A stretch of DNA of 64,000 nucleotides from Sphingomonas bacterium (GCA_030149245.1 JASBRX010000023.1:1-64000); one strand, 5' to 3'. Shown: positions 1-64,000, numbered from the stretch's first letter. Notes: a model not told the origin generated them from the letters alone. Numbers and translations are program-made.

Positions 1-65
1 GTCGCGCCATCGATCACGATCAGGCCGCCAGCATGGAGAAAAAGAAGCAGGAGGGATATTTCTGA
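1..65 (+). CDS. cysD: Sulfate adenylyltransferase subunit 2 (CysD), C-terminal end only
   Basis: Frame 3 reads ...[20 protein letters not shown], a CysD-like C-terminus; TGA overlaps the cysNC ATG; truncated by window start. Confidence 0.8.
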
Positions 66-1993
66 TGTCGACATCCGCCAGCGAGTCTTCCTATCGCGCG
101 CACGACCTGATCGCCGCGGACATCGATGCCTACCTGGTGCAGCACCAGCACAAGTCACTGCTCCGCTTCATCACCTGTGGCTCGGTGGATGACGGCAAAT
201 CGACGCTGATCGGACGCCTGCTCTACGATTCGAAGATGATCTTCGAGGATCAGCTCGCCGCGCTCGAAGCCGATTCGAAGCGGGTGGGGACGCAAGGGGG
301 CGAGATCGACTTCGCGCTCCTCGTGGACGGCCTCGCCGCCGAGCGTGAGCAGGGGATCACGATCGACGTCGCCTATCGCTTTTTCGCGACGGAAAAGCGC
401 AAGTTCATCGTCGCCGACACGCCCGGGCATGAGCAATATACCCGCAACATGGTCACCGGCGCATCGACCGCCGACCTCGCCGTCATCCTGATCGACGCGC
501 GCAAGGGCGTGCTCACGCAGACGCGCCGGCACAGCTTCCTCGCGCATCTGATCGGCATTCGCCACATCGTGCTGGCGGTGAACAAGATGGATCTGGTCGG
601 GTACGATCAGGCAACCTTCGACGGCATCGTCGCCGACTATCGCGCCTTCGCCGAGAGCATCGGCATTGCCGAGTTCACCGCAATCCCGATTTCGGGGTTC
701 AAGGGCGACAACATCACCGGCCCCAGCGGCAATACCCCCTGGTACCGCGGTCCGGCGCTGATCGCGCATCTCGAAACCGTCCCGGTTGGTGACGAGGGCG
801 CGGCGCGCCCGTTCCGCATGCCGGTACAATGGGTCAACCGCCCCAATCTCGACTTCCGCGGGTTCGCCGGCACCATTGCCAGCGGATCGGTCAAGCCGGG
901 CGACGCGGTGCGCGTCCTCCCCTCGGGCCGCACCAGCACCGTGGCGCGAATCGTCACCTATGACGGCGATCTGGCCGAAGCTGGGCGCGACCAGTCGGTG
1001 ACGCTCACCCTGACCGACGAGGTCGATTGCTCGCGCGGCGACGTCATCGTCGCGGCGGACGCCCCGCCCGAGGTCGCCGACCAGTTTCAGGCGGCGATCG
1101 TGTGGATGGATCAGGAAGAGCTGCTCCCCGGCCGCGCCTATTGGCTCAAGCTCGGTACCCAGACGGTCAGCGCGACGGTCCAGCCGCCGCGCCACGTGAT
1201 CTGCGTCAACACCATGGCGGAGCTGAGCGCGAAGACGCTGAGCCTCAACGATATCGGCGTGGCGGAGGTCTATACCGACCGGCCCATCGTGTTCGAATCC
1301 TATGCCGACAACCACGATCTGGGCGGCTTCATCCTGATCGACAAGCTGACCAACGCGACCGTCGCGGCGGGCATGCTCAACTTCGCGCTGCGCCGCGCGC
1401 AGAATGTGCACTGGCAGGCGATCGAGATCACCCGTGAGGCCCATGCCGCGCAAAAGGGCCAGAAGGCGCGCCTGTTGTGGTTCACCGGCCTGTCGGGGTC
1501 GGGCAAATCGACCATCGCCAATCTGGTCGAAAAGAAACTGCACGCGCTGGGCAAGCACAGCTTCCTGCTCGATGGCGACAATGTCCGCCACGGCCTCAAC
1601 AAGGACCTGGGCTTCAGCGACGCCGACCGGATCGAGAATATCCGCCGCGTGGGAGAGGTCGCCAAGCTGATGTGCGACGCGGGGCTGATCGTCCTCACCG
1701 CCTTCATCTCGCCCTTCCGGGCGGAGCGGGAGATGGTGCGGCGAATGCTGCCCGAGGGCGAGTTCTTCGAGATTTTCGTCGATACCCCGCTGGAAGAGGC
1801 CGAGCGCCGTGACGTGAAGGGCCTCTACAAAAAGGCGCGGGCGGGTGAGATCGCCAATTTCACCGGCATCACCAGCCCTTATGAGGCGCCGATGAACCCC
1901 GAGATTCGCATCGATACGCAAAGCATGACCCCCGAGGCCGCCGCCGATCTGGTGGTCGAGCATATCCTTGGCATCTGGTCGCCCGTGCTGTGA
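65..1993 (+). CDS. cysN/cysC: Bifunctional sulfate adenylyltransferase subunit 1 / adenylylsulfate kinase (CysNC)
   Basis: GTPase motifs [33 protein letters not shown] plus C-terminal APS kinase [12 protein letters not shown]; follows cysD. Confidence 0.96.
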
Positions 1994-2724
1994 CGATGGT
2001 GAATGATGCAGTGCTGGCCCGTCAGGTCGCCGATGCCGCCGGAGCGCTGCTGCGCGCGATCCAGGACGATGGTGCCGATGGGGCGCGCGGGGATCGAGAG
2101 GCGAATGCGCTGATCCTCGACCTCCTCCGCGCCGCGCGGCCGGACGATCCGATCCTGTCGGAGGAGTCCGCCGACGATTCGGCGCGGCTGAGTTCGCGCC
2201 GCGTGTGGATCGTAGATCCGCTCGACGGGACGCGCGAGTTTGGCGAGGGGCGCGACGATTGGGCGGTGCATATCGGCCTGTCGATCGACGGTGTCGCCGC
2301 AGTGGGTGCGGTCGCTTTGCCCCGACGCGGGGTGACGCTGTGCACCGCGCAGCCGCCGGAACTTCCCCCCGCCGCCACGCCGCCGCGGATGCTGGTCAGC
2401 CGGACCCGGGCGACGCAGCTGTGTTCGAGCGTCGCCGAGGCGATCGGGGCGGAGCTGGTCGGGATGGGATCGGCAGGAGCCAAAGCGATGGCGGTGGTGC
2501 TGGGGGAGGCGGAAATCTACCTGCACTCGGGCGGGCAATATCAGTGGGACAATTGCGCCCCGGCTGCGGTCGCCGCCGCCGCCGGGCTGCATGTCTCGCG
2601 GATCGACGGGTCGCCGATCCGCTATAACGCAGCCGAACTGTCGCTCCCCGACCTGCTCATCTGCCGCCGCGAATGGGCCGAGCCGGTGCTGGAGCTGGTG
2701 GCGAAGAGCGGGGTTTGCGGGTGA
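1990..2724 (+). CDS. cysQ: 3'(2'),5'-bisphosphate nucleotidase CysQ (inositol monophosphatase family)
   Basis: ILSEES and [12 protein letters not shown] motifs; overlaps cysNC stop. Confidence 0.9.
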
Positions 2725-2731
2725 AGCAATA

Positions 2732-2881
2732 ATCCTCCCCCGCCAGGGGGAGGTGTCGCCAAAGGCGACGGAGGGGGAGGGCGGCTGTGTCCTTGAGCCT
2801 CTTGCCCCCTACCTCCAGCCGGCGTGCTTCCGCCCCCTCCGTCACGCTGCGCGTGCCACCTCCCCCTTGCGGGGGAGGATA
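2732..2881. repeat. Intergenic REP-like inverted repeat (copy A)
   Basis: cctcccccgccagggggaggtgtcgccaaaggcgacggagggggagg ... ccccctccgtcacgctgcgcgtgccacctcccccttgcgggggagg; same architecture at 25209-25337 and 28561-28684. Confidence 0.85.
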
Positions 2882-2890
2882 GATTTTCGG

Positions 2891-3916
2891 TCAGCCCTTC
2901 TCCGCCGCGACATGCTCGCGGTACCAGCGGACGAACTCCGCCACGCCCTTCTCCACCGAGGTCGTCGGCACCCGGCCGGTCAGGGCGCGGAGCAAAGCGG
3001 GGGAGGCTTCGGTCGCGGGCACGTCGCCGGCCTGCATCGGCAGGAAGTTCTTCTTCGCGGTCATGCCCAGTGCCGCCTCGAGCGCCCCGATATAGTCCAT
3101 CAGCGGGGTCGGGGTGCCGCCGCCGATATTGACGACGCGGAACGGCGCGGCAGGCGACAGGCTGTCGTGCGGACCGGCCGGTTCGCTGCCCGGAACTGCC
3201 GACACCAGGTCGACGATCGAGCGGACGAGGTCGTCGACATAGGTGAAGTCGCGCGCCATCTCGCCGTTGTTGTACACGTCGATCGCCGCGCCGCGCAGCA
3301 TCGCGTCGGCGAATTTGAACAGCGCCATGTCGGGCCGGCCCCATGGCCCATAGACGGTGAAGAACCGGAAGAAGGTCGTCGGAATGCCGAACAGATGGGC
3401 ATAGCTGTGCCCCATCAGCTCGGTCGCGCCCTTGGTCGCGGCATAGAGGCTCATCGGCGTCTGGGTGCGCTGCAGCTCGTCGAACGGCATCGATGTGTTC
3501 GCGCCATAGACCGAGCTCGTCGAGGCAGCGAGGAAGTGGCGGACGGGATTGTGCCGCGCCAGCTCCATCAGGTTGAATGTGCCGACGATGTTGGTGCCGA
3601 CGTAATCGGCAGGATGATCAATGCTATAGCGCACCCCGGCCTGTGCGGCGAGGTGGATCACTGCATCGGGGGCGAAGCCCGTCCACGCATCGGTCAGCGC
3701 CGCACCATCTTCGATCGAGATGCGCGCCAGCTCGAAATTCTGGTGGTTCGACAGGATCGCGTTGCGGCGTTCCTTGAGCGACGGGTCGTAATAGGGGGTG
3801 AAATTGTCGACCCCCAGCACCTTTGCCCCCGACTGGAGCAACAGGCTGGAGGTATGGAAGCCGATGAAGCCCGCAGACCCGGTGACGAGGACGCGGCGAT
3901 TGGTCAGGTCGGTCAT
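2891..3916 (-). CDS. NAD-dependent epimerase, UDP-glucuronate 4-epimerase-like
   Basis: GSAGFIGFHTSSLLL Rossmann motif, SSVYG, YAATKGATELM; VYGPWGRPDMALFKF. Confidence 0.92.
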   Translation of the reverse strand: MTDLTNRRVLVTGSAGFIGFHTSSLLLQSGAKVLGVDNFTPYYDPSLKERRNAILSNHQNFELARISIEDGAALTDAWTGFAPDAVIHLAAQAGVRYSIDHPADYVGTNIVGTFNLMELARHNPVRHFLAASTSSVYGANTSMPFDELQRTQTPMSLYAATKGATELMGHSYAHLFGIPTTFFRFFTVYGPWGRPDMALFKFADAMLRGAAIDVYNNGEMARDFTYVDDLVRSIVDLVSAVPGSEPAGPHDSLSPAAPFRVVNIGGGTPTPLMDYIGALEAALGMTAKKNFLPMQAGDVPATEASPALLRALTGRVPTTSVEKGVAEFVRWYREHVAAEKG

Positions 3917-4014
3917 CGTGGTTCATTCCCCATTGGTTTGCGGCGCGCCTAACCCAAAGCCCGGCCTTGTTCTATGCCCCTGATCGGCTATTCGCTCGGT
4001 CAGGAGATTTGACC

Positions 4015-4884
4015 ATGACGATCAAGAAGCTGCGCAAGGCCGTGTTCCCGGTCGGGGGCCTCGGCACCCGCTTCCTCCCCGCGACCAAGGCGATGCCCAA
4101 GGAGATGCTGCCGGTCGTCGACCGCCCGCTGATCCAATATGCGGTGGATGAGGCGATCGAGGCGGGGATCGAGCAGATGATCTTCGTCACCGGCCGCGGC
4201 AAGGCCGCGATCGAGGACCATTTCGACATTGCGTACGAGCTGGAAGCCACGATGGCGGCACGCGGCAAGTCGCTCGAAATTCTCGAGGACACAAGGCTGA
4301 AGCCCGGTTCGATCGCCTATGTCCGCCAGCAAGAGCCGATGGGCCTTGGCCATGCGGTGTGGTGCGCGCGCGACATCGTCGGGGACGAACCGTTTGCGGT
4401 GCTGCTCGCCGACGATTTCATGGTTGGACAGCCCGGCTGCCTCAAGCAGATGGTCGACGCGTATAACAAGGTCGGCGGCAACCTGATCTGCGCACAGGAG
4501 GTGCCCGAATCGCAGACCGACAAATATGGCGTGATCACCCCGGGCACGCGCGACGGCACGCTGACCCAGGTCCACGGGCTGGTCGAAAAGCCCAAGCCGG
4601 GGACGGCGCCGTCGAACCTGGCGGTGATCGGCCGTTACATCCTTCAGCCCGAAGTGATGCGGGTGCTGGAGACGCAGGAGGCCGGTGCGGGCGGCGAGAT
4701 CCAGCTGACCGATGCGATGGCGCGGATGATCGGCGACCAGCCCTTCCACGGCGTGACGTTCCAGGGGACGCGCTACGATTGCGGCGACAAGGCGGGCTAT
4801 GCCCAGGCCAATCTCGCGCTGGCGCTGGAGCGTGAAGATATCGGTCCGGCGGTGCTGGAATTTGCGCGCGGGCTGATTCGGTAA
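4015..4884 (+). CDS. galU: UTP--glucose-1-phosphate uridylyltransferase GalU
   Basis: KAVFPVGGLGTRFLPATKAMPKEMLPVVDRPLIQYAV; start chosen at ATG 4015. Confidence 0.95.
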   Translation: MTIKKLRKAVFPVGGLGTRFLPATKAMPKEMLPVVDRPLIQYAVDEAIEAGIEQMIFVTGRGKAAIEDHFDIAYELEATMAARGKSLEILEDTRLKPGSIAYVRQQEPMGLGHAVWCARDIVGDEPFAVLLADDFMVGQPGCLKQMVDAYNKVGGNLICAQEVPESQTDKYGVITPGTRDGTLTQVHGLVEKPKPGTAPSNLAVIGRYILQPEVMRVLETQEAGAGGEIQLTDAMARMIGDQPFHGVTFQGTRYDCGDKAGYAQANLALALEREDIGPAVLEFARGLIR

Positions 4885-5141
4885 GCACGTTTTCAGTCGG
4901 GCGGCACCGTCCTAAGCCGACTATCGGTCGATGATTAGCATCGCCAATGCCTTGGGCTGCTGCGCGCTGTTGGCGCGACTGTCAGGATGCGCTGAACGGC
5001 AACGGGCGACACTTCGTGCCGAACGGATCGCCCTGTGTGCACACGATTCGGTATGTCGCAAATTGTAACAGCGGCTCCCGGGAATATCGCCGGGATCGAT
5101 CGCAACAACGATCGAACCTCAGCAATCAAAGACCGCAGAGC

Positions 5142-5172
5142 AAAAAAATGGCGACCCGAAGGCCGCCATTTT
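5142..5172 (-). terminator. Rho-independent terminator of the small minus-strand gene
   Basis: AAAATGGCG / CGCCATTTT stem; on minus strand it is followed by a run of T. Confidence 0.75.
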
Positions 5173-5194
5173 AAATCTCGTCCTGCAGACCAGC

Positions 5195-5431
5195 TTACGG
5201 GCTGGTCGGCTCATCGTCAGCGCTGGTCGCGGCATAGATGCCGAGGCCAACTGCAACGACCACGAACACGATCAGGAAGGGGAAACCACCATCCTGCAGG
5301 TTCGACTCACCCGCCGGGGTCGCAACGCGTGCTGCCTCAGCCTTCGAAACCGACGCCTGGGGCGCGGCCAGCGCCGGGGTCGTTGCAAGCGAGCAGGCCG
5401 CAACGGCCATCATCAACTTTGCCAACCGCAT
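5195..5431 (-). CDS. Small exported/membrane protein of unknown function
   Basis: MRLAKLMMAVAACSLATTPALAAP signal peptide plus C-terminal TM segment; SD gagggagca upstream; terminator at 3' end. Confidence 0.65.
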   Translation of the reverse strand: MRLAKLMMAVAACSLATTPALAAPQASVSKAEAARVATPAGESNLQDGGFPFLIVFVVVAVGLGIYAATSADDEPTSP

Positions 5432-5849
5432 AAATTGCTCCCTCTTCTTATTCTCACGCAGTGTTGTAGCGCGTGCCCTATGCCACAGCCAAAGGTTTAG
5501 CTCAACAGGGTAAAACACCCAAATCGAGCACCCCCGGTTACGGCTAGAACGCCATAGTCATTGTCCGGTTCCCATTCCATCGGGCGATTTCGCACCCGCC
5601 ACAATCAGAACCGAGCAACAGCCAAGACGGCCTTTGCACGGGAAGGATTAAGTTTTTGTGGCACTGACGTCAACTCGCTAGGCGTGGGACGCCATTATTC
5701 GTCTGAAATTGTGGCGATGAGGCAACGGTTTTTGCCGCAGCGCCGCATTATGCGCCGCTGACGCTGCGAATCGTACCGTCGTAACCGCTGTCGCCCGAAT
5801 CACGCGCTCCGGCTTTCGACGCGATCCGCGATGGGGCATAAGGCGCCGC

Positions 5850-6872
5850 ATGCGTTGCGGTGTCCGCCTGTTCCACCTCCTGCTGATCATGGTGTTCGCG
5901 GCATGGAGCGCACCGACTGGGGCACAGATTGCCGCCGATCCGGCGTTGTTTGAGGGATTCCGCGCCGCCGATATGCGGCTGGCCGAGGCCGGATACCGGC
6001 TGAGCACCGCCAACGCCGCATTGTGCGACCGGCTGGAGTCGGGGCATGGCATTCAGGTCCATACGCTCGACCAATATGCGCCGGGGCTGCGCCCGGCGGT
6101 GGCGGCGCATTTCCGCTTTGCCGGGCCGCTCGCGGTCGCGGGCGTGGTGGCGGGAAGCCCCGCCGATCGCGCCGGCGTGCGGGCCGACGATACGATCGTG
6201 CGCTTTGGCGACATTGCCGTCGCGCCGCAGACAGACGGGCCTCCCTCCACCCACCGGCTGGTTGCCTTTTGGAGTGCGGTAGCCGGGTTGCCCCCGACCG
6301 CGCCGATTCGCGTCGATCTGCTGCGCGCTAGCGTGCCGCTGACGGTCACGATACAGCCGGTCCCCGCTTGCCGCACGCGCTATGAACTGGCGATCACCGC
6401 CGCGCTCGAAGCCAGCGCCAATGGCGACATGGTGCGGATCAGCTCGGGCTATTATGACAGCTTCGACGGCGACCTGCCGGTGGTGGCGATCGCGCATGAG
6501 CTGGCGCACAATATCCTGCGGCACCGCGAGCGGCTGAAGGCGGTGGGCGCAGAGTTCGGTCTGCTGTCCGGCTTTGGCCGCAACATGGGCTTGTTCCGTC
6601 AGGTGGAGCTGCAGGCCGATACGCTCGCCGTCCATCTGCTCGCGCGCGCGGGCTATCCCGCCGATCTCGCCAGCCGGTTCCGCCGGCATCCGGTGGCCAA
6701 GGCGCGGTCGGGCATGTTCCAGTCGCCGTCACACCCGCATTGGCGCGACCGGCTCCGCGTCGCGCTGGCCGAAGAAGCGCGAATCGCTGCGAACGGTCCG
6801 GGCGCGCCGTTTGTGGCTGAGCGGGATTTGCCGCTGACGGGCGACTGGCGACCGCTGGTGCCTAAACCCTGA
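5850..6872 (+). CDS. M48-family metallopeptidase with PDZ-like domain
   Basis: Signal peptide, PDZ-like GSPADRAGVRADDTIV, zinc motif HELAHNILRH. Confidence 0.85.
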   Translation: MRCGVRLFHLLLIMVFAAWSAPTGAQIAADPALFEGFRAADMRLAEAGYRLSTANAALCDRLESGHGIQVHTLDQYAPGLRPAVAAHFRFAGPLAVAGVVAGSPADRAGVRADDTIVRFGDIAVAPQTDGPPSTHRLVAFWSAVAGLPPTAPIRVDLLRASVPLTVTIQPVPACRTRYELAITAALEASANGDMVRISSGYYDSFDGDLPVVAIAHELAHNILRHRERLKAVGAEFGLLSGFGRNMGLFRQVELQADTLAVHLLARAGYPADLASRFRRHPVAKARSGMFQSPSHPHWRDRLRVALAEEARIAANGPGAPFVAERDLPLTGDWRPLVPKP

Positions 6873-7749
6873 GCCAATCGCGAATCGCATCGGTCACCGG
6901 CTGTGGCTTCTCCCACGGCACGAAATGTCCGGCATCGACCTGCACGATCGACAAATCGGGGATCAGTGCATCCAGCCCCTCCAACTGGACCGGCAGCAAT
7001 GCGGTATCGCGCATCCCCCAGATCACCAGCACCGGCATGGCCAGCGGCGGGAAGGGGCCGTCGAGGAACACGGGCCGCTCGGGCGTCTCGTCCATCGCGG
7101 GGACGACGATTGCACTCGCGCGATACCAGTTGAGCATCGCGGTCATCGCGCCGGGCTGGCTCCACTCGTCAATATAGGCCTCGCGTTCGGGCGCGACCAA
7201 TGCGGGGTCGGTATGCTTGGCAAAGGTCGTGTCGAAAAACCGCTCGGCCCCCATCGCCGCGATTTGCGCGTCGAGCGCGGGGTTGCGGAACGCGCGGATA
7301 TATTGGCTCGCCGCGCGCTGCTCCATGTCGTCGAACAGCGACTTCTGGAAGACGAACGGGTGGGGGGCGTTGACGATGATCAGCTTCTCGACCCGGTCGG
7401 GATGCTGCAGTGCCGCCATCCACGCGATCGCCCCGCCCCAGTCATGCCCGACCAGCACGAAGCGCTCCTTGCCGAAATGCGTGGCGAGCGCGAGCAGGTC
7501 GCCGACCGGCTTGTCGGGGGTATAGTTTTCGACCCCTTCCGGCTTGGATGAGCGGGCAAAGCCGCGCTGATCCGGGGCGATGACGAAGTGTGACTTTGCC
7601 AGCTCCGGGATCTGGTGCCGCCAGGTGCGGTGCGATTCGGGGAAGCCGTGGAGCAGGATGATCGCAGGGGCTGCGGGATCGCCGGCCGTGGCGACGTCGA
7701 GTTCGACCCCGGTGGGGAGCGCGATGCGTTGCAGTTCGAACCCGGCCAT
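6862..7749 (-). CDS. Alpha/beta fold hydrolase (epoxide hydrolase-like)
   Basis: LLHGFPESHRTWRHQIPEL, GHDWGGAIAW, GHFVPWEKP; start set at MAGFELQR. Confidence 0.9.
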   Translation of the reverse strand: MAGFELQRIALPTGVELDVATAGDPAAPAIILLHGFPESHRTWRHQIPELAKSHFVIAPDQRGFARSSKPEGVENYTPDKPVGDLLALATHFGKERFVLVGHDWGGAIAWMAALQHPDRVEKLIIVNAPHPFVFQKSLFDDMEQRAASQYIRAFRNPALDAQIAAMGAERFFDTTFAKHTDPALVAPEREAYIDEWSQPGAMTAMLNWYRASAIVVPAMDETPERPVFLDGPFPPLAMPVLVIWGMRDTALLPVQLEGLDALIPDLSIVQVDAGHFVPWEKPQPVTDAIRDWLRV

Positions 7750-7807
7750 GTCCCTCTCCCTCATTTTCGAACCTAGGGTATGGAAGGCTGGCCGGGCTGG
7801 CAAGACT

Positions 7808-8713
7808 TCAGGGATAGCTGACCGTCTTCGGCACCTCCGGGATCGGAATGAATTCCTTGTCGTCGCCCGGCACCTTGGGGAACAGCCCGGCCTTCCAGTC
7901 TTCCTTCGCCTGATTGATCCGGTCGCGGTCGGACGAGACGAAGTTCCACCAGACATGGCGCGGCGTGGCGAAGGCGTCGCCGCCGCATAGCATCACCCGC
8001 CCGCCATCGCGCGAGGTCAACCGCGCGGCGATCCCGGGGCGGATGACGTAGAGCGTCTGCGGCTCAAGCTCGACGCCATCAAGGCTGGCCTGCCCCATCG
8101 CCAGATAGACCGCGCGCTCGTCGGCATCGGCATCGACCGGAACGCTTGCGGCGGGATCGAGCAGGATGTCGGCATAGATCGTCCCGGCATAGGTGGTGGT
8201 CGGCGCACTCTGACCCCACAGCGACCCCATGATGATCCGCGCCTTCGCCCCGCCGCTGTCGAGCACGGGAAGGTCGGCCTTGGCGACATGCTCGAACGCC
8301 GGGTCCATCTCCTCGAACCGCTCGGGCAGCGCGAGCCAGGTCTGGATGCCTGACAGTTCCGGCCCGGCCGCGCGCTCGGTGGCGGGGGAGCGCTCCGAAT
8401 GAACGATGCCATTGCCTGCGGTCATCAGATTGACGGCTCCCGGCTCGATCGTCGCGAAGGTGCCCAGGCTGTCGCGATGGTCGATCGCGCCGGCGAACAG
8501 ATAGGTGACGGTGGCCAGGTTGATGTGCGGGTGCGGGCGCACGTCGATGCCTGTCCCGACCTCCAGATGCGCTGGGCCCATCTGATCGAAGAAGATGAAG
8601 GGTCCCACCATGGTGCGCGGGCGCGAGGGCAGGGTGCGATGCACCTTGAACCCGCCCAGGTCGTGGCTGGTCGGGTGGATGGTGTGGATGAACAGGTCCT
8701 GCGTCATCAGCAT
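7808..8713 (-). CDS. Pirin family protein
   Basis: Pirin cupin motif RPHPHINLATVTYLFAGAIDHRDSLG...GNGIVHSERS. Confidence 0.93.
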   Translation of the reverse strand: MLMTQDLFIHTIHPTSHDLGGFKVHRTLPSRPRTMVGPFIFFDQMGPAHLEVGTGIDVRPHPHINLATVTYLFAGAIDHRDSLGTFATIEPGAVNLMTAGNGIVHSERSPATERAAGPELSGIQTWLALPERFEEMDPAFEHVAKADLPVLDSGGAKARIIMGSLWGQSAPTTTYAGTIYADILLDPAASVPVDADADERAVYLAMGQASLDGVELEPQTLYVIRPGIAARLTSRDGGRVMLCGGDAFATPRHVWWNFVSSDRDRINQAKEDWKAGLFPKVPGDDKEFIPIPEVPKTVSYP

Positions 8714-9150
8714 GTCTCCAGCAGCGCCAGCATCGCGCCGAGGTCTTCGGGGAAATAGGGTTCGTCATGCGCGGCGAGTTCGTCGCGCGTGAACCAGCGC
8801 CACTCGCGCATCACGCGCTGTTCGAGTTCGGTGTGTGCGCCGCAGTCGATGTCGGTCACCTCGGTAACGACGGCGAAATAGCGTTCGTCGGCGCTGACCG
8901 GGTCGCCCTCGATCGTGATGAACTCGACCTCGCGCCGCGCCACTTCCGGCCCGCAATCGAGGTCGAGGCCGGTTTCCTCACGCAGCTCGCGGCGGGCGGC
9001 CTCAGCATAGCTTTCGCCGGGGTCGAGCGCGCCGCCGGGTGTGCACCAAAAGGGCGGCCGATCGTCGGGGGTGAAGCGGAACAGCAGCACACGGCCCGCA
9101 CGGTCGGTCAGCAGGATGCGGGCGGCCGGGCGGGGCCGCTGCGCGCTCAC
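8707..9150 (-). CDS. NUDIX hydrolase
   Basis: Nudix box GGALDPGESYAEAARRELREETGLDL. Confidence 0.93.
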   Translation of the reverse strand: MSAQRPRPAARILLTDRAGRVLLFRFTPDDRPPFWCTPGGALDPGESYAEAARRELREETGLDLDCGPEVARREVEFITIEGDPVSADERYFAVVTEVTDIDCGAHTELEQRVMREWRWFTRDELAAHDEPYFPEDLGAMLALLETC

Positions 9151-9434
9151 ACCTCCCCCGGCGCGCTGGCCTTGATCGCCATCGCATGCACGCGTTCGGT
9201 CATCAGGTCGCCGAGCGCGCGGTTGACCAGCCGCTGGCGGTCGAGGCGGGACTTGCCCGCGAACGCCGCGCTTTCGATCACCACGGTGAAGTGCGATTCG
9301 CCGCTGCCATCGTCGCCGCTATGCCCGCGATGCTTGGCGCTGTCGTTGATCACGTCGAGCCGCGACGGGGCGAGCGCGGTGGTGAGACGGGCGGTGATTT
9401 CGGCGGCGACGGGGCCGGTAGCGGTGTCGGTCAT
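9147..9434 (-). CDS. BolA family protein
   Basis: ESHFTVVIESAAFAGKSRLDRQRLVNRAL..HAMAIKA; start at MTDTATG. Confidence 0.9.
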   Translation of the reverse strand: MTDTATGPVAAEITARLTTALAPSRLDVINDSAKHRGHSGDDGSGESHFTVVIESAAFAGKSRLDRQRLVNRALGDLMTERVHAMAIKASAPGEV

Positions 9435-9470
9435 CGCGCCTATATAGGCGGTTTTTTCCCCGGAGTCAGA

Positions 9471-10076
9471 GTGTCCCGCGAAGCCCCCAAAGATCGCCCC
9501 AAGGCCCGTTTCCATGGCCGCGTCGAGGCGCCGGGGCGGCTATGCGCGGAGCCGGGCTGCACCGAACCGGGCGAGTTTCGCGCCCCGGCCGGGCCGGGCG
9601 GGCGCAGCGGCGACGGGCCGGGAGCCTATCGCTGGCTGTGCCTCGACCATGTCCGCGCGTTCAACTCGCGCTACAATTTCTTCGCGGGAATGAGCCCGGA
9701 GGAAATCCACGCGGCGCAGCGCCCCTATGCTGGCTGGGAAGCCGAATCGCGCGCCTTCACTGCGACCGGTGGCGCGGACCGCCCGCCGCGCTGGGCTGAC
9801 TTTGCCGATCCGCTCGACGCGATCGGCGCCCGCTTCCGCGCTGCCCGCCCGCAAGAGCGCAAGGACGGCAAGCCGCTATCGGGCAAGGATCGGGAGGCAT
9901 TGAAGGCGCTCGACCTCGACCTCGACGCCGATCGCACCGCGCTACGCCGCCGCTATTCGGACCTGGTCCGGCGTTACCACCCCGACCGCAATGGCGGCGA
10001 CCGCAGCCACGAGGGCGCGCTGCAGAAGGTGATCGCGGCCTATCAACAGCTGAAAGGCTCGCCAGCTTTCGCGTGA
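9471..10076 (+). CDS. J-domain-containing protein (C-terminal J domain)
   Basis: C-terminal ALDLDLDADRTALRRRYSDLVRRYHPDRNGG with HPD motif; GTG start at 9471. Confidence 0.88.
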   Translation: MSREAPKDRPKARFHGRVEAPGRLCAEPGCTEPGEFRAPAGPGGRSGDGPGAYRWLCLDHVRAFNSRYNFFAGMSPEEIHAAQRPYAGWEAESRAFTATGGADRPPRWADFADPLDAIGARFRAARPQERKDGKPLSGKDREALKALDLDLDADRTALRRRYSDLVRRYHPDRNGGDRSHEGALQKVIAAYQQLKGSPAFA

Positions 10077-10080
10077 GGGC

Positions 10081-10902
10081 TTAGCTTCCGCAGCCGCCAC
10101 AGCCGCCGCCCCCACAACCGCTGCCGCCGCTATCGCTGCCGGAATCTCCGCCGCTGCCGCCGCCGTCCCCGCTCGCCGCGCGCAGCTTGTGGAAGGCGTC
10201 GAACTCCGATCCGGCCAGCACCGCAGTCCCGAACAAGGCGACCGCCATCGCGGTCTCGGCGGCCCGCGGCGCGCGGCGGATGCGGTCGGCATTCTTGCGC
10301 GCGGTGGTCAGCGCCTCGGTCCCGGCGCGCGTCAGGCGGGCAATCGTGGCGGCGCGGATCAGCGCGAGGAACGCGGTGACCACCAGCAGCGCGATCAGGA
10401 AGCCGACCGGGCGCTCGCGCGCCTCGCCGATCGCCAGCTTGGTCGCGCCGAACATCAGCAGCATCGCATAGGGTAGCAGCGCCCAATAGCGCAGGTTCGC
10501 GCGCTCGCTGCGGTCGAGCATCAGCCCTGCGCGCTCCAGATCGGTCTGGATGCGGCCCGCCTCGGGCCGCACCGCACGCTCGATCCGCGCCCAATCGAGC
10601 GGGGCGGTGAGTGCCAGCACGCCGGTCTCTGCGGCGCTGGCGGCGTTTCGGGAGAGGATATCGAACCGCCCCTTGTCGCCGACGACCAGTGCCTTGGCGG
10701 CCAGCAACCGCGCGGTCACGGTGTCGGCAAGCCGCGTGCTGCCGCCGGACAGATAGGCGAGCTGTTCGGGGTCGGTCACCGGGTGTCGCCGCCCCTCGGG
10801 CCGCATCCGTGCGGGAATGATGACGCCGAGCAGGATCACGATGAGCAACAGGGTGATGTAGAGCAGGAGAAAGGGACCACCAGTCCAGTCGAACGGGCCC
10901 AT
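10081..10902 (-). CDS. TIGR04222-like membrane protein with Gly/Cys-rich tail
   Basis: N-terminal TM, EQLAYLSGG, tail SGDGGGSGGDSGSDSGGSGCGGGGCGGCGS. Confidence 0.7.
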   Translation of the reverse strand: MGPFDWTGGPFLLLYITLLLIVILLGVIIPARMRPEGRRHPVTDPEQLAYLSGGSTRLADTVTARLLAAKALVVGDKGRFDILSRNAASAAETGVLALTAPLDWARIERAVRPEAGRIQTDLERAGLMLDRSERANLRYWALLPYAMLLMFGATKLAIGEARERPVGFLIALLVVTAFLALIRAATIARLTRAGTEALTTARKNADRIRRAPRAAETAMAVALFGTAVLAGSEFDAFHKLRAASGDGGGSGGDSGSDSGGSGCGGGGCGGCGS

Positions 10903-10903
10903 A

Positions 10904-11479
10904 TCAGGTCACTCCAAGATAAAGCGCGAGCGCGGTCATCGTGAGCAGGACAAGCACGTAGAGCGCTGCCTGCCAGCGCGGCACGATGAATGCCTCGCGC
11001 GGATGCACCCGCCGCGCGCGGGGATCGTCGTTCAGCCGCCGGGCGGCTGAAGGCCAGATGTCGGAAGGGGGCGGAGCACCGAACGCAGCCTCGTAACGGG
11101 CCAGCGTATCGGCATATTGGCGGTAATAGCGGCGATGCTCGTCCGCCCCACCCGCGGTCGGGCCGTGATGGAGTGGACGGCCCAGCACATCGGGGCAGAA
11201 ATGCTCCCAATAGTCGCGGCTATAGGTCAAATGGAGGTGCCACGCCTGATCGACCGCGTCGGACGGGGTAGCGGGGGCGTCGCCGGTGACGGCGAGGAAA
11301 ACGAAGCGGCGATATTCCGCGATCACCCGCTCCGCCATCGCGGCGCTCCATCCATTTTCGCGCGCCAAGCGTGCGGAAAAGGAGAGCGCCGCTTCGGGGG
11401 GACCAATTTCGTAACTGCGCAGCATTTGCCAGACCGGGTGGCTGGCGGTGGAGCCGGGGAGGGCATCCGTGTCGCGCAT
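10904..11479 (-). CDS. Conserved protein paired with TIGR04222-like gene (glycine-rich-domain-like, C-terminal TM)
   Basis: VDQAWHLHLTYSRDYWEHFCPDVLGRPLHHGPTAGG; adjacent to and co-oriented with 10081-10902. Confidence 0.65.
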   Translation of the reverse strand: MRDTDALPGSTASHPVWQMLRSYEIGPPEAALSFSARLARENGWSAAMAERVIAEYRRFVFLAVTGDAPATPSDAVDQAWHLHLTYSRDYWEHFCPDVLGRPLHHGPTAGGADEHRRYYRQYADTLARYEAAFGAPPPSDIWPSAARRLNDDPRARRVHPREAFIVPRWQAALYVLVLLTMTALALYLGVT

Positions 11480-11519
11480 TTATTCTCCTACTATCATGGT
11501 AGGAGAATCTGTCAAGCCG

Positions 11520-12188
11520 CTACCAGCCCTCCCCCGCATCGATCCGCGCGCGGCGTGCAACCTCTTCGGCGGTAGGGTCGGCGAACTGGAAGTCCGCAAT
11601 TTCGACCGCGCCCTTGACGTCATAGGTCGCCATCGCGATGCCGTTGCGGGTCAGGCGATGCTCGACCAGCGCGAGCGACCGGGGCGGGGTGCCGTCGCCG
11701 AACATCCGCTTGCCCGTTCCGAGCACCACCGGCGCGGTCATCGTGACGATCCGGTCGAGCAGGCCGCGTTCGAGCAGCTGCGGATAGAGCGTCGAACTGC
11801 CCTGAATGACGAGGTTCGGCCCGTCGCCGTCCCTGAGCGCGGCGAGCGCGTCCATATCGGCGAGCCGTTCGCTGCCCTCCCATGCCAGCGGTGCATCGCT
11901 GGTCGTCAGCACATATTTGCGGATCGTGCGGAACAGGTCGCCAATCTCGTCGCCCTCCGGCGCGAACGGCCAGTGCGCGGCGAAAATCTCATAGGTGCGC
12001 CGACCGAGCAGCAGGTCGAACGGCGGCTTGAACACGCTGTCGATCTGGTTGCCGATGCCTTCGTCGAACAAGGCGGCGAGCCAGCCGCCCTGTTCGAACC
12101 CGCCGGTCCAGTCCTCTTCGGGGCCGCCGGGGGCCTGCATCACTCCGTCGAGGCTGACAAAGGCGGCGCCGATAATGCGTCGTGGCAT
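11520..12188 (-). CDS. Dihydrofolate reductase family protein (RibD C-terminal domain)
   Basis: SLDGVMQAPGGPEED, LLGRRTYEIFAAHWP, LVIQGSSTLYPQLLE. Confidence 0.88.
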   Translation of the reverse strand: MPRRIIGAAFVSLDGVMQAPGGPEEDWTGGFEQGGWLAALFDEGIGNQIDSVFKPPFDLLLGRRTYEIFAAHWPFAPEGDEIGDLFRTIRKYVLTTSDAPLAWEGSERLADMDALAALRDGDGPNLVIQGSSTLYPQLLERGLLDRIVTMTAPVVLGTGKRMFGDGTPPRSLALVEHRLTRNGIAMATYDVKGAVEIADFQFADPTAEEVARRARIDAGEGW

Positions 12189-12200
12189 TGAGTTGCTCCT

Positions 12201-12860
12201 TTAATCGCGGTCGGGTGCGCCGAGCGGGAAGAAATGGCGATAAGGCCGCGCGCCATCGACCGCGCGCGCGACCGAAGGATGCGCGAGCAGCCGGGCGCGA
12301 TAGGCGCGGAGATTGGCGTGCGCCTCGGGGATCGGGATGATCCAGTCGGCGTAGAAGAGCGCGGGCGCGGCGGACAGGTCGGCGAGGGTGAACCCGTCGG
12401 TCGCCGCCCAGGTCCGTCCCGCGAGATACGCGTCGAACCAGGCGTAGCTGGTGGCGAGCTGGGCCGTGACCTGCTCGTCCGCCAGCGGGTCGCGCTTGTC
12501 CGCCGGCCGGATCGCGTTGAACACCAGTCGCGTGGCGGGGTCCATCACCTGCTGGTCGAACAATCGGTCGAGCATCCGCACTTGCAACGCCGCGTCCGGG
12601 TCGCCGGGAATCAGGCGCGGGCTGCCCGACAGTCGGTCGACATGCTCGGCGATGACGCTCGATTCCCCCAGCACCAGATCGCCATCGACCAGCAGCGGGA
12701 AGCGCTTGAACGGCCAGAGTTCGGCCCAGCGCGCGCTATTCTCCGCTTCGTCGGGCGCGACGATCTTCAGCGTGAAGGGCAGGTCATGTTCGTAGAAAGC
12801 GATCAGCGCCTTCCAGCAATAAGACGAAAAGGGGTGAGCATAGAGCTCCGGCGCGCTCAT
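12201..12860 (-). CDS. Glutathione S-transferase family protein
   Basis: ELYAHPFSSYCWKALIAFYE, FPLLVDGDLVLGESSVIAEHVD; start MSAPELY. Confidence 0.9.
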   Translation of the reverse strand: MSAPELYAHPFSSYCWKALIAFYEHDLPFTLKIVAPDEAENSARWAELWPFKRFPLLVDGDLVLGESSVIAEHVDRLSGSPRLIPGDPDAALQVRMLDRLFDQQVMDPATRLVFNAIRPADKRDPLADEQVTAQLATSYAWFDAYLAGRTWAATDGFTLADLSAAPALFYADWIIPIPEAHANLRAYRARLLAHPSVARAVDGARPYRHFFPLGAPDRD

Positions 12861-13648
12861 TTGGGCGCGACCAGTCCGAACACCGCGCCATGCGGGTCGG
12901 TGGCGTGGAATACGCGTTCGCCGCCCGGCACCTCCATCGGATCGGCGAGCGGGGTGCCGCCGAGTTCCTTCACCCTGGCATGAGCCGCCTCGATATCCGG
13001 CACGCGGAAATAGAAGGTCCAGCCGACCGGATGCTCGGCCTTTTCGCGCGGCATCATTGCGCCCCAGATGCTGTCCATCGCCTCGCCCGCATCCTTGCCG
13101 CGCAGGAAGCTGTATTCGCCCCATGGCATCGGCATGCCGCCCGCCTTTTCCCAGCCGAACAGGCCCGAATAGAAGGCGAAACCGGCGTCGGCGTCGCTGG
13201 TCTGCAACTCGTTCCAGCTGACATGGCCCTCACCCATCCGGGCAAAGGCGGTGCTGCTTTCGGGGCTGAACCCGCGCATCACATAGAAGACGACGCCCTG
13301 CGGGTCGGCGACCATCGCGAAGCGGCCGACGTCGGGGATGTCGGTCGGCGGCACATGCACCGATCCGCCCGCGGCCTTGAGCTGCTCCACCGTGGCGTCG
13401 ACATCATCGACCCCGACATAGCCGAGCCATCCCGCCTTCGCTCCGCCCGCCAGCATGTTTGCGTCGAGCGTCAGCATCCCGCCAATGTCGCCATCGGGTG
13501 CGTGCAGGATGCGATATTCCGCATCGCCCGGCGCCATCGACTCCGCGTCGATGGTCCAGCCGACTACGGCCTCGTAAAAGGACCGCGACGCCGCCGCGTC
13601 GGGAGTCATCAGTTCGTACCAGATCCAGCTGCCATGGGGGTTGGTCAT
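12857..13648 (-). CDS. VOC family protein (two glyoxalase-like domains)
   Basis: GSWIWYELMTPDAAASRSFYEAVVGW and VSWNELQTSDADAGFAFYSGLFGW. Confidence 0.88.
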   Translation of the reverse strand: MTNPHGSWIWYELMTPDAAASRSFYEAVVGWTIDAESMAPGDAEYRILHAPDGDIGGMLTLDANMLAGGAKAGWLGYVGVDDVDATVEQLKAAGGSVHVPPTDIPDVGRFAMVADPQGVVFYVMRGFSPESSTAFARMGEGHVSWNELQTSDADAGFAFYSGLFGWEKAGGMPMPWGEYSFLRGKDAGEAMDSIWGAMMPREKAEHPVGWTFYFRVPDIEAAHARVKELGGTPLADPMEVPGGERVFHATDPHGAVFGLVAPK

Positions 13649-13671
13649 GTCGGGTCCCCCTCTCGATCTAA

Positions 13672-13779
13672 CGCCCCTCCCCTTCCGGGGAGGGGTTGGG
13701 GGTGGGGCGTTCAAGTCTCACCGAGACCGATCGCCTAGTGGATAGGCCCCACCCCACCCCCCCCTGAAGGGGAGGGGCT
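13672..13779. repeat. Intergenic inverted repeat (C-rich, second family)
   Basis: gcccctccccttccggggaggggttgggggtggggcg ... taggccccaccccacccccccctgaaggggaggggct. Confidence 0.75.
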
Positions 13780-13791
13780 AAGTGTGTCAGC

Positions 13792-14517
13792 TCACCCCTT
13801 CGCCGTATCCAGGATCGGCGCGAAGCCGCCCCACATCATCCGCTTCCCGTCGAACGGCGGCTCGGGTTCGCGGTTGCTGTCGTCCGCCATGATCGCCTCC
13901 CAGGCGGTGTCGCGCGCCGCCTTGTCGGGCCATTCGATCCAGGCATAGACGACGCTTTCGTCGGCCCGCTTGAGCGTGGCGCGGTTATAGTCGGTGACCT
14001 TGCCATCGGGGGTGTCATCAGCCCACGCCTCAACCACGCGCAGCGCGCCATGTGCCTGAAAGATCGGCGCCATCCGCGCGGCCAGTTCATGATAGGCGTC
14101 CCGCTTGGCGGTCGGCACCGGGAGGAGGTAGCCATCGATATAGCCCGGCGCGGTCGTGGCCGGCCCGGTATCGACGATCGCCTCGAACCCGGCGAAGATC
14201 ATGCGGCTGCCGTCGAACGGCATGTCCTTCATCGCCTCGGCGGCATTGGGGTCGCTCATCATCTTTTCGTTCGCCGCATCGCGCGTCGCCTTGTCCGGAT
14301 ATTCGAGCCAGCTGAACAACACCGTCTCGTCGTCCTTCAGGCCGACCGATTGCTTGAGGTCGTTGACCTTCCCATCGGGCACATCATCGCCCCACGCTTC
14401 GACGAACCGCGTCGCGCCCAGCCCCTTGAACAGGTCGATCGCGCTATGCGCGTGCTTGATATACGCCGCCTTGTTGGCGTTCGGGACGGGGGTCAGAAAT
14501 CCTTCGACATAGGTCAT
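13792..14517 (-). CDS. DUF1428-family protein, tandemly duplicated domain
   Basis: Two homologous halves: YVEGFLTPVPNANKAAYIKHA..FVEAWGDDVPDGKV and YIDGYLLPVPTAKRDAYHELA..VVEAWADDTPDGKV. Confidence 0.85.
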   Translation of the reverse strand: MTYVEGFLTPVPNANKAAYIKHAHSAIDLFKGLGATRFVEAWGDDVPDGKVNDLKQSVGLKDDETVLFSWLEYPDKATRDAANEKMMSDPNAAEAMKDMPFDGSRMIFAGFEAIVDTGPATTAPGYIDGYLLPVPTAKRDAYHELAARMAPIFQAHGALRVVEAWADDTPDGKVTDYNRATLKRADESVVYAWIEWPDKAARDTAWEAIMADDSNREPEPPFDGKRMMWGGFAPILDTAKG

Positions 14518-14535
14518 GGCATCTCTCCGTTTGGT

Positions 14536-15030
14536 TCAGGCGGACACGGCCGCTCCCGCCGCCGCCGCCTCGATCATTGCAATGTCGATCTTCTTCATCG
14601 TCATCATCGCCTGCATCGCGCGTTGCGCTGCGGCCATGTCGGGATTGTCCCACACCAGCTGCATCAGCCGGTCGGGCGTGATCTGCCAGCTCACCCCCCA
14701 TTTGTCCTTGCACCAGCCGCACTGGCTCTCCGCCCCACCATCGGCGGTGAGCGCGGTCCACAGCCGGTCGGTCTCGGCCTGGTCGGGCGTGTGGATGATG
14801 AAGCTCACCGCCTCGCTATGCTGAAACATCGGCCCGCCATTCAGCAGCAGGTAACGGTGCCCGGCCAGTTCGATTTCGGCGATGATGACGTCGCCCGCCT
14901 TCTGGCTCGGCGTGTCAATCGGCGTGCGTTCAATGCGGATGATGCGGCTGCCCGGGATCAGCGCCGTGTAGAACGCCGCCTGTTCCTCGGCGGTATAGTT
15001 GCTCCAGATACAGGTCGTCATGCGCGTCAT
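14536..15030 (-). CDS. VOC family protein, PhnB/3-demethylubiquinone methyltransferase-like
   Basis: ITPDRLMQLVWDNPDMAAAQRAMQAMMTMKKIDIAMIEAA; SD aggagag before MTRMTT. Confidence 0.85.
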   Translation of the reverse strand: MTRMTTCIWSNYTAEEQAAFYTALIPGSRIIRIERTPIDTPSQKAGDVIIAEIELAGHRYLLLNGGPMFQHSEAVSFIIHTPDQAETDRLWTALTADGGAESQCGWCKDKWGVSWQITPDRLMQLVWDNPDMAAAQRAMQAMMTMKKIDIAMIEAAAAGAAVSA

Positions 15031-15189
15031 GGCAGCTCTCCTGGATTGCAGCACGCGACCGTGTCGGTGATCGCTTTGCGAAACGCAGCGGTTCGAATCG
15101 CTTGCTTGAGCGTGATGCCGTGATCAGTTATCAAAAGCAACCATGAAGTTAGAAAAAGTGACTAAGTTGATCGTGCGTCGGAAATCGCT

Positions 15190-15876
15190 GTGAAGAAAGA
15201 ACGGCGGCGCTGGTATGACGACGCCTGCGGCACGGCGATGGCGCTGGAGCTGGTAGGGGAGCGCTGGTCGCTGATGATCGTGCGCGAGCTGATGTTCGGC
15301 CCGCGCCGGTTCAGCGAGATCAAGACGGCACTGCCTGGCATTTCGGCCAATGTCCTGACCCAGCGGCTCGAGGGGCTGGAGGAGTCGGGCATCCTGACGC
15401 GCGAGAAGCTTCCGCCGCCGGCGAACGCGCAGGTCTATTCGCTGACCCCGTGGGGCTATGAGGCGGAAAAGCCGATTCAGCTGCTCGGCGCCTGGGCGGT
15501 GCGGTCGCCCGAACATGATCCGACGCTGCATCTCTCGGCGGCCTCTGCGATGATGTCGCTGCGGACCATGCACAATCCCGGGCTGACCGGCGATCTCGAT
15601 TTCGTCGTCGGGTTTCGCATGGGCGACGACGCGTTCGTCGGGCGCTACAATCGCGACGGCATCGACCTGAAGCGCGGCGATCCCGGCGGCGCGGACGTGA
15701 TCTTCACCGGCCCGCCGACCGCCATTGCCGGGGCCATGTATGGCGGCGCGCTGGAGGAGCTGGAGGCGGCCGGGGTGCTGCGGATCGAGGGTGACCACGC
15801 GCTGGCCGAAGCCTTTGCCACCCGCTTCCCTCTGCCCGCCAAGTGGAATGCGGAGCCGGGTTCGGGCGCCCACTGA
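15190..15876 (+). CDS. HxlR-family winged helix transcriptional regulator
   Basis: [39 protein letters not shown] start. Confidence 0.9.
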
Positions 15877-15995
15877 CCTTTGGGTCGGGTGGCTGCTGGG
15901 TGCGGATTGTGCCACCGACGCCGCGCCGCGCTTGCGGAGCGGCACGCGAGCCGATACCGCACCGCAAAAGACCCGTCCCGAGTCCGAAAGTCCCC

Positions 15996-17000
15996 ATGAC
16001 CAGCATCCCGAACACCCAGCCCGACAGCCGCGACACGACGATCCTGCAGGCGCCCGACAAGACGGTCAGCGTCCGCGACCTGTTCGGCATCGACATCGAC
16101 ATGGAAGTGCCGGCGTTCAGCGTGGCGGATGAGCGCGTGCCGGACCTCGACCCGGCCTATGTGTTCGACGCGGACACGACGCTCGCGATCCTGGCGGGGT
16201 TCGCGCACAACCGCCGCGTGATGATCCAGGGCTATCACGGCACGGGCAAGTCGTCGCACATCGAACAGGTTGCCGCGCGCCTCAACTGGCCGTGCATCCG
16301 CATCAACCTCGACGCGCATATCAGCCGCATCGACCTGATCGGCCGCGATGCGATCGTGCTGAAGGACGGGGTGCAGGTTACCGAGTTTCGCGAAGGCCTG
16401 CTGCCCTGGGCGCTGCAGACACCGACCGCTCTGGTGTTCGACGAATATGATGCCGGTCGCCCCGATGTGATGTTCGTGATCCAGCGCGTGCTGGAGACCG
16501 AGGGCAAGCTGACCCTGCTCGACCAGAATCGCGTGATCCGCCCGAACCCGTATTTCCGCCTGTTCGCCACCGCCAACACGGTCGGCCTGGGCGACACCAG
16601 CGGGCTGTATCACGGGACGCAGCAGATCAACCAGGGCCAGATGGACCGCTGGAACATCGTCGTCACGCTCAACTACCTCCCCGCCGCGACCGAGGCGCAG
16701 ATCGTGCTCGCCAAGAGCGGCGACTATGACAAGCCGGGCGGCAAGGAGCTGGTCGAGAACATGGTCCGCGTCGCCGAGCTGACGCGGCGCGGCTTCATCA
16801 ACGGCGACATTTCGACCGTGATGTCGCCCCGCACGGTGATCACCTGGGCGCAGAATACCGAGATTTTCAAGGACGCCGGCTTCGCCTTCCGCCTGAGCTT
16901 CCTCAACAAGTGCGACGAAGCGGAACGGTCGCTGGTGGCGGAATATTACCAGCGCGTGTTCGGCAAGGACCTGCCCGAGAGCGTGGTGGGGAAGGCTTGA
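15996..17000 (+). CDS. cobS: Cobaltochelatase subunit CobS-like AAA+ ATPase
   Basis: [47 protein letters not shown]; start ATG 15996. Confidence 0.92.
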
Positions 17001-17356
17001 TGGGTGCGGCGAGCGGGAGCCTCGTGGCAATCGCCCTCGTCGCCCTGTTCGCCCATTTGAGTTCGGACCGAAGCGTACCGGTGACCGTGCTGAACTGTTA
17101 CAGCACCACGTCGGACTTCAAGGTTTCGATCGACGGTCGGTCGCTGCAGCTGCTGCCGCCTGCAGAGCGCAATGACTCGGTCGCCGTTTGCCACGACGGC
17201 ACCGTGAACGTTGGTGCAACTGCGGCGGTGGTGATCGAGCGTGGGCGTGAGACACGCCGACTATTCTTGCCAATCACGCGCGATGTGCGCGTGATCGCAA
17301 TTGACGCACACGCCCTGACAGCGAAGACGGCGCGCGAACTCCCGATGCTCGATTAG
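17000..17356 (+). CDS. Hypothetical exported protein
   Basis: ATG overlaps cobS stop; hydrophobic N-terminus [20 protein letters not shown]. Confidence 0.6.
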   Translation: MGAASGSLVAIALVALFAHLSSDRSVPVTVLNCYSTTSDFKVSIDGRSLQLLPPAERNDSVAVCHDGTVNVGATAAVVIERGRETRRLFLPITRDVRVIAIDAHALTAKTARELPMLD

Positions 17357-17402
17357 GAGGTTGAGGCCCGCTGGTCCGCTGCCCCAACCTGCCTGCAATG
17401 CC

Positions 17403-19589
17403 TCACGCCGCCGCCGCGTAGCTCCGCCGTGTCTGCGGAACCCCGTCGATATCGAACTGCGCCGCGCGGCCGGCGAGCTCGGTGGCCTCGGTGCGCAGCT
17501 GTTGCGCCGCCGCCGAGGTTTCCTCGACCATCGCTGCATTCTGCTGCGTCGTCGTGTCCATCCCGCTGACCGCGATCACGATTTCGGAAATCGACATCGC
17601 CTGGACGCGGTTGTCCTCGACCAGCGAGCCGACAAGGGTGTCGACCTGACCAAACATGTCCGCGATCTGGACCAGCGCGCTATCGACGCTGCCGACCGCG
17701 CCCACGGCATTGCCAACCTCTTCCTGGGTCACCGTCAACTGGTCGCGGGCGCGCTTGGCCTCTTCCTCGGCACGCATCGCGAGTGCGGAGACCAGGTCGG
17801 CCACCACCGCGAAGCCGCGTCCAGCCTCACCCGCACGCCCCGCCTCGACCGCCGCGTTCATCGCGAGCACGCGCGTCTGGAACGCGATCTTGTCGAGCCC
17901 CTCGATCACATCGTCGATGCCCTTGGCGCATTCGGACACGCGGTGCATCGCCGCCACCGCGCCCGATGCGACATCGCGGCCGCCGGTAACGCTGGCATTG
18001 GCGCGCTTGGCGCAGTGCAGCGTCTCATCGGCGGACGCAGCGCTGGCGCGCAGCCGCTCGTCGATCTGCGACAGCGCGGCGGAGGTCTGTTCGAGGCTTG
18101 CCGCGCTGCTCTCACTGCGGCTGGCCAGGTCCTGGGCGGCGCGGGCGATCTCGGTCGAACCGGTCTGAATGCTCTCCGACCGCTCAACGACGGCGGCGAT
18201 CAGGTCGCGCAACGTGGTCGCGGTCGCGTTGAAATCGGTCTTCAGCTGCGCATAGGCCGGCGGGAAATCGGAATCGATCCGCGCAGTCAGCTTGCCCTCA
18301 CGCAGCGCGGCAAGGCCGGTGCCGATCGCGGCGGTGACATCGCGCTGTTCCTCGGCAGTGCGCGCCTGTTCGCGTTCGCGCTCGGCCGCAGCGAGGCGGA
18401 AGACATCGGCGGCGCGGGCGAGCGTGCCGATCTCGTCGCTGCGATCGGTTTCGCCAACCGCCAGATGCTCGCCCTTGGCGAGCCGGTCCACAGTGTCGGA
18501 CAGGCGGCCCAGCGGCAGCCCGACGACCTTCTTGGATGCGAACCACAGGGCACCCAGCGCACCGGCGACCAGGATGATCGCGATGACGACCAGCATCCAG
18601 GTCAGCGCATGTGCGGGCGCGGTGATCGCTGCCTGCGGAATGTCCACGACGACGGCCCAGCGATCGGCGATCCCGTCGATCGACACCGGCACTGCAAAGC
18701 GTGCCCAGTGCGTGCCATCTGCGGCGACATGGGAGAAGCGCTGCGGCGTGCCCGTCTTGATGACCGCGTCGATCAGCTCTTTCTGATCCTCGTCATAGGG
18801 CTTCATGCGCATTTCGGGGTTTTCGTGCGCAATCCATTTGCCGTCCTGCGCGATCAGGCGCACCCGGCCCGACCCCAGCGGCTTTTGCTGCATCAACCCG
18901 GCCGACAGATCGTCGAGGCTGATGTCGAAGCCCGACACGCCGACCACCTGATCGCCGCGTCGCAGCGGGAAGGTGATGCTGAACATCGTGACATCCTGGC
19001 CGTCGACCGGATAGCTATAGGGGATGCTGAGGCGGCCGGCGGCGCGCTTCAGGCCCCCGGCATAATAATCCTTCTGCCAATCCTCGGGCGGGCTGGCGGG
19101 CTGCGCGGTGACCTTGCCGCTCTTGTCGCGGGTCAGATACGGCGCAAATCCGCCGGCGACATTGTACATCGTGTTCCCGGCGAGTTCGGGGCGGTTATAT
19201 TCGGGCTCCAGGATCGACCATGCGCCGAGCACGGTCGGAGCTGCGTCGAGAAATCCGCGCAGCTGGGCGACCGTGCGATCGGCGGCGAAGCCGTTGGTGG
19301 TCAGATCGGTCGAGATCGACCGCGCCATGGCATGCGACGCGCCCACAATCCCGTTCACATCGGTCGCAATGCCGCCGGCATAGCGCTCCGCTGTGGCCTG
19401 CGCCGTATCGCTCGACCCGCGTCCCACGACGGATGATGCCTGAAGCGTGACAATGGTGAACCCGATCGCCAGCAGTACGCTGATCGCGGCCGCGCAAAAC
19501 GCGACAAGCTTGCCGGCAACGGGCAGGCGATTGAAATAGGTCGTCAAGCTGGCGGCCGACGGGCCGCCTTTGGCAGAGGCAAAGGACAA
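17403..19589 (-). CDS. Methyl-accepting chemotaxis protein (Cache sensor, HAMP, MCP signalling)
   Basis: N-terminal TM, periplasmic cache-like region, HAMP, RVLAMNAAVEAGRAGEAGRGFAVVADLVSALA. Confidence 0.93.
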   Translation of the reverse strand: MSFASAKGGPSAASLTTYFNRLPVAGKLVAFCAAAISVLLAIGFTIVTLQASSVVGRGSSDTAQATAERYAGGIATDVNGIVGASHAMARSISTDLTTNGFAADRTVAQLRGFLDAAPTVLGAWSILEPEYNRPELAGNTMYNVAGGFAPYLTRDKSGKVTAQPASPPEDWQKDYYAGGLKRAAGRLSIPYSYPVDGQDVTMFSITFPLRRGDQVVGVSGFDISLDDLSAGLMQQKPLGSGRVRLIAQDGKWIAHENPEMRMKPYDEDQKELIDAVIKTGTPQRFSHVAADGTHWARFAVPVSIDGIADRWAVVVDIPQAAITAPAHALTWMLVVIAIILVAGALGALWFASKKVVGLPLGRLSDTVDRLAKGEHLAVGETDRSDEIGTLARAADVFRLAAAEREREQARTAEEQRDVTAAIGTGLAALREGKLTARIDSDFPPAYAQLKTDFNATATTLRDLIAAVVERSESIQTGSTEIARAAQDLASRSESSAASLEQTSAALSQIDERLRASAASADETLHCAKRANASVTGGRDVASGAVAAMHRVSECAKGIDDVIEGLDKIAFQTRVLAMNAAVEAGRAGEAGRGFAVVADLVSALAMRAEEEAKRARDQLTVTQEEVGNAVGAVGSVDSALVQIADMFGQVDTLVGSLVEDNRVQAMSISEIVIAVSGMDTTTQQNAAMVEETSAAAQQLRTEATELAGRAAQFDIDGVPQTRRSYAAAA

Positions 19590-19750
19590 ACCGGGTCTCC
19601 CGAAAGATGCGGCGCCGGATCTGGTAACGGGCGCCTTTGCCCTAGTTATAGGTCGCGCATGCCCAATCGGGCGCGCGGTCGCGCGAATCTGTCCGCGACC
19701 GATCCCGCAGGACGCTTGTGTCGCGTCGCGGCTTTGCGCATGGACGGGGC

Positions 19751-21583
19751 ATGGCCAGCGACTCTCCCCTCGACCAGTTCAAGTCCGTCCTTGCCGGGAC
19801 CGCGCGCGCACTGAGCCATGAGGCGGAGCTGGAACTCGCCTTTACCGCCGATGCGCCGGCCCAATCGGGGCGGCACATCAAGGTGCCGATGCCGGGCCGC
19901 AACCTCCCGCCCGATCAGGTGGCCGAAGCGCGCGGCTTCGCCGATGGCTACGCGCTGCGGCTCCGGCTGCACGACAGCGCGACCCACCTCAAAGCCGCAC
20001 CCAAGGAGCCGGTGGCGCGCGCGGTGTTCGACGCGGTGGAGACGGCGCGGGTCGAGGCGCTGGGATCGCGCGGCTATGCCGGCATCGCCGACAATCTCGA
20101 CCATGCGCTCGAAATGAAAATGCGGTCCGACCCGATCAGCCGGGCGCGGACGCGGGATGAGGTCCCGTTGTCGACCGCAGTCCAGCTGCTGGTGCGCGAG
20201 CGGCTGACCGGACGCGAATCCCCCGCCGCCGCCGCACTCGGGCTGGCACTGGTGCGCGACTGGATCGAGGACAAGGGCGGGTCCGACCTCGACGCGCTGG
20301 CGCTGGCGATCGACGATCAGGCTGCATTCGCACGGCTGGTCGGCAATCTGCTCGCCGATCTGGAACTGACCGAGGGCGATCTGGTCCCCGAGGAGTCCGA
20401 AGAGGGCGGCGGCGAAGACGAGGGCACCGACGAAGCCGACGAGAGCGAGGCCGACGCGGGCGACGAGGCCGGCGATACCGGCGAGAGCGAGATCGACGCG
20501 CGCGGCGAACAGCGCGAGGGTGAGGGCGAGGACGGCCCCGAAACCGAGCAGGAACAGGGCGAGTTCGAGGAGGGCGAGGGCGAGCCCGGCGATCCGGGCG
20601 ACGAAGGCATGATGCCCGTTCGCCCCAACCGCCCCTGGTCCGACCTGCCGCCGCAGTTCGAATATGGCGCCTACACCACGCAATATGACGAGGTGATCGC
20701 CGCCACCGACCTGTGCGACGATGAGGAGCTGACGCGGCTGCGCGCCTATCTCGACACGCAATTGTCGAACCTGCAGGGCGTCGTGACCAAACTCGCCAAC
20801 CGGCTCCAGCGCCGGTTGATGGCGCAACAGAACCGCAGCTGGGACTTCGACCAGGACGAAGGGCTGCTCGACGCTGCGCGGCTGGCGCGGGTGATCGTCA
20901 ACCCGATGCAGTCGCTGTCGTACAAGGTCGAGAAGGAGGCCGAGTTCAAGGACACGGTCGTCACGCTGCTGATCGACAATTCCGGCTCGATGCGCGGCCG
21001 CCCGATCAGCATCGCGGCGCTCAGCGCCGATATCCTCGCGCGGACGCTGGAGCGGGTCGGGGTAAAGACCGAGATCCTCGGCTTTACCACGCGGGCGGGG
21101 AAGGGCGGGCAGAGCCGTGAGAAATGGCTGGCCGAAGGGCGACCGGCGCAACCCGGCCGCCTCAACGACGTGCGCCCCATCGGCTACAAACAGGCCGACG
21201 AACCGTGGCGCCGCGCCAAGAAATCGCTCGGCCTGATGATGCGCGAAGGGCTGCTCAAGGAGAATATCGACGGCGAGGCGCTGCTCTGGGCGCACCAGCG
21301 GCTGATCGCGCGGCCGGAGGCGCGCCGAATCCTGATGGTGATCAGCGACGGCGCGCCGGTCGACGATTCGACGCTGAGCGTCAACAGCGGGTCCTATCTG
21401 GAGCGGCATCTGCGTCAGGTGATCGGGTGGATCGAGAGCCGCTCGCCGGTCGGGCTGGTCGCGATCGGCATCGGCCATGACGTGACCCGCTATTACAGCC
21501 GCGCGGTGACGATCATGGATGTCGATCAGCTCGCCGGCACGATGATCGAGCAGCTGGCGTCGCTGTTCGACCTCGATGCCTGA
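19751..21583 (+). CDS. cobT: Cobaltochelatase subunit CobT-like protein (VWA, MIDAS)
   Basis: Acidic central region, C-terminal [21 protein letters not shown]; start MASDSPLDQ. Confidence 0.92.
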
Positions 21584-21848
21584 CGGCCCCGGCGGCGTCG
21601 TGCCGCCGCCAGGCGGGTTTCATCCGCCGGTCAAGCGATCGATGACGATCGCCGCGCATCCGACTTCGATCAGCCTTGAACCGGTGTTCTGGGAGGCGCT
21701 GGAGGCGGCGGCGCAGGCACGCGGCCTGCCGCTCAGCGCGCTGGTTGCGCAGATCGATTATCTGCGAATCCAGACCGACGATCCCCCCAATCTTGCCAGC
21801 GCGTTGCGCAGCTGGCTTCTCACCGATGCGACAAAGTTGCGACAATAA
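21576..21848 (+). CDS. Ribbon-helix-helix domain protein
   Basis: [32 protein letters not shown]; overlaps cobT end by 8 bp. Confidence 0.75.
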
Positions 21849-21891
21849 TGAAAACGATTCGCATTAGTGTTGACAGTGCGAACGACTCTCA
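21849..21891. promoter_or_regulatory. Two tandem Fur-like boxes upstream of TonB receptor
   Basis: TGAAAACGATTCGCA (21849-21863) and TGCGAACGACTCTCA (21877-21891). Confidence 0.6.
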
Positions 21892-21929
21892 ATAGCGGAC
21901 TCCCCAAGAACAGCCAAAAGGGGTTTTCC

Positions 21930-24260
21930 ATGTCACGCACCTTGGACGGCCAACGCGCCGCGCCTGCATTCCTCGCGCTCGCCGCAATTGGTTTTGTCGC
22001 ATCGGCTCCAGCCTATGCTGCGGACCCTGCCGATCCGGTCGAGGAGCAGGATCGCGCCGATGTGACGGTGACCGGCGAGAAGGTGCGGTCCGAGCAGGCC
22101 AGCCCCAAGGTCACCCGCCCCGTTCGCGACACGCCGCAGACGGTCACCATCCTGACCAACAAGGTGATCGAGGAGCAGAACCTGCTCACCCTGCGCGACG
22201 TGCTGTCGACCGTCCCGGGCATCACCTTTGGCGCGGCGGAGGGCGGCATCGCGCCGAGCGACCAGATTACCCTGCGCGGCTATTCCGCCTCGTCCGACAT
22301 CACTACCGATGGCGTTCGCGACAGCGCCCCCTATTCGCGCAGCGACCCGTTCAACTTGGAACAGGTCGAGGTCACCAACGGTGCCAACTCGGTCTATAAC
22401 GGGTCGGGATCGGTCGGCGGGTCGATCAACATCGTGACCAAGCGTCCGCAGGCGGAGACGTCGATCGCGGTGCAGGGCGGGATCGGCACTGACGACTATT
22501 ATCGCGGCACGATCGACGCCAATGTCCGCGCCAGCGACCTGATCGCCTTGCGCCTCAACGCGATGGTCCATCAGAACGACGTGCCCGGCCGCGATGTCGA
22601 GAACTACGAACGCTGGGGCGTCGCCCCCGCAGTGACGATCGGCATCGAAGGTCCGACCAGCCTGACGCTGCAATATCTGCATCAGGAAGAGACCAATATC
22701 CCGCAATACGGCGTACCCTATTACAAGAACGCGACCTTCAACGGCGCGCTGCCGGGCATCGATCGCAGCGACTATTTTGGCTATCGCAACATCGATACGC
22801 AGGAGATCACCGTCGATCAGGCGACGATCACCGCCGCCCACGAATTCAGCGACAAATTGTCGATCCGCAACCTGACCCGCTGGCAGATGGTGCAGCAGCT
22901 CACCATCGTCGGCCCGCCGCAGGGGACCTATTGCCTCACCGGCGGGATCACTGCCGCCGGAGCGACCTGCCCCGCGACCGTCCCGGTCGGCTATTATCTG
23001 ATTGGCGGTCCGCGCGGCAACGTCCGCGATACGACCAGCGAGCTGATGTACAATCAGGTCGATCTGTCGGCGCAGTTCGCCACCGGCGCGGTCGAGCACA
23101 GCCTGGTCCTCGGCGCATCGGCGGGGTGGGAGAAGTTCTCATTGTCCACCGGCAACGTCTATCGCAACGCCAACGGCACAGTCGCCAACGCGACCTATCC
23201 GCTGATTAACTGGGCGAACCCCAATGAGGTCGTCGTCGGCCCGGCCGGGTTCACCTATGGCAGCAACGTCTATACCGGCCCGGTCAACTTCTTCGAAAGC
23301 GGTCGGCAGCGCGGCGAGGTAACCAACTACGCCGTCTACCTGTTCGACACGATGAAGCTCGGCAAGTTCGAGCTGAATGGCGGCGTCCGCTACGAGCGCA
23401 ATGAGGGCAATTACCAGACCGACACCGGCACCGCCGCAACCGTCACCACGCCGCAGGGCGCGATCGTCACCGGCCCGCGCTTCCGCAACAATGCCGACCT
23501 GTTCAGCTACCGTATCGGCCTCGTTTATAAGCCGGTCGAAGCGGTGACGCTGTATGCCGCATACGGCAACGCCCAGACCCCGTCGCAGAGCGCGGTCAAT
23601 GGCGGCTGCACTGCGCTGACCTGCAATGTCGATCCCGAAACCGCGAAGAATTACGAGATCGGCGCCAAGGCAGAGGTTGGCCGCGCATTGTTCAGCATCG
23701 CCGCATTCCGCAACGAGCGCGACCAGTACAAGGTGCCGTCGAACGACCCGGCGCTGCCCGACCAGGTGCTCGACGGCCATTCGCGGGTCGACGGCATCGC
23801 GGTCAGCGCGACCGGCAACATCACCCCGGCCTGGTCAATCACCGCCAACTACACCTATCTCGAACCCAAGCTGATCCGCTCGGTCGCGGTCGGCAGCCCC
23901 GATCCCGCAGCGGGCGCGGAGCTGCAGAATGTGCCCAACCATTCGGGCAGCCTCTACACCACCTACACGCTGCCGTTCGGGCTGAAGCTGGGGTACGGCG
24001 TCACCTATCAGGGCAGCTTTGCACTCAATCTGCCTGCGTTCGTGACAGGGAGCACCACGGCGGTGACGCCGATCTATCGCTCGGACGATTACCTCGTCCA
24101 CAACGCGTCGATCTCCTACGACATCACCAAGGACCTGAGCGTGCTGGTGAACGTCAAGAACATCAGCAACGAGCTCTACTACACCCGCATCCGCAACAAT
24201 GGCTGGGCCACGCCGGGCGATGCGCGGTCGGCGGTTCTGACCGTCGGCTACCGCTTCTAA
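21930..24260 (+). CDS. TonB-dependent siderophore receptor
   Basis: Signal peptide, plug (TPQTVTILTNKVIEEQNLLTLRDVLSTVPGITFG), C-terminal VLTVGYRF. Confidence 0.93.
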   Translation: MSRTLDGQRAAPAFLALAAIGFVASAPAYAADPADPVEEQDRADVTVTGEKVRSEQASPKVTRPVRDTPQTVTILTNKVIEEQNLLTLRDVLSTVPGITFGAAEGGIAPSDQITLRGYSASSDITTDGVRDSAPYSRSDPFNLEQVEVTNGANSVYNGSGSVGGSINIVTKRPQAETSIAVQGGIGTDDYYRGTIDANVRASDLIALRLNAMVHQNDVPGRDVENYERWGVAPAVTIGIEGPTSLTLQYLHQEETNIPQYGVPYYKNATFNGALPGIDRSDYFGYRNIDTQEITVDQATITAAHEFSDKLSIRNLTRWQMVQQLTIVGPPQGTYCLTGGITAAGATCPATVPVGYYLIGGPRGNVRDTTSELMYNQVDLSAQFATGAVEHSLVLGASAGWEKFSLSTGNVYRNANGTVANATYPLINWANPNEVVVGPAGFTYGSNVYTGPVNFFESGRQRGEVTNYAVYLFDTMKLGKFELNGGVRYERNEGNYQTDTGTAATVTTPQGAIVTGPRFRNNADLFSYRIGLVYKPVEAVTLYAAYGNAQTPSQSAVNGGCTALTCNVDPETAKNYEIGAKAEVGRALFSIAAFRNERDQYKVPSNDPALPDQVLDGHSRVDGIAVSATGNITPAWSITANYTYLEPKLIRSVAVGSPDPAAGAELQNVPNHSGSLYTTYTLPFGLKLGYGVTYQGSFALNLPAFVTGSTTAVTPIYRSDDYLVHNASISYDITKDLSVLVNVKNISNELYYTRIRNNGWATPGDARSAVLTVGYRF

Positions 24261-24265
24261 GGGCT

Positions 24266-24331
24266 AAAGGGGGAGGAGCGGGTGACGGCAATCCCTGTCC
24301 CCCTGCTTTCATCCGCTCCGACCCCCTTTTT
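24266..24331 (+). terminator. Intrinsic terminator after TonB receptor
   Basis: aaagggggaggagcgg ... ccgctccgacccccttttt. Confidence 0.65.
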
Positions 24332-24476
24332 GTTTGTTCAGCTTCGCTGAAGCGGCACCCGCCCACTACCCCAACCCGGCCCCCACACAGCGTATCGGCG
24401 ATGGGGGGGCGGGTGGGGGCGTGGGCCCGGGCCGCAGCCGTTTCAGCTTTGCTGAAACCGAACTAAAGGAGCCGCC

Positions 24477-25160
24477 ATGCTGATCGCGATTCCCGACCTG
24501 CTCGATCCCGCCACGCTGGCAGACGTGCGCGGGATCATCGACGCGGCGGAGTGGATCGACGGCAACGCGACCTCCGGCCACCAGTCGGCGCTCGCCAAGC
24601 ACAATGAGCAATTGCCCGAGGACAGCGCCGCGGCGAAGGCGGCGGGCAAGGTGATCCTCGACGCACTCGGCCGCTCGCCTTTGTTCTTCGCCGCCGCATT
24701 GCCACTCAAGGTCTTCCCGCCCTTGTTCAACCGCTATGGTGTCGGCCAGACCTTTGGCGTGCATGTCGACAGCGCGATCCGCATCCAGCGCGGCACCGAT
24801 TTCCGGATCCGCAGCGACCTGTCGATGACCGTCTTCCTCGAAGACCCCACGGCCTATGACGGCGGCGAGCTGGTGATCGAGGATCATTATGGCGTGCAGC
24901 GGGTCAAGCTCCCCGCCGGCCATGCGATCCTCTACCCCTCGTCCAGCCTGCACAAGGTCGAGCCGATCACGCGCGGCGCTCGCGTCGCGTCCTTTTTCTG
25001 GATTCAGTCGATGGTCCGCGACGACGGCGCACGCCGCATCCTGTTCGACCTCGATCAAAGCGTACAACGGTTGACCGGACAGCTCGGCGGCGCGGATCGC
25101 AGCGTGATCGAGCTGACCGGCGTGTACCACAACCTCCTGCGCCGCTGGGCGGACGCGTAA
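24477..25160 (+). CDS. Fe2+-dependent PKHD-type hydroxylase (PiuC/YbiX family)
   Basis: [56 protein letters not shown]. Confidence 0.93.
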
Positions 25161-25208
25161 CCCACCACAGTTCGTCAGCCCGGGCTTGACCCGGGCCGGG
25201 GCTATTCA

Positions 25209-25337
25209 ATCCTCCCCCGCCAGGGGGAGGTGGCAGGCGCAGCCTGACGGAGGGGGAGGAAGCACGACGGTCGAGAGGACACAGCCGTCCTCCCCCTCCG
25301 TCGCCTTCGGCGCCACCTCCCCCTGGCGGGGGAGGAT
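25209..25337. repeat. Intergenic REP-like inverted repeat (copy B)
   Basis: cctcccccgccagggggaggtggcaggcgcagcctgacggagggggagg ... cctccccctccgtcgccttcggcgccacctccccctggcgggggagg. Confidence 0.85.
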
Positions 25338-26236
25338 TATTCCAGCATCGCCTTAAGCCCGCCCGACAGCCACTCGCCCCGACCCCGCACCACCAGCCGC
25401 ACCGCCAGCTCCTCGCGCTCCGCCAGCGCCATCGCCGCGTCGGGTTCCAGCACCGTCAGCGCGCTCGCCCAGGCATCCGCGTGACAGCAATCGGCGTGGA
25501 TCACGGTGACGCTCGCCGTGCCATGCGCGATCGGGCGACCGGTCCGCGGATCGATACTATGGCTCCCGTGCGCGCCAACGCGGCGGTAATCGCCCGAGGT
25601 CGCCACCGCGATCCCGTGCAGCGCGATGCGCAGCGGGGCGAGCGCCACGCCCGGCGGCGGCTCCACATCGACCCACCACGGCTGGCCATCGGGCTGTATC
25701 CCAACGCCGACCAGCTCGCCGCCAATCTCGACGAGGAAATCGGTGCACCCCATCGCCCGCAGCCGCGCGGCGACCGCATCGACGGCATAGCCCTTGGCGA
25801 TCCCCGACAGGTCGAGCCGCGCGGGCCGGGTGCGGCGCAGGCGCAGCAGCGGCGCATCCAGCTCGATCGCGCCCAATCCCACCGCAGTCCGCGCAGCGTC
25901 GATCTCGGCATCGCCCGGAAGATCGCCACGCGGCCCCGGCGGACCAAAGCCCCACAGGTCGACCAGCGCCCCCAGCGCCGGGTCGAACGCCCCATCCGAC
26001 CGCGTCGCGATGTCGAGCGCGACGGTCATCACCTGAACGAACTCCGGCGCGATCCCGTGCCATCCACCCGGCGCAGCGGCATTGATCCGGCCGAGCTGCG
26101 AGGACGGCTCCCAATGGCTCATCTGCGCGATGATCTCCGCCAGCACGCTTTGGATCGCCGCCGCCACGCCCGGCGGCGGCGCGACGACCGCCGCCGACCA
26201 CCGCGTCCCCATCGTCTCTCCCCCGAAACGCTCCAC
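25337..26236 (-). CDS. apbE: FAD:protein FMN transferase (ApbE)
   Basis: GGETMGTRWSAAVV, LDLSGIAKGYAVDAVA, SIDPRTGRPIAHGTASVTVI; exact start uncertain. Confidence 0.88.
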   Translation of the reverse strand: MERFGGETMGTRWSAAVVAPPPGVAAAIQSVLAEIIAQMSHWEPSSQLGRINAAAPGGWHGIAPEFVQVMTVALDIATRSDGAFDPALGALVDLWGFGPPGPRGDLPGDAEIDAARTAVGLGAIELDAPLLRLRRTRPARLDLSGIAKGYAVDAVAARLRAMGCTDFLVEIGGELVGVGIQPDGQPWWVDVEPPPGVALAPLRIALHGIAVATSGDYRRVGAHGSHSIDPRTGRPIAHGTASVTVIHADCCHADAWASALTVLEPDAAMALAEREELAVRLVVRGRGEWLSGGLKAMLE

Positions 26237-26310
26237 AACCGCATGCGCCCGCCGCCGGTGAAAGGCAGCGGGCGACAGCGTCGCGGGAATGGCGATGCGG
26301 GGTTCGGGCG

Positions 26311-27144
26311 TCAGGGCGCCATCACCTCGACGGTCGTCACATAGCTCGCCCGGCGACCGCCGGGGGCGGGCGGGGCGCCCTCCTCGCCGCCCGCGCGGGG
26401 CGTGGTGACGTTGATCCAGGTCATGCCGGGATCGCTCCACTTGATGGTGACCTTGCCATCGGCGCCGGTCTTCAGATCCTGCTGCTTCAGCTGGTCGCGA
26501 TAGCGGATGCCGCCCGGGATCACGGTGACCGACAGGCCCGGGGTCGGCTTGCCGTCGAGCAGGAACTGGAAGGTCGCGTCCTCGCCCAGCACAAGGTCGT
26601 TGGGATGCGTGACCGGCACCAGCTCGATGCCCTTGCCGGTCGGCTTGAACACCGTCGTGGTCGGCTCGCCCGCGGTCACGAAAATCTCGTTGCGGTTGCT
26701 GTTGATCGATGTGCGCACATCGGTCGCGCCCGCCGGGATCACGCTGGCGAGCTTGTCGGCGGTGGTGCCGCGCGGGATGCGCACTTCCTCGCCATTCAGC
26801 TTGTAAGACCCCATCACGCCCTCGCTGGCGTAATAGATCTTGTAGGTGCCGCGCTGCTGGATCTGCACGTCGAGCGTGGTGCGGTAGCGCCCGGTCGCCT
26901 TGTTCTTGACCTCACCCGGCGTGCCGTCGGGCAGCATCACCGCAATGTCGGCGCGCAGCGGCTGATGCTCGAAATAGAAGAGGTCGTTGGACACGGCGGC
27001 GTCGACCGTCACCCATACGTCATCGCCCTCGCCCGACACGACGGTCATCGACGGCATCATCCACTGGCGGTGCGCCTGGACGCTGGCGGGAATGGCGACC
27101 GCGGCGACGGCGGTGGCGATCAGCAGGTTGCGGAACTTGGTCAT
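26311..27144 (-). CDS. DUF4198 domain-containing exported protein
   Basis: Signal peptide then AHRQWMMPSMTVVSGEGDDVWVTVDAAVSNDLFYFEHQP. Confidence 0.85.
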   Translation of the reverse strand: MTKFRNLLIATAVAAVAIPASVQAHRQWMMPSMTVVSGEGDDVWVTVDAAVSNDLFYFEHQPLRADIAVMLPDGTPGEVKNKATGRYRTTLDVQIQQRGTYKIYYASEGVMGSYKLNGEEVRIPRGTTADKLASVIPAGATDVRTSINSNRNEIFVTAGEPTTTVFKPTGKGIELVPVTHPNDLVLGEDATFQFLLDGKPTPGLSVTVIPGGIRYRDQLKQQDLKTGADGKVTIKWSDPGMTWINVTTPRAGGEEGAPPAPGGRRASYVTTVEVMAP

Positions 27145-27175
27145 CGGTTTGGGTTCCCTGTTTGAATAAGCAATT

Positions 27176-27272
27176 CCGTCATTCCCGCGCAGGCGGGAAA
27201 CCATTCAGGCTGGCTTATCGAAAAGAGCTGCGTCGGCATGGGCAATGGATCCCCGCCTGCGCGGGGATGACG
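27176..27272. repeat. Intergenic inverted repeat (cattcccgcgcaggcggg type)
   Basis: ccgtcattcccgcgcaggcgggaa ... tggatccccgcctgcgcggggatgacgtgg. Confidence 0.75.
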
Positions 27273-27299
27273 TGGAAGGGAGCGTGCCGACTGCACTGC

Positions 27300-27803
27300 T
27301 CAGCGCCTTACAGTCAAACTCACTGCGCCCAGCTCGCTGGAGCCGCTGGCACGCGCGGTGCCGCCCTTGGGCAGCGAGAAGGGGATGCGGACCAGCTCGC
27401 GCCCGCCCACTTCGCGCGCGGCCTCGACCACCAACGTGTAGTTGCCGGCACCCAACTGCGGCTTGAAGCTGACCTTGTGCGTGCCGGGCGCCTTGGTCGC
27501 GCCGGTCACGCCGGCGGCGGGGAAGCGCATCGTGCGGCCCGATGCGCGCCACCATTGACGCACGTCGCGCAACCACTTGGTGCCTTCGTTATTCTTGAGG
27601 TCGACATCGTACCAGACCGACAGAGTCTGGGCCGGGCCGCCCTCCTTCTCGATCCACATCGCGACATAGGGGCGGTGATATTCGGCGACCGTCAGGCGCG
27701 GAATCGTGACCGAGACGTCGAGCGTCTGTGCCGCCGCCATCCCCGGCGCGAACAGGCCTGCGCCCAATGCGGTGGCGGTCAATCCGGTTACGCGAAACTG
27801 CAT
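27300..27803 (-). CDS. DUF2271 domain-containing exported protein
   Basis: VTIPRLTVAEYHRPYVAMWIEKEGGPAQTLSVWYD, KWLRDVRQWWRASGR. Confidence 0.85.
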   Translation of the reverse strand: MQFRVTGLTATALGAGLFAPGMAAAQTLDVSVTIPRLTVAEYHRPYVAMWIEKEGGPAQTLSVWYDVDLKNNEGTKWLRDVRQWWRASGRTMRFPAAGVTGATKAPGTHKVSFKPQLGAGNYTLVVEAAREVGGRELVRIPFSLPKGGTARASGSSELGAVSLTVRR

Positions 27804-27818
27804 GTCGGGCGGCTCCCT

Positions 27819-28466
27819 TTAGATATGGATGAAGAAGATCGCGAGGATCGCGGGAATGACGAGGCCCGCACCGACCAGCGGCCAGGTGCTCGGGCGGTTC
27901 TTCGAATGCATCTGCAGCAGCACCAGGCCAGTCAGCGAAAACACGATGCAGGCGAGCACAAAGATGTCGATGAACCACTTCCACACCGTGCCGCTGTTGC
28001 GCCCCTTGTGCAGGTCGTTGAGCCAGGCGATCCAGCCGCGGCTGGTGCTCTCGGTGGTCACTTCGCCGCTCGCCCGGTCGATCGCGACCCAGCCATCGCC
28101 GCCGGGGCGGGGAAGGGCGAGGTAGATCTCGTCCGCCGACCATTCGGCTTCGCCCCGCGCGTGCTTGATGTCCAGATTGCCCTCGACCCACTCCGCAACC
28201 GGGACGGGCAGCGGCTTCTTCGCGTCGGCTGCGTCATCCGGCTTGATCGCGGGCAGCAGCGGCGCGGGCAGTTGCGCCGCGCGCTCCACCGTCTGCGGCG
28301 ATCCTTCGATCTCGGCGGCGTGGTTGAGCGTGAACCCGGTCACTGCGAACAGCAGCAACCCGACCAGGCTGATCGCCGAGCTGATCCAGTGCCAGGTGTG
28401 CAGCTGCTTCAGCCAGAAAGCCTTGCGGCTGCGCTTGCGCGGCGCGGTCGTGGTGGTTCCGTGCAT
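27819..28466 (-). CDS. PepSY-associated TM helix protein
   Basis: KAFWLKQLHTWHWISSAISLVGLLLFAVTGFTLNHAAEIEG. Confidence 0.88.
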   Translation of the reverse strand: MHGTTTTAPRKRSRKAFWLKQLHTWHWISSAISLVGLLLFAVTGFTLNHAAEIEGSPQTVERAAQLPAPLLPAIKPDDAADAKKPLPVPVAEWVEGNLDIKHARGEAEWSADEIYLALPRPGGDGWVAIDRASGEVTTESTSRGWIAWLNDLHKGRNSGTVWKWFIDIFVLACIVFSLTGLVLLQMHSKNRPSTWPLVGAGLVIPAILAIFFIHI

Positions 28467-28487
28467 GAGAGCTGAGATATGCCTAAT

Positions 28488-28524
28488 TGCGATTCGTTCG
28501 CAGCATTAGCGAGAGTGATTCGCA
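28488..28524. promoter_or_regulatory. Two tandem Fur-like boxes upstream of PepSY-TM gene
   Basis: TGCGATTCGTTCGCA (28488-28502) and CGAGAGTGATTCGCA (28510-28524). Confidence 0.6.
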
Positions 28525-28560
28525 ATTACAATGCGATCGCGAGCGTCGGACCAATCTTAT

Positions 28561-28684
28561 CCTCCCCCGGAGGGGGAGGGGGACCGGCGCAGCCGGTGGA
28601 GGGGTAGCTCAACTCTCGGCGGCGTGCTCGACGAAACTACCCCTCCGTCACCGCTGCGCGGTGCCACCTCCCCCTCCGGGGGAG
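28561..28684. repeat. Intergenic REP-like inverted repeat (copy C)
   Basis: cctcccccggagggggagggggaccggcgcagccggtggaggggtag ... ctacccctccgtcaccgctgcgcggtgccacctccccctccgggggag. Confidence 0.85.
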
Positions 28685-29012
28685 AAATGAATCATGTTCC
28701 GCTCCCGCTGCACGCTCGCCGTTTACCCATGCCACATCGGCGAGGGGATTGTCGCATGCCTGCGTAGCCCCATGGCGCGCTGTCCCGCGACATGTTCGCA
28801 TCGCCTGGTTCCGCGTCCCAGGGCTGGTCGCCTCGATACCGGCCTGTTTCCGCGCGATCAGCATGTCCGCCAACAGCCGGAAACGCGCAGAAATCTGCGC
28901 TTCTCCGGGGCAGGCTTTCCTACAATAACCTATTTGGTTACAATGATGGGATTGGACGTAAACGAAGGGAGGCGAATTCACACATGGCGCATGATCTCGC
29001 CCCCCTTCAATT

Positions 29013-32000
29013 TCACCGCCCCAACAACACCCGCGCCTGCCCGGCGATCTGCGCCAGCATCGCGGCATTCGGCGCAGGCGCCTTCTTCGCGCGCTCGACC
29101 AGCGTCACGAACTGCGCGACGCGCGCGGCATGTTCGGCCAGCCAGGTTTCGACCTCGGCCAGCGGGTTCGTGCCGGTCCCGCGCGCGAGGAACTCCAGCC
29201 GCAATTGCTGGAAGTCGCGCGCGAGGCCCGCGATCAACAGCCGCTCCCACGGATCGCCCGCGACGATCCGCGCGGCATTGGCCTGTGCCCAGTCCAGCCC
29301 CAGCGCCTGCCCCAGATGGGTGAAGGCATGGGTCAGCTCGGTCTCGCCGATGCCGCGCCGCTGGCCCAGATCAGCAAGGCCCACCGCGCCGTCGAGTTCG
29401 AAGATGCGCACGATCTTCGCCACCAACGCCGCCGGTGCGCCCGCCGCCTCGAGCTGCGCCGCGATGCGGCCCGATTGCGCCAGCGCCTCTTCCTTGAGCA
29501 ACGTCTTGGCCTGGCGGTCGAGGCTGTCGATGCCGGGCTTGAGGCGATCGAGCATCGCGCTGATGTCCTCGCCCGGACGGCACACGCGCAGCAGGTCGGC
29601 GATCTGCGAGCGGGTGGCGACCGCAATCTCGTCGAGCACCGCAAGCCGCGCACCCTCGCTCATCGCCGCAGATTCAATCTCTTCCCACAGGGGCTGCAGG
29701 CCGAACAGCCGCTCGGTCACCACGAACATCATCGCGATGTCGCGCAGCGATGCGCCTTCTTCCTCGGCCAGCTCGAACGGGTGGAGCACGCCCAACCGGT
29801 TGACGATGCGGTTGGCCAGCTTGGTCGCGACGATCTCGCCACGCAGGCGATGCTCGAGAATCGCGGTCTTGAACGTCTCGCGCATCGCGGGCGGGAAGGC
29901 GGCGATCAGGTCGGGCTCCAGCGCCGGGTCGAGGCCCAGCCCGCCAGTTTCGATCGCATCCTGCAACGCGAGCTTCGACGTCGCGAGCAGCACCGCGAGT
30001 TCGGGCCGGGTCAGCCCCGCACCGTCCTGCGCGCGGCGCAGATATTCCTCGTTGGTCGCCAGCCCCTCGACCGTGCGGTCGAGCCGACCGGCAGCTTCGA
30101 GGATTTCGGTCAGGCGGACGAAGCTGGGCACCGCGACCGGGCCGTCATTCTCGAGGAACGACAGCGCCAGCGTTTGCAGGCGGTTATCCTCCAGCACCAG
30201 ATGCGCGACATCGTCGGTCATCGCGGGGAGCAGGATGTTGCGGTCCGCCATGTCGAGGCGACCTTCGATCACCTCGCGGTTGAGCGCGATCTTGATGTTG
30301 ACCTCATTGTCCGAACAATCGACGCCCGCCGAATTGTCGATGAAGTCGGTATTCAGCCGGCCGCCACGCATCGAGAAGGCGATGCGCGCCGCCTGGGTGA
30401 CGCCCAGATTCGCACCCTCGCCGATCGCACGTGCGCGCAGCTCCTCGGCATTGACGCGCAGGCGATCATTGGCGGGATCGCCGACCTCGATATGTGCCTC
30501 TGCGGCCGCCTTCACATAGGTGCCGATGCCGCCGAACCACAGCAGGTCGACCGGTGCCTTGAGGATCGCGGAGATCAGCGCATTCGGCTCCATCTCCTCG
30601 GCCTCGATGCCCAGCGCCGCGCGCACCTCCGGGGTCAGCTTGATCGACTTTTCCGACCGCGCGAACACGCCGCCGCCGGTGGAGATCAGCGATGGATCAT
30701 AGTCCGCCCAGCTCGACCGGGGCAGGTTGAACATGCGCTGCCGCTCGGCCCAGCTCGCCGCCGGATCGGGATCGGGGTCGAGGAAGATGTGGCGATGGTC
30801 GAACGCCGCGACCAGCTTGATCGCCGTAGACAGCAGCATGCCGTTGCCGAACACGTCGCCCGACATGTCGCCGCAACCCGCGACGCGGATGCTCTGCGTC
30901 TGGACGTCGGTGCCCATCTCCAGGAAGTGGCGCTGGACGCTGACCCACGCGCCTTTGGCGGTGATGCCCATCGCCTTGTGGTCGTAGCCGACCGATCCGC
31001 CGCTGGCGAAAGCGTCGCCCAGCCAGAAGCCGCGCTCGATCGCGATGGCGTTGGCGACGTCGCTGAAGGTCGCTGTGCCCTTGTCGGCGGCGACCACGAA
31101 ATAGGGGTCTTCGCCGTCATGGATCACGACGCTGTCGGGATGCACCACCGCGCCGCTGACGATATTGTCGGTGATCGACAGCAAAGAGCGGATGAAGATG
31201 CGGTAGCTTTCCTTGCCCTCCTCGAACCACGCATCGCGGTCGATGCTGGGAGAGGGGAGCTGCTTGGGATAGAAACCGCCCTTCGCCCCGGTCGGCACGA
31301 TCACGGCGTTCTTCACGCGCTGCGCCTTCATCAGGCCGAGGATCTCGGTGCGGAAATCGTCACGCCGGTCAGACCAGCGCAGCCCGCCGCGTGCGACCGG
31401 ACCGGCGCGCAGATGGATGCCCTCGACCCGCGGCGAATAGACCCAGATCTCGCGCCAGGGCAGCGGCGCGGGCAGGTTCGGCACGCGGCTGCTGTCCAGC
31501 TTGAACGCCAGCGCTTCGGCGGCGGCGGGGGCATAGGCATTGGTGCGCAGTGTCGCGCGGATCACTCCGGCAATCGCGCGCAGGATGCGGTCGTCGTCGA
31601 TTGCGCTGACCGCGTCGAGCCCCGCCGCGATGGCAGCGTCGGCGGCGGCGATGGCGGCGGCGCTGTCCGTGGTGCGCGCCGGATCATGCGCAGCGGCGAA
31701 GCGGTCGACCAAGGCAGTCGCAACCGCCGGCGCGCGGCGCAGCGCCTCGACCACCGTGACCAGGCCATAGGACAGCCCGGTCTGACGCAGATAGCGGAAC
31801 CACGCGCGCAGCAGCACGACCGATGCCGGGGCCAGCCCGGCCTCGACGATCAGCCGGTTGAACGCGTCGTTTTCCGCGCGCATTTCCAGCACGGCGGCAA
31901 TCGCGCCCTCGACCGTCGCGACATCGCCCTTGAGCGTGCCGCCGCCGGGCAGCTCGACCTCGAAATCATGGATGAAGGCGTCGGCATCGCCGGCCAGCGC

Positions 32001-33629
32001 GGTCGGCAGCTCCTCGATCACGCGGAAGCCGAAATTCTCGAACACCGGCACCGCGTCGGATAGCGGCAGCGGCCCGCCGAGGCGATAGAGCTTGATCCGC
32101 AGCTTGCCATGATGGTCGTAGATGCGGACCGAGCGTGCCTGGGTATCGCCCAGCCCGGCGATGCGCACGATGTCGCGCGCGGCTTCCTCCGGCGGGTTGC
32201 CGTTGCGATAGCCGAACGGGAAGGCGGGGGCGTAGCGCAGCGCCAGCCGCGCCGCGCGCGAGGGCGTCGCGCCATCGTCGCGCAGTGCGACTTCGACCGC
32301 GGGCAGCCACCCGCGCACCATCCGCTCCAGCTCAAGGTCGAGCGCGGCGGCATCGGGCATCCGCCCCTCGCCGCGCAGGTCGAGCGTGTAGCGCAGCAGC
32401 GCGACCGGCCCGTCCTCCAGCGCGATCGACCAGCTGAGCAGCGAGGCATGCGCCGCGCGCGTCAGCATCTCGCCAATCGCCACGCGCCGGCCGGTCGACA
32501 CCTCGTCGCGCGGCAGCCACACGAATGCGAAGAGATGGCGGCCCAGCGCGCTGCGGATCATCACAAGCTTCGGGCGCGGGCGATCGGTGACCGACATGGC
32601 GGTGAGCGCGATCTGCTCCAGCGCTTCGGCGGGGAAGGCGGTGGTCAGGTCGTGCGGCAGGCCAGTCAGGGCATGCGCCAGCGCCTTGCCGGTATGGCCA
32701 CGCGGGTCGAAACCGAACTTGCTCTCAAGGCTGGCGATGCGCGCACGCAGCATCGGCACTTCGTCGGGCGTGGAATGCAGCGCGGCGCTGGTCCACAGGC
32801 CGGCATGGATCGACAGGCCGGTGACGCGCGGGCCATCACGCAACGGCACCAGCACCAGATCGAGCGGCGCGCGGCGATGCACGCTCGAAATGAAATTGGA
32901 CTTGAGCAGCAGCGGCGGCTGCCCGCCTTGCTCGAACCACTCGATCGCCGCCTGGCGCGAGACGTCGGCGAGCAACGGCGTGTCGAGGTCCATGCGGCAA
33001 ATGCCCGCCGCATCGGTCACGGTCCCGTCGCGGTGCCAGTTTTCGTGGCCGACCAGCGTCATGCTGCCGCCCTGGAACCAGCGCAGCAGCGCGGCGCCCT
33101 CGGCATCGGCGATCTTGTTCGCGTCGTCGCTCATCGCGCGGCGCAGCTCGGTCCAGTCGGTCACCGCGGCGCGGACATGGCCCAGATTGCGTTCGAGATC
33201 GCGGACCAGGCCGGTGCGGTCGCGCGCATCGGCGCGCTCCAGCTCGAGATAGACCATCGATTCGCGCGAACCACCGCTGCCGATGCCAGCCAGCGTGCCA
33301 TCGCCCGCGCGCTCGACCGCGACGACCGGGTGAATGATGCGCCGGATCGCGATGTCGTGTGCGGCGATGGTCGCTGCGATCGAATCGACCAGGAACGGCA
33401 TGTCGTCATTGACCACCGCCAGCCGCATCGCGCGGCTATCTTCGCCCAGCCCGGTTTCGAGCGCGATCCCCGGCGTGCCGGGCGCGCGCGTCGCGGCGGC
33501 CTCCGCCACGAACCTTGCGGCCGCGGCGCGGGCGGTGTCGTCGAACCCCTCCAGCTCCCCCGGCAGGGCCCCATCGGTGAGGCGCGCATTAACGGCCTCG
33601 GCGAGCGACTTGATCGGCGTCTTGCTCAT
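29013..33629 (-). CDS. NAD-specific glutamate dehydrogenase, large (about 180 kDa) type
   Basis: 1538 aa; [44 protein letters not shown] and [14 protein letters not shown]. Confidence 0.96.
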   Translation of the reverse strand: [1538 protein letters not shown]

Positions 33630-33728
33630 GATGTGGCGCTATGCGCCCGCAGCGCGCGCGGCTCAAGGCTTGCTGCACTGCACAGTAACATTTGAGACTA
33701 AATTGCCCAGATAGCGATATCGGGGCAC

Positions 33729-33772
33729 AAAAAAATGCGCGCGAACCGGTGTTTTCGACCAGTTCGCGCGCA
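33729..33772 (-). terminator. Rho-independent terminator after PAS protein
   Basis: Perfect 11-bp stem TGCGCGCGAAC / GTTCGCGCGCA with T7 on minus strand. Confidence 0.88.
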
Positions 33773-33805
33773 GCTTGGGAGAAGGCTTCAGGAAGGATCA
33801 GCGGG

Positions 33806-35104
33806 TCATGCGGCAGCCTTGCGCAACGCGCGGTTGGCGAGCGCCGCGTCGTCATCGATCCGCGCGACGATATCGAGTTCGCCCTCGGCACCGGCGCGGG
33901 CGAGGAGCAGCACGAATTCCTGCGCGCCCGCGTCCATCTGGACATGCGCCAGTGCCGGACGTGCGCGCAATTCGGCGCGGACCTGGTCGAACAGATCGGG
34001 CTGCGGCGCGGGCTTGCGCAGCGCGCGCTCGGCCTTGACGATGCCCTTGATGCCGCCCTCGGTCGCGCCGATGAACGCCTCGAGCCCGCCCTCGGCGATG
34101 TCGTGGCGGCGCGCGTGGCTCATCACGGCGGCGAATTCGGTCAGGCGGGTCTTGTCGTAATCGGCGCCGAACACGAGCTTTGCCGCAGCGGTCATCGGTG
34201 CGCGTGCCTGAACGGCGATCCCGGCATCGGCGAGCAATTCGGCATAGTCCTCGGCATCGGTTTCCGAGGCACGGGCGAAGTCATAGGCCCGCGACAGAGC
34301 GCGGTAGAGCGACGAGCGGCTGCGCGTATCGGCGGCGCGGGCGGCGGCGGCGCTTTCGCGCGCGATCAGCAGCCGGTCCGCGAGCGTATCGGCAGCTGGA
34401 AGCGCAACCGTGTCGAGCACGGGTTCCGCCTCGGCTTCCACTTCGACGCTCTCGCCAAAGCCCGCGCTCGGACCATCGGCCCAGACCGGCGCGGCGGCGA
34501 CCGGGGCAGGGGCGGTCCGGCGGGCTTCCTCGACCTCGCGCTCCAGCTTGGCCTGGGTCTCGGCGTCGACCAGCTCTTTCCAGTTGATCACGCCATAAAT
34601 GAAATCGATCGTGTCCGCGTCGGACGAGAAGGGCATCAGGATGCCGCGATACAGCGTGTTGTGCCCGCGCTGGCCGACAAACTCGGCCTCGAACCCAATT
34701 GGGGCGCGGTTGGCGATGATCTGCAGATAATGGTCGGTCAGGCGCGAGAGCAGCGACCGGCTGGGCACTTCACCGACATGGGTGATGTCGCTGGTGACGC
34801 CGCATTCCTCGCGCAGCGACCCGCCAAGATAGCGAATCGCCGGATTCTCGATCCCCTTGCTGAAATCGAGCAGCACGCTGTGCGGGCCGAAATCGGCGAT
34901 ATTGCCGGGATTGAGGTCTTCGATCGACGGATAGGGGCGCCCGTGCAGCAGCGACACCCAGTGATTATAGGCGCGCACATGCATGCGGCGCTCATCGGTG
35001 CCGATCGATAGCCGATGCGCGCCCGGCCCCGAATCGCTGACGCCAGTGTCGTCATGATCGGTGTCGGGACGATCATCGAGTCCGCGGGCGGTGTCCATGC
35101 GCAT
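33806..35104 (-). CDS. PAS_5-like domain protein
   Basis: YNHWVSLLHGRPYPSIEDLNPGNIADFGPHSVLLDFSKGIENPAIRYLGGSLREECG. Confidence 0.7.
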   Translation of the reverse strand: MRMDTARGLDDRPDTDHDDTGVSDSGPGAHRLSIGTDERRMHVRAYNHWVSLLHGRPYPSIEDLNPGNIADFGPHSVLLDFSKGIENPAIRYLGGSLREECGVTSDITHVGEVPSRSLLSRLTDHYLQIIANRAPIGFEAEFVGQRGHNTLYRGILMPFSSDADTIDFIYGVINWKELVDAETQAKLEREVEEARRTAPAPVAAAPVWADGPSAGFGESVEVEAEAEPVLDTVALPAADTLADRLLIARESAAAARAADTRSRSSLYRALSRAYDFARASETDAEDYAELLADAGIAVQARAPMTAAAKLVFGADYDKTRLTEFAAVMSHARRHDIAEGGLEAFIGATEGGIKGIVKAERALRKPAPQPDLFDQVRAELRARPALAHVQMDAGAQEFVLLLARAGAEGELDIVARIDDDAALANRALRKAAA

Positions 35105-35279
35105 GCTCCACAAAGGGCAACGGGCCCTTCTCCCGAACGACATTGCGCCGGATGTGGTAAACACTGCGTAAAGGCGCCCAATCGGCAAATCCCGCGCCGG
35201 CAACGCTTCGGCAACGCTTGTCAGCTAGGAACAAGGCTGTTAAGCGCCGCCACCTTCCCCGGCGGTGCACGCCGGGTAT

Positions 35280-35355
35280 GCCGCTTTAGCTCAGTTGGTA
35301 GAGCATCGCATTCGTAATGCGGGGGTCACAGGTTCGAGTCCTGTAAGCGGCACCA
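35280..35355 (+). tRNA. tRNA-Thr (anticodon CGT), CCA encoded
   Basis: GCCGCTTTAGCTCAGTTGGTAGAGCATCGCATTCGTAATGCGGGGGTCACAGGTTCGAGTCCTGTAAGCGGCACCA; 7-bp acceptor stem, loop TTCGTAA. Confidence 0.95.
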
Positions 35356-35503
35356 GTTCTTCGCGAAATCGACCTGGCTTGCAGTGGCGGCGATTGCATT
35401 TCCCCGATTCGAACTGCGAGGAGAGCTCCCAATTGCGTTACGGCGCAAAGACCTGCAGGCTGCAGTGCATTCCGGCCTGGCAAGTTCGCGAGCAGCATAA
35501 GCG

Positions 35504-36388
35504 ATGATCGACCCCCGCGCGCTGCGCACCTTTCACGCGGTTTGTCGCGCTGGAACAATCAGCGGTGCTGCGCGACAGCTGAACATTTCGCAGCCATCGG
35601 TCTCGACTGCGATTGCGGCGCTGGAGGCGCGGCTTGGGGTGGTATTGTTCAGTCGGTCGCGGGGTGGGATTGTGCTTACGCCGGAAGGGGAGGCGCTGTG
35701 CCTTCGGGCCGAGATGCAGGCCAGCCTGCTCGATCAGGCGGAGGTGGAGGTTAAGGCAGCGAAGGCTGGCCTCGCCGGAGCACTGCGGGTCGGCGGCACG
35801 CCCGGTGCGTTGGTCAGCCTGTTGCCCAGAGCGCTTAAAGGGCTGGAAGCCGAGGGACTGCCCTTCTCGCTGAGTGTCATTGAGCGGGCGGATCTGGAAC
35901 TGATCGAAATGCTGCGTGAAGGTGCGATCGAGCTCGCATTTGTCACGACCGAGCTTGAGGAGCCGCCGGTCGGCCTGATCGACACAACGGTGTCGCGTGA
36001 TCCCTTCGCGCTGATCGTCGGTCGCGGCAACGATGCCCTGCCGGATCGTATGCCGTTGAGCGCAGCCGACGGCTTGAGCTGGGTACTTCCGGAGGCACGC
36101 GGTGGCTTTCGGCGACAGGTCGATGCACTGTTCATTGATGCGGGCCTGCGCGTCCCCCGCGATGTCGTGCGCTGCGACTCGCTGCTCACAACCAAGGCTT
36201 TGGTGCGAGCGGGGAAGCGCGTGACGATCTTGCCGGTCGAGGTCGCGGCCTCGGAGCTGTCGATCGGGGTGCTGCGCGCGATCACGCTGGAAGGCGTTCG
36301 GCCCCAGCGCAGCGTTGGCATCCGGCGTCTGGTCGACCGCCCGCTGTCACCGCTCGCATCAAAAATGTTGGCCGCGCTGGCCAACTGA
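35504..36388 (+). CDS. LysR-family transcriptional regulator
   Basis: LRTFHAVCRAGTISGAARQLNISQPSVSTAIAALEARLGVVLFSRSRGGIVLTPEG. Confidence 0.94.
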   Translation: MIDPRALRTFHAVCRAGTISGAARQLNISQPSVSTAIAALEARLGVVLFSRSRGGIVLTPEGEALCLRAEMQASLLDQAEVEVKAAKAGLAGALRVGGTPGALVSLLPRALKGLEAEGLPFSLSVIERADLELIEMLREGAIELAFVTTELEEPPVGLIDTTVSRDPFALIVGRGNDALPDRMPLSAADGLSWVLPEARGGFRRQVDALFIDAGLRVPRDVVRCDSLLTTKALVRAGKRVTILPVEVAASELSIGVLRAITLEGVRPQRSVGIRRLVDRPLSPLASKMLAALAN

Positions 36389-36487
36389 TCCAAAGGCTCA
36401 GCCTATGGATGGGTCAAAAACCTGTATTTTATTGAATGAGAAAAATCTGACATCACTCTCCGCATAGATATCCGGAGAGGCAGGTTC

Positions 36488-37708
36488 ATGCGAACGCTCA
36501 TTCGTAACGTCCGTATTTTCGACGGTACCGGCCAGGCTCCGTTCGATGGGAGCGTGGTGGTCGAGGGCGAGAGGATCGTCGCGGTTGAGCATGGTTCGAC
36601 CGAGCCTGCTGCGGACGAAGTGATTGACGGCGGTGGGCGCACGCTGATGCCCGGCATGGTCGAGGCGCACACGCACCTCACCTGGGGATCGTCGGTCGAG
36701 AAAATCTATCACCAGTTTATTCTCCCGCCCGACGAACTGAAGGTCGCGGCGTGGCGCAATGCGCGCGTGCTTCTCGATCATGGATTCACGAGCGCCTATT
36801 CAGCTGGTGCGCTGGGCGATGGCATCGAGGTCGAGCTGGCCGCAGCAATCGCGCGCGGCGAAACGTCCGGCCCGCGCCTGGTTCCGTCGACGCTGGAACG
36901 CAGCCCGGAAGGTGCCGAGGGCGTTGATACCGGTGATGTGTTCAATGGTCGCGGCGCTGCGGCGATGCGCGACTTCGTGCGCTACTGCAAGGAGAGCGGG
37001 GTCAAATCGCTCAAACTGGTCATTTCCGGCGAAGACGCGCTGAAGCCCGGCACGGCGCAGGACATTCTCTACACCGATGAAGAGATGGAGGCGGCGGGCG
37101 TTGCGGCCCGTGAGGCCGGGCTGTGGATCGCGACCCATGCCTATTCGCCGCGTGCGATCGAACTCGCGCTCGAAGCGGGCGCGCGGATCATCTATCACGG
37201 CTCTTACGCCGATGCGGGTGCGGTGGACCGGATGGCCGCCGCCAAGGATCGCACCTTCTACGCACCCAGCCCCGGCGTCTCGATCGCGGCGCTCGAAGCG
37301 ACGCCGCCCCCGCATATCGACATGTCGCACATGAAGGCGAGCGCGGCCGAGCGGATGGAGCTGGAAGCGAAGATCGTCCCCGAGCTGAAGCGGCGCGGGA
37401 TGCGCATCTTGATCGGCGGTGACTACGGATTTCCGTTCAATCCGATCGGCCGCAACGCCCGCGATCTCCAGATTTTCGTGGAGCATTTCGGCTACACCCC
37501 GACCGAAGCGCTGGTCGCCGCGACCAAACTCGGCGGCGAGCTGATGGACCTTGAGGTTGGGCAAATCCGGCCGGGCTATCTGGCCGATCTGCTGCTCGTC
37601 GATGGCGACCCGACGGTCGATGTCGCGATCCTTCAGGACAAGAACCGGCTGGCCATGATCATGCGGAATGGCCAGCTGCATAAGGCTCCGGCGGAAGCGG
37701 TCGCATAA
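36488..37708 (+). CDS. Amidohydrolase family protein (imidazolonepropionase-like)
   Basis: GRTLMPGMVEAHTHLTWG, ATHAYSPRAIELALEAGARIIYHG, GYLADLLLVDGDP. Confidence 0.9.
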   Translation: MRTLIRNVRIFDGTGQAPFDGSVVVEGERIVAVEHGSTEPAADEVIDGGGRTLMPGMVEAHTHLTWGSSVEKIYHQFILPPDELKVAAWRNARVLLDHGFTSAYSAGALGDGIEVELAAAIARGETSGPRLVPSTLERSPEGAEGVDTGDVFNGRGAAAMRDFVRYCKESGVKSLKLVISGEDALKPGTAQDILYTDEEMEAAGVAAREAGLWIATHAYSPRAIELALEAGARIIYHGSYADAGAVDRMAAAKDRTFYAPSPGVSIAALEATPPPHIDMSHMKASAAERMELEAKIVPELKRRGMRILIGGDYGFPFNPIGRNARDLQIFVEHFGYTPTEALVAATKLGGELMDLEVGQIRPGYLADLLLVDGDPTVDVAILQDKNRLAMIMRNGQLHKAPAEAVA

Positions 37709-39225
37709 TGTTTGACGTTGCGATCATCGGTTGCGGCCCGGTCGGCGCGCTTGCTGCAAATCTGCTGGCACGCGAAGGGCTGTCGGTCGTCGTGCTGGAA
37801 CAGGCGAAGGACCTGCACCCGTTGCCGCGCGCGGTGCATCTCGACCATGAGATGATGCGGCTGTTCCAGCAGGCCGGCGTGATCGACCGCGTGGCGCCCG
37901 ACATGATCGCCACTGACGGCCATCTGCATGTCGGCGCGGACGGCAATGCCATCCGCTACATGGGCACGGTCGGCAAGCCGCGACCATTCGGCTGGGCCAA
38001 TGACTATTTCTTTTATCAGCCCGAGCTGGAAGCGCATCTGCGCGCGGCGTTCGACGGCGACCGGGTCACCATGCATACCGGCGCGAGGTTTGTCGGCCTG
38101 AGCCAGGACGCGCAGCAGGTCGTGATTTCCCACGAGCAGGACGACCAGCTTCGTGAAGTAAAGGCGCGCTGGGCGATCGGGGCCGACGGCGCACGCAGCA
38201 CGGTGCGCAAGGCGCTGGGGATCGAACTGGACGATCTGCAATTTGAAGAGCCGTGGCTGGTGGTCGATGCCGAGGTCGAGGGGCCGGTGACCTTTCCGGC
38301 GATCGACGGCGTCCCTGCGGACGCCGATCTGCAGCGGCTGTCGGTGATGATGTGCGATCCCAAGCGCCCGGCGACGATCGTCCCGGGGCGGGGCAATCAT
38401 CGTCGCTGGGAATTCATGCTGCTGCCCGGCGAAGATGATCAGGAAATGATGCAGCCCGAGCGGGTCGGCGCGTTGGTCGGCGCGTGGATGCAGGACGTTC
38501 CGCACCGCATCGTGCGCGCGGCGACCTATCGCTTTCACGGCCTGGTGGCGCATCAATGGCAGCAGGGTCGCGTCTTTCTGGCCGGAGATGCGGCGCACCA
38601 GACTCCGCCCTTTTTCGGGCAGGGCATGTGTCACGGTTTGCGCGATGTCGCCAACCTCGCCTGGAAGATGGCGGAGATCGTCAGGCACGACGCCAATCCG
38701 GCGCTGCTCGACACCTATCAGATCGAGCGCGACCCGCATGTCCGCGCGGTGATCGGCGCTGCGGTCGAGGCGGGACGCTATATCTGCGAGCTCGATCCCG
38801 AGCGTGCCGCTGCCCGCGATCAGGCGATGCGCAACAAGGCGCCGGCACGCGATGGCGAAACCGCGCATGACCTGATCCCGGCAATCCGCGAGGGGATCGT
38901 CGATCCGGCGAGCGCGGCGGCGGGTGAGCGGTTCATTCAGCCGGTGCTGGATGATGCGCGCAAGCTCGACGATGCCACCGGCGCGGGCTGGCGTCTATTC
39001 CTCCGCAATGCCGACATTGCCGGGACCGCGCACGGCGTTGCCCGCGTTGATGCGGGCGCCCTTGCCGACAGTGGCGCGGTGCTGCGCTGGATGGATGCGC
39101 ATGGCGTTGACGCGGTGCTGGTGCGCCCCGATCATTATGTGTTCGGGACCGCGCGGACCTCGGCGATCCCGTTGCTCGATCTGCGTGCGCGGCTTCTGGG
39201 CTTTCGCGAAAGGATCGCGGCATGA
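37708..39225 (+). CDS. FAD-dependent aromatic monooxygenase, MhpA-like
   Basis: DVAIIGCGPVGALAANLLAREGLSVVVLEQ, IGADGARSTVRKALG, VFLAGDAAHQTPPFFGQGMCHGLRDVANLAWK. Confidence 0.92.
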   Translation: MFDVAIIGCGPVGALAANLLAREGLSVVVLEQAKDLHPLPRAVHLDHEMMRLFQQAGVIDRVAPDMIATDGHLHVGADGNAIRYMGTVGKPRPFGWANDYFFYQPELEAHLRAAFDGDRVTMHTGARFVGLSQDAQQVVISHEQDDQLREVKARWAIGADGARSTVRKALGIELDDLQFEEPWLVVDAEVEGPVTFPAIDGVPADADLQRLSVMMCDPKRPATIVPGRGNHRRWEFMLLPGEDDQEMMQPERVGALVGAWMQDVPHRIVRAATYRFHGLVAHQWQQGRVFLAGDAAHQTPPFFGQGMCHGLRDVANLAWKMAEIVRHDANPALLDTYQIERDPHVRAVIGAAVEAGRYICELDPERAAARDQAMRNKAPARDGETAHDLIPAIREGIVDPASAAAGERFIQPVLDDARKLDDATGAGWRLFLRNADIAGTAHGVARVDAGALADSGAVLRWMDAHGVDAVLVRPDHYVFGTARTSAIPLLDLRARLLGFRERIAA

Positions 39226-39653
39226 GCCTGTCGCTTGCTTATGCCCAGCAACTGGTGGCAGGCGCGCTATCGGCGGCGCGTGAGCGCGCGTGCAAGCCGC
39301 TCGCGGTGGTTGTGCTCGACGCGGGCGGTCATCCGGTAGCGTTCGCGCGTGAAGATGGAGCTAGCCTGTTCCGCTTCGACATCGCCCGCGCCAAGGCGCT
39401 CGGCGCGCTCGGCATGGGGGCGGACAGCGATGTGCTGGCGGAGCGCGCGAAGGGCAATCCGGTTTTCTTCGCCAGCGTATCGGCCGCTGTCGGCGGCAAC
39501 ATCGCCTTTTCGCCCGGCGGCGTGATCGTTCGCGACGGCACGGGCGCCCCGATGGGTGCCATCGGCATCAGCGGCGACACCGGCGAGCGCGACGCCGAAT
39601 GCGCGCTGGCCGGAATTGCCGCAGCCAATGCCATTCAGGAGACATCGCAATGA
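39222..39653 (+). CDS. GlcG/HbpS-family heme-binding-like protein
   Basis: VVVLDAGGHPVAFAREDGAS, GAPMGAIGISGDTGERDAECALAGI. Confidence 0.88.
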   Translation: MSLSLAYAQQLVAGALSAARERACKPLAVVVLDAGGHPVAFAREDGASLFRFDIARAKALGALGMGADSDVLAERAKGNPVFFASVSAAVGGNIAFSPGGVIVRDGTGAPMGAIGISGDTGERDAECALAGIAAANAIQETSQ

Positions 39654-40540
39654 AGCTGCGCAGCATCGAACTCGCGCTGCCCGATCCCGCGGCCGCTGCG
39701 GCCTTCATGGTCGATATCTGGGGCATGGCTCCGGCGAAGGTGCAGGATGGGACGCATTATCTGCGCGGATCGGGCGCATTCCCCTATCTGGTCGCGTTCG
39801 AGCCGTCCGAACAGGAGTTCGTGCGCTCGACGACCTTCGTCTGCGACGAAGCCGAACTTGCGCGCATCAAGACACAGGTGGCGGAGGCCGGGTGTCCGGC
39901 AACGCCGACCGTGTCGCAGGACCCAGGCGGCGGGCACGGCATCATCGTCGAGCTTCCCGAGGGGGAACTGCTGCGCTTTCTGGTCGACACGCAGGAGGTC
40001 GATCCGATCGCTGGCGGCGACCTGCCGGTCAAGCTGACGCATGTGGTGTTCAACTCCGCCGACGCCGAGGCGTCGGGCGACGTCGCTGAACGGCTGCTCG
40101 GCTTCCGGGTGTCGGACCGCACGCGCGGCATGGTGTTCGTGCGCTGTAACGACAGCCATCATTCGACGGCATTCGCGCGCGCCGGCTTTGCCAGCCTCAA
40201 TCATATCGCGTTTGAAATGGCGGATCTGGACGCGGTGATGCGCGGCATCGGTCGCTTGCGCGATCATGGCGCGACGCCAGCCTGGGGACCAGGGCGACAT
40301 GGGCCGGGCGCGAACGTCTATGCCTATTACATCGCACCGTTCGGACCGGTGATCGAGTTTTCGACCGCGGTCGAGAAGGTGCCGGATGACTATCGCGTCG
40401 GGACCCCGGATGACTGGATCTGGCCACCCAACCGCATCGATCAATGGGGCATTTCCGACAAGGATTTCGACGGGCTGCGCAAGGCCGAGGAGCGCTTCCG
40501 CTTCCGCCGCGACTGGGAGCCCGAGCCGCTTGGAAATTGA
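39650..40540 (+). CDS. VOC-superfamily extradiol-type ring-cleavage dioxygenase
   Basis: Two VOC modules with candidate metal triad LTHVVF, LNHIAFE, VIEFS and YAYYIAPFG. Confidence 0.82.
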   Translation: MKLRSIELALPDPAAAAAFMVDIWGMAPAKVQDGTHYLRGSGAFPYLVAFEPSEQEFVRSTTFVCDEAELARIKTQVAEAGCPATPTVSQDPGGGHGIIVELPEGELLRFLVDTQEVDPIAGGDLPVKLTHVVFNSADAEASGDVAERLLGFRVSDRTRGMVFVRCNDSHHSTAFARAGFASLNHIAFEMADLDAVMRGIGRLRDHGATPAWGPGRHGPGANVYAYYIAPFGPVIEFSTAVEKVPDDYRVGTPDDWIWPPNRIDQWGISDKDFDGLRKAEERFRFRRDWEPEPLGN

Positions 40541-40622
40541 ACGCCGTGTCTTGCTGCGCGCCGCATTGGCCGCGCCGGTGATCGCCGCAGCAGGACATAT
40601 TGGCACAGCAAAGGGAATTGGA

Positions 40623-41456
40623 ATGACGCGTTATCTCAGCTTCAGGCGCCCCAATGGCGTGCCGAGCTTTGGCCGGATCGATGGGGAGACGGTGTCCGAC
40701 CTCGGCGCACCCGGCGCGGCGGCGTGGATGCGTGACGCCTTGGCGGACGGCCTGGAGCGCCTGCCCGTGTCCGCAACCTATGCGCGGAACCAGCTGCGGC
40801 TGCTCCCGCTCATTCCGAACCCAAACAAGATCCTGTGCATCGGGCTCAATTATGCGACCCATGTCGCAGAAACCGGGCGCGAGCAGAAGGAGCATCCGGC
40901 TGTCTTCACGCGCTGGACGGATACGCTGGTCGCGCAGGGCGAACCGTTGGTGCGCCCACCGGAAAGCACCCGCTTTGACTATGAAGGCGAACTCGCGGTC
41001 ATCATCGGCAAGGGTGGGCGACGCATCCCACGCGCCCGCGCAATGGAGCATGTCGCAGGCTATTCGATCTTCAATGACGCATCGGTCCGTGACTGGCAGC
41101 GGCACAATATCCAGTTCACGCCGGGCAAGAATTTTCCCGGGACCGGTGCCTTTGGGCCCGAGATGGTGGAGCGCGACGCGGTCGGCGATGTCACGGCGCT
41201 CCGCGTCCAGACCCGGCTCAACGGCACGGTCGTGCAGGATCAGCCGGTCAGCGACCTGATCTGGGATATTCCGTACCTGATCGAATATTGTTCGACCTTC
41301 ACCGAGCTGGCGCCGGGCGATGTGATCGCGACCGGCACGCCGGGCGGGGTCGGCGATAAGCGGACACCCCCGCTGTACATGAAGGCCGGCGACCGGGTCG
41401 AGGTCGCGATCGGCGCAATCGGCACGCTCAGCAACCCGGTGATCGACGAACACTGA
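40623..41456 (+). CDS. Fumarylacetoacetate hydrolase family protein
   Basis: NKILCIGLNYATHVAETG, DYEGELAVIIGKGGRRI, GYSIFNDASVRDWQ, GDVIATGTPGGVG; alternative TTG start at 40530. Confidence 0.92.
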   Translation: MTRYLSFRRPNGVPSFGRIDGETVSDLGAPGAAAWMRDALADGLERLPVSATYARNQLRLLPLIPNPNKILCIGLNYATHVAETGREQKEHPAVFTRWTDTLVAQGEPLVRPPESTRFDYEGELAVIIGKGGRRIPRARAMEHVAGYSIFNDASVRDWQRHNIQFTPGKNFPGTGAFGPEMVERDAVGDVTALRVQTRLNGTVVQDQPVSDLIWDIPYLIEYCSTFTELAPGDVIATGTPGGVGDKRTPPLYMKAGDRVEVAIGAIGTLSNPVIDEH

Positions 41457-41507
41457 CACCACAACACACACCAGCCCACACAACATATAGACTGAGGGGA
41501 GAGGAAA

Positions 41508-43826
41508 ATGATCAACAAGACGGCACTGAGCCTGGCGGTCAGCGCGCTCGCGCTGCTTGCGCCGCCAGCATTCGCGCAGGACGCAGCTCCCGCGCAGGAC
41601 GAGAGCGCGGAAACGACGAAGGGCCTTGAGGAGATCGTCGTGACCGCACAGCGGCGCGAGGAGAATTTGCAGAAGGTCGGTGTTGCTGTGTCCGCAGTGA
41701 CCGGCGATGCGCTGACTGCGGCAGGCATTTCCGAAACGGCCAACTTGTCCAAGCTGGTGCCGTCGCTGGTCATCCAGCCGACCGGCGGGTCGGGAACCAG
41801 CTTCTACCTGCGCGGTGTCGGCACGCTGTCGGGCAATTCCTTTGCCGAGAATGCGGTTGCGTTCAACTTCAACGGCGTGTTCATCGGTCGCCCGACCGCT
41901 CCGGCAGGCGCGTTCTACGATCTGGAGCGCGTTGAGGTCGTCAAGGGGCCGCAGGGCACGCTCTATGGCCGAAACGCAACCGGTGGCGCGATCAACGTGC
42001 TGCCGAAAAAGCCGCGGCTCGGCGTGTTCGGCGGTGACGTGACGCTGGAATATGGCAATTATGACAACAAGAAGGGCGCAGCCGCGCTCAACGTGCCGAT
42101 CGGCGACAGGGTCGCGCTGCGTGTCGCGACGCAGATCGTCGATCGCGACGGCTACCTGTCGGATGGCAGCTCGGACGAGCGTGGTGAGGCAGTGCGCGCC
42201 TCGCTGCTGATCGAGCCGTCGTCCAGCTGGTCGATGCTGCTGGTCGGCGATTACTTCAAGCAGCATGGCCGCGGCTATGGCAGCGTGCTGGTGCCGAGCG
42301 CGACCTTTGCCGCGCCGTCGCTCGATGAGCTGGTCGGCGGTGCCGATCCGCGCGCGGTGGCAGCGGTTCGCGCTTATGCGGCCACGCTGACTGCGCCGCC
42401 CTTCTGCGGCGGCGCCGGCGGGTTCGTGACGAGCAACTGCGTCTACACGCCGCGGACCGACAGCTATATCGACAATGAGTTCTTTGGCGTCAGCGCGACG
42501 GTCGAGGGTGACCTGGGCTTCGGCACGCTGACGGTGGTGCCGGCCTATCGCCGTTCGGACACCAATTTCAGGTCGTATCTGCCCGGTTTCCTTCAGGAAA
42601 TCGACGACGTCACCGACCAGATGTCGCTTGAGGTTCGCCTGAACTCGAACGCCGATCAGCGGCTGCGCTATGTCATCGGGGGCTTCTACTTCTTCGAAGA
42701 TCAGTCCGCCGCCAACTATTTCGCGCAGGGTGAACTGTCCACGACCCGCTTCACACCGCGGCTGAAGACGGAGAGCCGTGCAGTATTCGGGCAGGCGACG
42801 TTCGACGTTAGCGAAAGCTTCCGGTTGATCGCCGGCGCGCGCTACACCAGCGAGAGCAAGACCCAGCGGACTTCGGTCGTCTCGGGTGGACGCCCGGGCG
42901 TGGTCAATCCGCCGCTTCCTGCACCGTTTGACGGTGCACTCGATTTCGAACGCGTGACGTGGAAGGCGGGCGTCGAATGGGACGCCGGGCCACGCTCGCT
43001 AGTCTATGCGAACGTCGCGACCGGTTTCAAAACGGGCGGCTTCTTTGCGGCTGCCCCGCCCAACAACAGCTTCGCTCCGGAAAAGCTGACCGCTTACACG
43101 CTGGGTACGAAGAACCGTTTCCTCGACAATCGTCTGCAGCTGAACGTCGAGGCCTTCTACTGGGACTATACCGACCAGCAGATCACGTTCGTTGGCGGCA
43201 TTCGCGGTCAGACCGGTGTGTTTGCACAGGGCGGCACGACGCTGAACGCCGGCAAGGCTCAGATGTACGGGGCCGAGGTCGAACTTCAGTTCGCCCTGAC
43301 GCCGCGCGACATGTTTCGCGCAAACGTCCAGTTCCTGGAAAGCGAGTATAAGAGCTTCATCACCCCGATTTTCTCCAACACTGGCGCAGCGGTGCCGACC
43401 GGGTGCACGGTCATCGCCTCGCGGCTCGCCAATCCGGGTGTGAACAATGCACGTTTCTACGACACCGATTGTTCGGGGAAGCCGACGCTCAACTCGCCGA
43501 AATGGTCGGCCAATCTGGCGTATGAGCACACGTTCGAGCTGGGCGGCGACATGGAGCTGGTCGCCGGTGCGCGCACCACGCTGGAGTCGAGCCGCTATCT
43601 GGCACCCCAATATCTGCCGGAACAGCGCCAGGACGCCTACATGATGTCGGACGCGTCGCTGACGCTGGAGGGGCCGGAGGATCGCTGGACGATCACGGGC
43701 TATATCAACAATATCGAGGACGAGCGCGTCAAGGCGCAGGCCGGTCAGCGACCGATCCTGAACATCGTCTATGCGTCGCTGCGTCCGCCGCGCACCTATG
43801 GCGTGCGGTTGGGCTTCAAGTTCTGA
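41508..43826 (+). CDS. TonB-dependent receptor
   Basis: Signal peptide, EEIVVTAQRREENLQKVGVAVSAVTGDAL, LYGRNATGGAINVLPKKP, C-terminal GVRLGFKF. Confidence 0.94.
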   Translation: MINKTALSLAVSALALLAPPAFAQDAAPAQDESAETTKGLEEIVVTAQRREENLQKVGVAVSAVTGDALTAAGISETANLSKLVPSLVIQPTGGSGTSFYLRGVGTLSGNSFAENAVAFNFNGVFIGRPTAPAGAFYDLERVEVVKGPQGTLYGRNATGGAINVLPKKPRLGVFGGDVTLEYGNYDNKKGAAALNVPIGDRVALRVATQIVDRDGYLSDGSSDERGEAVRASLLIEPSSSWSMLLVGDYFKQHGRGYGSVLVPSATFAAPSLDELVGGADPRAVAAVRAYAATLTAPPFCGGAGGFVTSNCVYTPRTDSYIDNEFFGVSATVEGDLGFGTLTVVPAYRRSDTNFRSYLPGFLQEIDDVTDQMSLEVRLNSNADQRLRYVIGGFYFFEDQSAANYFAQGELSTTRFTPRLKTESRAVFGQATFDVSESFRLIAGARYTSESKTQRTSVVSGGRPGVVNPPLPAPFDGALDFERVTWKAGVEWDAGPRSLVYANVATGFKTGGFFAAAPPNNSFAPEKLTAYTLGTKNRFLDNRLQLNVEAFYWDYTDQQITFVGGIRGQTGVFAQGGTTLNAGKAQMYGAEVELQFALTPRDMFRANVQFLESEYKSFITPIFSNTGAAVPTGCTVIASRLANPGVNNARFYDTDCSGKPTLNSPKWSANLAYEHTFELGGDMELVAGARTTLESSRYLAPQYLPEQRQDAYMMSDASLTLEGPEDRWTITGYINNIEDERVKAQAGQRPILNIVYASLRPPRTYGVRLGFKF

Positions 43827-43887
43827 CGATGAGCGGGCGGCGGCAGGCATCGCCGCCCGCACCAATGAAGACGAGAGGATTGCGCTG

Positions 43888-44856
43888 ATGAAGAGCGTTG
43901 CGCGACTGCGCGCCGGACTGTTGTTCCCCTTGCTGACCATGGCCGGTGCGGCATGCGCCGATCCGACGGGGACGCCAGCAGTCGCCGAACGCGAGCCGAC
44001 ACCGGCGGCGCAATCGACCGAGGCGGTGTCGCTGACCTTGCTCGGCACGGGGGGCGGGCCGGGCGGGCGCAAAACCCGCGCGGGGATCGCGACGCTGCTG
44101 CAGGTTGGCGGCCGAAACTATCTGATCGACGCGGGTGAGGGGGTGTCGCGGCAACTCGCCGCTGCCGGGCTGCGCGATCAGGAAATTCCGGTCGTGTTCC
44201 TGACCCATTTGCACGACGACCATTATGCAGGCCTGCCGGCATTGGCGACATTCGCCTACACCCTGCGGTCCAAGAGCCTGAACCTGATTGGCCCGACTGG
44301 GACGAACCAACTGCGCACGGCGCTGGCCGATCTGCTTCAGGTCAGCGCCAGTATCCGAATTGTCGAAAACCGCCTGCCGCTCACCCCGGCGCAGTTTCTG
44401 ACGGCGTCGGAATATGGGCAGAACCCGGTCTATGCCGATGACGGGGTGAAGGTGACGGCGATCGTGAACCGTCACTTCCGCTTTGCGCCGGACAGCCCGA
44501 CTGCCGTGAACAAATCCTATTCGCTGCGGTTCGAAACCGGCGGGAAGGTCATTGTGTTCACCGGGGACACCGGCCCGGATCCGCGCGTCGACGCGCTGGC
44601 GCAGGGCGCGGACGTGCTGATCGCCGAGATGGCGTCCTACACCGATCGCACGCTCGTGCCGCCGATGATCCTCAAGCATATGGACGAAGAGCATCTCTCG
44701 CCGACCGAGGTGGGGAAGCTCGCCGCGCGCGCCGGGGTCAAGAAACTGGTGCTGTCGCACGTCGGCGTGGTCGGCGATGCCGATCTCGCGGAGATCAAGC
44801 GACATTATTCCGGACCGGTCGTGCTGGGCACCGACCTCGACCGGATCGATCTGTAA
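43888..44856 (+). CDS. Exported MBL-fold metallo-hydrolase (1)
   Basis: THLHDDHYAGLP zinc motif, FTGDTGPD; N-terminal hydrophobic signal. Confidence 0.9.
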   Translation: MKSVARLRAGLLFPLLTMAGAACADPTGTPAVAEREPTPAAQSTEAVSLTLLGTGGGPGGRKTRAGIATLLQVGGRNYLIDAGEGVSRQLAAAGLRDQEIPVVFLTHLHDDHYAGLPALATFAYTLRSKSLNLIGPTGTNQLRTALADLLQVSASIRIVENRLPLTPAQFLTASEYGQNPVYADDGVKVTAIVNRHFRFAPDSPTAVNKSYSLRFETGGKVIVFTGDTGPDPRVDALAQGADVLIAEMASYTDRTLVPPMILKHMDEEHLSPTEVGKLAARAGVKKLVLSHVGVVGDADLAEIKRHYSGPVVLGTDLDRIDL

Positions 44857-45884
44857 TGAAGGAAATCATGATGACCAAGTTGACCGCGCGCACTGCCTGG
44901 CTGGCGCTCGCGCTGACCGCCACCCCGCTGTTCAGTCTGCCCGCTTTTGCCCAGGCAGAGGCGACCGCGCCGACCAAGGCCGCCGGCGCCTATGAATGGG
45001 TGACGCTCGGCACGATGGGCGGCCCGATGCCGAGTGCAACGCGCGGGGAGCCTGCCAACCTGCTCAGCCGGAAGGGCAGCGCCCATCTGGTCGATGTCGG
45101 CGATGGCGCGGCGTCGGCGATGGCGGTGGCCGGCTCCGACTATCGCGAGCTGCGGACGATCTGGATCAGCCATATCCATTTCGACCATATCGGCGGTCTG
45201 TTCGGGGTGCTTGGGCTGCGCCTGCAGACTCGCGGAACGACCCCGCTTACCGTCTATGGCCCGCCGGGGACCAAGGCGATCGTCACCGGGCTGATCGACG
45301 CAATGCGTCCGAGCGCACGCTCCGGCTTCGGCGTGCCGGGCGAAGTGCCGATCGATCCGGGCGCGTCGATCACGGTGGTCGAGCTGGATGATGGCGCGGT
45401 GGTCAAGCTCGACGACTTCACCGTCCGGGTGGCCAGCAACAGCCATTACAGCTTCCCGCCCGACTCACAGAATGCGAAAGATTTCCGGTCGCTGTCCTTC
45501 CGCTTCGACCTGCCCGAGCGGTCGATCGTCTATACCGGCGACACCGGACCGAGCGACAAGGTGACGGCGCTGGCCAAAGGCGCGGACATGCTCGTCACCG
45601 AGCTGATCGATATCGAGGCGACATTGACCAATCTGCGCCGTCGCGCGCGGCAGCTCTCGCCCGAAGAGGCCGCAAACATGGAACGCCACCTGCGCGACCA
45701 TCATGTGACCACGACCGACATCGGCAAGATGGCCAGTGCAGCAGGCGTCAAGGAAGTGGTTGTCACGCATCTTGCCGGTGGCGGTGCAGCGACCGAGCCG
45801 GGTGCCGCAGATCGCTACGCCGCCGAGATCGGCAAGCTGTTCAGCGGTCGCGTGCGGATCGCCAAGGATCAGGACCGGTTCTGA
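44856..45884 (+). CDS. Exported MBL-fold metallo-hydrolase (2)
   Basis: SHIHFDHIGGLFG zinc motif, YTGDTGPSDKV; Sec signal ending PAFAQA. Confidence 0.9.
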   Translation: MKEIMMTKLTARTAWLALALTATPLFSLPAFAQAEATAPTKAAGAYEWVTLGTMGGPMPSATRGEPANLLSRKGSAHLVDVGDGAASAMAVAGSDYRELRTIWISHIHFDHIGGLFGVLGLRLQTRGTTPLTVYGPPGTKAIVTGLIDAMRPSARSGFGVPGEVPIDPGASITVVELDDGAVVKLDDFTVRVASNSHYSFPPDSQNAKDFRSLSFRFDLPERSIVYTGDTGPSDKVTALAKGADMLVTELIDIEATLTNLRRRARQLSPEEAANMERHLRDHHVTTTDIGKMASAAGVKEVVVTHLAGGGAATEPGAADRYAAEIGKLFSGRVRIAKDQDRF

Positions 45885-45886
45885 CG

Positions 45887-46759
45887 ATGCGCCCGCTGCT
45901 CCAGCCCGAGGCACATCGCAACGCGATTGCCGCGATCGGACGCGCGATGGGTCCGGCGGTGCTCGCCGACTGCCTGGCGATCTTTGAGGATGAGCAGCGC
46001 GCGTTGCAGGCGACGATGCCGCCGCTCGTGTCCAACGCGGTTTATGGCGACCATGCCCGTCACCGCCTGGATCTCTACGGGTCGGGGCAGGGGGAGCGTA
46101 AGCCGGTTCTGTTGTTCGTGCACGGCGGTGGGTTCGTATCGGGCGACAAGGGCGACGAGGGCGCATGGGCGAACGCCAATGTCGGGCGGATGGCCGCGTC
46201 GCTGGGCATGGTCGGCGCCGTCATGAACTATCGCTTGGCGCCCGAGCATCAGTGGCCGTGCGCGAGCGAAGATGTCGGGCTGGCGCTCGACTGGCTGCGC
46301 GCCAACGTGGTCAGCCATGGCGGCGATACGGAGCGGATCGTGCTGATGGGCACGTCAGCCGGTGCGATCCACGTCGCCGGACTAGCACGGCTCCGCCCTG
46401 ACCTGACGGATCAGGTGCGCGGGTTGATCCTGCTGTCCGGGCTCTACGGGTTCACCCCGCCGGAGGACAAGGATCTGCGCTATTTCGGCGACGCGTCCGA
46501 CTATCCCGACCGCGCACCCGGCCAAGCACTACTGTTGTGCGGTGTTCCGATGCTGCTGGCCTGCGCGGAATACGACCCGGCTCGTTTCCAGCGTGAGTTT
46601 CTGGAGCTGGAGTCGGCGCTGCTTGAGCGGCACGGCGCGATGCCCGCGACCTATGTCGCGTCCGGGCACAATCACTACACGCTCTCGCTGCATCTCGGCA
46701 CGCGCGATGTCCGACTCGCCAGCGAAATTGCGTGGTTTGTCGAGGAGTGCACGCGATGA
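45887..46759 (+). CDS. Alpha/beta hydrolase (carboxylesterase-like)
   Basis: LLFVHGGGFVSGDKGDEGAWANANVGR, LMGTSAGAIHVAG. Confidence 0.9.
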   Translation: MRPLLQPEAHRNAIAAIGRAMGPAVLADCLAIFEDEQRALQATMPPLVSNAVYGDHARHRLDLYGSGQGERKPVLLFVHGGGFVSGDKGDEGAWANANVGRMAASLGMVGAVMNYRLAPEHQWPCASEDVGLALDWLRANVVSHGGDTERIVLMGTSAGAIHVAGLARLRPDLTDQVRGLILLSGLYGFTPPEDKDLRYFGDASDYPDRAPGQALLLCGVPMLLACAEYDPARFQREFLELESALLERHGAMPATYVASGHNHYTLSLHLGTRDVRLASEIAWFVEECTR

Positions 46760-47211
46760 CTGACTTTGCGACCTATCGCCGCCGCGAGACGCTGGTCAGC
46801 GCCGCGATCAATACGGCCTTCAGCGCGCTCTTTTACGCGATCGTTTTCGGTCTCGCCGAGGCGTTGCCCGTGCGCGGGATGGGCGCGTTCGCATTCGACT
46901 TTTTGCCGCAGTCGGCAGCCATCGGACTGATGGCAAGCCTGATCCCCGGGTTGCTCTTGCGCCGCGCCATGGCGCGCGGGGCGTTTACAAACATCCCGGC
47001 GGCCGACGAACGGCACCGGATCGCGATCATCGTCGGCATTTCGATCGCCGGAGCAGTCGGCTGTGGGGCGGTTCTTGCCGGCTTATTCTGGCTGGTCGCA
47101 CCCGACCAGATTGGTCGATCCGCCGCGATTCCCATCAAGCTGGTCTATGGTGCCGCGCTCGGGGCAACGGTCACCTATGTCAGCCTGTCCGCGAGCCGCC
47201 GCGTCACGTGA
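46756..47211 (+). CDS. Hypothetical multi-pass membrane protein
   Basis: Hydrophobic segments; ATG overlaps upstream stop. Confidence 0.65.
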   Translation: MTDFATYRRRETLVSAAINTAFSALFYAIVFGLAEALPVRGMGAFAFDFLPQSAAIGLMASLIPGLLLRRAMARGAFTNIPAADERHRIAIIVGISIAGAVGCGAVLAGLFWLVAPDQIGRSAAIPIKLVYGAALGATVTYVSLSASRRVT

Positions 47212-47298
47212 ACGGCCTTGAGGCCATTCGGCGCATCCGTAGCCCACAGGAGTGGCTGTGGAGCGTGTGTGGTCGGCGCATTCAGGGAGGGTAAGAAG

Positions 47299-48321
47299 AT
47301 GCAGACCCCGTTTCTACGCAACAGCTGGTATGTCGCTGGCTATAGTTCAGAGCTGATCGAGGGCCGACTGCTCTCCCGGACGTTGCTCAACGAGCGCCTC
47401 GTTATGTTCAGGACATCCGAGGGTGAACCGGCCGCCATTCAGGATCGCTGCCCGCATCGCTTTGCACCGCTGAGCATGGGGAGCGTGGAAGGCGATAGGG
47501 TGCGGTGCGTTTATCACGGCCTGGCATTCAACCGCGTCGGAAAATGCGTTGATAATCCGCACGGACCGATCGGAGCGCTTGCAATCAGATCTTTCCCGAT
47601 CCTGGAACGGCAGGGGCTGTTGTGGGTATGGATGGGAGATGTAGAGTGCGCGAATTCCGAGCAGGTGCCGCGGTTCGACCAGCTTGATCCTTCCACCGAT
47701 CATGTGCGCCACGGCTACATTCATGGCAACGCACATTACGAACTGATGAGCGACAATATTCTCGACCTCAGTCACATCGAATTTCTGCATCCGATGCTGG
47801 GGACGCCTGCCGTGAGAGCGGCGAAAGTCACGGTCGAGCAGCGGGGTGATCGCATTGTCGTGCGGCGGAAGATTGAGAACGAAACACTGCCGCCCAATCT
47901 GGCCGCGACCTATCGCACGGCTGCCCGTCCGGTAAACCGCACATTGGAGGTCACTTGGACCGCTCCGGCGAACTTGATCCTCAAGGTGGCGATTGAAACG
48001 GAGGACGCCGGGCCGAAATGGTCCAGCGGCTCGCAATCGCTCCACCTATTTACACCTGAAACCGAAGGTTCCACCCACTATTTCTACGTCTCGAGCATCG
48101 CCCGGGACAAAGCGGATAGCGATACGGCCGATCGGTTCGCGACCGCTCTGGCCCATGTCTTTGCACATGAAGACAAGCCGATTATCGACGCTCAAGCTGC
48201 GAACATTGGCGATGCAGACTTCGAGGCGCTGAAGCCGGCACTCATGGCGATCGACAAGGGGCCGGCGCTTGCTCGTCGTCGTTTGAAGCAGTTAATCGCG
48301 GAGGAGAAGGCTGCCCCCTGA
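47299..48321 (+). CDS. Rieske non-heme iron oxygenase alpha subunit (VanA-like)
   Basis: Rieske CPHRFAPLS...CVYHGLAF; mononuclear iron site DNILDLSHIEFLH; SD aggg before ATG. Confidence 0.93.
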   Translation: MQTPFLRNSWYVAGYSSELIEGRLLSRTLLNERLVMFRTSEGEPAAIQDRCPHRFAPLSMGSVEGDRVRCVYHGLAFNRVGKCVDNPHGPIGALAIRSFPILERQGLLWVWMGDVECANSEQVPRFDQLDPSTDHVRHGYIHGNAHYELMSDNILDLSHIEFLHPMLGTPAVRAAKVTVEQRGDRIVVRRKIENETLPPNLAATYRTAARPVNRTLEVTWTAPANLILKVAIETEDAGPKWSSGSQSLHLFTPETEGSTHYFYVSSIARDKADSDTADRFATALAHVFAHEDKPIIDAQAANIGDADFEALKPALMAIDKGPALARRRLKQLIAEEKAAP

Positions 48322-48485
48322 AGAGGGATATAGGTCGTCGAAATCTGTCTGGCCGGCTGCAAGCGCTCTTCAGCCCGACTGAACCCGGTATCGCATTGGT
48401 ATCGCAAAGTCGGTCAAACCGCCCCAAATGTGGGGCTGACCCGCACATAATTTGGCTGTTTTCCGCCATTTTCTGCAGGGCAGCG

Positions 48486-48534
48486 CGCATTCGTAATGCG
48501 GGGGTCACAGGTTCGAGTCCTGTAAGCGGCACCA
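48486..48534 (+). repeat. attR-like duplicate of tRNA-Thr 3' end (49 bp)
   Basis: cgcattcgtaatgcgggggtcacaggttcgagtcctgtaagcggcacca identical to 35307-35355; 5' half of tRNA absent. Confidence 0.92.
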
Positions 48535-48946
48535 TTTCCCCGATCGCTGCAGTTCGTCACAGGGTAGAAAATACCAGAAATGTAATCCTTTCGGCTGTCC
48601 TGTCCCACCTGCAGAAGCCGTTTCACCTCGTCACTTCGTCACTTCGCTCGATTAACCGCCAGTCCGGAAAAGCACGAGCGATACGATCATGGGGTACCCA
48701 AAGCTGTTCTTGCCGTGGCGCTCGACCAGGATCGCCCGCGCCGATCGGACCTTTGCCTCGAAGTTGCGAGGCAGCGGCGCATTGTATGAAACGGGCGCGC
48801 GGGGCGCATCTGGATCACTGGCGAGTGCAATCAACCGGTCCTTGAATGGTTGAGTGCGATTGACCCGAAAGTGGCGCAATAAGCATCGACCGCACAAGGC
48901 GGTGACGTTCCTGGCCGGCGGCGCGCGTGTCATCACCGCCGCGCGG

Positions 48947-50908
48947 TCAGTCCGCCGCAATCTCGAGCCGAAAGGGAACCACCGGCAGCCCCGATCGCGC
49001 ATAGAGGTTGATCGCCGGGCTGCCCTGCCACGCATAGCGAACCGTGCTGGCCGGGCGGCCATCGTCGATCACCAGCACCCTTTGGTCACGCACAATCGCG
49101 CGCGCAAAGCGGCACGCGCCGTTCGCCTCGCACAGCTCGAACCCGACTGGCTCGACCGCGCCCATGACGGCCAGTCCTTCGGCGGAGCGCAGGGTGATTG
49201 CGATCCCCTCGCGCGTGCGGGTCGCCCGCACCGGCTGTGGCGCTGGCGGGACGGCTTTGCCATAGGCGACGCGCAACGCTTCCTGCCCCATGCGTTCGCC
49301 GACCACGTCCTTGTGCGCCGGGTGGATATCGGTCGCGATGCCGAGGTCGATGGCGACGGCCAGCCCGGTCGCGGGGTTCTCATTGGCAACGATCCGCTGG
49401 GCCTCGCGCAATTGCGCCCAGGGCGCATCGACCGGGCGGGGGCTGCGCGGCCCATAGCCGGGCAGCTGGACGATCACCACCGGCAGCGCCGGGTCGGCGA
49501 AATGCGCGCGCCAGCTCGTCCGCCATGTGCGCAGCGCGGCGGCATAGCCTGACGCACGGCTGGTGTTCGATTCTCCCTGATACCAGGCGATGCCGCGCAG
49601 TCCGGTGCCCGCGAGCGGCGCGATCATGCCGTTCCACGCCATGGTCAGCCCGCGCGGCATGCTCCACGGGATCGCGGGCGGCGCTTCCTTCCACGCGCTG
49701 TCGGCGGTGCCGCGACGATAGCGCCATGATCCGGCCAGCGGCTTGCGCGCACCGCCTGGCAGCACCAGCGCGAGCGCGTCGGCTGGACCGCTGAAGCCGC
49801 CGCCGCCCATTTCGTCGATCACCCGCACCGCGATGCTGTTCTCCCCCGCGCGCAGCACGCCCGCCGGGATGCGGTAGGCGCGCTGCTCGGCGGCAACCAG
49901 CTGGGCGCCCACCGGCACGCCGTTGATCCACACCCGGTCGCGCTCGTCGATCCGGCCGAGCTGGAGCACCACGTCCTTGCCCTCGCCAAGCTCGGCGGAG
50001 GTCAGCGTGACGGCGGTGCGGAACCACATGATCCCGTCATAGCCGCCAAGCCCGTCGAGCCCGGACCGCTCCCATTGGCCCGGCACCGCGATGCGATCCC
50101 AGCCGCTGTCGTCAAAGCCCGGCGCGGCCCATGCCGCTCCGGCGGACCCCGGATCGACCCGCTCCGCCCAGCGGTCGGTCGCCGTCACCGCTGCGGCGAG
50201 TGCGGCCGTCGGGTCGGACGCATAGCGGTCGAGCCAGCCGAACTGCTCGGGCGACGCGCCGGTCGTGCGGAGCGCAGCTGGCGACATCCAGTCCTCGATC
50301 GTCGACCCGCCCCAGGCAGCGTGGATCAGGCCGAGCGGAGTCTTCGGGTCATTGCGCAGGATTTCGCGCGCCATGTGCCAGCAGGCGGCGGAGAAGCCCC
50401 CGAGATTGTCCGGCGCGGCGCGCGACCAGGTGAGTTCGGGCACGATATCGCGTGCGGGCTTTGCCTCGGCGGTGCGCTTCACCTTGAGCAGGCGGATCGG
50501 CAGCCCTGCGCTTTCGCGGGCGGTACGGTCGGGGTTGGCGCTGCCCGACACCGGCAGGTCCATGTTCGACTGGCCCGAGCACAGCCAGACATCGCCGGTG
50601 GCCACGTCATCCAGCTGCAGCGACGCGCCGCCCGCTGACCGGATCGTCACCGCGCCGCTCTGGCCGCGGGGCAGGGCGGGCAGGGTGACCTGCCAATTGC
50701 CCTGTGCGTCGGCGCGCGCGGTGGCGGTGGCGGTGCCAAAGCTGACCGCAATTTCCTCACCCGGCTGCGCCCCGCCGCCTCGAATCGGCGCAGGCTTGCC
50801 GTGCTGCAGGACCATATGGCTAGCCAGGTGCGGCGCGACGGTGAGCGGTCCGGCCAGTGCCGGGATGGCAGTGGTCAGCGCGAGGGCGATCAGGGCGGTT
50901 CGGGTCAT
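48947..50908 (-). CDS. Sialate O-acetylesterase / SASA-family carbohydrate esterase
   Basis: DVWLCSGQSNMDLPVSGS, LGLIHAAWGGSTIEDWMS, GIAWYQGESNTSRA. Confidence 0.92.
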   Translation of the reverse strand: MTRTALIALALTTAIPALAGPLTVAPHLASHMVLQHGKPAPIRGGGAQPGEEIAVSFGTATATARADAQGNWQVTLPALPRGQSGAVTIRSAGGASLQLDDVATGDVWLCSGQSNMDLPVSGSANPDRTARESAGLPIRLLKVKRTAEAKPARDIVPELTWSRAAPDNLGGFSAACWHMAREILRNDPKTPLGLIHAAWGGSTIEDWMSPAALRTTGASPEQFGWLDRYASDPTAALAAAVTATDRWAERVDPGSAGAAWAAPGFDDSGWDRIAVPGQWERSGLDGLGGYDGIMWFRTAVTLTSAELGEGKDVVLQLGRIDERDRVWINGVPVGAQLVAAEQRAYRIPAGVLRAGENSIAVRVIDEMGGGGFSGPADALALVLPGGARKPLAGSWRYRRGTADSAWKEAPPAIPWSMPRGLTMAWNGMIAPLAGTGLRGIAWYQGESNTSRASGYAAALRTWRTSWRAHFADPALPVVIVQLPGYGPRSPRPVDAPWAQLREAQRIVANENPATGLAVAIDLGIATDIHPAHKDVVGERMGQEALRVAYGKAVPPAPQPVRATRTREGIAITLRSAEGLAVMGAVEPVGFELCEANGACRFARAIVRDQRVLVIDDGRPASTVRYAWQGSPAINLYARSGLPVVPFRLEIAAD

Positions 50909-50924
50909 GCTCGTTCCGATGGGT

Positions 50925-52157
50925 TCAGCGCGGATAGGGGATCAGCCAGCCGGAATCTTCGGCGGGCACCTGGGGCGGCATCAGCCCCGCGTCGCGGAAG
51001 CCCCATGCAGCAAGAGTCAGCATCGTGTCGCTCTCGGTCATCGCGCGCGCGCGGCGGCCGGGGTCGGCAAGGTCGATATCCTTGAACGACCAGCTGTCCA
51101 GCTTGGCGCGATAGCCGGCGAGATTCTCGACTCCGCGTCGCAGCGGATTGGCCTTCGCATCGCCCCGCCACAGATCGACCCCGACGCATTCGCCCAGCAT
51201 CGCCATCTGGACCCCGGCGCGCAGCGTGAAGGCGGAATAATGCCAGCTGCGCGTCCGCGCGGTTTCGGCGGGCAGGGTGCCGGCGGCGTCGATCTGCGGT
51301 CCGAGGCGGCGGGTCAGGAAATCCTGTGCCAGCCGTTGCGTCACGCTGTCCATCCGCGCGAAGAGCGCGAACTGGCCGAGCAGCGCGTCGTAATAGACGC
51401 CGTGATTATTCTTGGCGGCGCGTTGCCCCTTGCCATTCGGGCTGGTCGCCATCCAGGTCGCGAAGTTGCCGAACCAGCTTTCGATCGCACGCTGATCGTC
51501 GGCGGTGATCGCCTTGCTCGGGCCGAGCACGCCGATCGCCTCGATCACCGGGACCAGTCGTGTCGCTTCGATAATGCCCTCCGGACGTCCGGCTGACGCG
51601 CCGGGCACCGCCTGCGCATAATCGAGATTGGGGTTCATGCGCGTTTCGGTGGTGACGAACCAGGCGCGCAGCAATTTTGCGGCATGCTCGGCATAGCGGG
51701 CGTCGCCAGTGGCGTGCCACGCCAGCGCCAGCGTCTCGACATCGCGGCTGAACGCGCCCAGCCGCTGGACATCGAAGCGGTCGCCATTGCGCTCCGGGTT
51801 CACTTCGCCGTCGCGGCGGCGATAGGGTTCGCCATCGGGTTTCGATGCGTCCGGCCACCAATAGGGGCCGATCGACAGATAATCGCGCTTGTCGCCGCTG
51901 CCCGCCGCGCGCGGCTTGTCGGTGACGCTGTAGGGACCACGGCGCAGCGCCGCGTCTGCGCCGCGGATCAGCTGGCGCAGCGCCGCATCGTTGGCGGCGG
52001 CGGCACGCTGGGCCGCCAGCCATTCGGGCCGCCACAGGAATGTCCGCTGGCCGCTGGCGAGATAGCCGTCCGAACCCTTGCACTGGGCCAGGGTCGGGGC
52101 CGCTGCGGCCGGGGCGGCGGCGAGCAGCAGCCCAGCAATGATCGCAACGCCGTGCAT
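50925..52157 (-). CDS. Alginate lyase family protein
   Basis: KRDYLSIGPYWWPDASKPDGEPYRRRDGEVNPE, AKNNHGVYYDALL. Confidence 0.9.
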   Translation of the reverse strand: MHGVAIIAGLLLAAAPAAAAPTLAQCKGSDGYLASGQRTFLWRPEWLAAQRAAAANDAALRQLIRGADAALRRGPYSVTDKPRAAGSGDKRDYLSIGPYWWPDASKPDGEPYRRRDGEVNPERNGDRFDVQRLGAFSRDVETLALAWHATGDARYAEHAAKLLRAWFVTTETRMNPNLDYAQAVPGASAGRPEGIIEATRLVPVIEAIGVLGPSKAITADDQRAIESWFGNFATWMATSPNGKGQRAAKNNHGVYYDALLGQFALFARMDSVTQRLAQDFLTRRLGPQIDAAGTLPAETARTRSWHYSAFTLRAGVQMAMLGECVGVDLWRGDAKANPLRRGVENLAGYRAKLDSWSFKDIDLADPGRRARAMTESDTMLTLAAWGFRDAGLMPPQVPAEDSGWLIPYPR

Positions 52158-55100
52158 CAGAACTTCACCGTGACGCTCAGCGCGCCCGTGCGGCCATCGA
52201 AATCGGCGACGCGGTTGAGGCGCGGGTCGCCCTCATATTCCTCACGCCGCGAATTGGTGATGTTGTACACCTCCAGCCGCAGTTCGAGCCATTTGCTCGG
52301 CTTGAGCGCGCCGGAGAAATCGAGCTGCCCGCGCGGCCGCACGCGGCTGGCGCTGCCGGTGAAGGTCGATCCGCCTGCCAGCTCGATCTCGGACGCATGG
52401 TTGTATGCCATGCGCAACTGGACGACGCGATCCTCATAATAGCCGATGATGTTGTAGGTATCGTTGGCGACATTGTAGAGCTTGGTGCCGTTGGCTCCGC
52501 CCGAGCGGACGCGGGTGTAGTTGAACACACCGCCGGTGTTGCGCAGGAAGCCGGGCAGGAAGTCGAAGCGCTGCTGGATCTGGAATTCCAGCCCGTTGAC
52601 ATTGATCGCGTCGGGATTGTTCACGATCTGGTTGATCGTGATGCGCTGGTTCGCGGTCTCGATCGGGTTGCCCTGATTGATCCGGCACCGGCCCGACCCG
52701 TCGATGAACAGCGGGCCAAAGGTCTGACCCTCGATCGTAAAGCTCTGTCCCGCAGGGCAGAAATTGTTGAGGGTGAGGATGTCGTTGGTCACCCGCTTGT
52801 TGAAATAGCCGATCGCGATCACGCTGCCCGGGCGGTTATACCACGAGATGCCGAGGTCGAACGCGCGCGAACTGCGCGGTTGCAGGCCGAAGCGGTTGAC
52901 GTCGATGCGCACCGCGCTGACCGTATCGCCCGCATCCGGATCGACGTCTTCAAGGATACGGGTCGGCGCGGGGCTGAACTCGACCAGGTCGAATGCCTCG
53001 AAGGTTTCGTAATAGGCTGCGCGCGCCACCAGCTTCGGCGTGATCTCATAGATCAGGTTCGCCGAGGGCAACCACGCGCTATACTTGCCCGTCGCCGGTT
53101 CGGGCGGAAGGAAATAGCCCGGCCGGAAATCCGCTTCGGTAAAGCCGAGTGCCGTGTAGAAATCGAGCGCCTGATCGCGCGTGATGCCCGACAGGTTCGA
53201 GCGGACATAGCGCATCCCGATATTGCCGCGGACCGGCAGGCCCTTCCACTGCTCCAGATCGAACTTGGTCATCGCGAACAGTTCCAGATTGTCGCGTTCG
53301 GAGTTGAAGTTCTGCCCCTCCACCCGATTCAGCGGAAAGCGCTGGATGAACCCGGTCAGCGAGTTGCGCGGGGCAAGCGCGAGGATGTTGGCATAGGTGA
53401 TCCGGCTGCGCGCGGCCGGGGTCAGCTCGGGGAAGAAGGCCGCGAGCTGTGCCGCGGTCGGCGCGAAGGTGACGCCGGGCGGAACCGTGCTGATGACCGG
53501 GTAGATCGCCGCTTCGATATTGCGGATGTTGAGCGAGTAGAAATTGCCGAACTCCGCCCCCGGTGCGCCGCCGCCAAAGAAGGTGCCGCCCGAGGTGACC
53601 GCGTCGTTCAGGCGGAAGATGTTGTTGGTCAGATTGTTGAGCTGCGTGCCGATATTGGCGTTTTCCTGCAGCGTCTGGTCCGCCGTCTCGCGCTGATAAT
53701 AGGCACCGACCTTCACGCTGGTGAACGGGCCGAAATCGACGAAACGCTCGACCTTGAAGTCGGCGGCGAGCATGTCGCGCTTGACCCGCACGCCATTGCC
53801 GCTGGCGGTGAACACGACATTCTGCGGACGGGTCGAGTTGCGCGCCTGGATCGCGTTGCCCGCGCTGACCGAATAAGTGCCGTTGCCGACATCGAGCAGC
53901 GCGGCGGGAACCGTCAGGTCGAACAGGAAGTCGCCATAATTGCCAAGCCCGGTGTTGATGATCGCGTAGGCGCCATTGCCCGCGTCATCGATTCCGTCGC
54001 CATTGGCATCGGCGCGGCCGGTATTGGGCTGGATGCGCTGTTCGTACAGAAACTCGCGCTTGTCCCCGACTGCCTTGGACCAGGTGCCGACGAAATCGAC
54101 TGCCCAGTCGTCATTGCGGAAATTGACCTGCGGGTAAATTGCCCAGCTCTGGTCGATCGAGGGGAAGTTGCGGTTGCCGATCGGGATCGCAAAGTCGCTC
54201 GCCGCGATGTTGTTGACAACATAGACATTCTCGACCGAGCCATTGGAACCGCGATCGAATGTGCCGAGCGCGACCGGGGCCGATAGCGGGGTGACGATGC
54301 CGGTTGCGTCCTGCGGAAAGGCGATCAGCAGGTCGAGATTGGCGTCGGACAGGTCGCGGCGGGTGTAGATGCCGTCGACTCGCACTTTGAGCGCGTCGGA
54401 AATCTCCCACTCCATGCCCGCGCCGCCGGACAGGCGATAGCCCTGGTTGGTCTGCGAAATCTGGCGGACCTCCGACGGGAAGACGACATCGTTCGCCACC
54501 CCGCCGGCATCGGTCGCGGGAATTGCGAAGGCGGGATTGGTCAGCGCCAGCTGGTTGAGGCGCGCCTGGGTGAACGAAGTGTAGGAATTGACCCGGATCG
54601 TGTCGCGGCGAAAGCTCTGCTTGGCGTAGGAGCCGGTTGCGTAAACCCCGAAATTGGGCGTGATCCGCTTGACCGCCGAGAGGAAGTAACCGGGGTTGGC
54701 GTCCTCGGTCGTCTCTTCATATTGCAGCTCGGCCCGGGCGACGAACCCTTGCTTGCGCGACAAAGCGGAGCGCAGGCGCAGGTCGACGTTCGAGGCAAGC
54801 CCGCCCGCTGGAATCTCGGCAGTGAACGACTTGATGACGTCCGCGCCGCTGAAGATCGCCGCGTCGAAGATGCCGAACGGATTGCCGTTGCCGCGCGTGC
54901 CGAATGTCGGGGTCGCGATGCTCTGCCCCATCACCGTGGTCTTGGTGTACTGGCTGGGCAGACCGCGCACGCTGATCGATGCGTCGCGGCGGTCGGCCGA
55001 GCGGTTGATCTGGACACCCGGGATACGCTGCAGCGCTTCGCCGAGGTTGAGGTCGGGGGTGCTGCCGATATCGTCGGCGGAAATACCGTCGAGGATCACG

Positions 55101-55294
55101 TCGGCCTTGCGGCGGATATCGAGCGCGTTTTCGAGCGAGGCGCGGATGCCGGTGACGACGACCTCTTCTTCCGCCTCGGGCTCCTCGGCGGGTGTGGCTT
55201 CGGTCTGTGCGTAAGCCGATGGTGCCAGTGCAATGGCGAGCCACGCGGTCGAACTGACTGCGGCAACTCTGGCCGCGTGCGCGAAGTTCCTCAT
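52157..55294 (-). CDS. TonB-dependent receptor of carbohydrate-utilisation type
   Basis: Signal peptide, EEEVVVTGIRASLENALDIRRKADVILDGISADDIGSTPDLNLGEALQRIPGVQINR; C-terminal TGALSVTVKF. Confidence 0.94.
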   Translation of the reverse strand: MRNFAHAARVAAVSSTAWLAIALAPSAYAQTEATPAEEPEAEEEVVVTGIRASLENALDIRRKADVILDGISADDIGSTPDLNLGEALQRIPGVQINRSADRRDASISVRGLPSQYTKTTVMGQSIATPTFGTRGNGNPFGIFDAAIFSGADVIKSFTAEIPAGGLASNVDLRLRSALSRKQGFVARAELQYEETTEDANPGYFLSAVKRITPNFGVYATGSYAKQSFRRDTIRVNSYTSFTQARLNQLALTNPAFAIPATDAGGVANDVVFPSEVRQISQTNQGYRLSGGAGMEWEISDALKVRVDGIYTRRDLSDANLDLLIAFPQDATGIVTPLSAPVALGTFDRGSNGSVENVYVVNNIAASDFAIPIGNRNFPSIDQSWAIYPQVNFRNDDWAVDFVGTWSKAVGDKREFLYEQRIQPNTGRADANGDGIDDAGNGAYAIINTGLGNYGDFLFDLTVPAALLDVGNGTYSVSAGNAIQARNSTRPQNVVFTASGNGVRVKRDMLAADFKVERFVDFGPFTSVKVGAYYQRETADQTLQENANIGTQLNNLTNNIFRLNDAVTSGGTFFGGGAPGAEFGNFYSLNIRNIEAAIYPVISTVPPGVTFAPTAAQLAAFFPELTPAARSRITYANILALAPRNSLTGFIQRFPLNRVEGQNFNSERDNLELFAMTKFDLEQWKGLPVRGNIGMRYVRSNLSGITRDQALDFYTALGFTEADFRPGYFLPPEPATGKYSAWLPSANLIYEITPKLVARAAYYETFEAFDLVEFSPAPTRILEDVDPDAGDTVSAVRIDVNRFGLQPRSSRAFDLGISWYNRPGSVIAIGYFNKRVTNDILTLNNFCPAGQSFTIEGQTFGPLFIDGSGRCRINQGNPIETANQRITINQIVNNPDAINVNGLEFQIQQRFDFLPGFLRNTGGVFNYTRVRSGGANGTKLYNVANDTYNIIGYYEDRVVQLRMAYNHASEIELAGGSTFTGSASRVRPRGQLDFSGALKPSKWLELRLEVYNITNSRREEYEGDPRLNRVADFDGRTGALSVTVKF

Positions 55295-55370
55295 CTGCTC
55301 TCTCCCCAATATTCTAATTTTGATACCGGTGTCATCTTGCGGCGCAGCTGATTGTCCCTGCGCCCACCGC

Positions 55371-57038
55371 CTATTCGTCGATATTTTTGCGGAACGTCTC
55401 TGGCAGGAACAGCAACCCGACCACCAGGGTGAGCCCGGCGACGACGATCGGATACCACAGGCCGTAATAGATATCCCCGGTCGCCGCGACCATCGCGAAG
55501 GCGGTGGTCGGCAGGAAGCCGCCGAACCAGCCATTGCCGATATGATAGGGCAGCGACATCGAGGTGTAGCGGATCTTGGTCGGGAACAGCTCGACCAGCA
55601 TCGCCGCGATCGGACCATAGACCATCGTCACCAGCAGCACGAGCCAGGTGAGGATCGCCACCACCAGCGGCTTGTTGATCGCCGCCGGATCGGCCTTGGA
55701 CGGATAGCCAGCCGTCGTCAGTGCGGCCTTTAGTTCGCCCTGGAACGCTGTGATTGCGGCCTTGCGGTCGGCGCCGGTGACCTTAGCCGGATCGGGCGCG
55801 GTGAAGGTTGCGTCACCCACCTTGACCTGCGCAATCGCCCCGGCCGGCGCCTCGACCGAGCTGTAGCTGATCGCATTCTTGGCGAGGAACGCCTTGGCGA
55901 TGTCACAGCTCTTGCTGTCGAACTTGTTGCCCCCGACCGGATCGAACTGCAGCGAGCAATCGGCGTCGTTGGTCACCACCGTGACCGGCGCGGTCGCGGC
56001 GGCGCGGGCGAGCGCCGGGTTGGCCGCCGATGACAGCGCCTGGAACGCCGGGAAATAGGTCAGCACTGCGAGCGCACAGCCGGCCATGATGATCGGCTTG
56101 CGCCCGACCTTGTCCGACAGCCAGCCGAAGAAGATGAAGAACGGCGTGCCGATGGCAAGCGCGATGGCGATCAGGATGTTGGTGGTCGCACCATCGACCA
56201 TCAGCATCTTTTCAAGGAAGAACATCGCGTAGAACTGGCCAGTGTACCAGACCACCGCCTGCCCCGCGACCGCGCCGAGCAGCGCGATCAGCACCAGTTT
56301 GAGGTTGCCCCATTTGGCGAATGCCTCGGTCAGCGGCGCCTTCGACGTCTTGCCCTCGTCCTTCATCTTCTGGAACACCGGACTCTCTTCGAGCTGCATC
56401 CGGATCCACAGCGACACGCCGAGCAGGATGATCGAGACTAGGAACGGCACACGCCAGCCCCAGTCGCGGAACGCCTCTTCGCCCACCAGCGTGCGGGTGC
56501 CGATCACGACGAGCAACGCCGCGAACAGGCCGAGCGTCGCGGTCGTCTGAATGAAGCTGGTGTACAGCCCGCGCTTGTTGTTCGGCGCATGCTCGGCGAC
56601 ATAAGTCGCCGCCCCGCCATATTCGCCGCCGAGCGCCAGGCCCTGAATCAACCGCATCAGGATCAGCAGCACCGGCGCTGCAACCCCGATGGTGGCGTAG
56701 GAGGGCAGCAGGCCGACGACAAAGGTCGCAAAACCCATCAGGCCCATGGTGACGAGGAAGGTATTCTTGCGCCCGACCAGATCGCCGATCCGCCCGAACA
56801 CCAATGCCCCGAACGGCCGCACCGCGAAGCCCGCCGCGAACGCCGCGAGTGCGAAGATGAATCCCGTCGTCTCGTTCACGCCGGAAAAGAATTGCGCCGA
56901 GATGATCGTCGCCAGCAGCCCGTAGAGGTAGAAATCATACCATTCAAACACGGTGCCCAACGACGAAGCGGTGATGACCAGCTTCTCGCTCTGGGTCGCC
57001 TTGTGATGCTTGGGCATGTCCTGAACCGGGCTAACCAT
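55371..57038 (-). CDS. MFS transporter, MHS-like family, with large extra-membrane insertion
   Basis: LGTVFEWYDFYLYGLLATIIS, RPFGALVFGRIGDLVGRK, LIQGLALGGEYGGAATYVAEHAP. Confidence 0.93.
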   Translation of the reverse strand: MVSPVQDMPKHHKATQSEKLVITASSLGTVFEWYDFYLYGLLATIISAQFFSGVNETTGFIFALAAFAAGFAVRPFGALVFGRIGDLVGRKNTFLVTMGLMGFATFVVGLLPSYATIGVAAPVLLILMRLIQGLALGGEYGGAATYVAEHAPNNKRGLYTSFIQTTATLGLFAALLVVIGTRTLVGEEAFRDWGWRVPFLVSIILLGVSLWIRMQLEESPVFQKMKDEGKTSKAPLTEAFAKWGNLKLVLIALLGAVAGQAVVWYTGQFYAMFFLEKMLMVDGATTNILIAIALAIGTPFFIFFGWLSDKVGRKPIIMAGCALAVLTYFPAFQALSSAANPALARAAATAPVTVVTNDADCSLQFDPVGGNKFDSKSCDIAKAFLAKNAISYSSVEAPAGAIAQVKVGDATFTAPDPAKVTGADRKAAITAFQGELKAALTTAGYPSKADPAAINKPLVVAILTWLVLLVTMVYGPIAAMLVELFPTKIRYTSMSLPYHIGNGWFGGFLPTTAFAMVAATGDIYYGLWYPIVVAGLTLVVGLLFLPETFRKNIDE

Positions 57039-57271
57039 GCGCGCTCAACTCTCCTGATCGATCCGCCTTCTATCCCGCACGCGCGGTTCGAGGCGGGGGT
57101 GATCATGGCTGCGGCGACGCTGAAAGTCATTACGACAATGGTCGTAGATGTATGACATCATGAGCCGACGCATCGGCCAGTGCGGAGGCACGATCAGGCG
57201 AGAAATGTGCCGGATTGCGTGACTTGTCGTCCGTTCGGGGTTAGTTGAAGGGGCAGTGGAGGGAAGCAGGC

Positions 57272-57898
57272 TTGGCGCAATCCGTTCTAATCGCCGACGA
57301 CCATCCCCTGTTCCGTCAGGCCCTGCGGCTGGCCGTACGAAATGTCCTGCCCGATGCGACTATCGTGGAGGCGGGTACGCTCGATGCAGCGGTCACCGCT
57401 GCCGGGACTGCCGATGCGCTCAGGCTCATTCTTCTCGATCTGAAAATGCCCGGCGCGGTCGGCTATTCGGGCATCGCGCTCCTCCATGCCGAGCGACCGG
57501 AGGTGCCGATCCTGGTCGTGTCGAGCTCCGGCCCTGAGGTCGCGGCACAAGCGCGCGCATTCGGCGCGATCGGCTATCTGCACAAGGGCAGCGACCTGGA
57601 TGCGATCGAGGCGGCGATCGTCACTGCGCTCGACAGTCCGGTTCCTTCGCAGGTCGATGTTCAGGAACAGCCGGTCGATCAGGTGCGCGCGACCGTCGCG
57701 AGCTTTACCCCGATGCAGCTCAAGGTGTTGCTGGCGGTGCTTGACGGACAGCTCAACAAACAGATCGCCCACCGCCTCGCCATCAGCGAGGCGACGGTCA
57801 AGGTTCACATGACCGCGATCATGCGCAAACTCGACGTGCGGACGCGGACCCAGGCGGCGCTGGTCGCGCGCTCACTCGGGCTTGACCTGCGCGGCTGA
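57272..57898 (+). CDS. Response regulator with LuxR-type HTH
   Basis: SVLIADDHPLFRQAL, LILLDLKMPG, LNKQIAHRLAISEATVKVHMTAIMRKL; TTG start with SD ggaggga. Confidence 0.9.
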   Translation: MAQSVLIADDHPLFRQALRLAVRNVLPDATIVEAGTLDAAVTAAGTADALRLILLDLKMPGAVGYSGIALLHAERPEVPILVVSSSGPEVAAQARAFGAIGYLHKGSDLDAIEAAIVTALDSPVPSQVDVQEQPVDQVRATVASFTPMQLKVLLAVLDGQLNKQIAHRLAISEATVKVHMTAIMRKLDVRTRTQAALVARSLGLDLRG

Positions 57899-60800
57899 GG
57901 CGCGTCGCAGAAAGGCTTCGATTGCCGCAGGATTCGCGGGTTTGGCGAGCACATCGACACCGAGCGCAGCCGCCTTGGTGCGGACCTCGGGCGCGGTTTC
58001 GGCGGTGAGAAGCAGTGCCGCCAACCCCGCGCGTTGCGTGCGCAACTGCGCGATGAGGTCAAGCCCGGTCAGCGCGCCGCCCAGCTGATAGTCGACCAGC
58101 GCAGCATCGATCGGATCGGTCACGGCCAGCGCTTCCGACCCGCTACGAACGCCGATCGCGCGATGCCCGAGCGCTTCGAGCAGAGCGGTGCTGGCGGCCA
58201 CGATGCGCGGATCGTCGTCGACGACCAGGACGCGGAGCGGGCGCGGCGGCACGTCAGCGACAGCGATTGGTGGCGGGGGTGTCGGAACATCTTCATGGAC
58301 CGGTAGCGAGAGGCTGAAGCAGCTGCCATGACCGGGGCGGGAGCGAACATCGAGCTGTCCGCCGATCAGCGGCACGATCCGGCGGACCAGTGCGAGCCCC
58401 AACCCCAGACCTTCGGTTTCGATCGTGCCGAGCCGCCGGAACTCGGCAAAGATTTGCGACAGCTGCGACGGCTCGATCCCGACGCCGGTGTCGACGATAT
58501 CGATGCGCCACAACGCGCCGCGCCGACGCACGCCGATCAGCACGCCGCCGCTGATCGTGTAGCGCAGCGCGTTGCTGACGATATTCTGCAGCACCGACCG
58601 CAACAGTCCCGCGTCGCACCGCACGGTGCCGCGCGGATGGGCGAGGCGCAGCGTCAGCCCCTTGTCTGCTGCGATTGGGCGAAAACTCTCGGCGAGTTCC
58701 GTCAGAAACGGGCCGAGCGCGATCGGCACCGGGTCGGGCGTCACGCCGCCCGCGTCGAACTTGCTGATGTCGAGCAGCGACCGCAGCAAATCCTCGGCGG
58801 CGAGCAGCGCCTGGTCGACCTGATTCAACAGACCGGCTTGTCCGGCCGCTGCGTCCCGCGACAACGCGCTGGTGAACAATCGGGCGGCGTGGAGCGGCTG
58901 CAGCAGATCGTGGCTGGCTGCGGCCAGAAACCGCGTCTTGTCGCGATCCGCCTCAGCCAGCCGCGCATTGGCATCGCGCAGCTCGCTGGTGCGCTGTTCG
59001 ACCCGGCGTTCCAACTCGTTGAGCGTGGTGCGCAGCGCGGCGCGCATCCGCGCCTCTTCGCTGATGTCAGTGAACGACATGACATAGCCGCCGCCCGGCA
59101 TCGGGCCGCCGACGGTCTTGATCGTCTTGCCATCGTGGCGCAGTCGTTCGAACTGGTGCGGCTGGCCATTGCGCAGATGCGCGAGCCGCTTGCGCACATG
59201 CATCTCGATGTCGCCATCGCCAAAGTCGCCATGCTGCGCATTGTGCCGGATCAGGTCCGCGACCGGCGCGCCGACATAGACCATGCCCGGCGGATAATCG
59301 AACAGGTCGAGATAGCGGCTGTTCCACGCGACCAGGTTCAGCTCGGCATCGACGACGCTGATCCCCGCCTCGACATTTTCAAAGGTCGACGCCAGCAATT
59401 TGCGCGAGAATTGCAGGCTCGCCCCGCCTTCGTCGAGCATACGCGCGACATCGTGTGCGCTCAGCTTTCCGCCCGCAAGCGCCGAAGCGACCAGCGCGCG
59501 GGCCGATGACGATCCCACGACCTGCGCGATCAGGCCGCGGGCCCGGCGTGCCGAGCGGCGATCGACGGCAGCCGCCGGATCGACGTCGCTGAACGCTCGC
59601 TCGGCTTGTTCACGCCCGACGAAACTGCCGGCCAGCTGGATCAGGTCGCGCTGGTTGCTGATCAGCCGCTCGCCGCCGAACATGCGCGGGAACTGCGGCC
59701 GGTTGAGGCCCCGTGCGGCAATGACGCCAAAGACGAGCAAATTGGCGCCCACGCTCCAGATCGCCCCATGGGTCAGCGGCGTGGCGGCTCCGATGCCGAG
59801 CAGATTGGTCGGATCGGCCGGCCCGCCCCGCAACAGCGCCATCACGCCATCGGGCAGCACCGGGGGCAGTGCCAGCGTGTAGAGCCAGACGATCAGACCG
59901 GTCGTCAGGCTCGCCCGCGCCGCCAGCGCGTCGCGGCCCTTGCCGGTCGCGGCGAGGATGAAATGCGGCACGAACTGCGCCATCGCGGCAAAGGCGATCA
60001 GGCCGATCGATGCCAGCGAATCCTGCGACGACACCAGCAACGCCCATGCGAGGCCGAGCAGCATGATGCCGAGGATGGTGGCGCGCCGCAGCATCAGCAT
60101 CCGCTGGCCCATCGCACCTGATGTGTTGGCGCTGGACAACATGCGCCGGCGCACCATTGTCGGGAACAGCAGGTCGTTCGACACCATCGTCGCCAACGCC
60201 GTCGAATCGACGATCGCCATTGATGCTGCGGCGCTGACTCCGCCGAGCAGTGCCGCCGCCAGCACCAGGCTGTGTCCCTGCGCCGCGGGTAGCTCCAGAA
60301 CATAGACATCGGGGGACACACTCGGGTCGAGCAGCATCGTGCCGGCCAGCGCGATCGGCAGGATGACCACGGCCATCACGCCGAGATATCCGGCAAGGCC
60401 AAAGCGTGCGCGCACCAGATCGTCGGGATGCCGTGCCTCGACCAGCCCCATATAGAATTGCCGGGGGAGCACGAGGATTGCGGGCATGGCGATCAGAAAG
60501 ATAATCGCGACTTCCAGTGACATGCGGTCGGCGCGGAAACTCTGCTGAAATCGCTCGATCCCCGCCTGCATCGCTGTGGCATCGGCGTTGGCGATCACGA
60601 TGATGGCGATGCCAGCGACGAGCAGCAGCGCCAGTAGCTTGATCGCGGATTCGAGCGCGATGGCATAGACCAGCCCTTCGCTGCGGCCGGCCAGCTCGAA
60701 CCGACGCGCGCCGAACAAGGCTGCGAACACCGCGAGCAGGGGGGCGGCGACGAGCATCGCGGGCACGCTGACATCGGCGCCCGAAACGATTGACAGCGCC

Positions 60801-61231
60801 GCGCCGATCGAGCGGAGCTGCAGCGCGATATAGGGGATGGTGCCGAGCAGCGCGATCAGCGTCACCAGCCGCGCGACGACGATGTCATGGCCAAAGCGCG
60901 CGGCGATGAAATCGGACACGGTGGTCGCGCGCTCTTCGGCGACGGCTTCGGCCAGCCGACGCAGGAAGTGCGGGGCGGCCAGCAACAGGATGATCGGCGC
61001 GGCATAGATCGGCAGATAGCTCCACCCGTCGCGCACCGCGCTCCCAACCGCGCCGTAAAAGGTCCAGCTGGTGCAATAGACGCCCAGCGCCAGCGTATAG
61101 GCCCGGCGGCGCAGCCGCGCATCGGCATGCTCCGCGGCGTTCCGCTCGACGATCGCGGCGACCGCGAACATCACGACGATCAGCGCCAGAGCGACCAGAG
61201 ACGCGACATGGAGGCTCATGCGGTCCTGCAT
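57872..61231 (-). CDS. Hybrid sensor histidine kinase/response regulator with N-terminal sodium:solute symporter-like domain
   Basis: Multiple TMs with SSF-like motifs, PAS, RFLAAASHDLLQPLHAARLFTSAL, C-terminal receiver. Confidence 0.92.
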   Translation of the reverse strand: MQDRMSLHVASLVALALIVVMFAVAAIVERNAAEHADARLRRRAYTLALGVYCTSWTFYGAVGSAVRDGWSYLPIYAAPIILLLAAPHFLRRLAEAVAEERATTVSDFIAARFGHDIVVARLVTLIALLGTIPYIALQLRSIGAALSIVSGADVSVPAMLVAAPLLAVFAALFGARRFELAGRSEGLVYAIALESAIKLLALLLVAGIAIIVIANADATAMQAGIERFQQSFRADRMSLEVAIIFLIAMPAILVLPRQFYMGLVEARHPDDLVRARFGLAGYLGVMAVVILPIALAGTMLLDPSVSPDVYVLELPAAQGHSLVLAAALLGGVSAAASMAIVDSTALATMVSNDLLFPTMVRRRMLSSANTSGAMGQRMLMLRRATILGIMLLGLAWALLVSSQDSLASIGLIAFAAMAQFVPHFILAATGKGRDALAARASLTTGLIVWLYTLALPPVLPDGVMALLRGGPADPTNLLGIGAATPLTHGAIWSVGANLLVFGVIAARGLNRPQFPRMFGGERLISNQRDLIQLAGSFVGREQAERAFSDVDPAAAVDRRSARRARGLIAQVVGSSSARALVASALAGGKLSAHDVARMLDEGGASLQFSRKLLASTFENVEAGISVVDAELNLVAWNSRYLDLFDYPPGMVYVGAPVADLIRHNAQHGDFGDGDIEMHVRKRLAHLRNGQPHQFERLRHDGKTIKTVGGPMPGGGYVMSFTDISEEARMRAALRTTLNELERRVEQRTSELRDANARLAEADRDKTRFLAAASHDLLQPLHAARLFTSALSRDAAAGQAGLLNQVDQALLAAEDLLRSLLDISKFDAGGVTPDPVPIALGPFLTELAESFRPIAADKGLTLRLAHPRGTVRCDAGLLRSVLQNIVSNALRYTISGGVLIGVRRRGALWRIDIVDTGVGIEPSQLSQIFAEFRRLGTIETEGLGLGLALVRRIVPLIGGQLDVRSRPGHGSCFSLSLPVHEDVPTPPPPIAVADVPPRPLRVLVVDDDPRIVAASTALLEALGHRAIGVRSGSEALAVTDPIDAALVDYQLGGALTGLDLIAQLRTQRAGLAALLLTAETAPEVRTKAAALGVDVLAKPANPAAIEAFLRRASAAQVKPE

Positions 61232-61279
61232 AGCATGATCCGCCCGGCGCCCGGCAAGCCCGTCACATGGCGTTGCAGA

Positions 61280-61744
61280 TCAGGGCTGTGCGTTGCTCCG
61301 CAGCGCGTCGCCCAATGCGGCGAGCTTGCGGTTGAGGCCTTGCAACTCCTCCGGCTGCATTCCGGTTGCCGCCAGCATCGCCGCCGGAATGCAACCGATC
61401 GCGTCGTCGATCAGCGTGGCGCCGGCATCGGTCAGCGCGAGGCGGACGACTCGTTCATCCTGCTTGTCGCGCGTCCGGGTCACTAGCCCCGCCGCTTCGA
61501 GTCGCTTGATCAGCGGCGTCAGCGTGTTCGACTCGAGATGCAGCTGCGCCCCCAGCGCGCTCACCGTCTGTCCGCCGCGGCCACGCAACGCCACCAGCGC
61601 GAGATATTGCGGGTAGGTGATGCCGAAGCGGTCGAGCAGCGGCTTGTACACGCGGTTAAACGCCAGCCCGGTCGCATAGACCGAAAAGCACAGGAACTGG
61701 TCGAGCGGGTCGCCGTCGCGGGCGGCAGGGGGCGTGTCAGTCAT
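61280..61744 (-). CDS. ohrR: MarR-family regulator, OhrR-like
   Basis: LDQFLCFSVYATGLAFNRVYKPLLDRFGITYPQYLALVAL...TRDKQDERVVRLALT; next to ohr. Confidence 0.9.
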   Translation of the reverse strand: MTDTPPAARDGDPLDQFLCFSVYATGLAFNRVYKPLLDRFGITYPQYLALVALRGRGGQTVSALGAQLHLESNTLTPLIKRLEAAGLVTRTRDKQDERVVRLALTDAGATLIDDAIGCIPAAMLAATGMQPEELQGLNRKLAALGDALRSNAQP

Positions 61745-61765
61745 GTCGAAAATATAAATCGCACA

Positions 61766-61830
61766 CGATTTAATCGCAAGGGTTGACAGCGCGAAACGTC
61801 CAGCTATTTAGGTCGTACACGATCTAATCG
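61766..61830. promoter_or_regulatory. Duplicated OhrR-like operators flanking a sigma70-like promoter
   Basis: CGATTTAATCG (61766-61776), TTGACA (61783-61788), 16 bp, TATTTA (61805-61810), CGATCTAATCG (61820-61830). Confidence 0.7.
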
Positions 61831-61857
61831 TGCACGATATAAAAAGGACCATTGCTC

Positions 61858-62874
61858 ATGCGCACCATGCCTCGCCTCGCTGCTCTCGCTTCCACCGCAC
61901 TGCTGGCCCTGTCGGCTGCCCCCGCTTCGGCGCAGACGCTCGAACCGTCGGCCAAGGCGTTCGCCGATGCCGCCGCTGCCGGACAGCCGATCTACGAACT
62001 TCCCTATGCCGACGCCCGCGCCGTCCTGGCGAGCATGCAGGCCGACAAGGTTGCCGCCTCCGCCGCGACCAACACGCAGGATCTGGTGTGGAAAATTGGC
62101 CCGACCGGCCAGGTCCGCGTGCGCATCGTCCGCCCCGCCGATGCGAAGGGCGCGCTGCCCGCGGTCCTTTACTATCACGGCGGCGGCTGGGTGATGGGCG
62201 ACCGCAATACCCATGACCATTTGATCCGCGAGCTGGCGGTGCAGGCGCGTGCCGCAGTCGTCTTCGTCGAATATGATAATGCGCCCGAAGTCCGGTATCC
62301 GGTCAACAACGAACAGGCCTATGCCGCGCTCGACCATGTCGCATCGCATGGCACCTCGCTCGGCATCGATCCGTCGCGGCTGGCGGTGGCGGGGGACAGC
62401 GCCGGTGGCAACATGGCGATTGCGGTCACAATGATGGCGCAGGACCGCGCCGGCCCGAAGATCGCGCACCAGCTGCTCTTCTATCCGGTGACCGACGATG
62501 TGTCGGACAATGCCTCATATCGCGCATTCGGCAACGGGCCGTTCCTGACGCGTCGCGCGATGGATTACTTCCTGGAGGCGAACTACCCCGCCGACCGGCG
62601 TAAGGATGTACTGGCCTTCCCGCTGCGCGCCTCGCTCGACCAGCTGAAGGGACTGCCCGTCGCCACGGTGATCGTCGCCGAGAACGATCTGCTGCGCGAT
62701 GAGGGCGAGGCCTATGGCCGCCGTCTGATCGAAGCCGGCGTGCCGGTCGCGGTGACCCGGTACAACGGCACGATCCACGACTTCGTGATGCTCAATGCAC
62801 TGGCGGGCAGCGAACCGGCGCGCGCCGCCATCGCCCAGGGCGCCGCGCGTCTGCGCAGCAGCTTTGCCAACTGA
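61858..62874 (+). CDS. Exported alpha/beta hydrolase (HSL-type esterase)
   Basis: Signal peptide; YYHGGGWVMGDRNTHD, AVAGDSAGGNMAIAV. Confidence 0.9.
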   Translation: MRTMPRLAALASTALLALSAAPASAQTLEPSAKAFADAAAAGQPIYELPYADARAVLASMQADKVAASAATNTQDLVWKIGPTGQVRVRIVRPADAKGALPAVLYYHGGGWVMGDRNTHDHLIRELAVQARAAVVFVEYDNAPEVRYPVNNEQAYAALDHVASHGTSLGIDPSRLAVAGDSAGGNMAIAVTMMAQDRAGPKIAHQLLFYPVTDDVSDNASYRAFGNGPFLTRRAMDYFLEANYPADRRKDVLAFPLRASLDQLKGLPVATVIVAENDLLRDEGEAYGRRLIEAGVPVAVTRYNGTIHDFVMLNALAGSEPARAAIAQGAARLRSSFAN

Positions 62875-62896
62875 TTTCCAACCCCACGAAAGGACG

Positions 62897-63325
62897 ATGA
62901 CAATGATGAAGATCCTCTACACCACCCGCGCTACCGCAACCGGCGGCCGCGACGGCACGGCGCGCACCGATGACGGCACCTTTGAAGTGGCGCTGGCCAC
63001 GCCGAAGGAACTGGGCGGCAACGGCGCGGGCAACAACCCGGAACAGCTGTTCGCCGCCGGCTATGCCGCGTGCTTCTTAAGCGCGATGAAGTTCGTGGGC
63101 ACACAGGGCAAGCACGCCCGCCTGCCCGCCGATGCCAGCGTCAGCGCAACGGTCGGCATCGGCCCGCGCGCGGACAAGGGCTTTGGCCTGACCGTCACCC
63201 TCGATATCGCGCTGCCCGGTTTGAACCGGGACGAGGCCGAAGCACTGGTGGCCGAAGCCGACACCGTCTGCCCCTATTCCCACGCGGTGCGCGGGAACAT
63301 CGCGGTCAGCCTGGTGATCGCCTAG
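62897..63325 (+). CDS. ohr: Organic hydroperoxide resistance protein Ohr
   Basis: NPEQLFAAGYAACFLSAMKFV and VCPYSHAVRGNIAVSLVIA with both catalytic Cys. Confidence 0.95.
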   Translation: MTMMKILYTTRATATGGRDGTARTDDGTFEVALATPKELGGNGAGNNPEQLFAAGYAACFLSAMKFVGTQGKHARLPADASVSATVGIGPRADKGFGLTVTLDIALPGLNRDEAEALVAEADTVCPYSHAVRGNIAVSLVIA

Positions 63326-63345
63326 GGCGCCTGACCCCGCGACGG

Positions 63346-63380
63346 CGACCCGGACGGTATCGTTGCCGTCCGGGTCGTTC
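63346..63380 (+). terminator. Hairpin terminator after ohr
   Basis: 12-bp perfect stem CGACCCGGACGG / CCGTCCGGGTCG; weak T tract. Confidence 0.6.
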
Positions 63381-63501
63381 CTGTCATGAAACCGACATCC
63401 CCCGCTAAATAATCCGATCTGACCGTGGAGTCGCGACAAGGGCTGGACAATCCAAGAAAAGCCGATGCACAGTGTCGGTCAAGGACGGGGGGAATATTCC
63501 G

Positions 63502-64000
63502 TTGAAATATTCGCGCTTTATGGCGGGGCTACTCGCTGTGCTTGTGGCCGCATGTGGTCAGGCTCCCGAGAAACCCTCGGGCAAGGACCCGCGCGCGTGT
63601 TTTCCAGCCGAAGCGCGCCGCTGGATCGCGCTGAAGTCGGATTCCGACAAGCCGGCACCCAAAGTCGAATCAAAGGCTAGCCGCGATGCCGTCATCTATG
63701 TCGACCGCTCCGGCAGCATGGAAGGCTATCTGGCCGGTGCGACCAACGCCGAGCGCCCGTTCCACGATATCGTCTCGACCCTTGCAGGAAGTCTGGCGCC
63801 GCACGGGTTCCGCACGCATCACCGCTCGTTCGGCACGACGGTCAGCGAGAATCTTCCGGATGGCGGGAGCAAGCTGCTCGACCGGGCGAGCTACCGCTGC
63901 CCGCAGGCCGGAGCATGCGACAATTCCGAATCGCGGCTCGATCGCGTATTCGCGCAGATCAAATCGACCAATTCGCCCCTGTCGGTCGTGGTCACCGATT
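63502..64000 (+). CDS. VWA-domain lipoprotein, 3'-truncated by window edge
   Basis: Open frame from TTG 63502 to window end: lipobox LLAVLVAACGQ, MIDAS VIYVDRSGSMEGY; not in supplied ORF track. Confidence 0.75.
   Translation, partial: MKYSRFMAGLLAVLVAACGQAPEKPSGKDPRACFPAEARRWIALKSDSDKPAPKVESKASRDAVIYVDRSGSMEGYLAGATNAERPFHDIVSTLAGSLAPHGFRTHHRSFGTTVSENLPDGGSKLLDRASYRCPQAGACDNSESRLDRVFAQIKSTNSPLSVVVTD

Follow-up and report, generated by a model that had tools for sequence, protein, structure and literature searches.

A probable tRNA-Thr genomic island of Sphingomonas that carries an aromatic-catabolic cluster and has lost its integrase

We propose that a unit of about 13 kb beside the tRNA-Thr(CGT) gene of a Sphingomonas genome is a tRNA-integrated genomic island whose integrase has been lost, i.e., a decayed, CIME-like element that integrated, underwent a deletion at its left end and left its cargo fixed beside the tRNA; we put the probability of this reading at roughly 0.75. 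We infer that the cargo arrived with this element, that these events took place in this order and that the unit is now immobile. The unit lies in a stretch of 64,000 nucleotides, hereafter the window, that forms the start of the 237-kb contig C4. Its ends are built as follows.

35280..35355, + strand: intact tRNA-Thr (CGT), called by ARAGORN and backed by its fold and by a left flank kept in the genus; its 3' part is the attL core
35307..35355, + strand: copy 1 of the 49-bp direct repeat, attL core
35356..35503, + strand: left inner end, with no GGTATCGC arm site and no integrase remnant; presumed deletion scar
48387..48405, + strand: tandem GGTATCGC-ATT-GGTATCGC, putative arm-type site for the integrase within attR, spaced 99 bp from the right core
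48486..48534, + strand: copy 2 of the 49-bp direct repeat, attR core, displaced tRNA-Thr 3' end

The two copies of the repeat are identical (0 mismatches), run from the anticodon arm through CCA of the tRNA, differ from each other in the bases outside them and start 13,179 bp apart. This agrees with the first-pass annotation, which had described an exact 49-bp duplication of the 3' part of tRNA-Thr, lacking the tRNA 5' half and set in differing flanks, as the bounds of a unit of about 13.2 kb. Such a perfect repeat is far outside chance. ARAGORN calls the intact tRNA-Thr(CGT) at 35280-35355 and a second tRNA at 48465-48534, the latter joining the 3' fragment to a 5' half that is not tRNA sequence; the intact gene is well folded (-28.1 kcal/mol, z -2.6), while the fragment shows no tRNA fold (z +0.3), and the second call is thus false. 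The unit therefore has the layout of an island, with an intact tRNA followed on its 3' side, in the same orientation, by an identical displaced 3' fragment. The left flank (32.3-35.36 kb) is syntenic with the two nearest relatives at 86% and 80%, and since this synteny stops at CCA, the left boundary is exact. For the annotation, many such tRNA fragments scattered across the genome, or relatives with the block as syntenic core, would have spoken against an island, and both objections fail: the whole 3.1-Mb assembly contains just two copies of the repeat, even allowing 3 mismatches, and no relative examined has the block at the tRNA-Thr locus. Separately, the 12-mer CATTTCCCCGAT at 35397-35408, within the unit close to its left end, is found again at 48533-48544, where the right core meets its outer flank; its recurrence is due to chance or is the relic of a second rearrangement.

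The right end can be tied to one integrase family. The tandem GGTATCGC-ATT-GGTATCGC occurs once in its own genome, counting matches with up to 1 mismatch, and the same tandem precedes the right core in the tRNA-Thr islands of two other Sphingomonas genomes, G029 (99 bp before the core; island of 21 kb) and G095 (98 bp; 18 kb). As the mark of the family's right arm, we took a GGTATCGC tandem that stands inward of the right att core at a distance of about 98-106 bp, and the present unit carries it. A motif scan of IMG/VR returned 18 stretches with the tandem; in sphingomonad prophages, the motif either lies within the 3' end of one integrase gene, where it encodes LRYQRDT, or precedes a tRNA-Ala-type core by 83-85 bp. 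The G029 and G095 elements both have an integrase of this family (N-terminal WLWYRxDRDDW, PF00589), the two being 74% identical to each other and that of G029 being 64% identical to a prophage homologue. A divergent 199-aa gene adjoins the integrase in both, and Pfam identifies it as an HTH_3 regulator in G029. The attL/attR signature of tyrosine-recombinase type at the tRNA 3' end, as the first-pass annotation had read it, is thereby strengthened, the right copy having arm-type sites at the family spacing.

The integrase itself is missing. The GGTATCGC arm tandem is absent from 35356-35503, the left inner end at which the 3' end of the integrase gene would be expected, and blastx against the family integrases found no remnant between the tRNA and the LysR gene or around attR (best not below E 0.1). 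Domain searches recognised no integrase, transposase, IS, relaxase, transfer, conjugation or phage gene within 35356-48485; the relaxase or conjugation genes that define an ICE or IME are thus not among the unit genes. The genome has no match to a WLWYRxDRDDW-family integrase at E 1e-30, to be read against a draft assembly (57 contigs, 82.7% complete) from which an integrase encoded elsewhere could be missing; annotated phages gave no match to the family either. The first-pass annotation has to be corrected on this point: there is no integrase in the unit, no family member in the assembly and no left inner arm site. Without an integrase, the unit has no means of excising itself, and it is probably immobile. 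In G095, the integrase directly abuts tRNA-Thr and the left arm is gone, which makes that element, as judged from its sequence, a second case of left-end erosion. Its integrase reading frame (L286:4126-5463) extends into the tRNA-Thr antisense, and at the 3' acceptor end of the tRNA AAGCGCTCC takes the place of AAGCGGCACC; the altered acceptor end and the overlap suggest that tRNA-Thr(CGT) may be damaged there.

Between its ends, the unit is filled by 12 co-oriented ORFs that form an aromatic-catabolic cluster (ORF calls, Pfam, NCBIfam).

35504..36388, + strand: LysR-family regulator (Pfam)
36488..37708, + strand: amidohydrolase, prolidase/imidazolonepropionase-like (Pfam; PDB relatives)
37708..39225, + strand: FAD aromatic hydroxylase, MhpA-like (Pfam; above the NCBIfam NF004829 cut-off)
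39222..39653, + strand: HbpS-like haem-binding protein (Pfam)
39599..40540, + strand: VOC-fold extradiol dioxygenase (ORF maximal; true start probably about 39653)
40386..41456, + strand: fumarylacetoacetate-hydrolase (FAA) family (ORF maximal; start probably further in)
41508..43826, + strand: TonB-dependent outer-membrane receptor
43771..44856, + strand: metallo-beta-lactamase-fold (MBL) hydrolase 1 (ORF maximal)
44856..45884, + strand: metallo-beta-lactamase-fold hydrolase 2
45887..46759, + strand: alpha/beta hydrolase (Abhydrolase_3)
46732..47211, + strand: 159-aa orphan (no Pfam/NCBIfam match; homologues at 28-52% near the cluster elsewhere)
47218..48321, + strand: Rieske oxygenase, VanA-like

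The cluster is separated from the tRNA by 148 bp and from the right core by 164 bp. From the gene make-up, we would predict that a phenolic compound is hydroxylated, then cleaved by the extradiol enzyme and finally hydrolysed in an FAA-type step. The fde and ifc flavonoid clusters (PMC11069340) likewise bring together a FAD hydroxylase, a glyoxalase (VOC)-type ring-cleavage enzyme and an alpha/beta hydrolase, a likeness of gene make-up; flavonoid-like phenolics as the substrate are only a guess.

The composition of the cargo is nearly host-like, with GC within the host range and GC3 of 0.68-0.81 versus 0.80-0.88 in the flanks, which counts against the island reading. Its closest kin are found in Novosphingobium, including megaplasmids, and the core order (amidohydrolase, FAD hydroxylase, HbpS, VOC, FAA hydrolase, alpha/beta hydrolase) is kept in many Novosphingobium and Sphingobium. 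The fullest match, the MAG SAT22, also has the TonB receptor, both MBL genes and the 159-aa orphan, and the N. aromaticivorans megaplasmid NC_009427 carries the cluster at 75% over 4.8 kb. In a quick tree, the FAD hydroxylase falls in a mostly Novosphingobium clade of 40 rows (support 100), and most other Sphingomonas copies fall in other clades. Within the genus Sphingomonas, the cluster is scattered over chromosomal sites other than tRNA-Thr, and at the tRNA-Thr locus it is absent in 150 other genomes. These relationships fit a putative horizontal gain of the cluster from within the sphingomonads, which would explain the host-like GC. The genome also holds a second TonB receptor and MBL module (C5:20631-23606), about 71% identical in DNA to that of the island; in the relative G026, the counterpart of this second module lies about 10 kb from a histidine-kinase region, which in the present genome is found at 57-61 kb of the window.

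In the model that we propose, the attP of an element with a WLWYRxDRDDW tyrosine integrase would have recombined with the single tRNA-Thr(CGT) over its 3' half, between the anticodon stem and CCA. The element-supplied 3' end would keep the tRNA intact (attL), and the original 3' end would be displaced by 13.2 kb (attR). A later deletion just after the tRNA would have removed the integrase, the neighbouring regulator and the left arm site. The aromatic-catabolic cargo would thus remain fixed beside the tRNA, with control by LysR, uptake through TonB and enzymes for ring hydroxylation, extradiol cleavage and FAA-type hydrolysis, to which Rieske, amidohydrolase and MBL steps are added. Even if integrase were supplied in trans, the unit should be excised very inefficiently, if at all: both inner arm sites are expected to be necessary, and the left one is missing.

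Other histories of the unit deserve consideration. The attR could have been left by an older element, the cluster having come later by homologous recombination, transposition or plasmid integration between the tRNA and attR. Kin of the cluster do sit in other Sphingomonas chromosomes and on Novosphingobium and Sphingobium megaplasmids, none of them at tRNA-Thr, and other elements of this integrase type hold other cargo. No such catabolic cluster was seen in the G095 or G029 elements, so that cargo and integrase could have different histories, which speaks against their joint origin. However, the cluster takes up nearly the full length of the unit, and no transposase or IS was recognised in it; we consider this late entry unlikely, if the least unlikely of the alternatives.

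It is more doubtful still that the unit is a functional cis- or trans-mobilizable element without its own integrase, which an incoming or tandemly integrated element with the same integrase would still excise. The attR core and its arm site are intact, mobilization of CIMEs is documented (PMC5704250) and tandem arrays at tRNA-Thr are common in the genus, but the unit lacks the left arm site (placed within the 3' end of the integrase gene in the prophages), the genome has no matching integrase and neither a second copy nor an empty site was seen. As for a misjoin of the assembly at the 49-bp repeat, a draft of 57 contigs and 82.7% completeness invites the question; both copies nevertheless lie within one 237-kb contig, colinear on both sides with a single-contig relative, and the correctly spaced arm site of the right copy is not something that a misjoin could create, leaving such an artefact with hardly any chance.

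A decayed island remains our preferred reading, although its right side did not behave as foreseen. The first-pass annotation had expected an empty site that reads tRNA-Thr followed by TTTCCCCGATCGCTGCAG, the sequence after 48534. No such site was found: the right flank is not conserved in the relatives examined, and in none of them does this sequence stand beside tRNA-Thr. An intact sister of this island was not found either in the genomes examined. We therefore discarded the right flank as a conserved attB; its likeness to the arm region of another element type was slight and below a shuffled null. We also discarded the phage record MT836721 (50-bp perfect match) as an attP, since it holds the same chromosomal left flank and an intact tRNA and is thus host DNA. 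Contig C4 is syntenic with G026 up to the tRNA and again beyond 122 kb, and the two parts follow each other alike in both genomes; in between, the 87 kb of C4 from 35356 to about 122,350 have 90 kb of other sequence as their counterpart in G026. As the DNA right of the repeat is variable to about 122 kb, the 13-kb unit is the tRNA-proximal module of a larger variable zone. Beyond this zone, identity to G026 falls stepwise over C4 122351-214440, from 97.7% (37 kb) to 95.7% (20 kb), 91.6% (36 kb) and then about 88%; the flank left of the tRNA is at 86%, versus 97.7% just beyond the variable zone. The gradient looks like recent homologous exchange beside the hotspot. Right of the repeat, window positions 48947-57038 encode a carbohydrate esterase, an alginate-lyase family protein with homologues in just 4 of 60 relatives (best 47-50% identity), a TonB receptor and an MFS transporter, probably a polysaccharide-use cluster.

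The site itself is much used. The tRNA-Thr 3' end was found in 146 of 151 Sphingomonas genomes and at least two copies in 33 of the 151, often as tandem arrays on one contig. The upstream side (glutamate dehydrogenase) and the tRNA are conserved in the genus; similarity ends at CCA and is followed by unrelated DNA in the relatives compared. Several distinct arm-repeat types adjoin tRNA-Thr cores in the genus. Judging by these comparisons, tRNA-Thr(CGT) is a genus-wide integration hotspot. In Sphingomonas parapaucimobilis NZ_CP155751 (L300:13237-14859), a large serine recombinase gene, with Resolvase, Recombinase and Zn ribbon domains, runs on the strand opposite to this tRNA-Thr and has its end within the 3' half of the tRNA gene; this record bears the label of a plasmid, yet has the conserved glutamate-dehydrogenase flank. 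Serine integrases at tRNA genes are unusual. Among the neighbouring elements, that of G029 (L053/L054, G029:C23:50801-76000) carries a putative type I restriction-modification set, judged by gene size and order, and that of G095 (L286) a TonB receptor, a GH1 gene and defence-like genes including an ABC-3C-like pair; the restriction-modification set and the ABC-3C-like pair suggest that the tRNA-Thr dock also collects defence genes. A broader view would make tRNA-Thr(CGT) a shared dock where unrelated recombinase families (several tyrosine-integrase arm types and a serine recombinase) exchange cargo, and where a resident element keeps and moves integrase-less cassettes such as the catabolic island; we regard this as very improbable.

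Among known systems, the unit appears to fit the CIME definition, having kept the attL and attR cores and lost the recombination and transfer genes, although its mobilizability is doubtful. Like CIMEs (PMC5704250), it is att-bounded, has no integration or transfer genes, is derived by decay and sits at a tRNA open to tandem insertion; the difference is that one inner arm site also seems lost here, which makes mobilization in cis or trans doubtful. It shares with the tRNA/tmRNA islands of Islander (PMC4383910) a tRNA and a displaced 3' fragment in the right order, orientation and length, with an anticodon-type att, but it fails the integrase filter, having no integrase between its ends, and by the Islander rule it is not a putatively active island. 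The ssrA-specific vcrABC islands of Dehalococcoides (PMC3146451) are likewise about 12-13 kb and place a degradative operon at a single small stable RNA gene that serves many islands. There, 16 of 31 ssrA islands, the vcrABC ones included, keep an integration module (PMC3146451), whereas the Sphingomonas unit has none.

Stranded remains of mobile elements at tRNA genes are an ordinary, well-documented kind, and this island is a further case. Sphingomonads are a group known for aromatic degradation. Our analysis names a genus-wide integration hotspot and ties one integrase family to its arm sites; these may be used to find islands once the integrase is gone, where standard island finders fail. 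In the history that we favour, a sphingomonad would have acquired a complete catabolic operon at a single, fixed site of its chromosome and retained this operon through loss of the integrase.
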